Below the pieces are notes generated by a model. It worked only from the letters and a program-made list of their open reading frames with translations, made no database searches and was not told where the DNA came from. A stretch of 52,754 nucleotides of DNA from Bacteroidales bacterium (GTDB lineage: Bacteria; Bacteroidota; Bacteroidia; Bacteroidales; UBA932): positions 1 through 52,754 of the forward strand of contig JAKSJM010000014.1 in assembly GCA_024398075.1 (NCBI GenBank). Direction: 5' to 3'. Each line of letters begins with the position of its first letter. The first letter of the stretch is position 1. Made by a program: the position numbers and the translations under genes. Below, in pieces: positions 1-52,754 of the stretch.

Positions 1-46
1 AGAGATATTTCAGTGGAAAGAAGAACCAAATCTTGCGAGGAATCCG

Positions 47-54
47 TATATTTG
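47..54 (+). promoter_or_regulatory. -7 promoter box for the CocE-type hydrolase
   Basis: TATATTTG matches the Bacteroidetes -7 consensus TAnnTTTG and ends only 4 nt before the ATG at 59, so transcription would start at or next to the start codon. No TTTG lies 19 nt upstream. Bases 1-46 show nothing else recognisable. Confidence 0.5.
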
Positions 55-58
55 AGGT

Positions 59-1894
59 ATGAAAAGAGTCATAGTTGTCGTATTTAGTTTGCTTGTCGCT
101 ATATCAGCGCTGGCATTTGATTATAAAAAGACAGAAGCGATGATTCCTATGCGGGATGGAGCTCGTCTTTATACTGCTATTTATGAGCCCATTGGTATAG
201 GTTATCGTCCTGTAATCATGAGACGTACGCCTTATGGTTGCAAACCATATGGCGCTGAGTTTACAGATAACCTTCAGACTGACATGAAGTACTTTGTTCA
301 GCATGGTTATATTGTGGTCTATCAGGATGTAAGAGGCAAATATGAAAGCGAAGGCCATTTTGTCCAGGTAAGACCATATAATATCAGAGCTATTCATGGA
401 CCAGCATCAGAATCTTCAGAAATAGATGAAGCTACTGATGTCTACGACACCATAGAATGGCTGATTCATAATGTTAATACAAATGGAAATGTCGGAATCA
501 CAGGCGTTTCCTATCCTGGGTTCTATGCTGCTATGGGAGCGCTCTCCAATCATCCTGCGCTTAAGGCTGCATCTCCTCAAGCTCCTGTAAATGACTGGTT
601 CATTGGTGATGATTTCAAGAGAACTGGTGTCCTTATGCTTTATGATGTGCATAAGTCTCTTGGTAGGAACTTCAGCATTGATCGTGAAGCGAATCTGAAA
701 GATCCTTGGGTGTCAAAGTATGATGTTGAAGATCCATACAAGTATCTTCTTGGACTTGGAAGTACCTCGGCAGCCATAGAGGATATCGCTGATGAGAAAA
801 CATTGAGAGAGAAGTTTAATTTCTGGGACGCACTCATTGACCATCCAGATTATGATGACTATTGGGACAATGTTTGTCCGACCAAGCATTATGTAGACAT
901 CAAGCCTGCAGTAATGGTAGTCGGCGGCTCGTACGATGGTGAAGATTGTTACGGTGCAGTGAAAACTTACGAGGCCATCAAGAAGCAGTCACCGAAGACT
1001 CCTTTATATTTCGTGTATGGACCTTGGCCACATGGGTATTGGCACCGCACATCTTATGAAAGCTGGTCGCAGACATCTTTCGGTCCAGGTTCCGCTGAGT
1101 GGTTTATGAAAGAAGTCGAGTTCCCATTCTTCGATTACTATTTGGATCCTTCGAACACGAAAAATAAGGTCCCTTCAGTGACTTTGGTGCCTTCGTTCTG
1201 GGACAATGGGAGTGTGTGGAAATCTTATCAATCTGAGGAAATTCCTGATACTGAGATGGTTAAGTATTATCTTCATGCGGATGGTACTACTTCAACCATA
1301 AAGCCTAGTGAACGCCGATCTTTTCATGAATATGTCTCTGATCCGGAGAATCCTGTGCCATACATGCCAGTGGAATTGATGGGTGGTAAGAAACTGTATG
1401 TTATTCAGGGACAGGAGTTTGTGACAGGAAGAAATGATGTTTGCAGTTTCATTGCTATGGAAGCCAGTGACACCATGAGAATCTGCGGACCACTTCGTGC
1501 GCATCTGTGCTTTAAGACAGATGCTGCTGACCTTGATTTCGTTGCGAAGTTGATTGATGTTAACGAAAGGGGAGAACAGATGATGATAAGGGGCGAAATC
1601 TTCAGGGCACGATACAGATATGGTTATGATAAGCATGTTTTCCTTAGACCTGGAAAAATGGAAATCGTAGATTTCGAGATGCAGATGGTTGACCATCTCG
1701 TACTCCCTGGTCATAAGCTGCTTATCCAGATTCAGAACAGTTGGTTCCCTGTGGCTGAGCTTAATCCACAGACAGCTGTGGACAATGTAGCAAGAGCAGT
1801 CAAGGCTGATTATTGTCCTGCTAGTATTAAACTCTATCACGATAGGAAGAATCCGTCATATCTTTTACTACCTGTCGTCAAGAATTGGAAATAA
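59..1894 (+). CDS. CocE/NonD-type (peptidase S15-like) secreted hydrolase
   Basis: This 611-aa exported alpha/beta hydrolase belongs to the X-Pro dipeptidyl-peptidase/cocaine esterase/glutaryl-7-ACA acylase superfamily, whose members cut ester, amide or Xaa-Pro bonds. Residues 1-20 form a signal peptide. The nucleophile elbow is GVSYPG, with Ser151; the likely Asp293 lies in GGSYDGED and the likely His325 in GPWPHGYWH. The C-terminal roughly 200 residues have the beta-rich jelly-roll character of the family. Length is normal. The start is the only Met before the signal peptide and follows a -7 promoter box by 4 nt. A BamA-like outer membrane protein and two rhamnosidases follow. The family is clear, but the substrate cannot be told from sequence. 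Confidence 0.85.
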   Translation: MKRVIVVVFSLLVAISALAFDYKKTEAMIPMRDGARLYTAIYEPIGIGYRPVIMRRTPYGCKPYGAEFTDNLQTDMKYFVQHGYIVVYQDVRGKYESEGHFVQVRPYNIRAIHGPASESSEIDEATDVYDTIEWLIHNVNTNGNVGITGVSYPGFYAAMGALSNHPALKAASPQAPVNDWFIGDDFKRTGVLMLYDVHKSLGRNFSIDREANLKDPWVSKYDVEDPYKYLLGLGSTSAAIEDIADEKTLREKFNFWDALIDHPDYDDYWDNVCPTKHYVDIKPAVMVVGGSYDGEDCYGAVKTYEAIKKQSPKTPLYFVYGPWPHGYWHRTSYESWSQTSFGPGSAEWFMKEVEFPFFDYYLDPSNTKNKVPSVTLVPSFWDNGSVWKSYQSEEIPDTEMVKYYLHADGTTSTIKPSERRSFHEYVSDPENPVPYMPVELMGGKKLYVIQGQEFVTGRNDVCSFIAMEASDTMRICGPLRAHLCFKTDAADLDFVAKLIDVNERGEQMMIRGEIFRARYRYGYDKHVFLRPGKMEIVDFEMQMVDHLVLPGHKLLIQIQNSWFPVAELNPQTAVDNVARAVKADYCPASIKLYHDRKNPSYLLLPVVKNWK

Positions 1895-1900
1895 ATTGTT

Positions 1901-1908
1901 TATATTTG
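1901..1908 (+). promoter_or_regulatory. -7 promoter box for the outer membrane protein
   Basis: TATATTTG lies 29 nt before the ATG at 1938. No clear -33 TTTG is seen at the standard distance, so this rests on the -7 box alone. Confidence 0.4.
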
Positions 1909-1937
1909 TCACATAATAAAACCAAATAACCCTTTAG

Positions 1938-3275
1938 ATGAGAAAGTTTATCATCATTACAGCTGCATTGTTCGCAGCAATTCCTTCTTTTGCTCAGAAG
2001 GAACAGATTACTAAGACCGGCCTTAATTTTGGACCTCTTCCTGCTATCGCATACGATGCAGACAAGGGCTTCCAGTATGGAGCTATTCTTCAGATCTTTA
2101 ACTACGGAGATGGTCATAATTATCCAAACTACGATAATAAGACTTACTTGGAGTATTCTCGATTCACAAAAGGTTCTCAGCTCATCCAGATTCAGTACGA
2201 TGACAGAGAGCTCATTCCTGGTATCAGATGGAGCTCAGCCTTGAGAATCAACCTTGACAAGGCTTTTGATTTCTATGGATTCAATGGCTATCAGACAAAT
2301 TATGATTGTGCCAGAGTCACTTCAAAGGAAGGCTTTGGTTTCAAACCTTTTTATAGAATGAAGAAGAACGAGTATTCGTTCAAGTCTGATTTCCTCGGTA
2401 CCATCAATCCTAACCTCAAGTGGGAGGCAGGTATCTTCGCAAGATATAACCAGATCGGAGATATTGATTACGAGAGCATTAATAAGGGAAAGGATGAGTC
2501 AGCCAAGTTCCCTACAACTGTTCCTACCCTTTACAGCATCTATGAGAAGCTCGGTATCATTTCCAAGGAGGAGGCAAATGGTGGTCTTTCTTCCGGAATC
2601 CGTCTCGGTATGGTGTACGATACCCGCGACAAGGAAGGTGCTCCTACACAAGGCATTTGGGCAGAGGGACATATCTCTGCGGCATTGCCATATATTTCCA
2701 AGATTCCTTTCTACCGTTACTCATTCACATGGAGACAGTATTTCCCTATAGTAAGTCATGACATACTTACTTTTGCATATAGACTGAACTATGAGGGCAA
2801 TTTCGGAAAGAATGCTCCTTTCTATGCACTTCCTTTCATGACCGCAATGGGTGAAAAGGATGATGCTGACGGAATGGGTGGATACAGAACTACCAGAGGT
2901 ATCATGCGTACTAGGGTTGTCGGTCTGGATATGGCGGCTTATACAGCAGAACTTCGCTGGAGACCAGTTCAGTTCACTGCTTTCAACCAGAACCTTGCCA
3001 TTGGCCTTAGCGCTTTCAGTGATGGATGTATGGTCACCAGAGGCAGGGATATCAAGGCCCTTGAGCTTCTGGCTGCGGCTCCGGTAAAGGTTTATGGCCA
3101 GGAGAAGGATAGCCTCCATGCTACTGTGGGCTCTGGACTTCGCCTCATCATGAATGAAAACTTCATCGTGGCCTTTGAGTATGGTACGCCTATCACTCAC
3201 TTCATGAAGAACAGTCCTCTCTACAACCAGGATGGTACTGGAGCATTCTACATCAACCTTGGTTATACATTCTAG
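1938..3275 (+). CDS. BamA/D15-type outer membrane beta-barrel protein
   Basis: A 445-aa predicted outer membrane protein with a signal peptide ending near FAQ (residues 18-20). Most of the chain is alternating aromatic and polar residues, as in barrel strands. It ends in GYTF, an aromatic C-terminus expected of a BAM-assembled barrel. Segments such as LGMVYDTRDKEGAPTQG and YTAELRWRP resemble the bacterial surface antigen (D15/Omp85) barrel family. No POTRA repeats are evident, so it is a short barrel-only member rather than BamA itself. The stop codon is one base before the next gene, implying co-transcription with the rhamnosidase. The role may be transport, assembly or surface anchoring; this cannot be decided here. 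Confidence 0.7.
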   Translation: MRKFIIITAALFAAIPSFAQKEQITKTGLNFGPLPAIAYDADKGFQYGAILQIFNYGDGHNYPNYDNKTYLEYSRFTKGSQLIQIQYDDRELIPGIRWSSALRINLDKAFDFYGFNGYQTNYDCARVTSKEGFGFKPFYRMKKNEYSFKSDFLGTINPNLKWEAGIFARYNQIGDIDYESINKGKDESAKFPTTVPTLYSIYEKLGIISKEEANGGLSSGIRLGMVYDTRDKEGAPTQGIWAEGHISAALPYISKIPFYRYSFTWRQYFPIVSHDILTFAYRLNYEGNFGKNAPFYALPFMTAMGEKDDADGMGGYRTTRGIMRTRVVGLDMAAYTAELRWRPVQFTAFNQNLAIGLSAFSDGCMVTRGRDIKALELLAAAPVKVYGQEKDSLHATVGSGLRLIMNENFIVAFEYGTPITHFMKNSPLYNQDGTGAFYINLGYTF

Positions 3276-3276
3276 A

Positions 3277-5508
3277 ATGAATCTATCAAGAATACACTTT
3301 ATTGCAGCTGTCGCCTTATTCGCGACGGCTGCGTTCTCTTTAAAGGCGGGCGAGCCTCGTTGGATCACAGCAGAGGATGCTGCTGCTGGGCAGGAAAACA
3401 CATGGATCGCGTTCAGCCGCAGTTTTGCACTTGACAATGTCCCTGCTGATGTCAATGCCCAGATAGCCGTGGACAGCAAATATTGGCTTTGGGTCAATGG
3501 TGAGTGCGTGGTCTTCGAAGGTGGACTAAAGAGAGGTCCAAATCCGCAAGATACATACTTCGATGTCGTAGATATCGCTCCTTACCTCGTGAAGGGTGAT
3601 AACATTGTCAGTGTCCTTGTGGACTACTTCGGAAAGCAGGGATTCTCGCACCACGACAGTGGAATGGCAGGTCTTTATTTCAATGCTCCCGAAATCCATC
3701 TTTCCTCAGACAAGGAATGGCTGGCAAAGGTACACCCGGCATTTGGTACATGTGGAGATCCAAAACCAAATTATAGGCTCCCAGAGTCAAATATAAGATT
3801 TGACGCAAGAAAGCAGCTCACAAACTGGGAGAAGGGAGAAGTAAAAGATTTCCATAATGCGGTGGAAATATCTGAGAATCACTGGGGAAAACTTCACGAA
3901 AGACCTATTCCCCAGTGGAAGGACTATGGTATCAAGGAAGCCACTTTTACTGTGCGACATGGCGCGCAGCGAGATACTGTGGTAGCAGTTCTGCCATACA
4001 ATATGCAGATGACGCCTATCATCGAGCTTACTGCCAATGATGGAACAGTCATCAATATTGATACAGATCATACCTTCCACGGGGCCACATGGAATGTACG
4101 TGCAGAGTATATTTGTTGTGAAGGTTCACAGTCCTATGAATCACTTGGATGGATGAATGGCCAGCAGATTTGGGTGTCTTATCCTAAGGGTTCTGTAGAT
4201 GTGCATTCAGTTAAATATCGTGAAACTGGATATGACACTGAGTTTTCAGGGTCATTTTCATGTGACGAGGAGTTTTACAACCTTTTCTGGAAAAAGGGAT
4301 TGCGTACTCTCTATGTAAATATGAGAGACACTTTCTTTGATTGTCCAGACCGCGAGCGCGCCCAGTGGTGGGGCGATGCGGTCGTACTGTCGGGGGAGGC
4401 ATTCTACACTCTTTCTCCAAGCGCTCATGCCCTTGCACGCAAGGCTATTCACGAGCTGTGCGACTGGCGCCGTGCTGATGGCACCATCCATTCGCCTATC
4501 CCTGCAGGAAACTATGACAAGGAACTTCCTGGCCAGATGCTTGCTTCTGTGGGCCTCTATGGCTTCTGGAATTACTATATGAACACCGGTGACATAGAGA
4601 CTCTAAAGCATTGTTATCCGGTAGTAAAAGAGTACTTGAAGCATTATACCTTGGATGAAACAGGACTTACTGCATACCGTAAGGGAGATTGGGCCTGGGG
4701 AGACTGGGGCAAGGAGAAGGACATGCGCCTTATCTATGCCGGCTGGCATCATATCGCCCTTCAGAGTGCTGCCCGTATGGCCAATGCTCTAGGTTTTGAA
4801 AGTGAAGCATCTGAGTACGAAGCCATTATGCGTAAAGTGGCCGCTGGTTATAACGCATGCTGGAATGGCACTGCTTATCGCCATCCAGACTATGCGGGGC
4901 AGACTGATGATCGCGTCCAGGCGCTCGCTGTGCTCGCTGGCATCGCAGGCTCAGACAAGTATCCACAGATCCTAGAGACCTTGAAGACATCAGAACATGC
5001 AAGCCCATACATGGAGAAGTACGTGACTGAGTGCTTGTTCCGCATGGGAGAAGGGGAGTATGCGATGGAACGCAATAGGAAGCGCTTTGATCAAATGATC
5101 AATGATACCTATCACACCACTCTCTTCGAGGGCTGGGAACTGAATAGCGCTGAGTTTGGAGGCGGCACAGCAAACCATGCCTGGAGTGCTGGAACCATCG
5201 CTGTAATTGCCAAGGAACTCTGTGGCATTTATCCTACCAAGCCAGGTTATGAGACGTTCAGGATAGCCCCTACGCCAGTCAGATTCAAGCAGTATCACAT
5301 CAGCGTGCCTACAGTCAAAGGTCTTATCAGTTCTGACTGGGATGCGACGGGCAAGAAAACTATCTGGACTATCACTGTTCCTGATGGAACGGAAGCCGAA
5401 ATCATTGTCCCTACTACGCACAAGGTAAAAGTAAACGGCCACAGACTCAAGTCTGCAGCCGCTAGCTCTGTGGTGCTTTCAGGTGGCACCTATACCTTCA
5501 AGTTCTAG
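3277..5508 (+). CDS. GH78-type alpha-L-rhamnosidase, secreted
   Basis: Predicted exo-acting alpha-L-rhamnosidase of 743 aa, releasing terminal rhamnose from plant or bacterial glycans. A signal peptide covers about residues 1-23, followed by N-terminal beta-sandwich modules (WLWVNGE near the start is typical). The (alpha/alpha)6 catalytic barrel holds DCPDRERAQWWGDA, which matches the GH78 region bearing the general acid, and later FEGWE and NHAWSAG, matching the second catalytic region. An in-frame upstream start at 3232 would lie inside the preceding gene; ATG 3277 directly follows that gene's stop and begins a signal peptide, so it was chosen. The 3' end overlaps the opposite-strand paralogue by 4 nt. 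Confidence 0.85.
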   Translation: MNLSRIHFIAAVALFATAAFSLKAGEPRWITAEDAAAGQENTWIAFSRSFALDNVPADVNAQIAVDSKYWLWVNGECVVFEGGLKRGPNPQDTYFDVVDIAPYLVKGDNIVSVLVDYFGKQGFSHHDSGMAGLYFNAPEIHLSSDKEWLAKVHPAFGTCGDPKPNYRLPESNIRFDARKQLTNWEKGEVKDFHNAVEISENHWGKLHERPIPQWKDYGIKEATFTVRHGAQRDTVVAVLPYNMQMTPIIELTANDGTVINIDTDHTFHGATWNVRAEYICCEGSQSYESLGWMNGQQIWVSYPKGSVDVHSVKYRETGYDTEFSGSFSCDEEFYNLFWKKGLRTLYVNMRDTFFDCPDRERAQWWGDAVVLSGEAFYTLSPSAHALARKAIHELCDWRRADGTIHSPIPAGNYDKELPGQMLASVGLYGFWNYYMNTGDIETLKHCYPVVKEYLKHYTLDETGLTAYRKGDWAWGDWGKEKDMRLIYAGWHHIALQSAARMANALGFESEASEYEAIMRKVAAGYNACWNGTAYRHPDYAGQTDDRVQALAVLAGIAGSDKYPQILETLKTSEHASPYMEKYVTECLFRMGEGEYAMERNRKRFDQMINDTYHTTLFEGWELNSAEFGGGTANHAWSAGTIAVIAKELCGIYPTKPGYETFRIAPTPVRFKQYHISVPTVKGLISSDWDATGKKTIWTITVPDGTEAEIIVPTTHKVKVNGHRLKSAAASSVVLSGGTYTFKF

Positions 5509-7289
5509 TGAACTATCTCCACTTCCTTAGGGCCACTACCCTCGTAGTGTAGAGCTCCGTCAGGTCTCTTGTAGCACTTCACATATACATTTCCATATGG
5601 GGTCGGGTATATTGCCTCGACCCTATTTAGATTTGCACCCAGGCGTGGACGTATCTGGATCTTCTTGCATCCAGGCTCCACTACGGTGATGCCGACGACG
5701 CATTCAGTCAAATACGCGGTAGGACCGCTTGCCCAGCCATGACACAGGCTTCTGCGATAGCCCTTGTAGCAATAGTCGCCGAAGTCGCCGTGTGGGTCTT
5801 TCTTGCCGGCTACAGGCATCTCGTCGATGCGGAATGAGTTCTTTGACATCTCTGGGTCATATTCTTCCCAGAATGTAGTGGCACCGAGGTCATACATGCC
5901 TCCCCAGAACTCCTTCATCATTATGTTTGCAGTATCAGTGTCCCTCGCAAGTGCGAGTGCCTTGAGCATGTAGTATCCAAAGAATGTAGAGAAACCCTTG
6001 ACTCCGTCCTTCTTGATGATCTCTGCAGCCTTCTCTGGTGCCATCATGCCTGCGAGTGACATGAGCGCAGCCGCTTGCTTGAGACCCTTAGGGTCGAGAA
6101 TCTTCTTTCTGATGCGCTTGTCGACTTCATTGCACTTCACCTCATATTCCAATGCGTTCTCGAAACCCTCCTGCGCAGCGTACTTGCAGATGTTTGCTGC
6201 TGCATTCATTGAGAGCGCGATGAGAGCACGGAAGCCTGCCTCTACGCCTGCTGTGTTTGGTGAAGACGGCCAGTCGAGGAAGCGGCTGCCTAGAGTTTCT
6301 ACTCCATTTGCATCCACTCTTGAGCTGACAAGGTCAATGACTCCGCACATGTATCCCCAATGTGATTTCAGGAAGTCAACGTTTCCTGAATACATGAAGA
6401 GGTCATTCTGGATGATGAGATACCACAGTGAATATGCAGGCATGCCGTTAAGCCATGCAGGAATAGGATACATCCAGCAAGCATAGTCAAGACTATTCCT
6501 GACGATGTCTTGGTCTCCGAATACAGTGTGGATGGTAGCCACCTCAGGATGCATGTCACCTACCCATACGAGGCGGTCGCGCTTGATGCCATCCCAGAGG
6601 AATTCCTGCATATTAAGATGAACTGTGTATGCTCCGGTATCCCAAATCCTACTTAGAAGAGGATCGCTGCACTTGAACGCTCCCTTGTACTCAATCTCTC
6701 TGAACTTGAAGGTGGCAAATGCATTCTTGATGTAGGTCTGTACGTCCTTTGTGATAAGGTCAATGCGCAAGAATCTGAATCCTGTGTCGCCAACCACGAT
6801 CCTTCCGTCTCTAGGCACAGTGAGTGTCATGTCTCTCATGGCGTGGTCGTTTGTCGCTGTGGCTCCCGCCTCATTGCCGACTAGTTCAGCACATGTCTCG
6901 GAGACGGATTCTCCGAACCTTAGTCTTACCACTGATGTCTCGAGCGGCTTGGATGATCCGAACACAAGTTCTATTCCTCCCTGGAGCTCCTTGCCATAGT
7001 CGAGTATGATCGAGGCTGTGTTCGCTCCCTGGGAAATCATACCACACATGCCGGCGTGGCCAAGCATTGACTGGGTGTTTCGATTTCTGAGAAGGTAGTC
7101 TACATTTGTAACGCCCTCATCGCTGGTCCATACCACCTTGGCTGGAACAACGAGTTCTGTCTTTATTTCCTCAGGTCTAAGCCTGCTTTCTTCCCCATAC
7201 CATTCTGGTGGGATAGACTGAGCCTGTGACGACATGGAAGACATGGCGATGCACAAAGCTGCTACTAGAATGAATTTCTTACTATACAT
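5505..7289 (-). CDS. GH78-related alpha-L-rhamnosidase-like protein, secreted
   Basis: A 594-aa exported glycosidase of the rhamnosidase superfamily, with a signal peptide ending near SSQAQ. The catalytic barrel contains LWDGIKRDRLVWVGDMHPE. This corresponds to the DCPxREr..WxGD motif of GH78 but has DGIKRDR in place of DCPxRER, as in a distinct Bacteroidetes rhamnosidase-related subgroup. It is shorter than the neighbour at 3277-5508 because it has fewer N-terminal sandwich domains. The two genes converge and overlap by 4 nt. A TATATTTG box lies 4 nt before the ATG. Substrate is uncertain; rhamnose release is inferred from the family only. Confidence 0.75.
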   Translation of the reverse strand: MYSKKFILVAALCIAMSSMSSQAQSIPPEWYGEESRLRPEEIKTELVVPAKVVWTSDEGVTNVDYLLRNRNTQSMLGHAGMCGMISQGANTASIILDYGKELQGGIELVFGSSKPLETSVVRLRFGESVSETCAELVGNEAGATATNDHAMRDMTLTVPRDGRIVVGDTGFRFLRIDLITKDVQTYIKNAFATFKFREIEYKGAFKCSDPLLSRIWDTGAYTVHLNMQEFLWDGIKRDRLVWVGDMHPEVATIHTVFGDQDIVRNSLDYACWMYPIPAWLNGMPAYSLWYLIIQNDLFMYSGNVDFLKSHWGYMCGVIDLVSSRVDANGVETLGSRFLDWPSSPNTAGVEAGFRALIALSMNAAANICKYAAQEGFENALEYEVKCNEVDKRIRKKILDPKGLKQAAALMSLAGMMAPEKAAEIIKKDGVKGFSTFFGYYMLKALALARDTDTANIMMKEFWGGMYDLGATTFWEEYDPEMSKNSFRIDEMPVAGKKDPHGDFGDYCYKGYRRSLCHGWASGPTAYLTECVVGITVVEPGCKKIQIRPRLGANLNRVEAIYPTPYGNVYVKCYKRPDGALHYEGSGPKEVEIVH

Positions 7290-7293
7290 ATTA

Positions 7294-7301
7294 CAAATAT
7301 A
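7294..7301 (-). promoter_or_regulatory. -7 promoter box for the minus-strand rhamnosidase-like gene
   Basis: On the minus strand TATATTTG ends 4 nt before the ATG at 7289, implying a leaderless or near-leaderless mRNA. No TTTG is found 19 nt upstream. Confidence 0.45.
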
Positions 7302-7361
7302 GAGTTTTTGGTCGTTAATTGGAGTAAAATTGATGTTTTTATAAAAATTTTATAGAAAAAG

Positions 7362-7392
7362 TTTGCAGATATGGAAAAAATGCCTACCTTTG
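7362..7392 (+). promoter_or_regulatory. Bacteroidetes-type promoter for tRNA-Glu
   Basis: TTTG (7362-7365), exactly 19 nt, then TACCTTTG (7385-7392). This is a full match to the sigma-ABfr type consensus, 20 nt before the mature tRNA 5' end. Confidence 0.85.
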
Positions 7393-7412
7393 TAAAACCA
7401 AATCGGAAACAC

Positions 7413-7487
7413 GCTGGGTTCGTATAACGGTTAGTACTCGAGATTCTCAATCTCGCAATAGGAGTTCGATTCTCCTACCCAGTACCA
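7413..7487 (+). tRNA. tRNA-Glu (CTC anticodon)
   Basis: The full cloverleaf can be drawn. The acceptor 7413-7419 pairs with 7477-7483 (first pair G-U). The D stem is 7422-7424/7435-7437. The anticodon stem is 7439-7443/7451-7455 with loop TTCTCAA and anticodon CTC at 7446-7448. The T arm is 7460-7476 with TTCGATT. The discriminator is A7484 and CCA is encoded at 7485-7487. CTC reads the Glu codon GAG. A rho-independent terminator follows directly. Confidence 0.93.
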
Positions 7488-7489
7488 AG

Positions 7490-7519
7490 GAGCTGATCAA
7501 ATGATCAGCTCTTTTTTTT
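7490..7519 (+). terminator. Rho-independent terminator after tRNA-Glu
   Basis: GAGCTGATC and GATCAGCTC form a 9-bp stem with a 4-nt loop, followed by eight T residues. Confidence 0.9.
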
Positions 7520-7529
7520 GTGTCTACTT

Positions 7530-7560
7530 TTTCCCATCTGCTCAGGAATTGCTATCTTTG
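7530..7560 (+). promoter_or_regulatory. Probable promoter for the phosphosugar mutase gene
   Basis: TATCTTTG (7553-7560) has a TTTC 19 nt upstream (7530-7533), one mismatch from the -33 consensus. The leader would be about 22 nt. Confidence 0.5.
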
Positions 7561-7587
7561 GAAGTTATTTGGAAATACACATCAATA

Positions 7588-9006
7588 ATGACACTGATAA
7601 AATCTATTTCAGGAATTCGCGGAACAATCGGCGGTCCAGCAGGGGAGGGCCTTACTCCCATTGATATCGTTAAGTTTACTTATGCATATTCGCAGTGCCT
7701 CAAGGTAAGAAAACCTCAGCCATTTGGCGAGCGCTACAAGGTGGTGGTCGGAAAGGACGCGCGCCTTAGCGGTGCTATGGTCGAGCAGCTTGTATGCGGT
7801 ACGCTCATCGCTTGCGGCATCGATGTCGTCAAGGCAGGATTTGCGAGTACTCCTACTACTGAGATGGCTGTTACATTTGCGAAGGCTGATGGCGGTATCA
7901 TACTTACAGCTTCACACAATCCACGCCAGTGGAATGCCCTTAAGCTCCTGAACGAGAGAGGTGAGTTCCTCACTGCTCTTGAGGGACAGGCTATTCTCGA
8001 TCTAGCAGAGAGTGGCGACTTTGACTTCGCTCCGGTAGACGAGCTCGGCCACATCGAGGAGCATGACTTCACAGACGAGCATCTCGATGCTGTCCTCGCT
8101 CTAGAGGCAGTAGACGTCGAGGCTGTGAAGAATGCGCATTTCAAGGTAGTCGTTGATTCCATCAACTCAGTCGGTGGCGTGATTATGCCAAGGCTCCTTG
8201 AGCGTCTCGGCGTCGAGTGTATCTCTCTCTTCGGAGAGCCTACAGGAGACTTCCAGCATAATCCAGAGCCACTTCCTCAGAATCTTGTCACCCTTTCAGA
8301 GACTGTAGTGAAAGAGCATGCGGATCTCGGTATAAGCGTCGATCCTGATGTGGATCGTCTGGCATTCATCTGCGAGGACGGTAAACCATTCGTCGAGGAG
8401 TACACGCTCGTCAGCGTCGCTGACTATCTTCTTGAACTTGAGGAGGCCAAGGGGCATACAGGCATGACGACAGTGTCTAACCTTTCAAGTACCCGCGCTC
8501 TTCGCGATGTTACCGAAAAGCATGGTGGCGTATATCATGCTGCAGCAGTTGGTGAGGTGAATGTAACCACGAAGATGCATGAGGTGGGTGCGCTGATCGG
8601 TGGTGAGGGCAATGGAGGAGTAATCTATCCTTCCATCCATTGTGGCCGTGATGCCATGGTAGGCACCGCACTTTTCCTCTCGAATCTCGCGCATAAGGGC
8701 ATGAAGGTTACAGAACTCAAGGCTACCTACCCTCAGTATGCTATCGCCAAGAATCGAATTGATCTTAGTGACAAGGCTCTTATCGACAAGATCCTGGAGG
8801 AGATGAAGAAGGTCTTCGCTGATGAGAATATCAATGATATCGATGGCGTGAAGATATCCTTCGAGGCCGAGCGCAAGTGGGTTCACCTTCGTAAGTCAAA
8901 CACTGAGCCTATCATCCGCATCTACTCGGAAGCTCCTACTATGGAGGCTGCTGAGGAACTTGCCCAGAAGGTCATAGGCATTGCACATAAAATCATAGGA
9001 GAGTAA
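7588..9006 (+). CDS. glmM: Phosphoglucosamine mutase / phosphomannomutase family enzyme
   Basis: A 472-aa cytoplasmic alpha-D-phosphohexomutase, probably interconverting glucosamine-6-P and glucosamine-1-P for UDP-GlcNAc and peptidoglycan synthesis. All four signature sites are visible. The phosphoserine loop is TASHNP (Ser109). The Mg-binding loop is DPDVDR. The sugar-binding loop is GEGNGG. The C-terminal phosphate-binding loop is RKSNTEPIIRI. An upstream in-frame start at 7501 falls inside the tRNA terminator; ATG 7588 gives the normal MTLIKSISGIRGT start. The stop overlaps the next gene's ATG (TAATG), so the NamZ-like gene is translationally coupled. Phosphomannomutase activity is the main alternative. 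Confidence 0.85.
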   Translation: MTLIKSISGIRGTIGGPAGEGLTPIDIVKFTYAYSQCLKVRKPQPFGERYKVVVGKDARLSGAMVEQLVCGTLIACGIDVVKAGFASTPTTEMAVTFAKADGGIILTASHNPRQWNALKLLNERGEFLTALEGQAILDLAESGDFDFAPVDELGHIEEHDFTDEHLDAVLALEAVDVEAVKNAHFKVVVDSINSVGGVIMPRLLERLGVECISLFGEPTGDFQHNPEPLPQNLVTLSETVVKEHADLGISVDPDVDRLAFICEDGKPFVEEYTLVSVADYLLELEEAKGHTGMTTVSNLSSTRALRDVTEKHGGVYHAAAVGEVNVTTKMHEVGALIGGEGNGGVIYPSIHCGRDAMVGTALFLSNLAHKGMKVTELKATYPQYAIAKNRIDLSDKALIDKILEEMKKVFADENINDIDGVKISFEAERKWVHLRKSNTEPIIRIYSEAPTMEAAEELAQKVIGIAHKIIGE

Positions 9007-10070
9007 TGTTTTCATTTCGCACCACGCCGCTCCAGGATCAGCTGGACAAGGCCCTCATAGACGGAAAGGTGGGCTGTTTCTGCACCCAGAATTGCTGGGA
9101 TACAGAGACTGGCCGCTATATGTATGACATTTTCCGTGAGAGGGGAAATCTCCAGGTAATCTTCAATCCTCGTGATGCTGAGCTTACCCCTGATACAAAT
9201 CACATCCAGTTTACCCGCGAGGCCATTGAAGGACTCAATGCCATTGTCGTAGAGATTCAGGATGTCGGTTCGCGCTACTTCAACTATTCGCGTGACGTTT
9301 TTCATCTCATGTCAGTGATGAATGAGATGGAGGAAGCCCCTTCTCTCTACGTTGTAGACCACATAAACCCAGCGGGACGCACCGTAGAAGGCACTATTCC
9401 TGTCGTAGACAACGATTTGTGGGTGCCGAAGGTTGTGCATCGACACGGCTTGACCATTGGCGAACTTTGTCACCTATATTACAATGAGATCGGCGCGAAG
9501 TTCCCGCTTCATATCATCTCTGCGCGTGCCTCGTCAGCGGGACGCGACATTCTTCCTTGGGTGATACCGCCAGCATCCGATATCCCAGGCCTGTTCACCT
9601 GTGAGATGTATAGTGGTGGCGGCCTTTGGAACAGCACGAATATCACCCCAGGCATCGGTACGTCGAGACCTTATGAGTATTTTGGTGCTCCATTCATAAA
9701 GCCGGGTTCTGCCAATGATCTCCCTTCGCCAGAGGGGGTGATGATGCGTCCATGTAACTTCAGGCCTTCAGCTGGCCAGTATGCAGGGGAGTGGTGCTTC
9801 GGATACCAGATCATGCTGGCTCCAGGTGTTGAGTATCATTCTTTCCTACACACTTTGCAGCTTATGAGGTATATGGTTGAGCATTACTCACAGTTCGAGA
9901 TACGTGATGACTTTTGGTACAGACTTTCTGATCCTGTGGTGCAGGCTTATCTGAATGGGGAGATTACCTTTGATATCGTCCAGGAGCATGTAAAGATGGA
10001 AGAACAGAAGTGGATTCGCAAGGCAAAACGATTTACCTTGTATGAAGATCAGCCATATCGTATAAAATAG
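9006..10070 (+). CDS. DUF1343 / NamZ-like (GH171) protein without signal peptide
   Basis: A 354-aa protein of the DUF1343 family, whose characterised member NamZ is an exo-beta-N-acetylmuramidase removing MurNAc from peptidoglycan fragments. Family features seen are IQDVGSRYFNYS, DHINPAGR (the DRPNPxG position), HRHGLTIGEL, NSTNITPGIGTSRPYEYFGAPF and RPCNFRP. Two things differ from described secreted members. There is no signal peptide, so it is probably cytoplasmic. The usual PEHG-type motif near the N-terminus is replaced by NPRDAELTP. Its start codon overlaps the mutase stop, which links MurNAc recycling and amino-sugar supply. Activity is inferred, not shown. Confidence 0.7.
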   Translation: MFSFRTTPLQDQLDKALIDGKVGCFCTQNCWDTETGRYMYDIFRERGNLQVIFNPRDAELTPDTNHIQFTREAIEGLNAIVVEIQDVGSRYFNYSRDVFHLMSVMNEMEEAPSLYVVDHINPAGRTVEGTIPVVDNDLWVPKVVHRHGLTIGELCHLYYNEIGAKFPLHIISARASSAGRDILPWVIPPASDIPGLFTCEMYSGGGLWNSTNITPGIGTSRPYEYFGAPFIKPGSANDLPSPEGVMMRPCNFRPSAGQYAGEWCFGYQIMLAPGVEYHSFLHTLQLMRYMVEHYSQFEIRDDFWYRLSDPVVQAYLNGEITFDIVQEHVKMEEQKWIRKAKRFTLYEDQPYRIK

Positions 10071-10101
10071 TTTGCAAATAAGGGAATAATTCGTATATTT
10101 G
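10071..10101 (+). promoter_or_regulatory. Promoter for ribosomal protein L31
   Basis: TTTG (10071-10074), exactly 19 nt, then TATATTTG (10094-10101): full consensus. The leader to the ATG at 10139 is about 32 nt. Confidence 0.85.
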
Positions 10102-10138
10102 TGAGCTGTTTAAACAATAATCTTAAAATTTTAAGAAA

Positions 10139-10390
10139 ATGAAGAAAGGAATCCATCCCGAATCCTACCGTCTTGTAGCATTCAAGGATATGTCAAACGA
10201 TGTTGTGTTCATCACCCGTTCTTGCATTAACACCAAGGAGACCATCGAGGTCGAGGGCGTTGAATATCCACTCGTAAAGGTCGAGATTTCCAACACATCT
10301 CACCCTTTCTACACCGGCAAGACAAAGATCGTCGATACCGCTGGTCGTGTTGATATGTTCTATCAGAGATACAAGGCTAGAAAGAAGTAA
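10139..10390 (+). CDS. rpmE2: 50S ribosomal protein L31 type B
   Basis: Small basic 83-aa ribosomal protein of the large subunit. The start [11 protein letters not shown], the centre [10 protein letters not shown] and the end [15 protein letters not shown] are diagnostic for L31 type B. It has one cysteine and lacks the CxxC zinc ribbon of type A. It is monocistronic, with a consensus promoter upstream and a strong terminator downstream. Confidence 0.96.
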
Positions 10391-10412
10391 TTCTTTCGAC
10401 TTACATAGGTTC

Positions 10413-10449
10413 AAAAACCCGCAGTCACAAGGTGGCGAGCGGGTTTTTT
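10413..10449 (+). terminator. Rho-independent terminator after rpmE2
   Basis: An A run plus CCCGC (10418-10422) pairs with GCGGG (10439-10443), followed by six T residues; the A and T runs can extend the stem. Confidence 0.85.
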
Positions 10450-10479
10450 ATTTGCAACCTGGTTGCAAAACATATATGA

Positions 10480-10487
10480 TATCTTTG
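10480..10487 (+). promoter_or_regulatory. -7 promoter box for the TonB receptor/HMA operon
   Basis: TATCTTTG ends 21 nt before the ATG at 10509. There is no TTTG at the standard -33 distance; TTGC occurs at 10463-10466. Confidence 0.45.
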
Positions 10488-10508
10488 TATGGTTAATTGG
10501 TATTATAT

Positions 10509-12731
10509 ATGAAAATCAAGCATATTGTTGTTCTCTGCGCCTGTCTTTTCGGCTTAGATGCTGCAGCACAGGTCGTAGGAGTGGATGGAAAGCAGATTGA
10601 TACTACAAATATTTATGGCGAGCGCTCTGACAGCCTGAATGCTACAGTATTCGTATCTCGCCAGTCTACACTGCCTAAGGGCAAGGATATCCGTACTGAA
10701 GTTATCACTGCTGCTGGTCTTTGCAAGATGGCGTGCTGTAACCTCGCTGAGAGCTTTGAGAATTCAGCCAGTGTCACTGTAGGCTATTCGGATGCCGTTA
10801 CCGGTGCTCGTCAGATCAGGCTCCTTGGCCTCTCTGGTACATATACTCAGATGCTGGATGAGAATCGCCCAGTAATGAGAGGACTCCATGCTCCGTTTGG
10901 ACTTTCGTATGTCCCTGGTCAGTGGCTTGAGAGCATTCAGATCGCGAAGGGCGTTTCTTCTGTCATCAATGGCGTTGAAGGAATGACAGGCCAGATAAAC
11001 ATGGAACACAGAAAGCCTACAGATGAAAAGCCACTTTTCATCAATGTGGCTGCCATGAATGATACTAAGCTTGACTTCAACATTGCCTCATCACTCCAGT
11101 TCAATGATTCATGGAGCACTGTTCTTCTCGGACATGTTTCTGGAAATCTCATGGCTATGGATATGAACAAGGATGGTTTCATGGATGATCCTAAGATGCT
11201 CCAGTTCAACTTCTCAAACCGCTGGCTGTACTTTGATCCAGATGGCCTCCAGGTTCGATTCGGCGTACGTGCTATCCGTGATTCACGCATTGGCGGTCAG
11301 ATGCTCGAAGATGAAAAGGGCGAGAAGCATATCTTTGACCATAATCATGAGTATGATTTCATAAATGAATCATCTGCGTCAAATGTCTGGGGCTCTAATA
11401 TACTCAACAGATCCATTGATACATACGTCAAGGTAGGTTATCCTCTCGATGAGGATGGATGCACGAGCATTGCCCTTGTGGCTGACTACAACTATCAGGA
11501 TTCTGATATGTATTTCGGAAAGACAAGCTACCTGGGAGGACAGCACTCTGGATTCCTGAACCTTCTCTATCAGGGTGAGATCAATGAAGACAACAAGTTC
11601 ACCGTCGGACTTAGTGGCATGGCTGACCTGTATGATGAGTCGCTTGCTAGGTATGTATTTACGGGAAGCAAGAGCAAGTTTGAGCATAATGGAAAAACTT
11701 CGCTCGCAAATGCAGGTGCTTTCGGAGAGTATACTTTCCACAGCGGAGATGTGTTCTCTGCCATCATGGGCCTTCGTGCAGACTGGTATAATGCCATCGG
11801 CAAGGTGAAGGTGTCCCCTCGCCTTACCCTCAAGTACACGCCTCACAAGTCCATTGTCCTTCGTGCAAATGGTGGTAGGGGATTGAGGTATTCTACGCCA
11901 TTGATCGATAATATCGGAGTCTTCTCCACTGGCAAGCCATTCTATGCACCAGTGAAGGGAGAGTCGTTCACCGACCACATCCTCGAGGATGCCTGGACTC
12001 TCGGCGCAAACGGCACCTACTATTTCCCTGGAGATCTCGGCGCATACATCAGCTTCGACTACTTCCATACCATGTTCAATCAGCAGATGATCGTGGATTA
12101 TGAGTTTATGCCAAACACTATCTCATTCTACGCGTCGAATGGAAGCAAGTCATTTACAGACAATTATCAGGCTGATTTCTCCATTGAGCCTTTCAGGGGA
12201 TTCACTGTGACCACTACTTTCCGCTACACAAATGCGATGATGAGCCTGCTTACGCCAGTCGCTGTCGATGGCATCGATGCGTCGCATTCTGCATTGAGAA
12301 TGATCGAGAAGCCTATGACAAGCCGTTTCAAGGGAGTGCTCAACCTCCAGTACGCGACAAACCTCAACAAGTGGATCTTTGACTTCACCGCCTCAGCAAA
12401 TGGCCCATCCAGACTCTATGACTTCATGGCTACTCAGGACTGGGTCAATGCTTCAGAAGGTCAGCTCTACCTCAAGGATAGCCACGCATATTCGAAGACT
12501 TATCCTCTTCTCTACTGCCAGGTGACTAGACGTTTCAAGGGCATTGACATCTATGTCGGTGGAGAGAACCTCACGAACTTCACCCAGAAGAATGTGATCT
12601 TTGGTGACAAGGCTTCCAATGGCTTTGTCAACGCATCCGCCCAGAACTTCGATGCAAGCTGCATCTGGGGACCACTCATGGGTGTCAAGCTCTACGCTGG
12701 TCTTCGTCTAACCATTTGGAAAACAGAATAA
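10509..12731 (+). CDS. TonB-dependent receptor with Cys-rich plug, metal-linked
   Basis: A 740-aa outer membrane active transporter. A signal peptide ends near DAAAQ (residues 16-20). The plug domain starts around residue 55 and carries GLCKMACCNLAESFE (Cys72, Cys76, Cys77), then the QIRLLGL and GVSSVINGVEGMTGQIN segments typical of TonB plugs. A 22-strand-type barrel follows. There is no N-terminal carboxypeptidase-like domain and no SusD partner, so it is not a SusC. The gene 15 nt downstream encodes a periplasmic HMA domain, so the cargo is probably a transition metal or metal chelate; this is inference. The upstream TTG at 10497 was rejected in favour of ATG 10509, which begins the signal peptide. 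Confidence 0.85.
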   Translation: MKIKHIVVLCACLFGLDAAAQVVGVDGKQIDTTNIYGERSDSLNATVFVSRQSTLPKGKDIRTEVITAAGLCKMACCNLAESFENSASVTVGYSDAVTGARQIRLLGLSGTYTQMLDENRPVMRGLHAPFGLSYVPGQWLESIQIAKGVSSVINGVEGMTGQINMEHRKPTDEKPLFINVAAMNDTKLDFNIASSLQFNDSWSTVLLGHVSGNLMAMDMNKDGFMDDPKMLQFNFSNRWLYFDPDGLQVRFGVRAIRDSRIGGQMLEDEKGEKHIFDHNHEYDFINESSASNVWGSNILNRSIDTYVKVGYPLDEDGCTSIALVADYNYQDSDMYFGKTSYLGGQHSGFLNLLYQGEINEDNKFTVGLSGMADLYDESLARYVFTGSKSKFEHNGKTSLANAGAFGEYTFHSGDVFSAIMGLRADWYNAIGKVKVSPRLTLKYTPHKSIVLRANGGRGLRYSTPLIDNIGVFSTGKPFYAPVKGESFTDHILEDAWTLGANGTYYFPGDLGAYISFDYFHTMFNQQMIVDYEFMPNTISFYASNGSKSFTDNYQADFSIEPFRGFTVTTTFRYTNAMMSLLTPVAVDGIDASHSALRMIEKPMTSRFKGVLNLQYATNLNKWIFDFTASANGPSRLYDFMATQDWVNASEGQLYLKDSHAYSKTYPLLYCQVTRRFKGIDIYVGGENLTNFTQKNVIFGDKASNGFVNASAQNFDASCIWGPLMGVKLYAGLRLTIWKTE

Positions 12732-12746
12732 TCAAACCCTAATGAT

Positions 12747-13076
12747 ATGAATAAGTCAATCGTAATCCTTGCAGCAGCAGCTTTCATGCTTTGCGCTCCA
12801 TCTGTATCTTCTTTTGCCGCTAGTGAGCCATCAAGCTCTGAGATTTCAGCACCAAAGCCTAAGAAGGATATCAAGACAGTTACATTCAAGAGCAATCTTC
12901 ATTGCGCAAACTGCGCAAAGAAAGTTCAGGAGAACATCGCTTTCGAGAAGGGCGTAAAGGATCTTAAGGTAAGCGTCGAGAACCAGACCATCGTAGTTAC
13001 ATATGATGCGACCAAGACTTCTGAGGAGAAGCTTGCTGCAGCTATCAAGAAGCTTGGATATAAGGCTGAGAAATAG
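12747..13076 (+). CDS. Exported heavy-metal-associated (HMA) domain protein
   Basis: A 109-aa protein with a signal peptide (about residues 1-25), a short Ser/Pro/Lys linker and one HMA ferredoxin-like domain (about 42-107). The metal site reads LHCANC, with Cys53 and Cys56 matching the MxCxxC loop of copper/zinc/mercury chaperones; His52 replaces part of the usual MT. It is co-transcribed with the TonB receptor (15-nt gap) and probably binds metal in the periplasm. The gene ends 1 nt before the convergent priA-like gene. Confidence 0.85.
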   Translation: MNKSIVILAAAAFMLCAPSVSSFAASEPSSSEISAPKPKKDIKTVTFKSNLHCANCAKKVQENIAFEKGVKDLKVSVENQTIVVTYDATKTSEEKLAAAIKKLGYKAEK

Positions 13077-13077
13077 C

Positions 13078-14910
13078 TTATACAGGGTCTACATCGATGG
13101 TGATGTGGCCTGGGTACTTGAATGACTTTTCGAAGTCAGTGATGGTGGCGTAGATGGATTCCTTCTGCGCCACTAGTTCTTTTGTGCGTGGTAGCAGTGC
13201 CCTTATGGACATGGAAGGCGTTTCTTCGCCTCTGTGGGGCTCTTTAGGCAATGGGCCAATGGCGTTTACGGGTAAAGCCTTTACGAGCTCATGTGAGAGC
13301 TTTTTTAGGCGTGCTTCATTGGCATCTCTCACCGTGATTTCGATCATTCTCGAATACGGTGGAAAATCGAAGTCCTTTCTCTCCTCCAGAAGGGTGCTGC
13401 CATCATATTTGTCGAGCATCTGCTGAAATATAGGATGCTCTGCTTGGGATGTCTGGATCACTATTCGCGCTCCATCGCTTCTTGATCTCAGCTGGGATAG
13501 AAGCTGGAGTGCTCTTTCATCAGCCCGAAAATCTTCTCGTTTGAGAAGGTATTCTGCGTGAAGGACTGCTATTAATGAATAGCCTTCCAGTCTCATGTTC
13601 TTGGATGCGTAAGTGGTCTTGATCTCGCAGTCTAAATGCTCGTGGACAGCTGCCACTAACTCGTCATTTGGGTTCCATGGAAGTAGTGTCAGTACCTTTC
13701 CGCCAGTCTCATTTACAGCTTCCAAAAGCTTTCTCGACACCTCTCCAAGCATGCCGTTTTTACGCTTCTCTGCGAATGTGTCAATTACTTCTATATCAGT
13801 GGTATATGCACTTTCTCCTAAAGTGATGCTTGCATACTTGCCACAGATGACATTATGTATGCTTTCAAGCGATGGTGTAGCAGAGCCAAGCACAACGCTG
13901 CAGGCGTGTATGCGTGACAGCATGACTGCAGCATCCCTGCCGTGATACCGTGGTGCAGGGGAGTCCTGCTTGTATGAAGTGTCATGCTCTTCGTCGACGA
14001 TTATGAGGCCTAGCTGGGCGAAAGGGAGGAACAGAGCGGAGCGTGTGCCGAGAATGAGACGCCCAGCGCCTTTCTCCCTAAGTTTGGCGGCGACTTCTCT
14101 TCGTGAAACGACGCTCTCATGCGAGTGGAAAGTCAGCAATCTACCAGGGAAAACATCTTCCAATGTGTCTGTCAGTTGCTCGGTGAAGACAATTTCAGGC
14201 ACCATGAAGAGTACATCTTTGCCATCAGCCAGTGTGCTGGCTGCAAGTCTAATGTATGTGTCGAGTCTGTCTGAACCTTGGATTAGGGTGACGCCACCCT
14301 CAAGTGCCTTGTGGAGCGGCTCTGGCAGGCTTTCTGTCTGGACTGAATCAAGAGCTGTTTCTTCCTTTGTCCTTGAAGCCACTCTCTTCATGGCTTCTTC
14401 TGACTTGAGTATCTGTTCGAGAATACTATCTCTTTCTGACTCAAGTCTTTCCGTTACGCTCTCGCTATGCTTTTTCGCAAGCATTTCCTCTTTCTTCGCA
14501 AGTCGCTGCCTTAGCCTCGCGATACGCTCCGCTATCGAGGCTACCTTACGCTCCTTGCTTGCCCTCATTCGCTCCCTGACGCCTGCGGCCGTCTTTTCGC
14601 TCTTCGTCCTTCCTTCTGGATATGCAGCCTTGTATACTTCTCCTACTGTACACAGATAGTATTTGGCAATGAATTTCCAGAACTTTATCTCTTCCTCTGT
14701 GATGATTTCGAGGTCGTGCTCTATAGAGCAGACCGAAAGAATTTTGTCGAGAGGAACGTCCGGACTATCAACCAGTTCTGATACTACTGCCACATATTCT
14801 TTTCTCGCGAAGCTGACTCGTACGCGCTCGCCAACATAGACCTCGGAGTCCGTTCTATAGTACGGCTCCCAGCTCAGTTTCAATGGCAGTATGCATTTGA
14901 TAAAAGTCAT
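13078..14910 (-). CDS. priA: PriA-like primosomal protein lacking Walker A and zinc domain
   Basis: A 610-aa homologue of the replication-restart helicase PriA, which is usually about 730-830 aa. The N-terminal 3'-end-binding domain (1-100), DEEHDTSYKQ (306-315), GSATPSLES (342-350), FRADERALQLL (461-471), FPPYSRMI and the terminal DVDP are recognisable. Missing are Walker A (expected GxTGSGKTE; residues 211-220 read QGSDRLDTYI), all eight zinc-binding cysteines, the GTQMxxKGxxF motif, and motif VI (expected QVAGRAGR; here QLRSRSDG, 473-480). The reading frame is open throughout, so this is lineage-specific reduction rather than a fresh pseudogene. Helicase activity is unlikely; a DNA- or partner-binding role is possible. 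A Lys/Glu-rich coiled coil lies at about 115-180. Confidence 0.8.
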   Translation of the reverse strand: MTFIKCILPLKLSWEPYYRTDSEVYVGERVRVSFARKEYVAVVSELVDSPDVPLDKILSVCSIEHDLEIITEEEIKFWKFIAKYYLCTVGEVYKAAYPEGRTKSEKTAAGVRERMRASKERKVASIAERIARLRQRLAKKEEMLAKKHSESVTERLESERDSILEQILKSEEAMKRVASRTKEETALDSVQTESLPEPLHKALEGGVTLIQGSDRLDTYIRLAASTLADGKDVLFMVPEIVFTEQLTDTLEDVFPGRLLTFHSHESVVSRREVAAKLREKGAGRLILGTRSALFLPFAQLGLIIVDEEHDTSYKQDSPAPRYHGRDAAVMLSRIHACSVVLGSATPSLESIHNVICGKYASITLGESAYTTDIEVIDTFAEKRKNGMLGEVSRKLLEAVNETGGKVLTLLPWNPNDELVAAVHEHLDCEIKTTYASKNMRLEGYSLIAVLHAEYLLKREDFRADERALQLLSQLRSRSDGARIVIQTSQAEHPIFQQMLDKYDGSTLLEERKDFDFPPYSRMIEITVRDANEARLKKLSHELVKALPVNAIGPLPKEPHRGEETPSMSIRALLPRTKELVAQKESIYATITDFEKSFKYPGHITIDVDPV

Positions 14911-14929
14911 TTTTCCCTCTCGTTATACA

Positions 14930-14937
14930 CAAAGGTA
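14930..14937 (-). promoter_or_regulatory. -7 promoter box for the priA-like gene
   Basis: On the minus strand TACCTTTG ends 19 nt before the ATG at 14910. It lies only 21 nt from the opposing -7 box at 14959-14966, so the two divergent promoters must overlap. Confidence 0.45.
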
Positions 14938-14958
14938 CGCATTTTGAAATGAATTCGC

Positions 14959-14966
14959 TATATTTG
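14959..14966 (+). promoter_or_regulatory. -7 promoter box for the collagen-like lipoprotein
   Basis: TATATTTG ends 21 nt before the ATG at 14988. No -33 TTTG lies at 19 nt. Confidence 0.45.
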
Positions 14967-14987
14967 CATTTCAAAGGAAAATCTATT

Positions 14988-15449
14988 ATGAAAAGAATTC
15001 TTCAGATCTTCGCAGCTTTCGCGATAGCATTGGCTGCATGTTCATGTCAGGGACCTATGGGACCTAGAGGCCCTAAGGGTGAAGATGGTGAGGGTATGAA
15101 CTGGGAAGTCCTCTCACTCAATTGTCCTGCAAATGCGTGGAGCAAAATTGATAATGGCGATGGAACTTACTATTATACAGCACATTTCAAGGTTGATGCC
15201 TTGACGAAGCTTATCTGTGAGGAAGGAAACGTAAACTGCTTTGTGGTTTACTCTGATGGTGTTCAGGCAAACCTTCCATCCATTCGTTACTACCATGGTT
15301 CTGACTCTGGTGGCGACTTCTACTGGCAGACATCTACAGACTTCGAGTTCGCTCCAGGCAGCGTGGATGTTTATTACACCACAAGCGACTTCTACTATCA
15401 GCCTGATGAACCAGGTGTGAGAAGTTTCCGCCTTGTACTTCAGTGGTAA
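14988..15449 (+). CDS. Small lipoprotein with collagen-like GxY triplets
   Basis: A 153-aa lipoprotein of unknown function. The signal peptide ends in LAAC, so Cys18 is the probable lipidated residue (Cys20 is an alternative). It is followed at once by collagen-like triplets GPM GPR GPK GED GE (residues 22-35), then an aromatic-rich, probably all-beta domain of about 115 residues. Surface or periplasmic location follows from the lipobox. Start 14949 in the same frame lies before the promoter -7 box, so ATG 14988 was used. Monocistronic, with a terminator downstream. The larger lipoprotein at 32780-34912 also carries collagen-like repeats but is not otherwise similar. Confidence 0.75.
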   Translation: MKRILQIFAAFAIALAACSCQGPMGPRGPKGEDGEGMNWEVLSLNCPANAWSKIDNGDGTYYYTAHFKVDALTKLICEEGNVNCFVVYSDGVQANLPSIRYYHGSDSGGDFYWQTSTDFEFAPGSVDVYYTTSDFYYQPDEPGVRSFRLVLQW

Positions 15450-15470
15450 AGGAAACGCTTTTATATGATT

Positions 15471-15499
15471 AACGCAGCCTGTTTTGGCTGCGTTTTTTT
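15471..15499 (+). terminator. Rho-independent terminator overlapping the dtd stop codon
   Basis: AACGCAGCC (15471-15479) pairs with GGCTGCGTT (15486-15494), and the T run continues to 15499. The minus-strand dtd stop codon occupies 15498-15500, so the T run doubles as the end of the opposing gene. Confidence 0.9.
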
Positions 15500-15950
15500 A
15501 TTCTTTTAATCTGGAATCGATTATGATGGTCACCGGGCCGTCGTTAAGCAGTTCGACCTTCATGTCGGCCCCGAATATTCCCTTCAGGACTGGCCTACCC
15601 GCAGCATCCTCAAGAAGTGAACAGTACTTTTCGTACATTGGAATTGCAAGCTCATGCCCGGCCGCCCTTATGTAGGATGGGCGATTTCCTTTCTTTGTTG
15701 AAGCTGTGAGAGTGAACTGAGAGATGGCAAGCAGTTCGCCATCAATGTCCACGACGCTCCTGTTCATCACGCCATTCTCGTCGTCGAAAATCCTCATTCC
15801 TGCGGTTTTCGACGCTATCCATTGGGCATCTTCTTCGGTGTCTCCATTTTCTACACCTACCAGAACCATCAAACCCTTTCCTATGCTTGAAATCAACTTG
15901 CCTTCGACAGTGACGGAGGCATGCTTAACTCTTTGGATAACTAATCTCAT
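15498..15950 (-). CDS. dtd: D-aminoacyl-tRNA deacylase
   Basis: A 150-aa cytoplasmic proofreading enzyme that hydrolyses D-aminoacyl-tRNAs (and Gly-tRNA-Ala). The start MRLVIQRVKHASVTV, the SQFTL motif (77-81) and the cross-subunit Gly-cisPro motif NDGPVT (136-141) are all diagnostic. Length is standard. The start codon is fixed by the family's invariant N-terminus, and a TATATTTG box lies just 7 nt before it. Confidence 0.96.
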   Translation of the reverse strand: MRLVIQRVKHASVTVEGKLISSIGKGLMVLVGVENGDTEEDAQWIASKTAGMRIFDDENGVMNRSVVDIDGELLAISQFTLTASTKKGNRPSYIRAAGHELAIPMYEKYCSLLEDAAGRPVLKGIFGADMKVELLNDGPVTIIIDSRLKE

Positions 15951-15957
15951 AATGATG

Positions 15958-15965
15958 CAAATATA
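15958..15965 (-). promoter_or_regulatory. -7 promoter box for dtd
   Basis: On the minus strand TATATTTG ends 7 nt before the dtd ATG, implying a leaderless or ultra-short-leader transcript. No TTTG at -33. Confidence 0.5.
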
Positions 15966-15985
15966 GCGTTTTTCCTCTCTAATGC

Positions 15986-16016
15986 ATTGTACATTGAAGG
16001 ATTAATAGTAAATTTG
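15986..16016 (+). promoter_or_regulatory. Promoter of the nine-gene envelope O-acetylation operon
   Basis: ATTG (15986-15989), 19 nt, then TAAATTTG (16009-16016); one mismatch in -33. The leader of about 48 nt is GC-rich and contains GCGC-TTCTT-GCGC and further CG-rich repeats. No other clear promoter is seen before 26151. Confidence 0.6.
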
Positions 16017-16057
16017 CGCTTCTTGCGCCTACACGCACGCATTATACACGTACGCGC

Positions 16058-16063
16058 GAGGAG
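16058..16063 (+). promoter_or_regulatory. Shine-Dalgarno-like GAGGAG before the esterase-LysM gene
   Basis: GAGGAG stands 6 nt before the ATG at 16070. Such a site is unusual in this window, where starts generally lack any purine-rich ribosome site, as is known for Bacteroidetes. Confidence 0.4.
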
Positions 16064-16069
16064 TTTTGT

Positions 16070-17086
16070 ATGAAGAAGACGTTTACTATACTGGCCTTTT
16101 TGTTGATCGCACATTTGTCTTTTGGACAGCTTATCACCCACAAAAATGTGGTTAAGGGTAGCTACAATTTCTGGGTTCATGTACCAGAGGACCGTACCCA
16201 GACTGATTCAACCCTTATACCTGCTGTGCTCTTCCTGCATGGCCGTAGTCTTTGTGGTACTGATATGGCCAAGGTGAGAAAGTATGGCTGTTTGGATGCG
16301 CTCAGGTACGGACTTGACATTCCTGCCATCGTGATCGCACCACAGAATCCGGGTGAAAGCTGGAATCCTTCCAAGCTTATGAAACTGCTTGAATGGTCTG
16401 AGAAGCATTATCCTATCGACACAAACAGAGTGTATGTGCTCGGAATGAGCCTTGGAGGATACGGAACCATTGATTTTGCTGGTACATATCCGGACAAGGT
16501 GGCTGCTGCCATGGCACTGTGTGGCGGTGGTACCATCAAGGACTACAAAGGCCTTAATGAAGTGCCACTCTGGATAATCCATGGAATTGCAGATGAGGCC
16601 GTGCCATGGAAGGCTTCGCAGAGCGTTGTTGATGGCATGAAGGCCGTAGGGGACACCACAAGGCTTCTTTATGATCTCCATCCGAAGGTAAACCACGGAA
16701 AGCTTGCTAGAGTGTTCTATCTAAATAAAACCTATGACTGGCTCTTCAGTCATAGCCTCACAGATAGTCTGCGCGCAGTAAACAGAGATTATGAGATCAC
16801 TGTTCCAGATATGGATTCGGCATACAAGGCCTTCTATGGTCAGCCAAAGAAGGATCTCAAGGTTTATGCTTACAAGAATGAGTCTGTTATCGAACCTTCG
16901 ACAGAAGATGCTTCTACTCCATCAGTTACTTACAGTGGCGATGCGGTGTACTATACCGTCAGGAAAGGAGACAGTTTGTCGAAGATCGCTGTAAACCAGC
17001 ATACTACAGTCGCTAAGCTTTGCTCATTGAATGGCATAAGCAAAGACTCAATTATCAGGATTGGTCAGAAGCTGAGGGTGAAATGA
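16070..17086 (+). CDS. Secreted alpha/beta-hydrolase esterase fused to a LysM domain
   Basis: A 338-aa exported protein: signal peptide (1-19), an esterase/feruloyl-esterase-like alpha/beta hydrolase domain (about 25-230), a linker, and a C-terminal LysM module (294-337, starting YYTVRKGDSLSKIA). The triad is visible: Ser127 in GMSLGG, Asp175 in HGIADEAVP and His209 in KVNHGK. LysM binds the GlcNAc-containing backbone of peptidoglycan, so the esterase is probably held on the cell wall, where O-acetyl groups are a plausible substrate. It is first in a nine-gene operon and overlaps the next gene by 4 nt (ATGA). Its paralogue at 24306-25112 lacks LysM. Deacetylase activity is inferred from context. 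Confidence 0.8.
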   Translation: MKKTFTILAFLLIAHLSFGQLITHKNVVKGSYNFWVHVPEDRTQTDSTLIPAVLFLHGRSLCGTDMAKVRKYGCLDALRYGLDIPAIVIAPQNPGESWNPSKLMKLLEWSEKHYPIDTNRVYVLGMSLGGYGTIDFAGTYPDKVAAAMALCGGGTIKDYKGLNEVPLWIIHGIADEAVPWKASQSVVDGMKAVGDTTRLLYDLHPKVNHGKLARVFYLNKTYDWLFSHSLTDSLRAVNRDYEITVPDMDSAYKAFYGQPKKDLKVYAYKNESVIEPSTEDASTPSVTYSGDAVYYTVRKGDSLSKIAVNQHTTVAKLCSLNGISKDSIIRIGQKLRVK

Positions 17087-18318
17087 GAAAGTCTTTGATG
17101 CTCATAATTGTCACGCTGACATGTGTCCTGAGGCTATCTGCATCTCCGGCAGATACTCTTGGCCTAGGCTTCAAGTCATTTGACCAGTTAGATAGTTCCG
17201 TGACTGTCTGGTATCTTCAGAGGCATCTGTCACAGGTGTCAGAGGATACACCATCGTCTGCTTCTTTTGAAAATGAAGCTAGTGATGAGGTCTACATTCA
17301 GCGACTTCAGCAGCTGAATTCTTTTATTCCTCTCATTTACAATGATGATGTAAGACGCTATATCAGGTCGTATTCGGAGAAGTCACACTCATGGATATCC
17401 CAGATGGTTAGTCTTAGTTACTACTACATGCCAATCATAGAAAATGAACTGGTTAGGAATGGCCTTCCCGTTGAGCTTGAAGTTCTCCCTATAGTCATTT
17501 CTCAGCTTGATCCTCGCTGTGAATCCTTCTCTGAAGGAAACAGGGGATTATGGCAGTTTAGTGTATCAGAGGGCAAGTCCTATGGTTTAAGGATAGACTC
17601 GTTCGTCGATGAACGAATGGATCCCTACAAGTCTACCGAGGCCGCTGTAAAGGCACTGAAGCAGTATTATGAGATACTGGGTGACTGGAATCTTGCGATA
17701 GCTGCTTTGGCGAGCAGTCCAAATACAGTCAGATTGGCAATGTCAAAAGTGGGTGGCAGTACATCTTTTACCTCTATCTGTGGGGCGCTTCCTAAAGGCG
17801 CACAGACGATAGTTCCGAAATTTGTAGCCATGCTCTATACTATGCACTATAGGAAGGAATTGGGTATTAGGCCAATAGCATGTGTTATGCCTAGCACATC
17901 GTCTGAACTGGTGGCAGATAAGGACATAGACCTTAGGCAGGTTGCCAAGCAGTCAGGAGTAAGCGTCGACGTACTCACAAATGTAAATCCACAGTATCTT
18001 CACTATATTATCCCATCAGGATGCATATTCAGAATCCCTGGTGAACATTCTTCCAAAATCTATTCGCTTGGTGATGCATTATATGCTCCGAGCGAAGCGA
18101 AGAAAGAGATAGTCAATAACTCTTCGAAGGAAAAACCAGAGGTTACCGCTTCGGTTGCTCCTGCCAGCACTGCGAAGAGAAATACCTACAAAGTGAAGAG
18201 TGGTGACACCCTGGGAGGTATAGCTGCGAAGTATCACATCTCAGTGTCTAAACTTAAGTCATTGAATCATCTGACCAAGGACCTAATCCGCCCGGGACAG
18301 ATACTTTATACGAACTAA
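17083..18318 (+). CDS. MltD-like lytic transglycosylase homologue with LysM, catalytic Glu missing
   Basis: A 411-aa exported protein with a signal peptide (about 1-20), an SLT/MltD-like domain (about 75-260) and a C-terminal LysM (368-410, YKVKSGDTLGGIA). The fold signature is clear: LPVELEVLPIV, RGLWQF and DPYKSTEAAVKAL. The catalytic Glu of the ES..NP motif is replaced: the sequence reads LPIVISQLDP, with Ile139 at the Glu site. The later NAGEG motif reads SSPNT. The enzyme is therefore probably dead and acts as a peptidoglycan-binding or scaffold protein. The in-frame start at 17020 lies inside the preceding gene; ATG 17083 begins a signal peptide and overlaps the preceding stop. Confidence 0.8.
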   Translation: MRKSLMLIIVTLTCVLRLSASPADTLGLGFKSFDQLDSSVTVWYLQRHLSQVSEDTPSSASFENEASDEVYIQRLQQLNSFIPLIYNDDVRRYIRSYSEKSHSWISQMVSLSYYYMPIIENELVRNGLPVELEVLPIVISQLDPRCESFSEGNRGLWQFSVSEGKSYGLRIDSFVDERMDPYKSTEAAVKALKQYYEILGDWNLAIAALASSPNTVRLAMSKVGGSTSFTSICGALPKGAQTIVPKFVAMLYTMHYRKELGIRPIACVMPSTSSELVADKDIDLRQVAKQSGVSVDVLTNVNPQYLHYIIPSGCIFRIPGEHSSKIYSLGDALYAPSEAKKEIVNNSSKEKPEVTASVAPASTAKRNTYKVKSGDTLGGIAAKYHISVSKLKSLNHLTKDLIRPGQILYTN

Positions 18319-18324
18319 GCGGAT

Positions 18325-19728
18325 ATGGTTTTTTCAGATCTATTTTTTCTTTTTGTCTTCATCCCTGCCTTTGCAGTATGCTATCTTCTCGCATCGCTTG
18401 CGAAGGGAAACAAGTTGAAGAACCTCGTTCTCATTCTTTTCTCACTCATCTTCTATGCGTGGGGAGAGCCTGTGTATGTCTTTCTGATGCTGGCATGTTC
18501 TCTTCTGAACTATCTATTTGGACTTGGCATAAATGGCTCGAATGCTAGACGCAAGCTTTTCCTTGTGCTGGGAGTCACGACGGATCTAATCATACTTGGC
18601 ACATTCAAGTATCTTGGATTCCTTGTGTCTCAGCTCAATGTTCTTGGAATTCAGTTACCTGATCCAAATATTTCTCTCCCTATAGGTATCAGCTTTTACA
18701 TCTTCCAGTCCATCTCATACTTGGTGGATGTATACAGAGAGGAATCACCGGCACAGAAGAATTTCTTCAGTCTTCTCCTCTACATATCGATGTTCCCTCA
18801 GCTCATCGCTGGTCCTATTGTCAGATACTCAACCGTTTCCGAGGAAATCAATAACAGAAAGGTCAGTGTCGATGATATTTCTGAGGGCATCTTCAGGTTC
18901 ATCATTGGTCTCGGTAAGAAGGTGATCCTTGCCAATCAGCTGTCAGAAGTAGCAGGAATGTTCCTTGCAAACAACCATGAACATCTTACTGTAGCCGGAG
19001 CATGGGTCGGAATCATTGCCTTTGCACTCCAGATCTATTTTGACTTCTCGGGTTACTCAGACATGGCCATTGGTATAGGAAGGTGTCTTGGTTTCCATTT
19101 CAAGGAGAACTTTGACCATCCTTATACCTGCGATACCATCACTGATTTCTGGCGTAGATGGCATATCTCACTGGGTAGTTTCTTCCGCGACTACGTATAC
19201 ATCCCAATGGGAGGTAATCGTCGTCACCAGGCTTTGAACATCATGGTTGTTTGGTGTCTCACTGGCCTCTGGCACGGTGCCAGCTGGAATTTCGTTATTT
19301 GGGGACTCTATTTCGGTGTCATTGTCATGGTAGAGAAATTTACCATTCTGAAGATTAAGGACAAGATTCCTTCTTTCATCCTGCATATTTATGCGATGTT
19401 CCTTGTGCTTGTGGGATGGGGGATCTTCTATTTCGATGATTTCAGTCAGATGACAAGTTTTTTCAGCGTAGCATTCGGAAAGGCTGAGGCTCTATCTGAC
19501 GTATTGGTATCCAGCACCTTGCTCCAGTACTTCTGGCTGATCATAGCGGCACTTCTCTTCTGTTTGCCGATAGGCAAGTGGTTGAGTAAATTCTTCAATG
19601 GCGAAGGTACTGCAAGAAATGCTGTCGCATTGACACTTAAGGTCGCTGCATCGCTGGCTATACTCGTCCTTAGCGTCGCGCTTCTCGTGGGTGCAACAAA
19701 TAACGCCTTCCTTTACACTAGATTCTAG
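18325..19728 (+). CDS. MBOAT-family O-acyltransferase (AlgI/PatA-like)
   Basis: A 467-aa inner membrane protein with about 10-12 membrane segments that moves acyl (usually acetyl) groups across the membrane to a periplasmic acceptor. It has the AlgI-type motif WRRWHISLGSFFRDYVYIP (His280) and the invariant MBOAT histidine in GLWHGASWNF (His317). The start MVFSDLFFLFVFIPAF is typical of AlgI. It lies 6 nt after the LysM protein and 2 nt before the first of two DHHW proteins, the usual MBOAT/SGNH pairing for alginate, cellulose and peptidoglycan O-acetylation. The acceptor glycan is not determined by the sequence; peptidoglycan is favoured by the two LysM proteins in the operon. Confidence 0.9.
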   Translation: MVFSDLFFLFVFIPAFAVCYLLASLAKGNKLKNLVLILFSLIFYAWGEPVYVFLMLACSLLNYLFGLGINGSNARRKLFLVLGVTTDLIILGTFKYLGFLVSQLNVLGIQLPDPNISLPIGISFYIFQSISYLVDVYREESPAQKNFFSLLLYISMFPQLIAGPIVRYSTVSEEINNRKVSVDDISEGIFRFIIGLGKKVILANQLSEVAGMFLANNHEHLTVAGAWVGIIAFALQIYFDFSGYSDMAIGIGRCLGFHFKENFDHPYTCDTITDFWRRWHISLGSFFRDYVYIPMGGNRRHQALNIMVVWCLTGLWHGASWNFVIWGLYFGVIVMVEKFTILKIKDKIPSFILHIYAMFLVLVGWGIFYFDDFSQMTSFFSVAFGKAEALSDVLVSSTLLQYFWLIIAALLFCLPIGKWLSKFFNGEGTARNAVALTLKVAASLAILVLSVALLVGATNNAFLYTRF

Positions 19729-19730
19729 AC

Positions 19731-20726
19731 ATGCGCAAGTTCTTGTTTATCATATCTTTCCTCGTTCTTTCTGTGTCAGTTATGGCGCAGGAGGCGTCGT
19801 ATAGGATGTCAAACAAGATCATGATCATTGGGCATGGCGAGGAGTTGAGGGCATTCTCCATCTATGGCGGTTCGCCTGAGAATTGTTCTGCATATGCAGC
19901 CACGGTAAGTAAATACAAGAAGATATTTGGTGATGCCGTGAATGTCTATTGCATGACCATTCCTACTCAGGGCGAGTTCTATTGTCCAGAGGAGGCGAAG
20001 CCTGCTCGCAGTGAGCTCTCCGCCATCACCTCGATTTACTCTAAACTCCAAGATGGCGCAGTGTCTGTAGATGCATATCATGCCCTCCAGCCACACCTGG
20101 CTGAGCCTATATATGCTCGCACGGACCATCATTGGCAGCCTCTTGGCGCTTATTACGCCGCGCAAGAGTTTGCTAGAGTGGCGGGTGTGCCATTCAAGGA
20201 CCTGTCACATTACACTGAGCACATTGTCTTCGGCTTTGTGGGCACAATGGCTGGTTATTCCAAGGATAGGGAAGTAGCAAATTCGCCCGAGAACTTCGTG
20301 TACTATGTGCCAAAAGATGTATTCTATGAGGCAGAGTACTACGATTATACATTGGACAAAGGCAGAAAGAGAGCAGTCAGCGAAGCGTCTATGAAAGAGA
20401 GAAATTTCTTCAGGACCTTCCCTGATGGTAGTGTGGCCGCATATAGCACCTTCATGGGAGGTGATGCGAAGCTTGTGAAGATCACCACCTCGACGACCAA
20501 CGGTCGCCGCCTGCTAATTTTGAAAGACAGCTTTGGCAATGCTCTTCCTGGCTATTTATTTTATTCATTTGAAAACATTCATGTAGTGGATTGCCGCTAC
20601 TTTACAAGAAACATTATAAATTACGTTATGGATAATGGCATCACGGACATATTGTTCGCAAACAATATCACCCATGCCAGCATGACTGCCACGTGGCAGA
20701 TGTACGAGAAGTATTTGATACAGTAG
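19731..20726 (+). CDS. DHHW/AlgJ-type SGNH acetyltransferase-like protein 1
   Basis: A 331-aa exported protein with a signal peptide (1-19). It has the DHHW-family core: RTDHHWQPLG (Asp132, His133) and LKDSFGNALPGYLFYSF (Ser267), which together give an SGNH-hydrolase-like Ser/Asp/His triad as in AlgJ/AlgX. Such proteins take the acetyl group from the MBOAT partner and attach it to the glycan. It is a close paralogue of the following gene; the two share long blocks such as VAGVPFKDLS and VDNGITDI or DNGITDI. It lacks the N-terminal membrane anchor and long linker of the second copy, so it may be soluble in the periplasm. Confidence 0.8.
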   Translation: MRKFLFIISFLVLSVSVMAQEASYRMSNKIMIIGHGEELRAFSIYGGSPENCSAYAATVSKYKKIFGDAVNVYCMTIPTQGEFYCPEEAKPARSELSAITSIYSKLQDGAVSVDAYHALQPHLAEPIYARTDHHWQPLGAYYAAQEFARVAGVPFKDLSHYTEHIVFGFVGTMAGYSKDREVANSPENFVYYVPKDVFYEAEYYDYTLDKGRKRAVSEASMKERNFFRTFPDGSVAAYSTFMGGDAKLVKITTSTTNGRRLLILKDSFGNALPGYLFYSFENIHVVDCRYFTRNIINYVMDNGITDILFANNITHASMTATWQMYEKYLIQ

Positions 20727-20729
20727 AAC

Positions 20730-22352
20730 ATGAAGACATCAAACAAGATATACGTCATACTCATTGGCGTCATCGCTGTGGCGCTGACGGTGATATTCAA
20801 TTTCCTGCCGAGGAGCACCTACTCCGAGCTCGAGAAGCGAGAACTCAAGACTTTCCCGCCCCTGGACACAAAGGAATTGGCCGAAGGCAAATATACAGAT
20901 GAGGTTTCGTCATGGTACAGCGACAGTGAGCCATTCCGTGACAAGCTCATGTATCTGAGCATGCTCTTCAAGGATATGATAGGCATCAAGCCATCGAAGG
21001 ACAATGTCACAGTGCATCTCAATGCAGATGCTTTCAACGATGAAGATGAGGCTGACACCTCTGCAGTCGTGGCTTCTGATGAGGCTAAGGATGAAATGAT
21101 TCTTGATGACAATGCAGGAGTAGATCTTCTGGAAGGAGCTGAGGCTGACTCACTTAACACTTCTACCGTTGAGGCTTACGAGGATAATATGGATGCCGTC
21201 ACAAAGATGGCAAATTCAGGTATCATAATTGTCGGCTCAGGTGAGAATGTGCGTGCTCTCATGGGCTTTTTTGGCACCAAGGGCGGAGTCAGCTATGCAA
21301 ATATTTGTAACAAATACAAGGAGACATTTGGGCCTGATGTGAACATCTATTGCATGCCTATCCCTACATCGACAGAGTATTATTGTCCTCCTTCAGCGCA
21401 GAAGTATACGAAGAAGCAGTGGCCAGTGTTCAACAACATCTTTACACACTTGTCAGCAAATGTCAAGGTCGTGGATGTATACTCGGAGCTTGCAAAGCAC
21501 ACAGATGAGGGCATTTATCTCCGTACCGACCATCACTGGGCACCGCTTGGTGGCTACTATGCCGCTAAGGTTCTTTGTCAGGTGGCTGGCGTGCCATTCA
21601 AGGATCTTTCCAATTATGATGAGCATGTTATTCATGGTTACGTGGGAAGTATGTATGGTTACTCGCACGATATTTCGGTAAAGCGTGCTCCTGAGGACTT
21701 TATCTACTATACTCCTAGAGATGTGGAGTATACGACGACATATGTGAATTATAGCATTAATTCTAAGTATCAGGTAACAGGCGAAGGCAAACCTTATGTT
21801 GGTCCATATTTCCACAAATTCAAGGATGGCAGCGGGGCGGCATATTGTACATTCATGGGTGGAGATACTAAGATCACTAAGGTAGTTACCTCTACAAAGA
21901 ATGGAAGAAAGATCATTATTCTTAAGGATAGTTTCGGAAACACTCTTCCTGGTTACCTGTTCTATTCTTTTGAGGAAGTACATGTCATTGACTTCAGATA
22001 TTTCACGAAGAATCTCGTTAAGTATGTGGTGGACAATGGTATTACTGATATTGTGTTTGCAAACAATATCGGTAATGCAAGTGGTGACTATGCGGCAAAG
22101 AGATTCAGCAAGTACCTGACGCAGAGCAACGGTGCATACGATGCTGAAACAGTACGTGCAGCGGCCGCAGCAGCTGCCGCAAAGGTGGATTCTGCTTCGG
22201 CTTCAGCTAGGGTAGATTCTTCATCTGCCAGCATACCAAGTGATTCGGCCGCAGTGGCTGATACCGTACGCGTTTTTGTGCCAAAGAAGGATTCTGTTGT
22301 GGTGGAAACTCCTGTGACAGAAGTTGTTGATACGACATCATTAAATTATTAA
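20730..22352 (+). CDS. DHHW/AlgJ-type SGNH acetyltransferase-like protein 2, membrane-anchored
   Basis: A 540-aa protein with an N-terminal membrane anchor (about 7-26), an acidic low-complexity linker (about 95-155), the DHHW catalytic domain (about 160-470) and an Ala/Ser/Val-rich C-terminal tail (about 475-540). Catalytic residues are present: RTDHHWAPLG (Asp267, His268) and LKDSFGNTLPGYLF (Ser401). The opening YSELEKRELKTFP is typical of this family. It is a tandem paralogue of the upstream gene with a 3-nt gap. The anchored copy is a likely direct partner of the MBOAT protein, with the shorter copy a soluble carrier or a protein with a different acceptor; that division is inference. Confidence 0.8.
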   Translation: MKTSNKIYVILIGVIAVALTVIFNFLPRSTYSELEKRELKTFPPLDTKELAEGKYTDEVSSWYSDSEPFRDKLMYLSMLFKDMIGIKPSKDNVTVHLNADAFNDEDEADTSAVVASDEAKDEMILDDNAGVDLLEGAEADSLNTSTVEAYEDNMDAVTKMANSGIIIVGSGENVRALMGFFGTKGGVSYANICNKYKETFGPDVNIYCMPIPTSTEYYCPPSAQKYTKKQWPVFNNIFTHLSANVKVVDVYSELAKHTDEGIYLRTDHHWAPLGGYYAAKVLCQVAGVPFKDLSNYDEHVIHGYVGSMYGYSHDISVKRAPEDFIYYTPRDVEYTTTYVNYSINSKYQVTGEGKPYVGPYFHKFKDGSGAAYCTFMGGDTKITKVVTSTKNGRKIIILKDSFGNTLPGYLFYSFEEVHVIDFRYFTKNLVKYVVDNGITDIVFANNIGNASGDYAAKRFSKYLTQSNGAYDAETVRAAAAAAAAKVDSASASARVDSSSASIPSDSAAVADTVRVFVPKKDSVVVETPVTEVVDTTSLNY

Positions 22353-22355
22353 CAT

Positions 22356-22703
22356 ATGAAAAAAATCATCGTCGTTGCCATTTTGGCTATCATGGCTGTT
22401 TCTTGTGCTTCAGAAGCTACAAAGTCAGTAAAGAAGCTCGACTCATTCGTTGAAAAGCTTGAGGCTAAATATGAGAACTACACTCAGGAGGATTGGCGTA
22501 ATGCCAACGAAGAGTACAAGGCGCTTTGGACCGCCGTCAAGGAGAATTGGGACCAAATGACTCAGGAAGAGCAGCAGAAGTGTTCTGAGAACGAAGGAAA
22601 GTACATAGGCCTCTTTGTAAAGAGTATGTCTAGTAACGTCGGTAAAGCAATAGACGGCGCTGTCGATGGTTTCGTCAAGGCTCTTGGCGGAGAAGAGAAA
22701 TAA
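22356..22703 (+). CDS. Small helical lipoprotein, function unknown
   Basis: A 115-aa protein with a lipoprotein signal peptide ending MAVSC (Cys17). The mature part is rich in Lys, Glu and Ala and predicted almost entirely helical, with segments like KKLDSFVEKLEAKYENY and EEYKALWTAVKENWDQM, possibly a helical bundle. No enzyme motif is seen. It sits 3 nt after the second DHHW gene and 11 nt before the beta-propeller lipoprotein, so it belongs to the operon and may be an envelope scaffold. Confidence 0.7.
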   Translation: MKKIIVVAILAIMAVSCASEATKSVKKLDSFVEKLEAKYENYTQEDWRNANEEYKALWTAVKENWDQMTQEEQQKCSENEGKYIGLFVKSMSSNVGKAIDGAVDGFVKALGGEEK

Positions 22704-22714
22704 TCAGTAATTAC

Positions 22715-24274
22715 ATGAAAAAGACATTCTTGCTTGTATCACTTCTGGCGATGGCTATTGCATGCCAGAATAGAAATATACAGCAAGCCAGCGTTGAAGA
22801 TGTTGAGGTTGTGAAACCTATTCAGCACCTTCCCGATACTTCATACCCATCCGTTGCGAAGTATATCAAGTATACGATAGATACTATGGATCGTGAGATG
22901 CCGGGGTATATCGAGGACTTGAGTGATCAGTATTCTGATGCTCCTGGTTATTTTACGTTCCGTGGCGCGCCAGACAGGTCTGCGCCCTTCAAGGGACGCG
23001 TGACCGGACGGCCAAGCAAGGTGGTCGTAGACTGGGTATTCAGGACTCCGTACGATACTGTCAAGACCTATATGGGCTCGTGGGGTGGTGGAACCGGATG
23101 GACGGGGCAGCCTCTTTACGTCAATTGGCCTGATTCATTGGTAGATAAGTTCAAGAATTCACCATCTCAGGTGACTGAAGACTTCAGTAATGAGGAGATT
23201 ATGGTGGCATCACTTGCAAGGCATGTCTATTTCATTGATTTCCAGACAGGAAAAGCATCGCGTGAGCCTCTTTCGACCATGAACCCTGTGAAGGGTACCA
23301 TCTCGCTTGATCCATCGCTCAATGGTCGCCTCTACGTCGGTCAGGCTCTCCCTATGAGCACGATAGGCGCACTTGTGCTTGATCTTTTCAATCATGAAAC
23401 CTTTAACTTCTTCGGAAGGGATCCGGAAGCATGGCGATCATGGGGCGCATATGATTCTTCTCCTGTAGCCGTCGGCGATTTTATGATTCGTCCAGGAGAG
23501 AACGGAACCATCTATAAATTAGAGCGTTTCGCGGATGAGTTCAAGATTCATTCGACCCTACGCTACAAAGATAATGGTGGCGCTGGCGGAATGGAATCTT
23601 CAATGGCTGTATATAGAAATTATGGCTACATTGGAGATAACCATGGAAAGATACTCTGCGTAAATCTCGACAATCTGAAACCAGTTTGGGTGCATGACAT
23701 TCATGATGATACTGACGCAACCCCTGTCGTGCAGGAAGAGAATGGCGTGCCTATGGTTTACGCCAGCTGCGAAGTGGACAAGCAGGGCGCAAACGGCTAT
23801 TCAAATTTCACCAAGCTCAATGGCCTTAGTGGAGAAGTGATTTGGTGCCAATCGATTCCGTGTCATAAGAGAGACTGGGCTGGCAAGCTTCGCGAAGGTG
23901 GTATGTTCGCTACACCATACCTCGGAAGGGGAGACTGCGATAGCCTCATTTTCACTAACATGTGCTTCCCTGAGGATCATCCTAATGTAAGTGAATTCAT
24001 TGCCATGAATAAATTCACCGGCGATATCGAGTACAAGATTACCATGGACTTTTACGCATGGTCATCGCCTGTGGGATTTCTCAATGAGGACAATGAACTC
24101 TTCGTCGTGACTGGCGATATCATTGGAAATATCTATCTTATCCAAGGCCGCACCGGCGAAGTTATCTTCAAGGAGCATTTCGGCGACAACTTCGAGTCGT
24201 CGCCTGTCGTTATAGATAGCAGCTTCGTGGTCGGTTCGCGAGGCACTCAGATTTTCAAGATGCATCTCGAATAG
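22715..24274 (+). CDS. PQQ/BamB-like beta-propeller lipoprotein
   Basis: A 519-aa lipoprotein (signal peptide ending AIAC, Cys17) whose body shows repeated beta-propeller blades of the PQQ-enzyme/BamB type: GTIYKLERF, GKILCVNLDNLKPVWVHDI, TKLNGLSGEVIWCQSI, NKFTGDIEYKI and IYLIQGRTGEVIFKEHF. No PQQ-dehydrogenase catalytic residues are evident, so a protein-interaction scaffold is more likely than an oxidoreductase. Within the operon it could hold envelope enzymes together at the outer membrane. The next start is 31 nt downstream. Confidence 0.7.
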   Translation: MKKTFLLVSLLAMAIACQNRNIQQASVEDVEVVKPIQHLPDTSYPSVAKYIKYTIDTMDREMPGYIEDLSDQYSDAPGYFTFRGAPDRSAPFKGRVTGRPSKVVVDWVFRTPYDTVKTYMGSWGGGTGWTGQPLYVNWPDSLVDKFKNSPSQVTEDFSNEEIMVASLARHVYFIDFQTGKASREPLSTMNPVKGTISLDPSLNGRLYVGQALPMSTIGALVLDLFNHETFNFFGRDPEAWRSWGAYDSSPVAVGDFMIRPGENGTIYKLERFADEFKIHSTLRYKDNGGAGGMESSMAVYRNYGYIGDNHGKILCVNLDNLKPVWVHDIHDDTDATPVVQEENGVPMVYASCEVDKQGANGYSNFTKLNGLSGEVIWCQSIPCHKRDWAGKLREGGMFATPYLGRGDCDSLIFTNMCFPEDHPNVSEFIAMNKFTGDIEYKITMDFYAWSSPVGFLNEDNELFVVTGDIIGNIYLIQGRTGEVIFKEHFGDNFESSPVVIDSSFVVGSRGTQIFKMHLE

Positions 24275-24305
24275 CGCACGCTTTTTGATAGAAACGCTAT
24301 CCTGT

Positions 24306-25112
24306 ATGAAGAGATTACTGTCAATCATGATATTTGCATTCACCATGCTTCCTAGCGTGGTGAATGCTCAGCTTATAAAGCACGTCAAAGTCATTCCGGA
24401 TACATACAATTTCTGGGTGTACGACGCGGCCCCCGACTCCACAAAGATTCCATGCGTTATTTTCCTTCACGGTAAGAGCCTGTGTGGCAATGATCTGAAT
24501 CTTGTGAGGCAGTATGGATGCCTAGATGCGCTTTGCTATGGCATCGACATCCCTGCCATCATCATTGCTCCTCAGAATCCTGGAAATGAGTGGTGGAAGC
24601 CATCAAAGATCATGAAGATACTTGAGTGGGCAGAAGAGCAATATCCTATCGATACCGATAGGGTGTATGTAATAGGGATGAGTCTCGGCGGGTTCGGAGC
24701 AATGGATCTGGCTGCCACATATCCAGATAAACTAGCAGCGGCTATGCCTTTGTGCGGCGGAACTACACTTAAGTCAGTGTCTGGATTGGGTAGCATCCCT
24801 ACCTGGATCATTCATGGCTCGGGGGATGAGAAAGTGCCTTATTCTCAATCGCTTAAAGTCTACTCAGAACTAACATCCAAAAAGCTTCTTGATAGACTTC
24901 GCTTCGACTTGATAATGGATTCAAGTCATTCTGATTTGGCGAGATGCTTCTATATGCCAAAAGTATATCAATGGCTTTTCTCACATAGCCTGAAGGACAA
25001 GAATAGACCAGTCAATTGGTCTGTCAGCATCACAGCTCAAGATCTTGAGGATGTTCCTAAAAATAGGGGTAAAAAGCACGTAAATCTTACTGTAAAAGAT
25101 TATGAGAAGTAG
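24306..25112 (+). CDS. Secreted alpha/beta-hydrolase esterase (paralogue of 16070-17086)
   Basis: A 268-aa exported esterase with a signal peptide (about 1-21) and triad Ser126 (GMSLGG), Asp174 (HGSGDEKVP) and His208 (DSSHSD). It aligns along its full length with the first gene of the operon (shared FLHGxSLCG, YGCLDAL, DIPAIxIAPQNPG, YPIDTxRVYV). It ends in a short basic tail where the other has a LysM module. It is therefore probably the freely diffusing partner of a wall-bound esterase. Start 24306 was chosen over TTG 24285 because it begins the signal peptide. It overlaps the next gene by 11 nt. Confidence 0.8.
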   Translation: MKRLLSIMIFAFTMLPSVVNAQLIKHVKVIPDTYNFWVYDAAPDSTKIPCVIFLHGKSLCGNDLNLVRQYGCLDALCYGIDIPAIIIAPQNPGNEWWKPSKIMKILEWAEEQYPIDTDRVYVIGMSLGGFGAMDLAATYPDKLAAAMPLCGGTTLKSVSGLGSIPTWIIHGSGDEKVPYSQSLKVYSELTSKKLLDRLRFDLIMDSSHSDLARCFYMPKVYQWLFSHSLKDKNRPVNWSVSITAQDLEDVPKNRGKKHVNLTVKDYEK

Positions 25113-26151
25113 TGTAGTGGCTTTGCTGATTCTGTCAAGCCTTGGCTTGTCAGCTCAGAATTTGAGCATATCCATGACTGGTGACATAATGATGGGTACG
25201 ACCGTGCCTGGTAACTATCTGCCTGCCGCTGACGGCAAGAACCTGTTCAAAGACACAGCACCTACATTAAGGTCTACTGACATAACCATAGGAAACCTTG
25301 AAGGCACACTCTGCGATACGCCCGGCTCACCACGCCCCATGACGAATCCAAAGACGTATTTCCTATTCAAGATGCCTCAAAAGTATGTGTCAAATCTTGT
25401 GGAAGCTGGTTTTGATGCAATGAATATTGCGACGAATCACATCAATGATTTCGGGCAGGAGGGTCGAGACTCCACCATGGCCACGCTAGAGGCCGCAGGC
25501 CTCGCTTTCTCGGGATTGAAGGATGCCTGTGAGTATTGTATACTTGAAAGGGACGAGAAGAAAATAGGCATCTGCTCATTCTGCGACTCTAAGAATTCTG
25601 TTGACATCAACGATGTAGAAGGAGCGGTTAGCATCGTGCGTGACCTAAGAAACTACTGTGACTATGTCATTGTGACTTTCCATGGCGGTGGTGAAGGTGC
25701 GGCATATCAGCATGTTACTCGTAAGACTGAGTATTATGTGGGGGAGAAGAGGGGCAATGTATATGAACTCGCCCATGCTTGCGTGGATGCTGGAGCAGAT
25801 CTGGTCTTTGGACATGGCCCACATGTGCCAAGAGCATTGGAACTATATGAAGGTCACTTGATTGCGTATAGCCTTGGAAACTTCTGTACTCCGTACCGCA
25901 TCAATGTGAATGGTATCTGTGGATACGCTCCAATTCTTGTCGCCAGCATCGATTTTGATGGCCATTTTGTAGAGGGTAGGATAGAGTCTTATATTCAGAA
26001 AGTAGGAGTCGGACCCGTTAAGGATCCGACGCATAAGGCTGCTCTACTTATGAAGTCGCTCTCTAAGCAGGATTTCCCAGAGAGCCGTCTCGTTATCACC
26101 GATGATGGAAGGCTACTTGCTCCTAATGCTACGGAAGTAACTAAACATTAA
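25102..26151 (+). CDS. CapA/PgsA-family metallophosphatase-like protein
   Basis: A 349-aa exported protein of the CapA family, related to calcineurin-type phosphoesterases and linked to poly-gamma-glutamate capsules or other envelope polymers. Motifs seen are SISMTGDIMMGT (metal Asp), GNLEGTLCD, NIATNHINDFG, VTFHGGGEG, and GHGPHVPRALELYEG followed by AYSLGNF. A signal peptide covers about 1-18. It is the last gene of the operon, starting 11 nt before the esterase stop. Its 3' end overlaps the convergent MATE gene by 39 nt, with no room for a terminator between them. Since no PgsB/PgsC is present, a capsule role is not supported; phosphatase or glycan processing is more plausible. Confidence 0.8.
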   Translation: MRSSVVALLILSSLGLSAQNLSISMTGDIMMGTTVPGNYLPAADGKNLFKDTAPTLRSTDITIGNLEGTLCDTPGSPRPMTNPKTYFLFKMPQKYVSNLVEAGFDAMNIATNHINDFGQEGRDSTMATLEAAGLAFSGLKDACEYCILERDEKKIGICSFCDSKNSVDINDVEGAVSIVRDLRNYCDYVIVTFHGGGEGAAYQHVTRKTEYYVGEKRGNVYELAHACVDAGADLVFGHGPHVPRALELYEGHLIAYSLGNFCTPYRINVNGICGYAPILVASIDFDGHFVEGRIESYIQKVGVGPVKDPTHKAALLMKSLSKQDFPESRLVITDDGRLLAPNATEVTKH

Positions 26152-27447
26152 TGGGATAGCCACCATAATGGAGAATAAGTCTGCTACCATCTGACACATC
26201 TCCACTCCACGAAGCCCGAATATGTGAGGCAGTATCAAGATGAGTGGGATGAAGAAAATTCCATTTCTGCATGCTGCAAGTATGTTTGCTGGAATGCTTC
26301 TGCCACTTGTTTGAAGTGTCATGTTGCAGACCGTAATCAGTGCTGCGATAGGGTATGTGATAATCTGCCAGCGAAGCGCTGCGGCTCCGACTTTTACTAC
26401 TTCGGGATCATGCCTCATGAGGTCCACCACCTGCTCGGCGAAGATAAATCCTAGCACGCAAATAGGGATGAGGAAACACATGCCGGTCTTTATGCAGAAT
26501 TTGAAACCTTCCCTGACGCGATCATACAGGCCGGCACCGTAGCTGAAACCACAGAGTGGCTGGAATCCCTGTCCAATGCCAATTATCACGGAGAAAATGA
26601 CAAATGTGAGTCGGGAAACTATTGACATTCCGGCGATTGCTGCATCTCCATATACTCCGGCTGCAATGTTAAGCATAAGCGTTGAGACGCTTGCCAATCC
26701 CTGTCGAGTAAGTGATGGGGTACCTCCCTTGAAAATCTCCTTGAGATAAACGCTTTCAAGCGAGAAGTCGCTGAATCTGAAGCGGATATTATTTCCCTTG
26801 TATGTCATCGCAAGCAGCACGATGAAGCTGAGAATCTGTCCGAGAACTGTTCCTATCGCTGCACCTGTTATGCCCATTTTGAGACCGAAGGCAAACAGGG
26901 GCACAGCTACCACATTGAGAATGGCTCCAGACAGTATGCCTATCATTGAGTATGCGGCGTTTCCCTGGAAGCGTATCTGGTTGTTCAGTGTCAATGCTCC
27001 CGTCATGAAAGGTGATCCTAAAAGAATGATTCCCAGGAACTTCTCAGTGTAGGGGAGTATGGTGGGAGTGGAACCCAATGCTATGGAAAGTGGCTTGAGG
27101 AATATAAGGCCTAGCGTAGCGCCAATGACTCCGAAAAGAAATGAAAAAATCAGCGCTGTGGCGGCCATCTTGCTCGCATGCTCTGTCTGTTGGGCACCAA
27201 GCTTTCGTGAGATATATGTTCCTGAACCTTGGCCAAAGAAAAAGCCAAATGCCTGAATCACAGTCATTGCCGGGAATACAACTCCCACAGCAGCCGTCGC
27301 CTGTGTGTTTATTAGGCCGACATAGAATGTGTCGACCATATTGTACACACTGGTGATCAGCATGCTGATCACAGTCGGAACAGCCATTTGAAGAATGACT
27401 TTGCCGACTGGACCTGTGGTTAGCAATGTGTAATTGTCCTTTTTCAT
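26113..27447 (-). CDS. MATE-family efflux transporter
   Basis: A 444-aa inner membrane protein with about 12 transmembrane segments. The start (LLTTGPVGKVILQMAVPTV), SVYNMVDTFYVG and GIGQGFQPLCGFSYGAG are characteristic of MATE (DinF/NorM-like) drug/Na+ or H+ antiporters. It is second in a minus-strand pair, 6 nt after the DUF2207 gene. Its last 39 nt overlap the convergent capA-like gene. Substrate unknown. Confidence 0.92.
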   Translation of the reverse strand: MKKDNYTLLTTGPVGKVILQMAVPTVISMLITSVYNMVDTFYVGLINTQATAAVGVVFPAMTVIQAFGFFFGQGSGTYISRKLGAQQTEHASKMAATALIFSFLFGVIGATLGLIFLKPLSIALGSTPTILPYTEKFLGIILLGSPFMTGALTLNNQIRFQGNAAYSMIGILSGAILNVVAVPLFAFGLKMGITGAAIGTVLGQILSFIVLLAMTYKGNNIRFRFSDFSLESVYLKEIFKGGTPSLTRQGLASVSTLMLNIAAGVYGDAAIAGMSIVSRLTFVIFSVIIGIGQGFQPLCGFSYGAGLYDRVREGFKFCIKTGMCFLIPICVLGFIFAEQVVDLMRHDPEVVKVGAAALRWQIITYPIAALITVCNMTLQTSGRSIPANILAACRNGIFFIPLILILPHIFGLRGVEMCQMVADLFSIMVAIPLMFSYFRSIRSK

Positions 27448-27453
27448 CGTAAT

Positions 27454-29124
27454 TTATCTGCTTCCGCCTCCATGGCCACCTCCGGAGAAGCCGCCACCGC
27501 CACCGAATGATGAATGTCCACCACCGCCGCTGCTTCTTGCCTGGGATGCCTTGTAGTCTGCAGTGGTCCTGGTGATTGCTCGCGAGAGATTGTCTGACAT
27601 GTACATCACATTATGGAGTGTGATAGGGTCTGTCGCTTCCAACTGCTCGTAAAGGGCTGGATTGATCTCTTTAAGCTCCTTCGCTACCTTCTCTGCTACG
27701 CCGAAAAGTGCAGCGAAGACGATGTAGTCGTCCCAAAGTACAGCCTCCTGGGCAGTGCGCTCCTTGAGAAGTGTGAAGTCCTTGAGGAATTTCTTGAGTC
27801 CCAATGCCTTGCGACATTCTTCGCGACCTTTGTCATTGACAGATCTCTTTGTGCACCAGATGCTTGATTCGAAGGTTGATTTTCCCGAAGCCTCGACGTC
27901 GTCCGCCCACTTTGCGACTACACTTTTATTGCTGTTTGCCCATCTGCTGAACTCATTCTCCTGGAGGACCTCATCCTCCCCACTGGCTTTCAGCATCATG
28001 TCCCAGAGCCTTCTCGTACTACTGTCAAACTGCTCAATGTCAATGGATTTGTTAAGTGCGAGCTCAACTGTCTCCTTGTCTCCAATGGCTGATTTCTTGA
28101 CTAAGATAGCGCCCTTGCGTATCATTTGCAGTATCATTGCGGAAGCGATAGAATTGCTTTTTCCGCCTTCATTGATCTGCGAAAGCACATAGTTTGTGGT
28201 AGCTAAGTCGCCAAAGAATGGAATCTCCCTGCTCCATGTCACTTCGCTTTTCTTTGTGGTGCCAAGGAACCTTTTTCTCATCACATATTTATTGATGATA
28301 AGAATAGGTGGGATAAGAACTACCCATCCTCCCTGAACCAGAATGACGAAGAACATGAAGATACCAGAGAATAGCTTCCCAAAGAAACCAAGCTCCCCGC
28401 TAGAGTAGTCTGAACCTTCCTGTGCCTTCTTCAGATGGTCTTCGAAAGGGCCATCCCTGAAACTCTGCGGTGACTTGATCACGCCTTTGTCGAAGCGTGC
28501 AAGCACTATCATTGAACTGTTATATGAGAAACTCTCTGAACTCTCCGCCACTATCTCTCCATCAATGAAGTTGATGTCGCCATAATAACCATACGCCCAA
28601 ATGCGTGTATTTGTGGTGTCAAGCTGGGTGTCAGGGAGGCTGATAACGACCTTAGCATGCTCAGGGGCAGATGACAGCTCGTCAGAAATGAACTGCAGAT
28701 GCAGCATGTCATAGTCATCAAGCGACTTCACTACGTTTGTCATGGTATAGCTTACGTTGAAAATGTGGTCGCCATAGTTTCCAATGCCCCAGCATATTTC
28801 ACATCCTCGTGAAGTGCCATGGATGCCACATTTCCCGGCCTTTGCGTCAATGTTACGGTCGATGTCCCATCTCCCTTCGTTGATGAACTCTACGCCATCC
28901 TCTGATACGCATAGGTCCTTGATCTCAATGTCTCCAAGATTCTCTCGGACGAGATACCATTCTGTGCCAGATACGGCACGGACGTTCCACATTTCTTCTA
29001 TGTAGGCGAAGCCAAGGCTGTCGAGGCGGCATCTAATCTGGATGTCGCGAATCAATGGCTCATCTGCGAAAGCAAATATACCACCGAAGAGAATAGCCGT
29101 AAGAGTGAGTACAAGTTTCTTCAT
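27454..29124 (-). CDS. DUF2207-family membrane protein
   Basis: A 556-aa protein with a signal peptide (about 1-20), an N-terminal periplasmic beta domain (about 22-220) that opens with the family-like IRDIQIRCRLDSLGFAYIEE, a membrane segment (about 255-278), a large cytoplasmic region, and a tail of Gly/Ser/His repeats (GGGGGFSGGGHGGGSR). This layout and the Gly-rich end are typical of the DUF2207 family, whose function is not known. It is co-transcribed with the MATE gene. Confidence 0.8.
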   Translation of the reverse strand: MKKLVLTLTAILFGGIFAFADEPLIRDIQIRCRLDSLGFAYIEEMWNVRAVSGTEWYLVRENLGDIEIKDLCVSEDGVEFINEGRWDIDRNIDAKAGKCGIHGTSRGCEICWGIGNYGDHIFNVSYTMTNVVKSLDDYDMLHLQFISDELSSAPEHAKVVISLPDTQLDTTNTRIWAYGYYGDINFIDGEIVAESSESFSYNSSMIVLARFDKGVIKSPQSFRDGPFEDHLKKAQEGSDYSSGELGFFGKLFSGIFMFFVILVQGGWVVLIPPILIINKYVMRKRFLGTTKKSEVTWSREIPFFGDLATTNYVLSQINEGGKSNSIASAMILQMIRKGAILVKKSAIGDKETVELALNKSIDIEQFDSSTRRLWDMMLKASGEDEVLQENEFSRWANSNKSVVAKWADDVEASGKSTFESSIWCTKRSVNDKGREECRKALGLKKFLKDFTLLKERTAQEAVLWDDYIVFAALFGVAEKVAKELKEINPALYEQLEATDPITLHNVMYMSDNLSRAITRTTADYKASQARSSGGGGHSSFGGGGGFSGGGHGGGSR

Positions 29125-29129
29125 TATTG

Positions 29130-29137
29130 CAAATTTA
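29130..29137 (-). promoter_or_regulatory. -7 promoter box for the DUF2207/MATE operon
   Basis: On the minus strand TAAATTTG ends 5 nt before the ATG at 29124, giving a leaderless arrangement. No TTTG at -33. Confidence 0.45.
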
Positions 29138-29159
29138 ATATAAAGTTTTTATAGTTGTT

Positions 29160-29190
29160 TTTGGATTTTCAAGAAAAAAGCTTACCTTTG
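29160..29190 (+). promoter_or_regulatory. Promoter for tRNA-Cys
   Basis: TTTG (29160-29163), exactly 19 nt, then TACCTTTG (29183-29190): full consensus and the same -7 box as the tRNA-Glu promoter. Confidence 0.85.
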
Positions 29191-29200
29191 TAATCCCAAC

Positions 29201-29271
29201 GGTGCTTTGGCCGAGAGGTTAGGCACAGGTCTGCAAAACCTGCCAGAGCGGTTCGATTCCGCTAGGCACCT
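29201..29271 (+). tRNA. tRNA-Cys (GCA anticodon)
   Basis: The acceptor 29201-29207 pairs with 29264-29270. The anticodon stem CAGGT/ACCTG surrounds loop CTGCAAA, with anticodon GCA at 29233-29235. The T arm has GTTCGATTC. The discriminator is T29271, the identity base of tRNA-Cys. CCA is not encoded, unlike the tRNA-Glu in this window. Confidence 0.95.
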
Positions 29272-29274
29272 CAG

Positions 29275-29310
29275 AAAACCCCGTTCTAGATATCTAGAGC
29301 GGGGTTTTTT
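29275..29310 (+). terminator. Rho-independent terminator after tRNA-Cys
   Basis: CCCCGTTCTAG pairs with CTAGAGCGGGG around a 4-nt loop, followed by six T residues. Confidence 0.9.
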
Positions 29311-29345
29311 GTGTCCATAATTCCAAACTTGTCAAAAATCGTCAC

Positions 29346-29376
29346 TTTACTCTTTTCCGATCTGCCCATAACTTTG
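29346..29376 (+). promoter_or_regulatory. Promoter for the DUF2147 gene
   Basis: TTTA (29346-29349), 19 nt, then TAACTTTG (29369-29376). There is one mismatch in -33. The leader is about 6 nt. Confidence 0.6.
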
Positions 29377-29387
29377 CAAAACTAAAT

Positions 29388-29852
29388 ATGAAAGTTATGA
29401 AGAAAATCATCTTGAGCCTCGTGCTCGCATTTGTATCGGTATTTGCATTTGGCCAGAACGCGCTGAATGACAAGGCAGACAGCATCCTCGGCGACTACTC
29501 ATCCACTCAGGGTGGCGCACAGTACAAGGTCCATGTGACCAAGAACGCGAATGGCACTTACAAGGCACAGATCTTCTGGGTAAGCGACCCTTATGACAAG
29601 AATGGCAAGCGTAACCTTGATGTGAAGAATCCAAACAAGAGCCTTCGTAGCGTCCCTACTGACCAGGTGGTGCTTTCCGACGGTCTTCAGTACAATGCTC
29701 AGGACAAGACCTGGGGCGGCACAAAGATCTACGATCCACAGCGAGGCATAAATGCCAAGGTCACAGCTTCCTTTGAAAAGGATGGAACCTTGAAGTTGAG
29801 GGGCACGGTTCTGGGAATAGGGGAGTCAGCCTATTGGAAGAGAATCAAGTAA
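29388..29852 (+). CDS. DUF2147-family secreted protein
   Basis: A 154-aa exported protein with a signal peptide ending FAFGQ (about residue 23), then a compact beta-rich domain containing ILGDYSS, YKAQIFWV, DVKNPNKSLRS, KTWGGTKIYDPQRG and a C-terminal RGTVLGIGESAYWKRI. These match the DUF2147 family (lipocalin-like, ligand unknown). ATG 29397 (MKKII) is an equally good start. Monocistronic, with its own promoter and terminator. Confidence 0.85.
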   Translation: MKVMKKIILSLVLAFVSVFAFGQNALNDKADSILGDYSSTQGGAQYKVHVTKNANGTYKAQIFWVSDPYDKNGKRNLDVKNPNKSLRSVPTDQVVLSDGLQYNAQDKTWGGTKIYDPQRGINAKVTASFEKDGTLKLRGTVLGIGESAYWKRIK

Positions 29853-29856
29853 AATC

Positions 29857-29888
29857 ACAAGTCGGACACTCGTCCGGCTTGTTTTTTT
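29857..29888 (+). terminator. Rho-independent terminator after the DUF2147 gene
   Basis: ACAAGTCGGAC pairs with GTCCGGCTTGT around loop ACTC, followed by seven T residues. Confidence 0.9.
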
Positions 29889-29938
29889 ATGCATTATTAA
29901 ATATCTTTACTAATTGAATAACCACAGATATTTACGTT

Positions 29939-30073
29939 ATGGTAAAGACATCTTCAATTGAGTATAATGCTCCTAGCGTGTTTCTGATCACGTTAAATGT
30001 CGCAGATGTGATCCTTCAGGGTAGTAATCCTGGTGGAGATGTGTATACCGGCGAAGGTGATCCTGACGAATAA
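29939..30073 (+). CDS. 44-aa peptide coupled to the fimbrillin-like lipoprotein
   Basis: A short open frame starting MVKTSSIEYNAPSVFLIT and ending in an acidic, Gly-rich tail (NPGGDVYTGEGDPDE). It resembles the small Bacteroidales peptides with a YxAPxV-type start and a Gly-rich end found beside fimbrillin-type lipoprotein genes. There is no signal peptide. Its stop codon overlaps the downstream ATG (TAATG), the best evidence that it is translated. A possible promoter upstream (TTGT at 29879, 19 nt, TATCTTTA at 29902-29909) is weak. Function unknown. Confidence 0.6.
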   Translation: MVKTSSIEYNAPSVFLITLNVADVILQGSNPGGDVYTGEGDPDE

Positions 30074-31839
30074 TGATGCATATGAGAAAACACTTGACTA
30101 TGCTCGTGAGTGCGGCCATGCTGCTGTGTTCATGCGAAAAGAAAGTTGTAAATGAGCCAAATCTCATTCGTTTCCAGATGGAAGGCCAGATGGCGTTACT
30201 TGATGATGAGGCTTCTACCAAGGCCCAGGGAGAGTATGTGGTGCGTCTCAAATGGGATGAGACAGATGAAATCTCTGTCATTAACCTCACCACGGGAAAG
30301 ATCCTCGGTGGTACCCTGCAGTCCACGTCGACCGACTATACCACTACATTCGTGGGTACACTTGCGGGCACTATCTCCGAGGGAGACGAACTGCTTTTTT
30401 TCTATCCTGCGCAGGCCAATGATAATGAACAGCCTTTCGAGGATATCATAGTGGACTTTTCGGAACAGAACGGTACTTCGTCAAGCTCGGTTCCATTGGT
30501 TCTTTATGCGACTGGCACTGCCACAGGCGCTTCATCTGAGATGACTGTGTCGTCTAGGAGTAGTCAGTTTGCTTTCTTGATGTCGTTCAGTTACATTGCC
30601 ATGACAGGTCTTCCTGCTTCTGCTCAGATCGACGACATCTGCATCGAGGGTATCCCTACACAGTCTAGAATCAGCTGGGATAGCGCTGCGGGTCAGATTG
30701 TTCAGCAGGTGCAGTTCGAGGACGTGGATGGCGAGAACAAGCCTTATATGATCGTTCTCGACGAGGACAAATCGTCGGTGAGCGCATCGGGAAACAAGTC
30801 GTTCTACCTCACCACTCCACCTGTGGCGGCGAATACTGGATATACGAGGACATTGACAGTGAATACCGAAGACGACGCACTTCAGGCCACCATGTCGAAT
30901 AGCAAGTATGGCGCAGGCTTGTCCTATCATCGCATCATCTCTTCTTTTGCGACTGCAGGCCACTTCGAAGAGGATTTCTCATTCACGGCGACTTTCCCTT
31001 CGCTGGTTTCTGCTGACGATGATATCGCTGTGCCGCTGGCTCTGCAGACACTTGGATGGCATGATGGCGACGAGATTTCTGCCATCAACCTTTCGACTGG
31101 AGAGGTGCTTGCGGGAACATTGGTGGCATCGGGAAGTGGTGCGTCTACGACCTTCTCTGGCACATTGTCGGGCGAAAAGGGGCTGTCGGAGGATGATGAC
31201 ATCTACTTTGTGTATCCAGCCATTGGCAATGATATCGCCAGAGACTTCGTCGGCAGTCCTGTGATGGTGGACATCTTTACCTACCAGGATGGTACAGTCT
31301 CGAATCTTCCTTATGCGACCTTTGGAGAGTTTATAGTCGGTAGCACCGAGACTGTGGAGTTTGAGTTTATGACCTCATTTGCCCATGTGACCATTGACCC
31401 CGCTATGCTTTTACATCCTGGTGACGAGGATAGGTATAATCTCTCGGTGATGAGTACGCTCGTGGAACCACTCTCCGTGGCTTTCAATATGCCAAGGGCG
31501 CTAATTCTCTCTGAAGAGTGCTTCCTTGCGTCTGTAATGTCGGATGAGCGACTCATCGAGATAGATGGAGAGTCTCTTGGGTTTACAGATAACACTCTTG
31601 ACTTGTATTTTTCATTCCCTGCAGGAAACCCAGATGGCTCCCTCTGTTCTTTCCAGTCCGAGCTTCGCACATACTCGGAAGGCTCTCCTGAATTCAGTTA
31701 TTTTGTGACGAGTGAGTTCTATAAATCACCATTGATGTCGTTTGTGAATGTTAGTGGCTCATTCTATGAATTCAGATATGCAAATGTGGAGATTGCGACA
31801 GATCCTGGTTTCGATGTCGATGGTTCTGGTGAAGAATAG
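30073..31839 (+). CDS. Fimbrillin-like lipoprotein with two tandem domains
   Basis: A 588-aa exported lipoprotein (signal peptide ending MLLCSC, lipidated Cys19 or Cys21) resembling the FimA/Mfa1 fimbrillin-like family of Bacteroidales surface proteins. Two copies of the same segment are visible: WDETDEISVINLTTGKILGG...FFYPA (60-113) and WHDGDEISAINLSTGEVLAG...FVYPA (329-383), so the protein is an internal duplication. It ends in an acidic, Gly-containing tail (DPGFDVDGSGEE). It is translationally coupled to the 44-aa peptide. ATG codons at 30076 and 30082 are alternative starts. No FimB-E-like accessory genes are present, so assembly into a pilus is not shown. Confidence 0.75.
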   Translation: MMHMRKHLTMLVSAAMLLCSCEKKVVNEPNLIRFQMEGQMALLDDEASTKAQGEYVVRLKWDETDEISVINLTTGKILGGTLQSTSTDYTTTFVGTLAGTISEGDELLFFYPAQANDNEQPFEDIIVDFSEQNGTSSSSVPLVLYATGTATGASSEMTVSSRSSQFAFLMSFSYIAMTGLPASAQIDDICIEGIPTQSRISWDSAAGQIVQQVQFEDVDGENKPYMIVLDEDKSSVSASGNKSFYLTTPPVAANTGYTRTLTVNTEDDALQATMSNSKYGAGLSYHRIISSFATAGHFEEDFSFTATFPSLVSADDDIAVPLALQTLGWHDGDEISAINLSTGEVLAGTLVASGSGASTTFSGTLSGEKGLSEDDDIYFVYPAIGNDIARDFVGSPVMVDIFTYQDGTVSNLPYATFGEFIVGSTETVEFEFMTSFAHVTIDPAMLLHPGDEDRYNLSVMSTLVEPLSVAFNMPRALILSEECFLASVMSDERLIEIDGESLGFTDNTLDLYFSFPAGNPDGSLCSFQSELRTYSEGSPEFSYFVTSEFYKSPLMSFVNVSGSFYEFRYANVEIATDPGFDVDGSGEE

Positions 31840-31902
31840 GCATTTCGCATAAAATTTTGCAAATTTTTCGAGCTTGTGCAGTACTATGGCACAAGCCCGT
31901 AT

Positions 31903-31910
31903 TATATTTG
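31903..31910 (+). promoter_or_regulatory. -7 promoter box for the orphan membrane protein
   Basis: TATATTTG ends 4 nt before the ATG at 31915; leaderless arrangement. No TTTG at -33. Confidence 0.45.
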
Positions 31911-31914
31911 CCGC

Positions 31915-32694
31915 ATGGGAAAAAAGGAAACAATACTTAATGTTAATGATAGGCCTTCTTTTAGACTAGGTCTGATGGTTTGGCTCATAGGCGTTTCTGT
32001 GGCTGTCGCAGTAGCGTGCTACTTCTTGTTGGGCTGTGATTTTAGTTACTCGGCACTGAGTCAAATCATAGGCATCTGCGTCTTTGTGTCTTTCTCTCAA
32101 GCCATAGTCATGGGCAGATGGCACAGTCATGTGGGGGTGATGTATAAGAAGGACCCCGCTAGGATCTTCGTCAGGGTTTTTGCGGCAGTTAGCTTGATCC
32201 TATTTCCATTAGGCCTTGTGTCCCTGGACAATGACTGGTACGACTTTCTGGAGCATCCATTCATTTGTCTCGGCTTCTATTTAGTCGGGCTTCTTTTCAT
32301 GCCCATTCCGCTCTATATTCATACGCTCTTATGTAATGGACCTGATGATGAACTTCCTTTCTGGCCTTCCGTAAGATATCTGAAGTCATTCCGTGGCGGC
32401 GAACCCATCTATGGTCATGCAGGCGAGTCTGCGCTCTGGGCGGCTCTGATGTCTTTTACAGACGTAAACTTTGATTCTATCCCTGAGGAAACTCCTCAGG
32501 ATGAACCTCTTCCTGAATACAAGAACATGACAGATGACTACTACGGTCGTAATGGCGAATTCAAGACGAATGATACCATTCGCGCTCATATGGAAGATAT
32601 GCAGCAGATGTCTACTGAGCCGGGATTCAACCCTGAAGATCATGGTTATGACTTTGATGAAATCAATGATGCGAAAGCTGACGGTTTCATCTAG
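31915..32694 (+). CDS. Integral membrane protein of unknown function
   Basis: A 259-aa protein I do not recognise. The N-terminal half has four probable transmembrane segments (about 20-40, 48-65, 85-105 and 118-140). The C-terminal half is soluble and acidic, with the motif NMTDDYYGRNGEFKTNDTI and many Asp/Glu/Met residues. ATG 31915 was chosen over an upstream non-ATG start at 31876 because the -7 promoter box lies between them. It is a single gene ended by a long bidirectional hairpin. No partner can be inferred from the neighbours. Confidence 0.6.
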   Translation: MGKKETILNVNDRPSFRLGLMVWLIGVSVAVAVACYFLLGCDFSYSALSQIIGICVFVSFSQAIVMGRWHSHVGVMYKKDPARIFVRVFAAVSLILFPLGLVSLDNDWYDFLEHPFICLGFYLVGLLFMPIPLYIHTLLCNGPDDELPFWPSVRYLKSFRGGEPIYGHAGESALWAALMSFTDVNFDSIPEETPQDEPLPEYKNMTDDYYGRNGEFKTNDTIRAHMEDMQQMSTEPGFNPEDHGYDFDEINDAKADGFI

Positions 32695-32725
32695 TCGCCA
32701 TTATCATTAATGCATAGTTTATAAC

Positions 32726-32767
32726 ATAAATGAGCTCCTAGTTCGTCGGGACTAGGAGCTCATTTAT
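32726..32767. terminator. Bidirectional terminator hairpin
   Basis: A perfect 17-bp stem (32726-32742 with 32751-32767) has an 8-nt loop, and the ends are A/T-rich on both sides. It serves the membrane protein gene on the + strand and the mosaic lipoprotein gene on the minus strand. Confidence 0.85.
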
Positions 32768-32779
32768 ATTTAGGTACGA

Positions 32780-34912
32780 CTAATATCTCATGTAAAGCCT
32801 ATATCCGAAACCTGTTGAGGCTGAACCAGTACCGACTTTAGTAGCAGAGCGGTAATACCAAGTTACATTAGAAGCATCCGTAGCAAAATCTCCGCCCATA
32901 ATTCCATACGTAGAACCATAGAGAAGCGCAAATTCAGAAACATTTCCATTCATGTCATATAAGCCGAATTCGTTTGGTTTTTTCTGGGCAACTGGATGCA
33001 CACTAGAAGGGTAAAGCCAAGCAACTTCACCTGCATTATCGCTTCCGGAATATTTGAAATGAGGCTTAGCATCATCAATGCCATAGTCTGCAATGGTATA
33101 ATTAGTCGAATCATACATCAGATCTCCACCATTTGAAGCAAGCAACCAATGACGAATATCTGGTATTTCAAATGTCACTCCTGTAAGTTCATTCAACTTG
33201 TCAAGGAATTTTTTATAATTAGAAACATTAATATAGTTGAGCGGATAATTGTCTCCCTTTGGCGATGAAGGTGCTTCCACACCCATCACAGCCTTGTAGA
33301 GAGCATTTGTGACCTCAGTCTCGCCCATAGCATAGGTATTCGGAATATAGTTCATATAACCGCTCTTTGAAGTACGAACTTTTCCATGGAATTCCTTCAT
33401 CTTGAACTTCACGCCATTCACCACGAAACCGGCGTCTTCAGGCTTGGATGCCTCCTGAGTGACAGTAAAGGTGGCCATAGGATATTGCCTTCCATCACGA
33501 TTGGTGAAAGATACAGAGACCGTGGCAGTCCTTTCAGTCTCCATTGGATTTGCATCAGCATGGAAGTACCTATCCGTCTCATAATAGTAATAATCTTTCA
33601 TAGACTTGGTCTCAGGCACGAGCTTAAGCCAGTTTTTGTCTGATTTGAAAACAAGTCTATCACGGAACGACTCGTCAAAATCGTCGATTTCAATCTCCTC
33701 TGGGAAAGAAATTGACGACTCAAAATAGATATCAACGTCACCGCCCGTCGCTGGAATCGGTTTAAGCGAGGTGGAGATGTCGACATACATGTAGTTAAGC
33801 TTGATTTTCTTCAGGATCGAGGTTCCATTATTATGGACAAGCAGAACATTGACTTCCACAGCATCAGCTTGGGCATACCAATCTGAATAGTCTTCGCCTT
33901 TGCTATTTTTGGCTACAGGAGGTACGATGCAGATGTACTTGGTGATAACTGGATCAGGCTGTCCGGAGTACCATTTCGTGGTGTAGGTCTTATACGCTTT
34001 CCATCCTGATTCGTAACCTATGCCTTCAAGCCATACAGACATGTTGTATTCGCCCTCCTCTGCACCAACTACCTCATAATTAATTCTTACGTCAGCATCT
34101 GAATAAGTGCTACTTGCTGGCATGGTGAAGGTAGTCAGAGCATCCATATCAAACTTGATGTCAAAGGCAATCTTCTTAGGAAGAGTAACTACTGTGCCAT
34201 CAGCAAGTGTAATCACGAGATAGTTAGGATCGCTATTATCGACATCCTGGAAAAGAAGAGTGGTTTCCTCGACAGCCTTGCCGAGAAGAGTCCAGGTAGT
34301 ACCGCCATCGTATGAGACATACCAGTTATTCTCCTCAATCTTGAGCTTCGGTGTAACAGCCTCGGCAGCGACCTTCTGACCATCTGCAAGTAACCACTCG
34401 CCATCAACGGTCCAGTACCACTTGCCATCAGTATCCTGCTTTACAGAGATGACAGGATTGTGGCCATCAGCACCTGCTGCGCCGGTATCGCCCTTGTCAC
34501 CCTTGTCGCCCTTTTCTCCCTGAGCTCCAGTAGCGCCGGTGTCACCCTTGTCGCCCTTGTCGCCTTTCTCGCCCTGAGCACCAGTAGCGCCGGTATCACC
34601 CTTGTCACCCTTATCGCCCTTTTCACCATTCTTGATGGCTGCTGAAGTGCCGTCAGTGAAAAGAATGATATAGCCGTCAGCCACCTGGCTGACTGAAGAT
34701 ACGAACACTTTTTTGTTAAGAGCATCCATGAGGTTTTTGAGCTGGCTTACGTCAGAATTCATTTGTTTCTGAGCGTCCTCCAGAGCCTTGACTCTACTTT
34801 CGAGTGATGCGATGCTGCCCTTGATGGCAGAGTCATCGTACTTCTCGCAACTTGCAAGTCCCAGTACGAATACTGCGGAGAGAAGTAAAGAGATTTTAGA
34901 TAATTTGTTCAT
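32780..34912 (-). CDS. Mosaic surface lipoprotein: coiled coil, collagen repeats, DUF4988-like, BACON-like, FGE-like
   Basis: A 710-aa lipoprotein (lipobox LASC, Cys22). In order it has a coiled coil (32-68, likely trimerising); three 18-residue collagen-like repeats, GEKGDKGDKGDTGATGAQ and variants (96-149); a DUF4988-like region (151-250); an unassigned beta region; a BACON-like domain (about 380-487, ending ATFTVTQEA); and a C-terminal FGE/SUMF1-like domain (about 500-710: MGETEVTNALYKAVMG, FGLYDMNGNVSEF, GFGYRLY). The copper-binding cysteine pair of formylglycine-generating enzymes is absent, so the last domain is probably a binding fold. The 740-aa frame starts earlier, but ATG 34912 begins the signal peptide. 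It is divergent from a membrane LuxR-type regulator. Confidence 0.8.
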   Translation of the reverse strand: MNKLSKISLLLSAVFVLGLASCEKYDDSAIKGSIASLESRVKALEDAQKQMNSDVSQLKNLMDALNKKVFVSSVSQVADGYIILFTDGTSAAIKNGEKGDKGDKGDTGATGAQGEKGDKGDKGDTGATGAQGEKGDKGDKGDTGAAGADGHNPVISVKQDTDGKWYWTVDGEWLLADGQKVAAEAVTPKLKIEENNWYVSYDGGTTWTLLGKAVEETTLLFQDVDNSDPNYLVITLADGTVVTLPKKIAFDIKFDMDALTTFTMPASSTYSDADVRINYEVVGAEEGEYNMSVWLEGIGYESGWKAYKTYTTKWYSGQPDPVITKYICIVPPVAKNSKGEDYSDWYAQADAVEVNVLLVHNNGTSILKKIKLNYMYVDISTSLKPIPATGGDVDIYFESSISFPEEIEIDDFDESFRDRLVFKSDKNWLKLVPETKSMKDYYYYETDRYFHADANPMETERTATVSVSFTNRDGRQYPMATFTVTQEASKPEDAGFVVNGVKFKMKEFHGKVRTSKSGYMNYIPNTYAMGETEVTNALYKAVMGVEAPSSPKGDNYPLNYINVSNYKKFLDKLNELTGVTFEIPDIRHWLLASNGGDLMYDSTNYTIADYGIDDAKPHFKYSGSDNAGEVAWLYPSSVHPVAQKKPNEFGLYDMNGNVSEFALLYGSTYGIMGGDFATDASNVTWYYRSATKVGTGSASTGFGYRLYMRY
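34463..34627 (-). repeat. Three tandem 54-bp collagen-coding repeats
   Basis: Three consecutive 54-bp units each encode GEKGDKGDKGDTGATGAQ or a close variant. The units differ mainly at third codon positions, so selection has kept the protein repeat. Copy number is likely to vary between strains by slipped pairing. Confidence 0.85.
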
Positions 34913-34953
34913 ATTGATGTGATTTAAAATTGAATTTTCGGGATGCGTTTTCA

Positions 34954-34984
34954 CAAAAATATGATGAATTAGTCCAAAATCAAT
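34954..34984 (-). promoter_or_regulatory. Promoter for the mosaic lipoprotein
   Basis: On the minus strand: ATTG (34984-34981), 19 nt, then TATTTTTG (34961-34954). There is one mismatch in -33. The leader is about 36 nt. Confidence 0.6.
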
Positions 34985-35001
34985 GAGTAATTGCTTACTC
35001 A
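34984..35001. promoter_or_regulatory. Inverted repeat next to the lipoprotein promoter, possible operator
   Basis: TGAGTAA, 4 nt, TTACTCA forms 7-bp arms. It overlaps the -33 element of the minus-strand lipoprotein promoter by one base, a position suited to binding by a dimeric regulator. Confidence 0.4.
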
Positions 35002-35025
35002 AAGGTCAAAATGAGTACTTATTTT

Positions 35026-35039
35026 TGCTCTAAAGAGCA
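35026..35039. promoter_or_regulatory. Second inverted repeat in the divergent region
   Basis: TGCTCT, AA, AGAGCA: 6-bp arms, ending 30 nt before the regulator ATG at 35070. Its sequence differs from the first inverted repeat. It may be an operator for autoregulation or a small hairpin. Confidence 0.3.
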
Positions 35040-35069
35040 CTTTTTTATATCTTGCAATTAGTTTTTCGT

Positions 35070-36176
35070 ATGATTTCGCTGAAACGTCTATTCATATTTC
35101 TTTTTTGTGGCATACTGCTCGTGCAGTGCGCTACGGATGGACGCGTGTCTTCACGAAATGTCGGACGCTTGCTTGAACAAGCAAATAATGATCTCGCTTT
35201 TTATTGTGATGATGCAGCATGGGAAAAAGCTGTGGCGATAGAGAAGTTTGCTAGGGAGAATGAGATTGATAGCCTTGTCTGTAAGGCTCTTGTCATCAAG
35301 GGAAAGGTATGTGATTATGCGGATGTGTCAGAAGTAGATAATCGTAATGATGAAGCTCTAGCGTATCTTCAGGAGGCAGCATTTGTCGCTGATGCGCAAG
35401 GTATGACCTATGAACGAGCTCTGACTAGGTATTTGATTTCTGAGGTTTATGTAAATAAGAATAGATGGAGTCGTGACTCAATTGATGGTGCTATATACTA
35501 CTTGGCAGGAAAGTGGCTCGATGAGGGTGTAAGAATAGCTGATGAAGCAGGGATCAGCACCCTTCAGCGCAAGGCTGTGACTTATAGGCTGAGGTATCTT
35601 AGACAAGGTAATAAGTTCGAGGACGCCATAGCTCTGTGCCATGAAGTGATAAACTCATGCGATGAGGACGATAACCTTACCCTCCAGCAGATGTATGACC
35701 AGCTGATGGGCCTCTATACTAGCATCGGTGATAGCGAGTCTTCTGCCGAAGCCCATGCACAGTATGTACAATATACCCAGCAGCAGATACGCCAGGCCAA
35801 GGATGAGTCGTCATCTGAGGGCTCAAGTTTGTGGATCGTGTTAGCGGTAATTGGTGTGGCGATAGCCTCTGCAGTAGCTGCAGGAATCTTCTCCCATACC
35901 AAAAAAACTAAAGCCAAGGCTGCTAGTGCCAAGGAGAAGAAGTCACCAGCCAAGACACTCGACACCTTAAGTATCAATGATTTGACCCCAAGAGAAAAGG
36001 AGATTGTCCGTTTGATGTCAGAGGGTATGAGTACGGCCGATCTCTCACGCACATTGAATGTCTCAGCCAGGACTGTGAGCAATCATAAGCAGAATATCTA
36101 CAGCAAGCTTGGCGTAAATTCCAGCGCAGAGATGCTGCGCCTCTATGAAGAGTACAAGAATGGCTCTTCAAAGTAA
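35070..36176 (+). CDS. Membrane-bound TPR-like sensor with C-terminal LuxR-type HTH
   Basis: A 368-aa predicted one-component regulator. Residues 1-20 form a signal sequence ending LLVQC, a possible lipobox at Cys20. Residues 30-245 are helical and TPR-like (AIAL, EALAYLQEAAFVA), probably periplasmic. A transmembrane segment spans about 253-274. After a Lys/Ala-rich linker comes a LuxR/FixJ HTH (about 305-352: LTPREKEIVRLMSEGMSTA and SARTVSNHKQNIYSKLGV) in the cytoplasm. This layout fits Bacteroidetes TPR-TM-HTH regulators. It is divergent from the mosaic lipoprotein gene and 9 nt before the DUF819 gene, both candidate targets. The in-frame start at 35052 is non-ATG and was rejected. Confidence 0.8.
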   Translation: MISLKRLFIFLFCGILLVQCATDGRVSSRNVGRLLEQANNDLAFYCDDAAWEKAVAIEKFARENEIDSLVCKALVIKGKVCDYADVSEVDNRNDEALAYLQEAAFVADAQGMTYERALTRYLISEVYVNKNRWSRDSIDGAIYYLAGKWLDEGVRIADEAGISTLQRKAVTYRLRYLRQGNKFEDAIALCHEVINSCDEDDNLTLQQMYDQLMGLYTSIGDSESSAEAHAQYVQYTQQQIRQAKDESSSEGSSLWIVLAVIGVAIASAVAAGIFSHTKKTKAKAASAKEKKSPAKTLDTLSINDLTPREKEIVRLMSEGMSTADLSRTLNVSARTVSNHKQNIYSKLGVNSSAEMLRLYEEYKNGSSK

Positions 36177-36185
36177 CTATTTGAT

Positions 36186-37331
36186 ATGCAGACACTATAT
36201 ACTATATTGATTGTGCTGGCGTTCCTGACATTGCCTGCGGGCGTGCTGGCTTTGTGTAGGAAGAATAAGGCCCTCGGCAAGGTGGGGCCAGTGCTCATTC
36301 TCTATATCATTGGCTTAATCATTGGAAATATCTTCCATCCAGCGTCGATGGCGCAGGTGCAGGACCTCATGAGTAGTGCAATGGTTCCGATAGCCATCCC
36401 GCTACTGCTGTTTGGATGCACGTTCCAGAAGAGCGAGACGCGCTCGCAGCTTCTCGCGCTCCTTACTGCCATAGTCTCTGTGGTCATCGTCACGGTGATA
36501 GGTTTCTATGTATTCGGACGCCACATCGAGGATGGTGCTAAAATCGGCGCTATGCTCACAGGAGTGTATTCTGGTGGCACCATGAACCTCGCTGCGTTGA
36601 AGACAATGCTTGGCGTGGATGAGGCTACATTCATTCTTTTGAACTCTTACGACATGGTGGTCAGCTTCCTCTATCTCAGCGCGCTGATGGCATTTGGTAT
36701 ACGCCTCGTGAGGAAATGGCTTCCAAATGAGACGCTTCCGCAGAGTGACTTCAAGGCTGAGGAGCAGGGGAGTGCCAGCCCATACAAAGGCCTCTTCACC
36801 CGTGAGGGACTGAAGGATGCCGGCGTGCTCATGGGCGCTACAGTCATCATTGTGGCTCTGGCTGCCGGAATCGGACTCATCTGCCCAGATGGCTGGTTTA
36901 TGACAGTCTTCATCCTGGCACTCACCACATTTGGTATTGCAGCGTCATTCATTCCTACCGTGAAGAAGCGCAAGTATGCAGAAGAAATCGGTATGTATGC
37001 CATCTATGTTTTCTCCATTGTAGTGGCTTCCATGGCCGATTTGAGCAAGTTTGACATCATGAGTAGCCTGAATACCATTGGCTATCTCGTGCTCATGGTA
37101 TTGGGCTCATTCTTGCTTAATCTCGTGTTTGCAAAGCTTCTCAAGATAGATGCCGACACCATGACGGTCGCTTCTGTGAGCTTCATTTGCTCGCCACCAT
37201 TTGTCCCGCTCATCTCGACAGTGATGAAGAATCGCCGAGTGCTTGTAGCTGGCCTCGCCATCGGTATCATTGGCTATGCGATAGGAAATTATCTGGGCTT
37301 CGCGATGTATCAGCTGCTGAAGCTTCTGTAA
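36186..37331 (+). CDS. DUF819-family integral membrane protein
   Basis: A 381-aa inner membrane protein with about 10 transmembrane helices, of the DUF819 (YjcL-like) family, related to anion or carboxylate transporters. Features include LILYIIGLIIGNIFHP, the Gly-rich GVYSGGTMNLAALKTMLGVD and a C-terminal SPPFVPLISTVMKNRRVL. The N-terminal half and C-terminal half look like a repeated bundle. It follows the LuxR-type regulator by 9 nt and ends at a hairpin terminator. Substrate unknown. Confidence 0.85.
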   Translation: MQTLYTILIVLAFLTLPAGVLALCRKNKALGKVGPVLILYIIGLIIGNIFHPASMAQVQDLMSSAMVPIAIPLLLFGCTFQKSETRSQLLALLTAIVSVVIVTVIGFYVFGRHIEDGAKIGAMLTGVYSGGTMNLAALKTMLGVDEATFILLNSYDMVVSFLYLSALMAFGIRLVRKWLPNETLPQSDFKAEEQGSASPYKGLFTREGLKDAGVLMGATVIIVALAAGIGLICPDGWFMTVFILALTTFGIAASFIPTVKKRKYAEEIGMYAIYVFSIVVASMADLSKFDIMSSLNTIGYLVLMVLGSFLLNLVFAKLLKIDADTMTVASVSFICSPPFVPLISTVMKNRRVLVAGLAIGIIGYAIGNYLGFAMYQLLKLL

Positions 37332-37336
37332 AAGAA

Positions 37337-37363
37337 AAAGCATCGGAGATTATCCGATGCTTT
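37337..37363. terminator. Terminator hairpin between convergent genes
   Basis: AAAGCATCGGA (37337-37347) pairs with TCCGATGCTTT (37353-37363) around loop GATTA: 11 bp. The A/T-rich flanks allow use from both sides. Confidence 0.75.
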
Positions 37364-37365
37364 GT

Positions 37366-38562
37366 TCACTCTACATAAAGTAGCAATCCCTTCAAATACT
37401 CGCCCTCTGGGTGGTAGATGCTCACCGCGTGGTCGGCTGGCTGGTTAAGCCTGTCGATGATACGCACCTTGCGGCCAGTCGATGCGGCTGCTGAGAAGAT
37501 GGCAAGTGCAAATGCTTCCTTGTCCACTGCCTGCGAACAGCTGAATGTGAACACCAGTCCTCCTGGAGCTACCTTCGCGATGGCGGCGGCGTTCAGTCTC
37601 TGATATGCCCTCACTGCATTTGGAATGGCACCGCGATGCTTCGCGAATGCAGGTGGGTCGACGATGATCATGTCGTACTTGTCCTCTGGAGCGTTCTTCA
37701 CAAACTCGATGGCGTCGCAGCAATAGCTGGTGTGTGAGTCGGCAGGGAAGCCATTGAGGGCGACGTTCTTGTCTACAAGATACATGGCCTTCGCCGAGCT
37801 GTCCACTGAATCGACGTGCTTCGCGCCCTCTGCGAGAGCGTAGATGGAGAAACCTCCGGTGTAGCAGAAGAGGTTCAGCACAGAACGGCCCTTCGCGTAC
37901 TTGCCCACGAGGGCGCGGTTCTCGCGCTGGTCGAGGAAGAAACCAGTCTTTTGGCCTTCGGTCCAATTCACAATGAACTTGTGACCGTTCTCGAGCACCA
38001 CTTGCTGCGCGTCGTCGAATCCTTCCTTCTTATAGAGGTAGCCGTCGATGAGGTCGAGGCCAGCCTTGAATGGGGCAGTGCCAGAACTCTTGTCGTAGAC
38101 GGCCTTCAGGTCGTCGCCGTAAATCTCCTGGAGCGCCTCGCAAATCTGCTTCTTCGCCCTGAACATGCCGGCTGAGTGTGCCTGCATGACGCAAACTCCA
38201 TCATAATAGTCAATGATGAGGCCAGGGAGATTGTCGCCCTCACCATGTACGAGGCGATAGCAGTTCGTGCCGTGGTCGAGTGTGGCGAGGCCTACGGCCA
38301 TTCTGGCCTGGAGGGCGCTGCGCAGTTTCACCACCCAGAAATCTGGCGCGAGCACGTCAGCGTCGAAGCTGAGGATGCGTACGGCAATGGATCCGATCTG
38401 ATAGTGACCTGCCGCAAGCATCTTTCCATCGGCGCCGTAAACGCCTACTACATCACCCTCTGCTGGATTACCTACTACCTGAGCAATGGCTCCTGAGAAT
38501 ACCCATGGGTGAAATCTCTTGATCGATTCCTCACGACCTTTCTTCAATATTACCTTGACCAT
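37366..38562 (-). CDS. RlmI-like 23S rRNA (cytosine-C5) methyltransferase
   Basis: A 398-aa cytoplasmic SAM-dependent methyltransferase. It has an N-terminal PUA RNA-binding domain (about 1-75: LKKGREESIKRFHPWVFSGAI), an RNase H-like middle region, and a Rossmann domain with RSVLNLFCYTGGFSIYAL (SAM motif I), VDSVDSS, IIVDPPAFAKHRG (the DPP catalytic region) and VFTFSCSQ with the second cysteine. These match the RlmI/YccW family, which modifies 23S rRNA. It is the last gene of a three-gene minus-strand operon and overlaps the exonuclease gene by 32 nt. Confidence 0.88.
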   Translation of the reverse strand: MVKVILKKGREESIKRFHPWVFSGAIAQVVGNPAEGDVVGVYGADGKMLAAGHYQIGSIAVRILSFDADVLAPDFWVVKLRSALQARMAVGLATLDHGTNCYRLVHGEGDNLPGLIIDYYDGVCVMQAHSAGMFRAKKQICEALQEIYGDDLKAVYDKSSGTAPFKAGLDLIDGYLYKKEGFDDAQQVVLENGHKFIVNWTEGQKTGFFLDQRENRALVGKYAKGRSVLNLFCYTGGFSIYALAEGAKHVDSVDSSAKAMYLVDKNVALNGFPADSHTSYCCDAIEFVKNAPEDKYDMIIVDPPAFAKHRGAIPNAVRAYQRLNAAAIAKVAPGGLVFTFSCSQAVDKEAFALAIFSAAASTGRKVRIIDRLNQPADHAVSIYHPEGEYLKGLLLYVE

Positions 38563-39361
38563 TGTTTTCTTTCTTTTTCTTCTTCCTTAGATAATACTTT
38601 CTTCTTGCAGCTGCGTTTCTGCTCTTTTTCTTCTTTTTCTTTTCCTTGTCAGCAGCTTTCTCGGCAGCAAGTTCTGCTCTCTTTTTTTCTTCCTCAGCCT
38701 TTTTTAAAGCTCTTTCTTCTCTAGCTTTCTGCTGCTGTTGGAATTGATTTGGATTTCTTTCTTCTTCAGTAAGTGGGTGTTTTTCTGATTCAAGCAGTTT
38801 TAGATACATCTCTCTGCACACCCACGCATCCATAGCACCATACTTTTGCTGCGCCTCGGACAATGGTTCCGCTTCCCAGTTTGAGAGCTGCTGGCTCTTG
38901 GATATCTTTATTCCTAAGATATTTGCTGCAAGTTTCTTTACACCCTTGTCGCGTATACCATACTCCCATCCTATCTGCTGGAGGTCAACAAATGATTCGG
39001 GAGTGAAGCCAAAGTCTCTCTTTAGCCTTCTGATATCGTCTCCGACTGCTGCTCCAATTTTGAGGATGTCTTTGTTTCCAAGGATGTCTGCAAGTCCTCT
39101 TCTCATACCTAGCTTCTTAACCCGGAAAAGATAAGCCTTGTCTGGTCCTGAAAGCTGAACGAGTGCCACTCCATTTGATTTCTGATGTGGCTCGAAAACT
39201 GGCTTAGATTCTGTGTCAAAGCCTATTATACTCTGACTCTTCAAGTATTTTAGAGCTTCGTTATAAAGTTTGCCAGGATGTTCAACGACAACGATTGTGC
39301 CGCTGAACGTAGTAAGTGGCAGCTTTTCGATCTCTTCGTTGCTTATACTAATTTGATACAT
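38531..39361 (-). CDS. RNase D-like 3'-5' exonuclease with Lys-rich tail
   Basis: A 276-aa DEDD-family exonuclease. The Exo I motif is IGFDTES (Asp49, Glu51). The Exo II region contains LKIGAAVGDDIRRLK. Exo III contains QKYGAMDAWVCREMY with the last Asp. There is no HRDC domain, unlike RNase D. From about residue 195 the chain becomes a charged helical tail rich in Lys, Glu and Ala, ending in runs of lysine, a likely RNA-binding extension. ATG 39361 gives a standard domain start; a further in-frame start at 39388 is possible. It overlaps genes on both sides (14 nt upstream, 32 nt downstream). Confidence 0.85.
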   Translation of the reverse strand: MYQISISNEEIEKLPLTTFSGTIVVVEHPGKLYNEALKYLKSQSIIGFDTESKPVFEPHQKSNGVALVQLSGPDKAYLFRVKKLGMRRGLADILGNKDILKIGAAVGDDIRRLKRDFGFTPESFVDLQQIGWEYGIRDKGVKKLAANILGIKISKSQQLSNWEAEPLSEAQQKYGAMDAWVCREMYLKLLESEKHPLTEEERNPNQFQQQQKAREERALKKAEEEKKRAELAAEKAADKEKKKKKKSRNAAARRKYYLRKKKKKENNGQGNIEERS

Positions 39362-40499
39362 AGTAGTCGATGCTAACTGCGCTTTCAACTACTGTGTAGT
39401 CGGATGCGTTCTTTCTTGTGTAACGGTATTCGTCCGTGAACTTTTGCGCAGAGTCGTATGAAAGTGGATCAAGACCCTTTACAGGGATGGTTTCATAAAC
39501 TGCAAATGATGGTTCTGCAATATAATGCGTAAAGATATTCTCGTCTCTGAGGTATCTATAGCATTCCTTTGCCACTAAATCACTGAGGGTGATGAATTTC
39601 AAATCCTGTGAAATGATCTTTCTGCAGGCTACATTTGACTCTGACTGGACGAGCATGATTTCCTTGAGCTCCATACGAAGTCTCTCTGGGTCAAACTGAT
39701 CAGCATCCATCACGATGGCGTCAATCTGCTTCTCACCTCCGTTCTTTCTATATCTTTCAAGGAAGTCCTTGAGCACATTGGTCGAGTCACACTCGAAAGA
39801 CTGAACTGCGCTATGGCTTGTTCTCTTTCCTAGGATTTTTTCATAAATGCCTGATTCTGATGTGGTCTTGTCAGTTATTACACCTACGAATCCTGCTTGT
39901 TTTTTCACGAGCTCGATAGGTGAAATGACATTGATGAAAGCCTTCGTGGACTTAGTCAATGTGTCTACGTCAAATTTTCCATACTCAGCCATGTGTGGTG
40001 ATGCCAGAATGACGATCTTAGCTCTTGGCTGCTTATCCATCTTCAAGGTGTCGAATGCTGCAATGCTGCAAGCTGTATCTGCTGCCATGAGAAAATCCCT
40101 GACCGTTATCTCTCTAAGAAGGGATGTGTTTTCTTTTCTGGCATAACCATCGAAGGCTGAATTCGCCTGGTCCATATATGCGACGATCTTCTCTCCCGCG
40201 AAGTCGGGGAGTGCGTCAGGCTTGCTGCTTCCGTCTATGTTATCAAAAAAGTCGCTTTTCAGTAGTTTGTGGCAGTAAATCTCACATTCGGATTTCGTGC
40301 CTACGACTGCAATGGCTCCTTCTGATGATTTCTTGCTGTACATCCCCATAAGCTGGAGATTGTACCTTTCGTCTCCGCTGAGGATGCTCTCCACCAGCGG
40401 GATAGTCTGCTTGCCTACTTGTACGTCTTTTTTGCAGCTCACCGTCATGGTCGCTGCAAGGGCGCAGAGGCTTAGTAGATATGATTTCGCTAATCTCAT
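39348..40499 (-). CDS. Lipoprotein of unknown function
   Basis: A 383-aa lipoprotein with a signal peptide ending TVSC (Cys22). I do not recognise the family. The mature part has alternating alpha/beta character, with segments such as AGEKIVAYMDQANSAFDGYA, RAKIVILASPHMAEYGKFD, AGFVGVITDKTTSESGIYE and KQIDAIVMDADQF. These suggest a two-lobed periplasmic-binding-type or SGNH-like fold, but no ligand or catalytic site is identifiable. It is the first gene of the operon with the exonuclease and methyltransferase, overlapping the exonuclease start by 14 nt. Confidence 0.65.
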   Translation of the reverse strand: MRLAKSYLLSLCALAATMTVSCKKDVQVGKQTIPLVESILSGDERYNLQLMGMYSKKSSEGAIAVVGTKSECEIYCHKLLKSDFFDNIDGSSKPDALPDFAGEKIVAYMDQANSAFDGYARKENTSLLREITVRDFLMAADTACSIAAFDTLKMDKQPRAKIVILASPHMAEYGKFDVDTLTKSTKAFINVISPIELVKKQAGFVGVITDKTTSESGIYEKILGKRTSHSAVQSFECDSTNVLKDFLERYRKNGGEKQIDAIVMDADQFDPERLRMELKEIMLVQSESNVACRKIISQDLKFITLSDLVAKECYRYLRDENIFTHYIAEPSFAVYETIPVKGLDPLSYDSAQKFTDEYRYTRKNASDYTVVESAVSIDYYVSN

Positions 40500-40522
40500 A
40501 ATTGGAGTTTTGTTACAAACTA

Positions 40523-40530
40523 CAAAGTTA
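40523..40530 (-). promoter_or_regulatory. -7 promoter box for the lipoprotein/exonuclease/methyltransferase operon
   Basis: On the minus strand TAACTTTG lies 23 nt before the ATG at 40499. No -33 match. Confidence 0.4.
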
Positions 40531-40543
40531 ACTAAAAATCTCC

Positions 40544-41911
40544 TTATTTGGAACTGCTGAACGTCAATGCTTCGCCCGATACGGGATGCTTGAAAGACAA
40601 TGAGTCAGCGTGTAAACATAATCTATTGGAAGCGCCTGACATTCCGCCGTATAGCCTATCACCAAGTATGGGGCGTCCTAGTCCCTGTGGGTGTGCTGCG
40701 TGTACGCGAAGCTGGTGCGTGCGCCCTGTGAGTGGGGTGAATCGCACGTCTATTTCTCCTCCGGGTAGTATGTCAATTACTTCGTATTCGGTAATGGCTT
40801 TCTTTCCTAGCTCGAAATCAACCATTTGCCTTGGTCTGTCATAGTAGTCTAGCATCATTGGCAATGAAATTGTCCCCTTGAAGCCTTTGCGGAGCGACTT
40901 CCCCTCGGCCGTGGCGCACAAACGCGCGATGTATGTTTTCTTTACCTCTCTTGACGAAAACTGCCTCTGTAACTCAGATTGGTTCTCGACGCTCTTCGCG
41001 AAAACCATCAGTCCGGATGTGTCCATATCTAGGCGGTGGCATGAGAATACTTCTGTGTTCAACTGCTCCTGAAGCCATTTCTGGAGGGACTTTTTGTTTC
41101 CTGTTCGCCCAGGGACCGACAGCATCCCGGATGGCTTGTCGACGACGATGATGTCATCATCTTCATAAATGATGCGAGGCTCCGTGGCCTTGCCATCCAT
41201 GTTTAGCCATTCCTTGTCTTCGTCCAATGGATTTGGCTCTACGTCAAGTCCTTCCATCATATATGATAAAAGAGGTCCGCACTTTCCTGTGCATGAAGGG
41301 TAGAAACTGCCATGACGGCGAATCTCCTTGAGAGGGGAGAGGCCATACCAAAATTCTCCCATGGCAATGGGCTTGAGGCCATTCAAGTATGCGTAGTTCA
41401 GTAGTTTGGGTGCAGCGCAGTCTCCGGTGCCTCCAGGAGGTATCAGACCACGGTCGGCAAATACTTGTTTTATGCTCTTTCTTTCTCCATTTGCGTTCAA
41501 GACGATATATTGGTCGAATATCCATTCCTGGAGTTCGTTTGACATTCTCTTTCTCAATTCTTTGAGCTTTATGATGTCTTCGTCGTCTGTGGCACTGTTT
41601 ATCTGGTTGTTAATAGATGAAATCTCAGCTTCCTTCCTTTTAAAATAACCATTGGGATCCGTCAGGTCATAAATAGGTGGAACGAATCCATCGATTTTAC
41701 TCTTACCTCCTACGAGTCCGGAAAATGCAAATATGAATTCATTGTGCCCATTCACGTCTTTAACTTCAAGTACTCCAAGCATTTTGCCTTCGCTGAGCAT
41801 TGACTTCAATGGGAGATCTTTGTCGATCCTTTTTATCAGTGAATCAACGGCTTGCGTTATCTCGGGGCGAGCTGTATAGCAGAATGGGTATGTGAATTTC
41901 TCTATTTTCAT
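40544..41911 (-). CDS. RluA-family pseudouridine synthase with long N-terminal extension
   Basis: A 455-aa RNA-modifying enzyme. The catalytic domain begins near residue 245 (IIYEDDDIIVVDKPSGMLSV) and contains the invariant HRLDMDTSGL (Asp295), KTYIARL and TGRTHQLRVHAAH, placing it with RluA-type 23S rRNA/tRNA pseudouridine synthases. The first 240 or so residues are an extra domain: a helical pair (about 90-132), then GTGDCAAPKLL and YPSCTGKCGPLL, with Cys165, Cys207 and Cys211 placed like a possible metal site. Long forms of RluA with such an extension are known in Bacteroidetes. A TATATTTG box lies 5 nt before the ATG. Confidence 0.88.
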   Translation of the reverse strand: MKIEKFTYPFCYTARPEITQAVDSLIKRIDKDLPLKSMLSEGKMLGVLEVKDVNGHNEFIFAFSGLVGGKSKIDGFVPPIYDLTDPNGYFKRKEAEISSINNQINSATDDEDIIKLKELRKRMSNELQEWIFDQYIVLNANGERKSIKQVFADRGLIPPGGTGDCAAPKLLNYAYLNGLKPIAMGEFWYGLSPLKEIRRHGSFYPSCTGKCGPLLSYMMEGLDVEPNPLDEDKEWLNMDGKATEPRIIYEDDDIIVVDKPSGMLSVPGRTGNKKSLQKWLQEQLNTEVFSCHRLDMDTSGLMVFAKSVENQSELQRQFSSREVKKTYIARLCATAEGKSLRKGFKGTISLPMMLDYYDRPRQMVDFELGKKAITEYEVIDILPGGEIDVRFTPLTGRTHQLRVHAAHPQGLGRPILGDRLYGGMSGASNRLCLHADSLSFKHPVSGEALTFSSSK

Positions 41912-41916
41912 TATTG

Positions 41917-41924
41917 CAAATATA
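41917..41924 (-). promoter_or_regulatory. -7 promoter box for the pseudouridine synthase
   Basis: On the minus strand TATATTTG, then CAATA, then ATG: a 5-nt gap implying a leaderless mRNA. The DUF2207 gene has the same CAATA spacer after its -7 box. Confidence 0.5.
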
Positions 41925-42169
41925 AGTATTATTTGGATATAGATTGTAACTGAATGCCGTATATGTGGTTTGAAATTGTAAGTGTTGTTTTGTTGGCCTA
42001 TTTTGTTGTTTTGTGTAATCTACTGAATATAAATGATATAAAACATTTAATTTAATCGCTGATTCTGTTGTATTTAAAATCGTTTTAATTTTACTTATGT
42101 TTTAATTGGTTGATTTTCAGATAATTAACAAGGAAATTAAAAAATATTTCAAAATATTTTATTAAAATG
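41925..42169. other. AT-rich intergenic stretch upstream of the small RNA promoter
   Basis: This lies within the only intergenic gap over 300 nt (41912-42396). It is strongly AT-rich, with poly-A/T tracts and the near-palindromic AAAATATTTCAAAATATTTT around 42142-42161. No coding frame with a convincing start is seen on either strand. The A/T tracts just before 42170 could act as an UP element for the small RNA promoter. Confidence 0.5.
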
Positions 42170-42200
42170 TTTGCTATTGTAAAAAAAAGCCTTACCTTTG
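42170..42200 (+). promoter_or_regulatory. Consensus promoter for the candidate small RNA
   Basis: TTTG (42170-42173), exactly 19 nt, then TACCTTTG (42193-42200). This is a full match, with the same -7 box as both tRNA promoters in the window. No + strand coding gene follows until 46020. Confidence 0.85.
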
Positions 42201-42205
42201 TATTC

Positions 42206-42321
42206 GGATTGAGCATCTGAGGCTTTGAGCTTCCTCAATCCATTGGTTATTAGTTTTAGTGTTATTAATTATGTGGTTAGTAAGAGTGATCCGCGCGTGA
42301 TGCGTCGACACTCTTTTTTTT
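42206..42321 (+). ncRNA. Candidate orphan small RNA, about 115 nt
   Basis: Transcript predicted from about 42206 to the T run at 42321. The 5' part folds as GGATTGAG pairing with CTCAATCC (8 bp), enclosing GAGGC-TTTGA-GCTTC and a 5-nt bulge. A U-rich single-stranded middle (about 42243-42281) follows. The 3' end is a terminator: AAGAGTG/CACTCTT with an inner CGCG/TGCG stem, then eight T residues. It does not look like tRNA, tmRNA, RNase P or SRP RNA. A 9-codon frame at 42271-42300 (MWLVRVIRA) runs into the terminator stem and is probably chance. Both ends are read from sequence only. Confidence 0.7.
42282..42321 (+). terminator. Terminator of the candidate small RNA
   Basis: AAGAGTG (42282-42288) pairs with CACTCTT (42309-42315); the T run is 42314-42321. 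The following bases can form a further small hairpin (CTTGA/TCAAG). Confidence 0.85.
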
Positions 42322-42345
42322 CTTGAGTAAGTTCAAGAAAAAATA

Positions 42346-42376
42346 AAGCTAAGGAATTGATTCCTTAGCTTTTTTT
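42346..42376. terminator. Terminator hairpin after maf
   Basis: AAGCTAAGGAAT and ATTCCTTAGCTT form a near-perfect stem with a very short loop. The minus-strand side is followed by TATTTTTTC, so it ends the maf operon. The + side also has a T run and could back up the small RNA terminator. Confidence 0.8.
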
Positions 42377-42396
42377 GTTTTATGGATGTCCAGAGC

Positions 42397-42981
42397 TTAT
42401 CCTATGAATTCTAGCAGTTCTTTGTAGACAAGGTGGGTCGGGAAGCCCATGATGGTGAAAAACGAGCCTTCTATTTTGCCTATACCTATATATCCTATCC
42501 ATTCCTGGATACCGTAAGCTCCCGCTTTGTCGAATGGTCTGCATTTGTCTACATAATACTCTATCTCGTCTTCGCTGAGCTCCTTGAAATGAACGACAGC
42601 GACGTCGCTAAGGGTCTCACAGCGATCTGTGGTGCGAAGAGTAATAGCTGTGATTACCTCATGACTCTTTCCAGATAGCATCATTAGCATTTCTATGGCT
42701 TGCTCCCTTGAGTGAGGCTTTCCTAGTACTGTATGCCCGTCAACCAGCACTACCGTATCTGATGTGATGAGTATTTCATCAACTTCAAGGTCTCTGTGAA
42801 ATCCCAATGATTTGCCCTTTGAAAGCAGAACTGGTACTTCTCTGCCAGGTGTTTGTGGGTCGTACACTTCCTCGAAATTGTTTTTTGTGTCTACTGTGAA
42901 CTCCACATCAAGACCAGCCAGCAGCTCCTTTCTTCTCGGGGAGCCGCTGGCAAGTATGATTTTTTTCCCTTTCAAGTCCAT
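42397..42981 (-). CDS. maf: Maf-family nucleoside triphosphate pyrophosphatase
   Basis: A 194-aa cytoplasmic house-cleaning enzyme hydrolysing dTTP/UTP or modified nucleotides to monophosphates. Signature motifs are ILASGSPRRKELL at the N-terminus, ITSDTVVLVDG, LGKPHSREQAIEML, the FDKAGAYGIQEW motif and IMGFPTHLVYKEL at the end. Length is typical. It is last in the operon esterase-DUF3467-kdsC-maf, 3 nt after the phosphatase gene. Confidence 0.93.
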   Translation of the reverse strand: MDLKGKKIILASGSPRRKELLAGLDVEFTVDTKNNFEEVYDPQTPGREVPVLLSKGKSLGFHRDLEVDEILITSDTVVLVDGHTVLGKPHSREQAIEMLMMLSGKSHEVITAITLRTTDRCETLSDVAVVHFKELSEDEIEYYVDKCRPFDKAGAYGIQEWIGYIGIGKIEGSFFTIMGFPTHLVYKELLEFIG

Positions 42982-42984
42982 TTC

Positions 42985-43515
42985 CTAGAACTGTTTCTCG
43001 TAGAGGGCTTCGTCAAATGTCCATTGGCCTTGAGCGCGCAAGACCATCTCTATCGCATGCCTTACGCATCCCTTGCCTCCAGGATATGGAGAGACAAAGT
43101 CTGCGGCTTGCCTGACTTCTTCCACTGCGTCTGACGGTGCTACGCCCAATCCTACTGCTTTGATGACCGGAATGTCTGGCAGGTCGTCGCCGAAATACAT
43201 AACTTCCGAAGGATCCATGCCGTATTTGTCGCAGAATTTCTGCAAATCCTTGGATTTGATTCTTGAGGCTAGATGTACATCGTCTTCAGGAACTCCCATT
43301 CCAGTGCATCTCTTCACTATGGATATTGATCTTCCACCTGTGATGACTGCAGTACGGAATCCGTGCATTGCGGCCATTCTGACTGCAAACGAATCTTTGG
43401 CATCGAAGATGCGAAGCAGGTCTCCGTCTGACATACAGAGTATGCCTCCGTCTGTCATAACTCCGTCAATGTCAAAAGCTATTCCTTTGATTTTCTTGAG
43501 TTTAGCTTCTTCCAT
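42985..43515 (-). CDS. kdsC: KdsC-like HAD phosphatase (KDO-8-phosphate phosphatase)
   Basis: A 176-aa C0-type HAD phosphatase. It probably removes phosphate from KDO-8-phosphate in lipopolysaccharide core synthesis. Motif I is AFDIDGVMTDG (Asp15, Asp17). Motif II is AVITGGRS. The Lys-containing GIKSKD-type region reads SRIKSKDLQKF. The metal motif is YFGDDLPDIPVIK. Length and lack of a cap domain fit KdsC. It sits 3 nt after DUF3467 and 3 nt before maf, a gene order seen in Bacteroidales. Confidence 0.88.
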   Translation of the reverse strand: MEEAKLKKIKGIAFDIDGVMTDGGILCMSDGDLLRIFDAKDSFAVRMAAMHGFRTAVITGGRSISIVKRCTGMGVPEDDVHLASRIKSKDLQKFCDKYGMDPSEVMYFGDDLPDIPVIKAVGLGVAPSDAVEEVRQAADFVSPYPGGKGCVRHAIEMVLRAQGQWTFDEALYEKQF

Positions 43516-43518
43516 TGC

Positions 43519-43842
43519 TTATGACTTAGCGCCTCCTACTGGGAAGTCTCCTAGGTTGAATGTTCCTTTCTGCTGGCCGCCCATGTCGATCTGGCCAAAT
43601 GACTGCTCGTACTTCTGGACGTTGTCAGAAAGCGCTGCGAGAAGTCTCTTGGCGTGCTCTGGAGTCATGACTATTCTGTTTCCTACTTCAGCTTTTGGAA
43701 GGCCAGGGAGCATAGTCGCGAAATCAATGATGAACTCGCTGTGCGAGTGAGTGATAATCGCTAGGTTTGAGTAAGATCCTCTAGCTACCTCTGGCTTAAG
43801 CTCGAGGCTTATCTGGTTCTGGTTTTCGTTTGGGTTTGCCAT
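43519..43842 (-). CDS. DUF3467-family protein
   Basis: A 107-aa cytoplasmic protein with the DUF3467 pattern: ISLELKPEVARGSYSNLAI, HSHSEFIIDFATMLPGLPKAEVGNRIVMTPEHAKRLL, then LSDNVQKYEQSFG. The function of the family is unknown. It is 13 nt after the tandem esterase gene and 3 nt before the KdsC-like gene, so the four are one operon. Confidence 0.85.
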   Translation of the reverse strand: MANPNENQNQISLELKPEVARGSYSNLAIITHSHSEFIIDFATMLPGLPKAEVGNRIVMTPEHAKRLLAALSDNVQKYEQSFGQIDMGGQQKGTFNLGDFPVGGAKS

Positions 43843-43855
43843 ATTGTTCTGAATT

Positions 43856-45856
43856 TTAATAGTTTATACTTTCTTTGAGGAAGCGTTCAAGCGCTGCGTC
43901 TATCTCGCTTCTTGCATACATTACACCATCAGTGCCGATTTCTGAGTTTCTGAAACCCCAGCCGTGGCCGCCTTGCGGGAAACTGTGCATCTCGGCCTTG
44001 ACCTTGAGCTTCGCGAGCTTCATGAAATATCTGATGCTGTTCTCTGCAGGCACGGTAGGATCGTCGCTGCATAGTATAATGATGGTACGAGGTGTATCTT
44101 CAGTAACTTGATTTTCAAGTGAATACTTCCACAGAAGTTCTTCGTGCTGAGCCTTCTTGCCGCCCCATTGGTTGTCCTTGCCGATGAGGTTTGCCCTGGT
44201 TCCATTGTGGGTGACTCCTCGCTCCATGGTGATCACTGGATAAAAGAGGACAGAGAAGTCAGGGCGAGTTTCCTGGTCTGTGTAAAGAACTGATGCAGAG
44301 GCGGCTAAGTGTCCTCCTGCGGAAAATCCCATGACACCCACCTGCTTTACGCCAAGTTCGTCAGCGTGTGCTCTGATCCATCTGAATGTGTTCTGCACAT
44401 CTGTCAGTGGGACATTCCAATGTCCAAGAGGCAGCCTATATTTCAGCAGGCACGCGCTGAGGCCCCTTTTCAGCAGCCAGTTGACCACATACTCTCCTTC
44501 GTTGCGCTGTGCGCTGTATTTGTAGCCACCGCCTGGGCAGATGACAACCATCTGGCCTGTGGCAATGCTCTTGTCAGCCATGTATAGGTCAAAGCGTGCT
44601 GAATCTCCCACATTCATGAAATGATATCTGTCATCTACAACTTCAGGACCTTCTGCGCCATTTGACTCTCCTGATGTTTCCTGACCATTTGGATAAAGAA
44701 GAACTGTCTGTGACTCAGGTAGTTCAATAGGGGAGTCTGGTCTTTTTTCTGCTACATCTATCTTCCCTCTATGTACATCGCTGAGCCATCTTTCAAGCGA
44801 GGCACTGAACTCTACACGTGAATTTCCAAGCGCATCCTTGCTCTTGTCTACATCGATGACTGCAGGGTCAGTGAATCCCCAGCCATGTCCTCCGTATGGA
44901 TAAAGATGAATCTCGGAAGAGACCTTGTTCTTTGCCAATGCCTGGAAATAGAGTAGAGAGTTCTGTGCAGGAACCAATCCGTCGTCGGTGCTGAGAGCGA
45001 TGAATGACTGTGGAGTGGTGGCTGTCACATTGTTCTCGGAAGAGTACTTCTTCTTGAGTTCTTCGTAAGTTTTCTGCCTTTCGTAGTATTCTGAGAATGA
45101 GTAATTTTCACGATCATTCCAGTACTCTTCGAAGCCTATGAGATTTCCCTTGGTATTTCTATGTGTTACCGCAGGATCTGTCGAGATGACAGGGTAGATC
45201 AGCACAGAGAAATCTGGTCTTGTCAGGGAATCTGTATACATGGTGGTCACCGTGGATGCGAGGTGGCCACCTGCAGAGAAACCAATGATGCCTATCTGGT
45301 CGATGCCCCAATCATCGGCGTGCGCACGACAATATCTAAACGCATTCTGCACGTCAGTGAGCGGTATGGTCCAATGTCCATGTGGCAATCTATACTTTAC
45401 AACTCCCACTGTTATACCTCTCTTAAGCATCCATTCAGCTACGTAAGTTCCTTCATTCCATGTAGATAGATCCTTATAACTACCTCCCGGCGTAGAAAGT
45501 ACCATCTGGCCATTAGGATGTTCTGGGAAATATAAGTCGACTCTTGCGCTGTCTGCTACATATGCGATGAAACCATTCTTTCTAGCTTCTTCGTCGCAGT
45601 CGTAACCGTTTGAGTCTCCGGGGCCTAACATGGCAGCGTAACCTTTGTCAGTCTTTGCAAGCTTGGCTGCCTTTTTCCCATTTCCTGCCTGGCCATCAGG
45701 ATAGAGAAGGACTGTCTTGGATGGCTTAAGCTGAGAATGTATCGTGCTGATCTTCTCGAGCTTCCGCTCTACAGCTGGCGCTTCCTGAGCGTAAGCGCCC
45801 AGGCTAAGTATGGTGGTTCCCGCCGCCATAGCTATTAGTTTTAATATATTTGACAT
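43856..45856 (-). CDS. Secreted esterase with two tandem alpha/beta-hydrolase domains
   Basis: A 666-aa exported protein with a signal peptide (about 1-23) and two homologous acetyl-esterase-like domains (about 45-365 and 380-665). Each has the oxyanion loop (STPGGSY, 121-127; CPGGGYKY, 440-447), KYRLPxGHW, PLTDVQNxFR, the nucleophile elbow GFSAGGHLA (Ser194; Ser512), a late Asp in TDDGLVP or SDDPTVP, and GGHGWGF (His324; His631). Both triads look intact. The family includes xylan and bifunctional feruloyl/acetyl esterases, so plant polysaccharide deacetylation is plausible. It is first in the operon with DUF3467, kdsC and maf. Confidence 0.85.
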   Translation of the reverse strand: MSNILKLIAMAAGTTILSLGAYAQEAPAVERKLEKISTIHSQLKPSKTVLLYPDGQAGNGKKAAKLAKTDKGYAAMLGPGDSNGYDCDEEARKNGFIAYVADSARVDLYFPEHPNGQMVLSTPGGSYKDLSTWNEGTYVAEWMLKRGITVGVVKYRLPHGHWTIPLTDVQNAFRYCRAHADDWGIDQIGIIGFSAGGHLASTVTTMYTDSLTRPDFSVLIYPVISTDPAVTHRNTKGNLIGFEEYWNDRENYSFSEYYERQKTYEELKKKYSSENNVTATTPQSFIALSTDDGLVPAQNSLLYFQALAKNKVSSEIHLYPYGGHGWGFTDPAVIDVDKSKDALGNSRVEFSASLERWLSDVHRGKIDVAEKRPDSPIELPESQTVLLYPNGQETSGESNGAEGPEVVDDRYHFMNVGDSARFDLYMADKSIATGQMVVICPGGGYKYSAQRNEGEYVVNWLLKRGLSACLLKYRLPLGHWNVPLTDVQNTFRWIRAHADELGVKQVGVMGFSAGGHLAASASVLYTDQETRPDFSVLFYPVITMERGVTHNGTRANLIGKDNQWGGKKAQHEELLWKYSLENQVTEDTPRTIIILCSDDPTVPAENSIRYFMKLAKLKVKAEMHSFPQGGHGWGFRNSEIGTDGVMYARSEIDAALERFLKESINY

Positions 45857-45862
45857 AATACA

Positions 45863-45893
45863 AAATTAACTCTTTTGGAGCATCTTTCAAACT
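45863..45893 (-). promoter_or_regulatory. Consensus promoter of the tandem esterase operon, leaderless
   Basis: On the minus strand: TTTG (45893-45890), exactly 19 nt, then TAATTTTG (45870-45863), followed 6 nt later by the ATG at 45856. It is a full-consensus promoter placed so that transcription starts at about the start codon. Confidence 0.8.
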
Positions 45894-45927
45894 TGATTTT
45901 TACATTTTATGGGCGCATGCCTGTTCC

Positions 45928-45959
45928 TTTGTGTATTATGCGAAAATTGAGTATATTTG
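45928..45959 (+). promoter_or_regulatory. Promoter for valS
   Basis: TTTG (45928-45931), 20 nt, then TATATTTG (45952-45959). Leader of about 54 nt. Confidence 0.65.
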
Positions 45960-46019
45960 CTTGATTTTGGTGTTTTGTGCCATTATCTCAAGTTTGCTAA
46001 CAATTGAATTTTTTATAAT

Positions 46020-48707
46020 ATGGAATTATCTGCTAAGTACAGCCCCTCTGAAGTAGAGGACAAGTGGTACGCCTTTTGGCTTGAGCACAAATTCTTCCAT
46101 TCGGAACCGAATGAGAAGGAACCTTATACTATCGTTATACCACCACCAAATGTAACAGGTGTGCTTCATATGGGCCATGTGCTCAATGAGACCATTCAGG
46201 ATATCCTCGTGCGTCGTGCACGTATGGATGGAAAGAACGCCTGCTGGGTACCAGGAACTGATCACGCATCCATTGCCACAGAGGCGAAGGTTATCAAGCG
46301 CCTCGCTGAGCAGGGTATCAAGAAGAGCGACCTCACTCGTGAGGAGTTCCTTAAGCATGCGTGGGCATGGACAGATGAGCACGGTGGCATCATCCTGAAG
46401 CAGCTTCGCAAACTCGGATGTTCTTGTGACTGGGATAGAACCTCATTCACAATGGATGAGACTCGCTCCAAGGCTGTCATCAAGGTGTTCTGTGACCTGT
46501 ACGACAAGGGCCTCATTTACAGAGGATTGCGTATGGTTAACTGGGATCCTGAGAGACAGACCGCGCTTTCTGATGAGGAGGTTATCTACCATGACGAGCA
46601 CTCAAAGTTCTATTACCTTAAATATATGGTAGCAGAGGAGCCCGGCAAATATGCTGTGGTCGCTACTACTCGTCCAGAGACTATCTTTGGTGATGTGGCT
46701 GTCTGCATTAATCCTAAGGAAGAGAAGAATCAGTGGCTTAAGGGCAAGCATCTCATCGTACCTATCGTTGGTCGTGAGATTCCTGTCATCGAAGATAGAT
46801 ATGTTGAGATTGGCTTCGGTACTGGTTGCCTTAAGGTTACTCCAGCTCACGATGCAAATGACTATATGCTGGGTCAGGTCCACAATCTTCCTGCATATGA
46901 TATTCTCACTGCAGATGCACATGTAGACATTACATGTCTCGAGGAGGATATCCAGAAGAATTGCCAGTCATATCAGGGTATGGATCGTTTCGTTTGCCGT
47001 AAGCAGATCGCGAAGGATCTCGAGGCTGCAGGACTTATCGAGAAGATCGAGGACTATGATAATAAGGTGGGCTATTCTGAGAGAACAAACGTTCCTATCG
47101 AACCAAGGCTTTCTCTTCAGTGGTTTATCCGCATGCAGCATTTCGCTGATATCGCTCTTCCTCCAGTAATGGACGATGATATTCAGTTCTATCCTGCAAA
47201 GTATAAGAATACATACAACAATTGGCTCTCAAACATTAAGGATTGGTGTATTTCTCGCCAGCTTTGGTGGGGCCATAGAATTCCTGCATATTTCCTTCCT
47301 GGACAGGAAGGCGTGAAGGATGAGAATCGTAAATATGTAGTAGCTCCTACAGCCGAGGAAGCTCTTGTAAAGGCTCGTCAGATTGCTGGTTATGAGAATA
47401 TTGAGATATCTGACTTGAAGCAGGACGAAGGTGCTCTCGATACATGGTTCTCAAGTTGGCTCTGGCCTATTTCACTCTTTGATGGCATCGAGAATCCTGA
47501 CAATGACGAGATAAATTACTATTATCCTACATCTGACCTTGTGACAGGTCCAGATATCATTTTCTTCTGGGTGGCTAGAATGATCATGGCAGGATATGAG
47601 TATAAGCAGGCTATGCCATTCAAGCATGTATACTTCACAGGTATCGTACGCGACAAGCTGGGAAGAAAGATGTCTAAGTCTCTCGGCAACTCTCCTGATC
47701 CACTTGACCTTATTGCAAGGTTTGGTGCTGATGGTGTGCGTATGGGTATCATGTTGTCTGCGCCTGCAGGAAACGATATTCTTTTCGACGATTCACTCTG
47801 TGAGCAGGGACGTAATTTCTGTAATAAGATATGGAATGCATTCCGCCTTGTAACAGGTTGGAACATAGATGATTCTGCTGCTCAGCCTGAAGCATCACAG
47901 CAGGCTGTGAAGTGGTTTGCAAATAAGCTCAATGCAGTAGTTGCAGAGGTTAATGATGCTTTCAGCAAGTTCAGGATTTCAGATGCTCTTATGACTATCT
48001 ATAAGTTGTTCTGGGATGACTTCTGCTCTTGGTATCTTGAGATTATCAAGCCTGCATACGGTGCGGGTATCGACAAGCAGACCTACGAAGCTACAATCAA
48101 GTTCTTCGGAGACCTTCTTGTTCTTCTCCATCCATATATGCCTTTCATTACTGAAGAGCTCTGGCAGAACCTTGGTGAGCGTGCTGAAGGTGAAACCATC
48201 ATGTTCCAGCCTACTCCAAAGGCCGGAGAGTACTCTCAGGAGTTCCTCGCTGCGTTTGAGCTTGTTCAAGGCGCTGTGAATAATATTAGAGGTATACGTC
48301 AGCAGAAGAACCTTTCTCCAAAGGAGGCTCTTGAACTGAAGATCAAGGGTAATTCATTCCCTGCAGAACTTGAGTGTGTTATCACCAAGCTTGCAAACAT
48401 TTCTTCAATTGAGAAAGTTGATGCATGGGGAGAGGAGGCTGGAGTTTCCTTCGTTGTTGGAATTATCGAGATGTTTATTCCTCTCGCAGGCCTCGTAAAT
48501 GTTGACGAGGAAATCGCGAAGATCAAGGCAGAGCTTGAGCATCAGTATGGATTCCTCCAGGGAGTACGCAAAAAGCTCTCAAATGAGTCTTTTGTTGCTC
48601 ACGCACCTGAGAAGGTGATTGCGATTGAACGCAAAAAGGAGTCAGATGCACTCTCGAGAATTGCAACTTATGAAGCTCAGCTTAAAGTCTTAGAGTCTAG
48701 TAAATAA
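46020..48707 (+). CDS. valS: Valyl-tRNA synthetase
   Basis: An 895-aa class I aminoacyl-tRNA synthetase charging tRNA-Val. The HIGH motif is [15 protein letters not shown] (His50-Met-Gly-His53). The editing (CP1) domain contains [13 protein letters not shown] and [15 protein letters not shown]. The specificity region includes [15 protein letters not shown] is at 550-554. A C-terminal coiled-coil arm covers roughly the last 70 residues. Length is normal. It heads the + strand run that continues with tatA, tatC and the ABC-F gene. Confidence 0.97.
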
Positions 48708-48782
48708 AACATAGTTGTTTTTATTGGTAACATTTTTGTTAATTAATTATTTGGCTATTTTAAATCATTAAAAACCATACAT

Positions 48783-49010
48783 ATGATTACTTATCCGCTG
48801 TTTTTGGGAAGCCTAGGCTTCTGGGAGATACTTCTCATCGTGCTTGTAGTAGTCCTCCTTTTTGGTGGAAAGAAAATTCCTGAGCTCATGCATGGACTTG
48901 GCAAAGGAATGAAACTTTTCAAGCAGGGAATGAATGAGGTTGAGAAGGAGATGAATGAAGTTAAGAAGGAATTCAACTCCATCGATGACAAGAAAGAGGA
49001 GCAGAAGTAA
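48783..49010 (+). CDS. tatA: Sec-independent protein translocase TatA/E
   Basis: A 75-aa component of the twin-arginine translocase that forms the transport channel for folded proteins. It has a single membrane segment (about 14-31), the FGGKKIPEL hinge, an amphipathic helix ([20 protein letters not shown]) and a Lys/Glu-rich tail. It is followed 5 nt later by tatC; there is no tatB, as expected for Bacteroidetes. The 75-nt gap after valS has no clear promoter box. Confidence 0.93.
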
Positions 49011-49015
49011 TTTTC

Positions 49016-49786
49016 GTGGCTGATAAAAACAATGCGACAGGGGAGATGTCCTTTTGGGATCATCTGGATGAACTGAGAGGAGTTCTTTTCCACTCAGTTA
49101 TCGCCTTGTTTGTTTCATTTACTGTATTATTCTTCTTCAAGGACTTTGTCTTTGGAGTGGTGGTACTTGGACCAACCAGACCCGATTTTTGGTTGTACTC
49201 TTTACTTGGATTCCAGGTTCCTCCATTTGAACTCATCAACATAGAGATAGCGGCGCAGTTCTTTATCCACATCAAGGTAACGTTCTTCGCCGCCATCGTT
49301 GTTACATTCCCATATTTGTGTTACCAGATATGGAGTTTCATCTCTCCTGCGCTATATCAAAATGAGAAGAAGACGATAAGACGAGCATTCGGACTTGGTG
49401 CCGGCTTGTTTTATCTAGGTGTAGCAGTTGGCTATTTTATCGTGATGCCAGTGGTACTGATATTCTTTCAGGGATATCAGGTGAGTCCCGAGGTCACTAA
49501 TACGTTCTCGCTGACGTCGTACATCTCGATGTTTTCTGCGATGGTCTTCATGATGGGACTCCTTTTTGAGTTTCCATCTGTGCTTGCAGTGCTCTCACAT
49601 TTCGGGATCATTGATAGGCAAATGATGAAGGGGTTCAGAAGGTATGCGATTGTCGTTATCCTTATCCTGGCTGCTATCCTTACACCTACTGGTGATCCGT
49701 TTACACTCTTAGTGGTTTCATGTCCTCTCTATCTTTTGTATGAGTTTAGTATTTTAATTTGTAAATCAGATACTTCCGAAGAATGA
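49016..49786 (+). CDS. tatC: Sec-independent protein translocase TatC
   Basis: A 256-aa inner membrane receptor of the twin-arginine translocase, with six membrane segments. The N-terminal signature is SFWDHLDELRG, followed by the loop before TM1. Later features are PYLCYQIWSFISPALYQNEKK (TM2-TM3 region) and a C-terminal RRYAIVVILILAAILTP. The start is taken as GTG 49016, because the resulting MADKNN leader resembles other Bacteroidales TatC; ATG 49046 is the alternative. The stop overlaps the ABC-F start (ATGA). No protein in this window has an obvious twin-arginine signal. Confidence 0.93.
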   Translation: MADKNNATGEMSFWDHLDELRGVLFHSVIALFVSFTVLFFFKDFVFGVVVLGPTRPDFWLYSLLGFQVPPFELINIEIAAQFFIHIKVTFFAAIVVTFPYLCYQIWSFISPALYQNEKKTIRRAFGLGAGLFYLGVAVGYFIVMPVVLIFFQGYQVSPEVTNTFSLTSYISMFSAMVFMMGLLFEFPSVLAVLSHFGIIDRQMMKGFRRYAIVVILILAAILTPTGDPFTLLVVSCPLYLLYEFSILICKSDTSEE

Positions 49787-51711
49787 TTTCAATTAATGAT
49801 TTAACTGTATCCTTCGGTAACTATAATCTTCTTGACGCGGTAAATTTTCATATCAGTGAGACTGACAAGATAGGTTTAGTAGGTAAAAATGGTGCTGGAA
49901 AATCTACCCTGATGAAACTGATCTGCGGTTTGCAGCAGCCTACCTCAGGACATATAGATAAACCTGCTCATGTTACGATAGGATATCTACCTCAAATTAT
50001 GGAACACCATCGAGGACGAACGGTCCTTGAGGAAGCCATGACGGCATTTGATTCCTTGAAAGAGGTCGAGAACGAAATTAATGAGATAACAGCAGCTCTT
50101 GCTGAGAGAACCGATTATGAATCGGGAGAATATCTTGAACTGATTTCGAGACTCAACGAACTAAATGATCATCTTTCCATTAGCCATAGTGAACCACCTG
50201 AGGTTCAGGCGGAAAGGACGCTTCGTGGTCTGGGATTCAACCCTGACGAACTGGATCGTAAGACTGAAACATTCAGTCAGGGATGGAATATGCGTATCGA
50301 GCTGGCAAAGATCCTTTTGTCAGCCCCAGATCTTCTCCTTCTCGACGAGCCTACGAATCACTTGGATATCGAGTCTATCGAATGGTTGGAGAACTACCTG
50401 AAGAATTACAGGGGTTCTCTTCTTCTCGTATCTCACGATAGGAAATTTCTCGACAACGTCACAAATAGGACAGTAGAGATCCTTCTAGGTCATGTTCATG
50501 ATTATAAAGTTCCTTATAGCCAGTATGTTGAGCTAAGACGAGAAAGGCTTGCTCAGCAGACTGCGACATATGAGAACCAGCAGAAAATGATCGAAAAGAC
50601 TGAGGACTTTATTAATAGATTTAGGTATAAACCGACTAAGTCAAATCAAGTTCAGTCCAGAATCAAGGCTCTTGAGAAGCTTGAAAGGGTAGAGATAGAC
50701 GAGACTGACAATGTCACAATGTCTGTTAAATTCCCACCAGCTGCAAGAGCGGGAGATGTAGTTTATAAGGCTTCTGACTTGAAGGTAGGATATCCTCAGA
50801 AAGTCGTATTCTCTGACGCAAATATTGAGATTAAAAGAGGGGAGAAGGTAGCTTTGGTAGGAAGAAATGGTGAGGGCAAGACCACTCTGATGCGAGTCAT
50901 CATGGGGGAGCTTGATCCGTTTGAAGGCGAGTCCAAACTTGGCCATAACGTTAGCATTGGCTATTTCGCCCAGAATCAGGAAGATGTACTTGACAAACGT
51001 GACACAGTTTTCTCTACTCTCGATAGAATCGCTGTCGGTGATGTTCGCACAAAACTTCGTGACATACTTGCAAGTTTTCTTTTCCGTGGCGAGGATATTG
51101 ACAAAAGAGTGTCAGTGCTTAGCGGTGGCGAGCGTGCAAGGCTTGGAATGGCGAAGTTGATGCTTCAAAGTCACAACCTCCTTGCACTTGATGAGCCTAC
51201 CAATCATATGGATATCAAGTCCAAGGATATCCTAAAGGACGCATTGAAGTCATTTGATGGCACATTGATTGTTGTATCTCATGATAGAGATTTCCTTGAT
51301 GGACTTGTGGACAAGGTTTATGAGTTCAGAGGAGGAAAAGTGCGCGAGCATTTGGGAGGAGTGAAAGAGTTCCTTGAGAAGAGAAAACTTGAGAATCTTC
51401 AGGAACTCGAGCGTCATGACAAACCTGTTCAAGCTGCGCCGGCAGCAAAGGAGGAAAAGAAGCCTCAGGCTGCAGACTATGCTGCGATGAAGGAGCAGTC
51501 CAAGGAACTGAAAAAGATAAAGACGCGTATTGCTTATCTCGAAAGTGAGATTGAGAAGCATGAGACGAGGATGAAGGAGATAGAAGCTGTGCTATCAAAT
51601 CCTTCAGATAAAGATGATATCATGGAGTTAACTCGTGAGTATCTTGATCACAAGGGATATCTCGAACTTCAGACAGACGAGTGGGCTTCTTTGATGGAAA
51701 TAATTGAATAA
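49783..51711 (+). CDS. ABC-F family ATPase
   Basis: A 642-aa cytoplasmic protein with two ATP-binding cassettes and no membrane domain, the ABC-F layout of ribosome-acting translation factors. The first Walker A is GKNGAGKST (34-42) and the second GRNGEGKTT. The signatures are SQGWNMRIELAK and LSGGERARLGMAK. The Walker B/DEPTNHLD motifs are LLLLDEPTNHLD and LALDEPTNHMD. Between the cassettes is a helical P-site-tRNA-interaction linker (about 240-300). The C-terminus (about 565-635) is a coiled coil as in Uup-type members. Translation-factor function is more likely than antibiotic resistance given the housekeeping context. Confidence 0.92.
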   Translation: MISINDLTVSFGNYNLLDAVNFHISETDKIGLVGKNGAGKSTLMKLICGLQQPTSGHIDKPAHVTIGYLPQIMEHHRGRTVLEEAMTAFDSLKEVENEINEITAALAERTDYESGEYLELISRLNELNDHLSISHSEPPEVQAERTLRGLGFNPDELDRKTETFSQGWNMRIELAKILLSAPDLLLLDEPTNHLDIESIEWLENYLKNYRGSLLLVSHDRKFLDNVTNRTVEILLGHVHDYKVPYSQYVELRRERLAQQTATYENQQKMIEKTEDFINRFRYKPTKSNQVQSRIKALEKLERVEIDETDNVTMSVKFPPAARAGDVVYKASDLKVGYPQKVVFSDANIEIKRGEKVALVGRNGEGKTTLMRVIMGELDPFEGESKLGHNVSIGYFAQNQEDVLDKRDTVFSTLDRIAVGDVRTKLRDILASFLFRGEDIDKRVSVLSGGERARLGMAKLMLQSHNLLALDEPTNHMDIKSKDILKDALKSFDGTLIVVSHDRDFLDGLVDKVYEFRGGKVREHLGGVKEFLEKRKLENLQELERHDKPVQAAPAAKEEKKPQAADYAAMKEQSKELKKIKTRIAYLESEIEKHETRMKEIEAVLSNPSDKDDIMELTREYLDHKGYLELQTDEWASLMEIIE

Positions 51712-51729
51712 TCTTAATATATAATAGGT

Positions 51730-52659
51730 ATGAAGGCATTAATGAAAAGCGTATTCGCTATTTTGGTTGGAGGCCTTGCTCTATGTAGTGTGGCGTCCGC
51801 TCAGACTAGGTCGGTTTCTCACTCACTTAGTCCATTTAACCAGGTCAATGTCAGTGGTACTGTCGGTTCATCCAGCTTTGTCGTGGATGTAAAGCAGTCT
51901 GCTAGCTATGCTATCGATCTAGTTATCGATGAATTGATCGCTGAGTATGTTCAGGCCATTGTAAAGAAAGATGTGCTTTACCTTGCTATAGATGAGAAGG
52001 CCATCCCTTCCGAGGTCAAGAAGCTTTACAAGGCAAGGAACGCCGCTCCTTGTGTTCTGCGTGCGACTATTTATACACCAGACATGAATACTTTGGAAGC
52101 AGCAGATAAGTCAATTATTGCGGTATATGATGAGTTCAAGACTGATACTTTCACCCTTACCATGAAGGAAAAGTCAGCTCTCAAGGAGTTGAAGATTAAC
52201 TCTAAGTCGATTACTGTAAATCTCTCTGATGGAGCAAATGCCGTGATGACTGTTGCGGCTGACGACATGAGTGTGAATGCGTCAAACAAGTCCATTCTGA
52301 ATGTAAATGTAGACTGTGTAAATCTTTCATTAAAACAGAGTGGTAATTCCGAGTCTACAATCGAAGGAAACTATGTCGATGTAAAGGTGGATAATGGGGG
52401 ATTCTCAAAAGCGAAGATTGTAGGAAAGGGCAACTCTTTGTCTACTTCACTGTCAGGCACCGCCTCAGTCGATGCTATCAATCTTAAGGTGGCATCTTGT
52501 GATGCTGTCCTTTCAAATCACTCTTCACTCTATGAGGCAGCTTCTGAGAATTTGAAGCTCGATCTGTCTGGATCTAGTACTCTGGTATTTGATGGAAACC
52601 CTGTGATCGAGATTGTAAAAATCAACTCATCTACTGTGAATAGATACGAGGCCAAGTAA
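51730..52659 (+). CDS. DUF2807 (GIN-domain) secreted protein
   Basis: A 309-aa exported protein with a signal peptide ending near ASAQ (about 25). It starts SLSPFNQVNVSGTVGSSSFVVDVKQ, typical of the DUF2807 putative adhesin-head family, and continues as a repetitive right-handed beta-helix-like chain with regular Ser/Asn/Asp-rich turns (SKSITVNLSDGANAVMTVAAD, SGNSESTIEGNYVDVKVDNGG). Function unknown; location is periplasm or cell surface. It is 18 nt after the ABC-F gene, but its function appears unrelated. The last 95 bases of the window hold only a weak GTTAAA/TTTAAC hairpin (52711-52724). Confidence 0.8.
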   Translation: MKALMKSVFAILVGGLALCSVASAQTRSVSHSLSPFNQVNVSGTVGSSSFVVDVKQSASYAIDLVIDELIAEYVQAIVKKDVLYLAIDEKAIPSEVKKLYKARNAAPCVLRATIYTPDMNTLEAADKSIIAVYDEFKTDTFTLTMKEKSALKELKINSKSITVNLSDGANAVMTVAADDMSVNASNKSILNVNVDCVNLSLKQSGNSESTIEGNYVDVKVDNGGFSKAKIVGKGNSLSTSLSGTASVDAINLKVASCDAVLSNHSSLYEAASENLKLDLSGSSTLVFDGNPVIEIVKINSSTVNRYEAK

Positions 52660-52754
52660 GTTTGAGCCTGTGCATAAATAGAAAAGGGCGTATCCTTTCT
52701 GCAATGATTCGTTAAAAATTTAACAATTATATAATTTTCAATTACTTACGTATA

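Follow-up and report, generated by a model that had tools for sequence, protein, structure and literature searches.

The window analyzed here, i.e., the whole 52,754-nucleotide stretch of DNA, harbors nine plus-strand genes, referred to below as A to I, between positions 16070 and 26151 (Table 1). An earlier sequence-only reading had described them as one operon, and the open reading frames of the window confirm all nine. Genes A and B overlap by 4 nt (ATGA), H and I by 11 nt, and the gaps between the others are 6 (B/C), 2 (C/D), 3 (D/E), 3 (E/F) and 11 nt (F/G). Between G and H there are 31 nt, counted to the ATG of H at 24306; a TTG at 24285 is a possible alternative start of H. A candidate promoter located 53 nt 5' of gene A is the sole full match on the plus strand, within positions 15701-26300, to NTTG-N18-22-TAnnTTTG, which we take to be the Bacteroidota-type promoter pattern. 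Scans for sigma-70 sites (26 observed, 20.6 expected) and terminators (14 observed, 8.5 expected) were left out of the operon reading. Base composition is unremarkable, with an operon GC content of 0.45-0.47 inside the window range of 0.42-0.52.

Table 1. Features of the nine-gene operon (positions are those of the window)
Feature	Description	Position	Strand	Basis
Promoter	Candidate Bacteroidota-type promoter	15986..16016	+	ATTG-N19-TAAATTTG
A	alpha/beta-hydrolase esterase, C-terminal LysM, signal-like start	16070..17086	+	family scan, alignment
B	MltD-like SLT + LysM protein	17083..18318	+	family scan, alignment
C	MBOAT acyltransferase	18325..19728	+	PF03062, 83 bits (cut-off 27)
D	Short DHHW/SGNH protein	19731..20726	+	DHHW family, 109.6 bits (cut-off 25)
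E	Long DHHW/SGNH protein, N-terminal hydrophobic segment	20730..22352	+	DHHW, 135.5 bits (cut-off 25)
F	Small lipoprotein-like protein	22356..22703	+	family scan: none over cut-off
G	beta-Propeller-like lipoprotein	22715..24274	+	propeller family matches below cut-off
H	Second alpha/beta-hydrolase esterase, without LysM	24306..25112	+	family scan, alignment
I	PGA_cap (CapA-like) protein	25102..26151	+	PGA_cap, 164 bits

All nine genes are found in identical order in a second assembly (locus L033, also named G611:C74). Comparison of the two copies yields dN/dS ratios of 0.02-0.09 for eight of the genes, i.e., purifying selection, at dS values of 1.0-2.5, where synonymous sites are near-saturated; for gene F the ratio was not computable. 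Because the same order is retained at this divergence and under this selection, the arrangement is more than chance, and the proposed operon stands. The nine-gene order was found only in the window and in this one other assembly.

Gene C carries WHG at residues 316-318, with the conserved His317, and its last six residues, FLYTRF (462-467, including Tyr464), constitute the FXYXXF acyl-shuttle motif. An ending of this type is found in all 80 homologous MBOAT ORFs of more than 400 residues in the loci examined. The Tyr of this motif in PatA is reported to be auto-acetylated and to feed PatB (PMC12148441). The adjoining D and E both score over the cut-off for PF14286 (DHHW family) and PF16822, and display the motifs DHHW (from residues 132 and 267, respectively), KDSFG (from 265 and 399) and DxRY (from 287 and 421). 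The DUF459/PatB domain is absent from both, Pfam giving DHHW and ALGX instead. Protein E matches the solved DHHW structure 4nzk (E 2.3e-62) as well as the PatB1 structures 5v8d/5v8e (E about 1e-9). The shuttle motif and conserved His of the MBOAT, the intact motifs of its SGNH neighbors and the structure matches of E together point to O-acyl transfer, in agreement with the sequence-only reading.

Genes A and H are 54% identical and likely arose by duplication. Residues Ser127, Asp175 and His209 of A, invariant in ten aligned sequences, presumably form its catalytic triad. In a tree, A and H are placed in a five-row group together with the long-branched L294 (support 88/94), within which the order is not resolved. 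The two proteins had been likened to Ape-type esterases, but they are alpha/beta hydrolases rather than GDSL/CE3 Ape enzymes: the GDSL family was absent among the nine genes in the family scan, and two GDSL probes from relatives found no match in these genes or in L033.

In protein B, Ile139 (codon 17497-17499) replaces the catalytic Glu and the YNCG motif is lost. Homologues were sought in 31 loci, three of which had no ORF. Ile occupies the catalytic position in both copies of the operon, while Glu and YNCG are intact in all 28 other aligned homologues, which rules out B as an active transglycosylase and bears out its earlier description as a pseudo-transglycosylase. The dN/dS ratio of B, 0.09 against L033, signifies purifying selection; an inactivated wall-cutting enzyme is thus retained under selection.

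Of the remaining proteins, F is fast evolving (57% identical in L033). Its weak similarity to JetB3 (E 5e-4), the sole PADLOC match, was taken as chance, and phage defence was rejected. Protein I has the motifs GDIM, NH and GHGPH and is, presumably, a metal-dependent phosphoesterase. A G-like propeller is paired with an A-like esterase in seven of nine other loci of the order, so that G is, by association, a putative partner of the A-type esterase.

Among related loci two units recur: GDSL-MBOAT-DHHW(-DHHW) and, separately, LysM esterase with propeller. The nearest relatives of C, D and E belong to GDSL-MBOAT-DHHW-DHHW loci of Prevotellaceae and relatives (L034-L051, L059, L075), the full-length MBOATs of which are 58-64% identical to C. 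In all 22 comparable loci the MBOAT is immediately preceded by a GDSL esterase-like gene, the usual place of which is occupied in the window by the LysM esterase A and the LysM transglycosylase B. A B-like gene is absent from these loci, and a propeller is seen only in L035, where it comes after the DHHW pair, and in L042 (Prevotella vespertina), where the genes for esterase, propeller, GDSL, MBOAT and DHHW proteins follow one another without interruption, the second DHHW gene being split into two ORFs. Two further loci (L184, L185) are arranged as MBOAT-DHHW-(GDSL+LysM), with DHHW proteins that keep the Ser within a varied motif, and in two genomes of the same genus an NlpC/P60-LysM protein, a propeller and a LysM esterase lie side by side.

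The concept is not new, since gene clusters that combine one MBOAT with a pair of esterases (Pat + Ape1b + Ape1c, the OAP cluster found in Bacteroides and Porphyromonas) and O-acetylated peptidoglycan in Bacteroides were reported in 2005 (PMC1199599). The operon shares with the OAP cluster one MBOAT and two esterase-like genes. It differs in that its esterases are alpha/beta hydrolases, not the GDSL/CE3-type Ape enzymes that accompany the Pat MBOAT, and in adding a DHHW pair, a dead transglycosylase, a propeller and a CapA-like protein. Moreover, C falls in another supported clade. Three canonical-looking loci (L305, L308 and L312; two weakly GDSL-like genes, then MBOAT) are, from their gene order, presumed to be the published OAP clusters. 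PatA/PatB of Neisseria and Campylobacter likewise have an MBOAT with His and a C-terminal FXYXXF beside an SGNH protein (PMC12148441), but the SGNH partners in the window are two DHHW-family proteins instead of DUF459/PatB, and peptidoglycan is their putative acceptor. The pairing of an MBOAT with DHHW proteins is also that of PatA1/PatB1 (Bacillus cereus) and CcsH/CcsI (Clostridia). The DHHW family was founded on PatB1, whose substrate is a secondary wall polysaccharide, and cellulose has been proposed as the substrate of CcsI (PMC9487903, PMC7710045); the 38 window ORFs scanned, in contrast, include neither the polymer synthase nor the glycosyltransferase of cellulose/exopolysaccharide acetylation systems (Wss, Ccs). 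The operon is, in short, probably a known kind of system with an unusual set of parts, including a disabled wall-cutting enzyme.

Our best reading is a wall O-acylation module of the PatAB-like kind that brings along dedicated esterases and, as a helper, a pseudo-transglycosylase. In this gut Bacteroidales bacterium the nine-gene cluster thus probably adds small acyl groups to the cell wall and then removes them. This reading draws on the purifying selection, which includes B, on the glycosyltransferase-poor setting and on the LtgA-Ape1 precedent described below; weighing against it, just two assemblies are known to carry the complete nine-gene set. As judged from sequence, an envelope O-acylation/de-acylation system that acts most likely on peptidoglycan is moderately probable. 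The LysM domains of A and B suggest wall targeting, as had been proposed, and the GDSL-MBOAT context, the MBOAT-DHHW-(GDSL+LysM) loci and the NlpC/P60-LysM neighbors support the overall reading. The earlier assignment of peptidoglycan as acceptor stands in part: LysM speaks for the wall, while the DHHW enzymes cited above are tied to, or proposed for, the other glycans named there, and peptidoglycan itself is what we infer. LysM binds chitin-type glycans too. Some further observations weigh against our reading: the esterase of L042 adjoins a propeller yet has no LysM, and nucleotide-sugar genes, judged by eye, lie within about 6 kb in L047 and L181.

The rival that fares best, though unlikely, is that the MBOAT-DHHW proteins acylate some other glycan, of the envelope or outside the cell, whose synthesis is encoded in a different part of the genome, with LysM merely anchoring the esterase. 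It would fit the PatB1 and CcsI acceptors, and the other MBOAT of this genome sits among glycosyltransferase-like genes (L148). However, ten glycosyltransferase probes, chosen by eye, were tried on 28 related loci, several of which are short (5.8-11.5 kb: L036, L039, L040, L041, L050, L052, L184), and found no match in 26; the 38 window ORFs scanned include no polymer synthase or glycosyltransferase family. A capsule or exopolysaccharide locus was set aside on these grounds, in keeping with the sequence-only reading. Also against this rival, LysM is found on esterase-like proteins in three settings (the window, the MBOAT-DHHW-(GDSL+LysM) loci and the same-genus genomes), and the partners are transglycosylase-derived and NlpC/P60 proteins.

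A mosaic under one promoter, in which a PatAB-like pair, a CapA-like gene and a wall-esterase/propeller module with no relation to the pair are merely collected, is less likely still. Propeller and esterase occur without an adjoining MBOAT in seven of nine loci of the order and in two same-genus genomes, 20 of 22 GDSL-MBOAT-DHHW loci have no propeller within the flanks covered, and lone LysM esterases adjoin housekeeping-looking genes (judged by eye). Yet parts of both modules adjoin in three lineages (including L042 and L035), and order and overlaps are retained in L033 at the dS values given above.

Acetyl is the most likely acyl group, and another one, e.g., D-alanyl or hydroxy-acyl, is improbable: C does match the DltB model TIGR04091 (141 bits, below the 375 cut-off), and the clostridial MBOAT-DHHW relatives L053 and L058 are followed by what we take to be FkbH-like and carrier-protein-like genes, which suggests other donors there, but neither the nine genes nor the remaining window ORFs that were scanned include a carrier-protein or loading-enzyme family. 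The shuttle motif, moreover, lies inside the MBOAT, as in PatA, rather than in a DltX-like peptide (PMC12148441). A D-alanylation (Dlt) system was rejected, since DltA/DltC (ligase and carrier-protein) families are absent among the nine genes and the DltB score is under the cut-off.

In the wall O-acylation module as we envisage it from the motifs, C would use acyl-CoA to charge its Tyr464 with an acyl group, in all likelihood acetyl, which D and E would accept on the Ser of KDSFG and hand over to a periplasmic glycan. Esterases A, held at the wall via LysM, and H would then strip the group. More speculatively, B may bind the glycan and present it to, or activate, an esterase. Lytic transglycosylase LtgA is a partner of the de-O-acetylase Ape1 in Neisseria meningitidis that stimulates and stabilizes it (PMC7083599); LtgA, however, is active, on acetylated peptidoglycan, whereas B has no catalytic Glu and is a putative partner only.

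Acyl groups of the wall govern lysozyme and the bacterium's own lytic enzymes and hence how well gut bacteria survive in animals. A tentative, more far-reaching proposal, for which we hold somewhat less than even confidence, is a second, convergent peptidoglycan O-acetylation cycle in which the DHHW proteins are peptidoglycan acyltransferases, the LysM alpha/beta hydrolases a new family of de-O-acetylases with no relation to Ape, the propeller lipoprotein an esterase scaffold, and the former lytic transglycosylase a guide or activator subunit that no longer cuts but couples de-acetylation to glycan chains. If the wall O-acylation reading is right, the wall acylation chemistry of Bacteroidales would be extended by a new family of esterases and by a pseudo-transglycosylase, and the idea raised by LtgA-Ape1, that transglycosylase folds serve as purely non-catalytic de-acetylase partners, would become testable.

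The distribution within the genus is patchy, with E found in 3 of 121 and G in 4 of 240 genomes (own genome counted in both), which suggests, but does not prove, that the operon was gained horizontally; nor does the MBOAT tree prove it, as branching inside the 23-row clade is not resolved. An empty insertion site was sought in ten same-genus dtd neighborhoods and none was demonstrable because the surroundings of dtd are largely unconserved, a priA match beside dtd being seen only in L277. A clean replacement of the canonical cluster is not supported, since two of six genomes that have a related MBOAT-DHHW locus (G365, G507) also match the SGNH-like protein belonging to the canonical-looking cluster.

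Nine plus-strand genes, A to I, fill positions 16070-26151 of the window (contig C6 of a 2.49-Mb assembly, 82% complete). They overlap by 4 and 11 nt or are separated by 2-31 nt, and a MATE transporter gene converges with gene I, overlapping it by 39 nt. The candidate promoter is the sole full match within 15701-26300 to what we take to be the Bacteroidota-type pattern. Assignments of A to I in the table are from a family scan; in translation, both F and G have a lipoprotein-like signal sequence at the N-terminus.

Operon genes, neighboring features and stretches of comparison loci (L-numbers)
Feature	Position	Strand	Description
Gene A	16070-17086	+	alpha/beta hydrolase, LysM
Gene B	17083-18318	+	SLT, LysM
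Gene C	18325-19728	+	MBOAT
Gene D	19731-20726	+	DHHW and ALGX-type SGNH
Gene E	20730-22352	+	DHHW and ALGX-type SGNH
Gene F	22356-22703	+	no family above cut-off
Gene G	22715-24274	+	beta-propeller matches, all under cut-off
Gene H	24306-25112	+	alpha/beta hydrolase
Gene I	25102-26151	+	PGA_cap
Candidate promoter	15986-16016		
Phosphoglucomutase-family gene	7501-9006	+	directly before NamZ-type gene
NamZ-type exo-beta-N-acetylmuramidase gene	9006-10070	+	~6 kb upstream of operon
166-residue protein	14949-15449	+	lipoprotein-like start, short collagen-like stretch, no Pfam match
Terminator-like hairpin	15471-15494		after 166-residue protein gene
740-residue protein	32780-35002	-	DUF4988, collagen-like repeats, FGE-sulfatase domain
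L319	3968-4921		NlpC/P60-LysM gene
L320	7343-8275		NlpC/P60-LysM gene
L053 (Clostridia)	9398-12932		MBOAT-DHHW followed by two further genes
L058 (Clostridia)	5089-8692		MBOAT-DHHW followed by two further genes

The core of the operon, C-D-E (ACYLTRANSFERASE), is very probably an MBOAT-SGNH acyl-transfer module. Gene C bears WHG at 316-318 and a C-terminal FLYTRF, and an FXYXXF ending is found in all 80 C-homologous ORFs longer than 400 residues in the comparison loci. For PatA, auto-acetylation of the motif's Tyr from acetyl-CoA has been described, the acetylated peptide being the donor for PatB (PMC12148441). The D and E products are 50% identical across 313 residues and both retain DHHW, KDSFG and DxRY; among solved DHHW structures, E matches 4nzk (E-value 2e-62) and PatB1 (about 1e-9). 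Such MBOAT-DHHW pairs are described as known for PatA1/PatB1 and proposed for CcsH/CcsI (PMC9487903, PMC7710045).

MBOATs occur widely in the order, being present in 332 of 393 genomes when the window's own is counted, and one at least 60% identical to C is found in four other genomes (G508, G259, G365 and G507). In L053 and L058 the MBOAT-DHHW genes are followed by what is presumably a gene for a ~600-residue FkbH-like protein and then a small carrier-protein-like one; systems of this type are suggested to use a different acyl group from acetyl. The organism's own second MBOAT (L148, contig C44; 31% identical) lies right after an FkbH-like gene, within a run of glycosyltransferase-like genes (both named by eye).

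In an MBOAT tree of 56 rows, only six of which represent the clostridial loci L061-L112, C belongs to a Bacteroidota clade of 23 rows (100/99), distinct from a clade of five (100/100) composed of L304, L305, L306, L308 and L312. Upstream of the MBOAT, weakly GDSL-like genes are found in L305, L308 and L312 (two each) and L306 (one), with none in L304; from their gene order, L305/L308/L312-type loci are presumed to be the published OAP cluster, i.e., MBOAT (Pat) and Ape1-type esterase genes.

Of 25 related Bacteroidota loci compared, 22 harbor an MBOAT more than 55% identical and a readable upstream gene (the MBOAT is truncated or missing in L039, L043 and L052). The gene immediately upstream is related to GDSL probes in all 22, and Lipase_GDSL (Pfam) scored above cut-off in each of three tested. 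Two DHHW genes follow the MBOAT in 19 loci and a single one in L181 and L182; L050 is cut off at that point. In both the window and L033, a second copy of the operon, A and B occupy the place before the MBOAT, and neither family scan nor GDSL probes found a GDSL protein in these two stretches. Other arrangements are found in L042 (Prevotella vespertina), where an A/H-like esterase devoid of LysM and a propeller precede GDSL-MBOAT-DHHW and the second DHHW gene is split, in L035, where the propeller is downstream of the DHHW pair, and in the sister loci L184 and L185, with the order MBOAT-DHHW-[GDSL + LysM] and DHHW proteins in which the motif is altered but its Ser retained (KDSN, KNSM).

A and H are probably esterases of the same pathway as C-D-E. 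They are 54% identical, and three residues of A, Ser127, Asp175 and His209, do not vary across ten aligned sequences; structure matches are to general esterases (3doh, LC-Est1C), which do not settle the substrate. In the esterase tree A, H and L294 fall in one five-row group (88/94), the inner order of which is unresolved; it is likely that A and H arose by duplication, with LysM lost in H. Outside the operon, G is found in nine other genomes of the 393 at E <1e-100 (eight more matches, at 5e-5 to 6e-4, were counted as chance). An A-like esterase adjoins the G homologue in seven of nine fetched loci (L137-L140, L143-L145; not in L141 and L142), and LysM is present in all five propeller-adjacent esterases scanned (L137, L143, L145, L319 and L320), that of L042 being without it. 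G, F and I are linked to the pathway by association alone. In L287, L292 and L145 (family f55), the LysM esterase has a purE-like gene beside it or one gene away and is close to an adenylate-kinase-like gene (by eye).

Peptidoglycan is the favored acceptor, by a modest degree. The best evidence that the esterase/propeller module acts on it is found in the same-genus loci L319 and L320, where an NlpC/P60-LysM gene is followed by the propeller and then the LysM esterase. Ten glycosyltransferase probes picked by eye, six of them from L148, gave no match in 26 of 28 related loci; L038 and L047 gave one match each, several kb off, from probes originating in those loci. Nucleotide-sugar genes within ~6 kb in L047 and L181 (by eye) argue against a strict claim that there is no glycan-synthesis setting.

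The sequence-only reading of B as a pseudo-transglycosylase is borne out: Ile and LASS stand in the two operon copies at the positions where all 28 MltD-like homologues, from 31 candidate loci (L014, L016 and L025 gave none at script thresholds), have Glu and YNCG. Another MltD-like gene, with Glu, is present in the same genome (C57). Lytic transglycosylases are described as acting only where the C-6 hydroxyl of muramic acid is free (PMC1199599), and LtgA as complexing with Ape1, stimulating and stabilizing it (PMC7083599). By analogy, a transglycosylase fold that does not cut may be a sensible esterase guide; B would bind glycan without cutting and guide the esterase, a role in assisting A and H that we propose tentatively.

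L033 (JAKSJL010000052) contains all nine genes in unchanged order; it is identical to the matching stretch of G611:C74 and the two were therefore counted as one assembly. Between window and L033, dS is 1.0-2.5 and dN/dS is 0.09 for B and 0.02-0.06 for each remaining gene except F, i.e., order and products, dead B included, have long been conserved; F is 57% identical, its dS not being computable.

The claim that the set is novel stands in part: searches of an open-access library turned up no paper on this combination, but clusters of MBOAT with two esterases (Ape1b and Ape1c) were described in 2005 for B. fragilis, B. thetaiotaomicron and P. gingivalis, and the O-acetylation level of peptidoglycan was given as 69% and 27% for the two Bacteroides species (PMC1199599). 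Definition of the OAP cluster requires a GDSL/CE3 Ape, whereas A and H are alpha/beta hydrolases, so the operon is not a member; from its genes it is nevertheless predicted to act like one.

Within the genus, E is found in three of 121 genomes and G in four of 240 (own included in both, G611 in the latter), and the order search gave no match to C in any of the five other same-genus or same-family genomes that it covered (G145, G488, G246, G344 and G425). In the fetched stretches of the other two E-positive genomes (L146, a contig end, and L147), tblastn found DHHW matches, each containing a stop codon, and no MBOAT. An SGNH-like query from L308, itself with no Pfam match, gave no match in the own genome and matched eight of 20 chosen genomes, including two of the same genus (G030 and G105). 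Six genomes are known to have an MBOAT-DHHW locus related to that of the window; the query matches two of these, G365 and G507, and a third, G051, weakly and at its GDSL-LysM gene. Replacement of the canonical system is at most partial.
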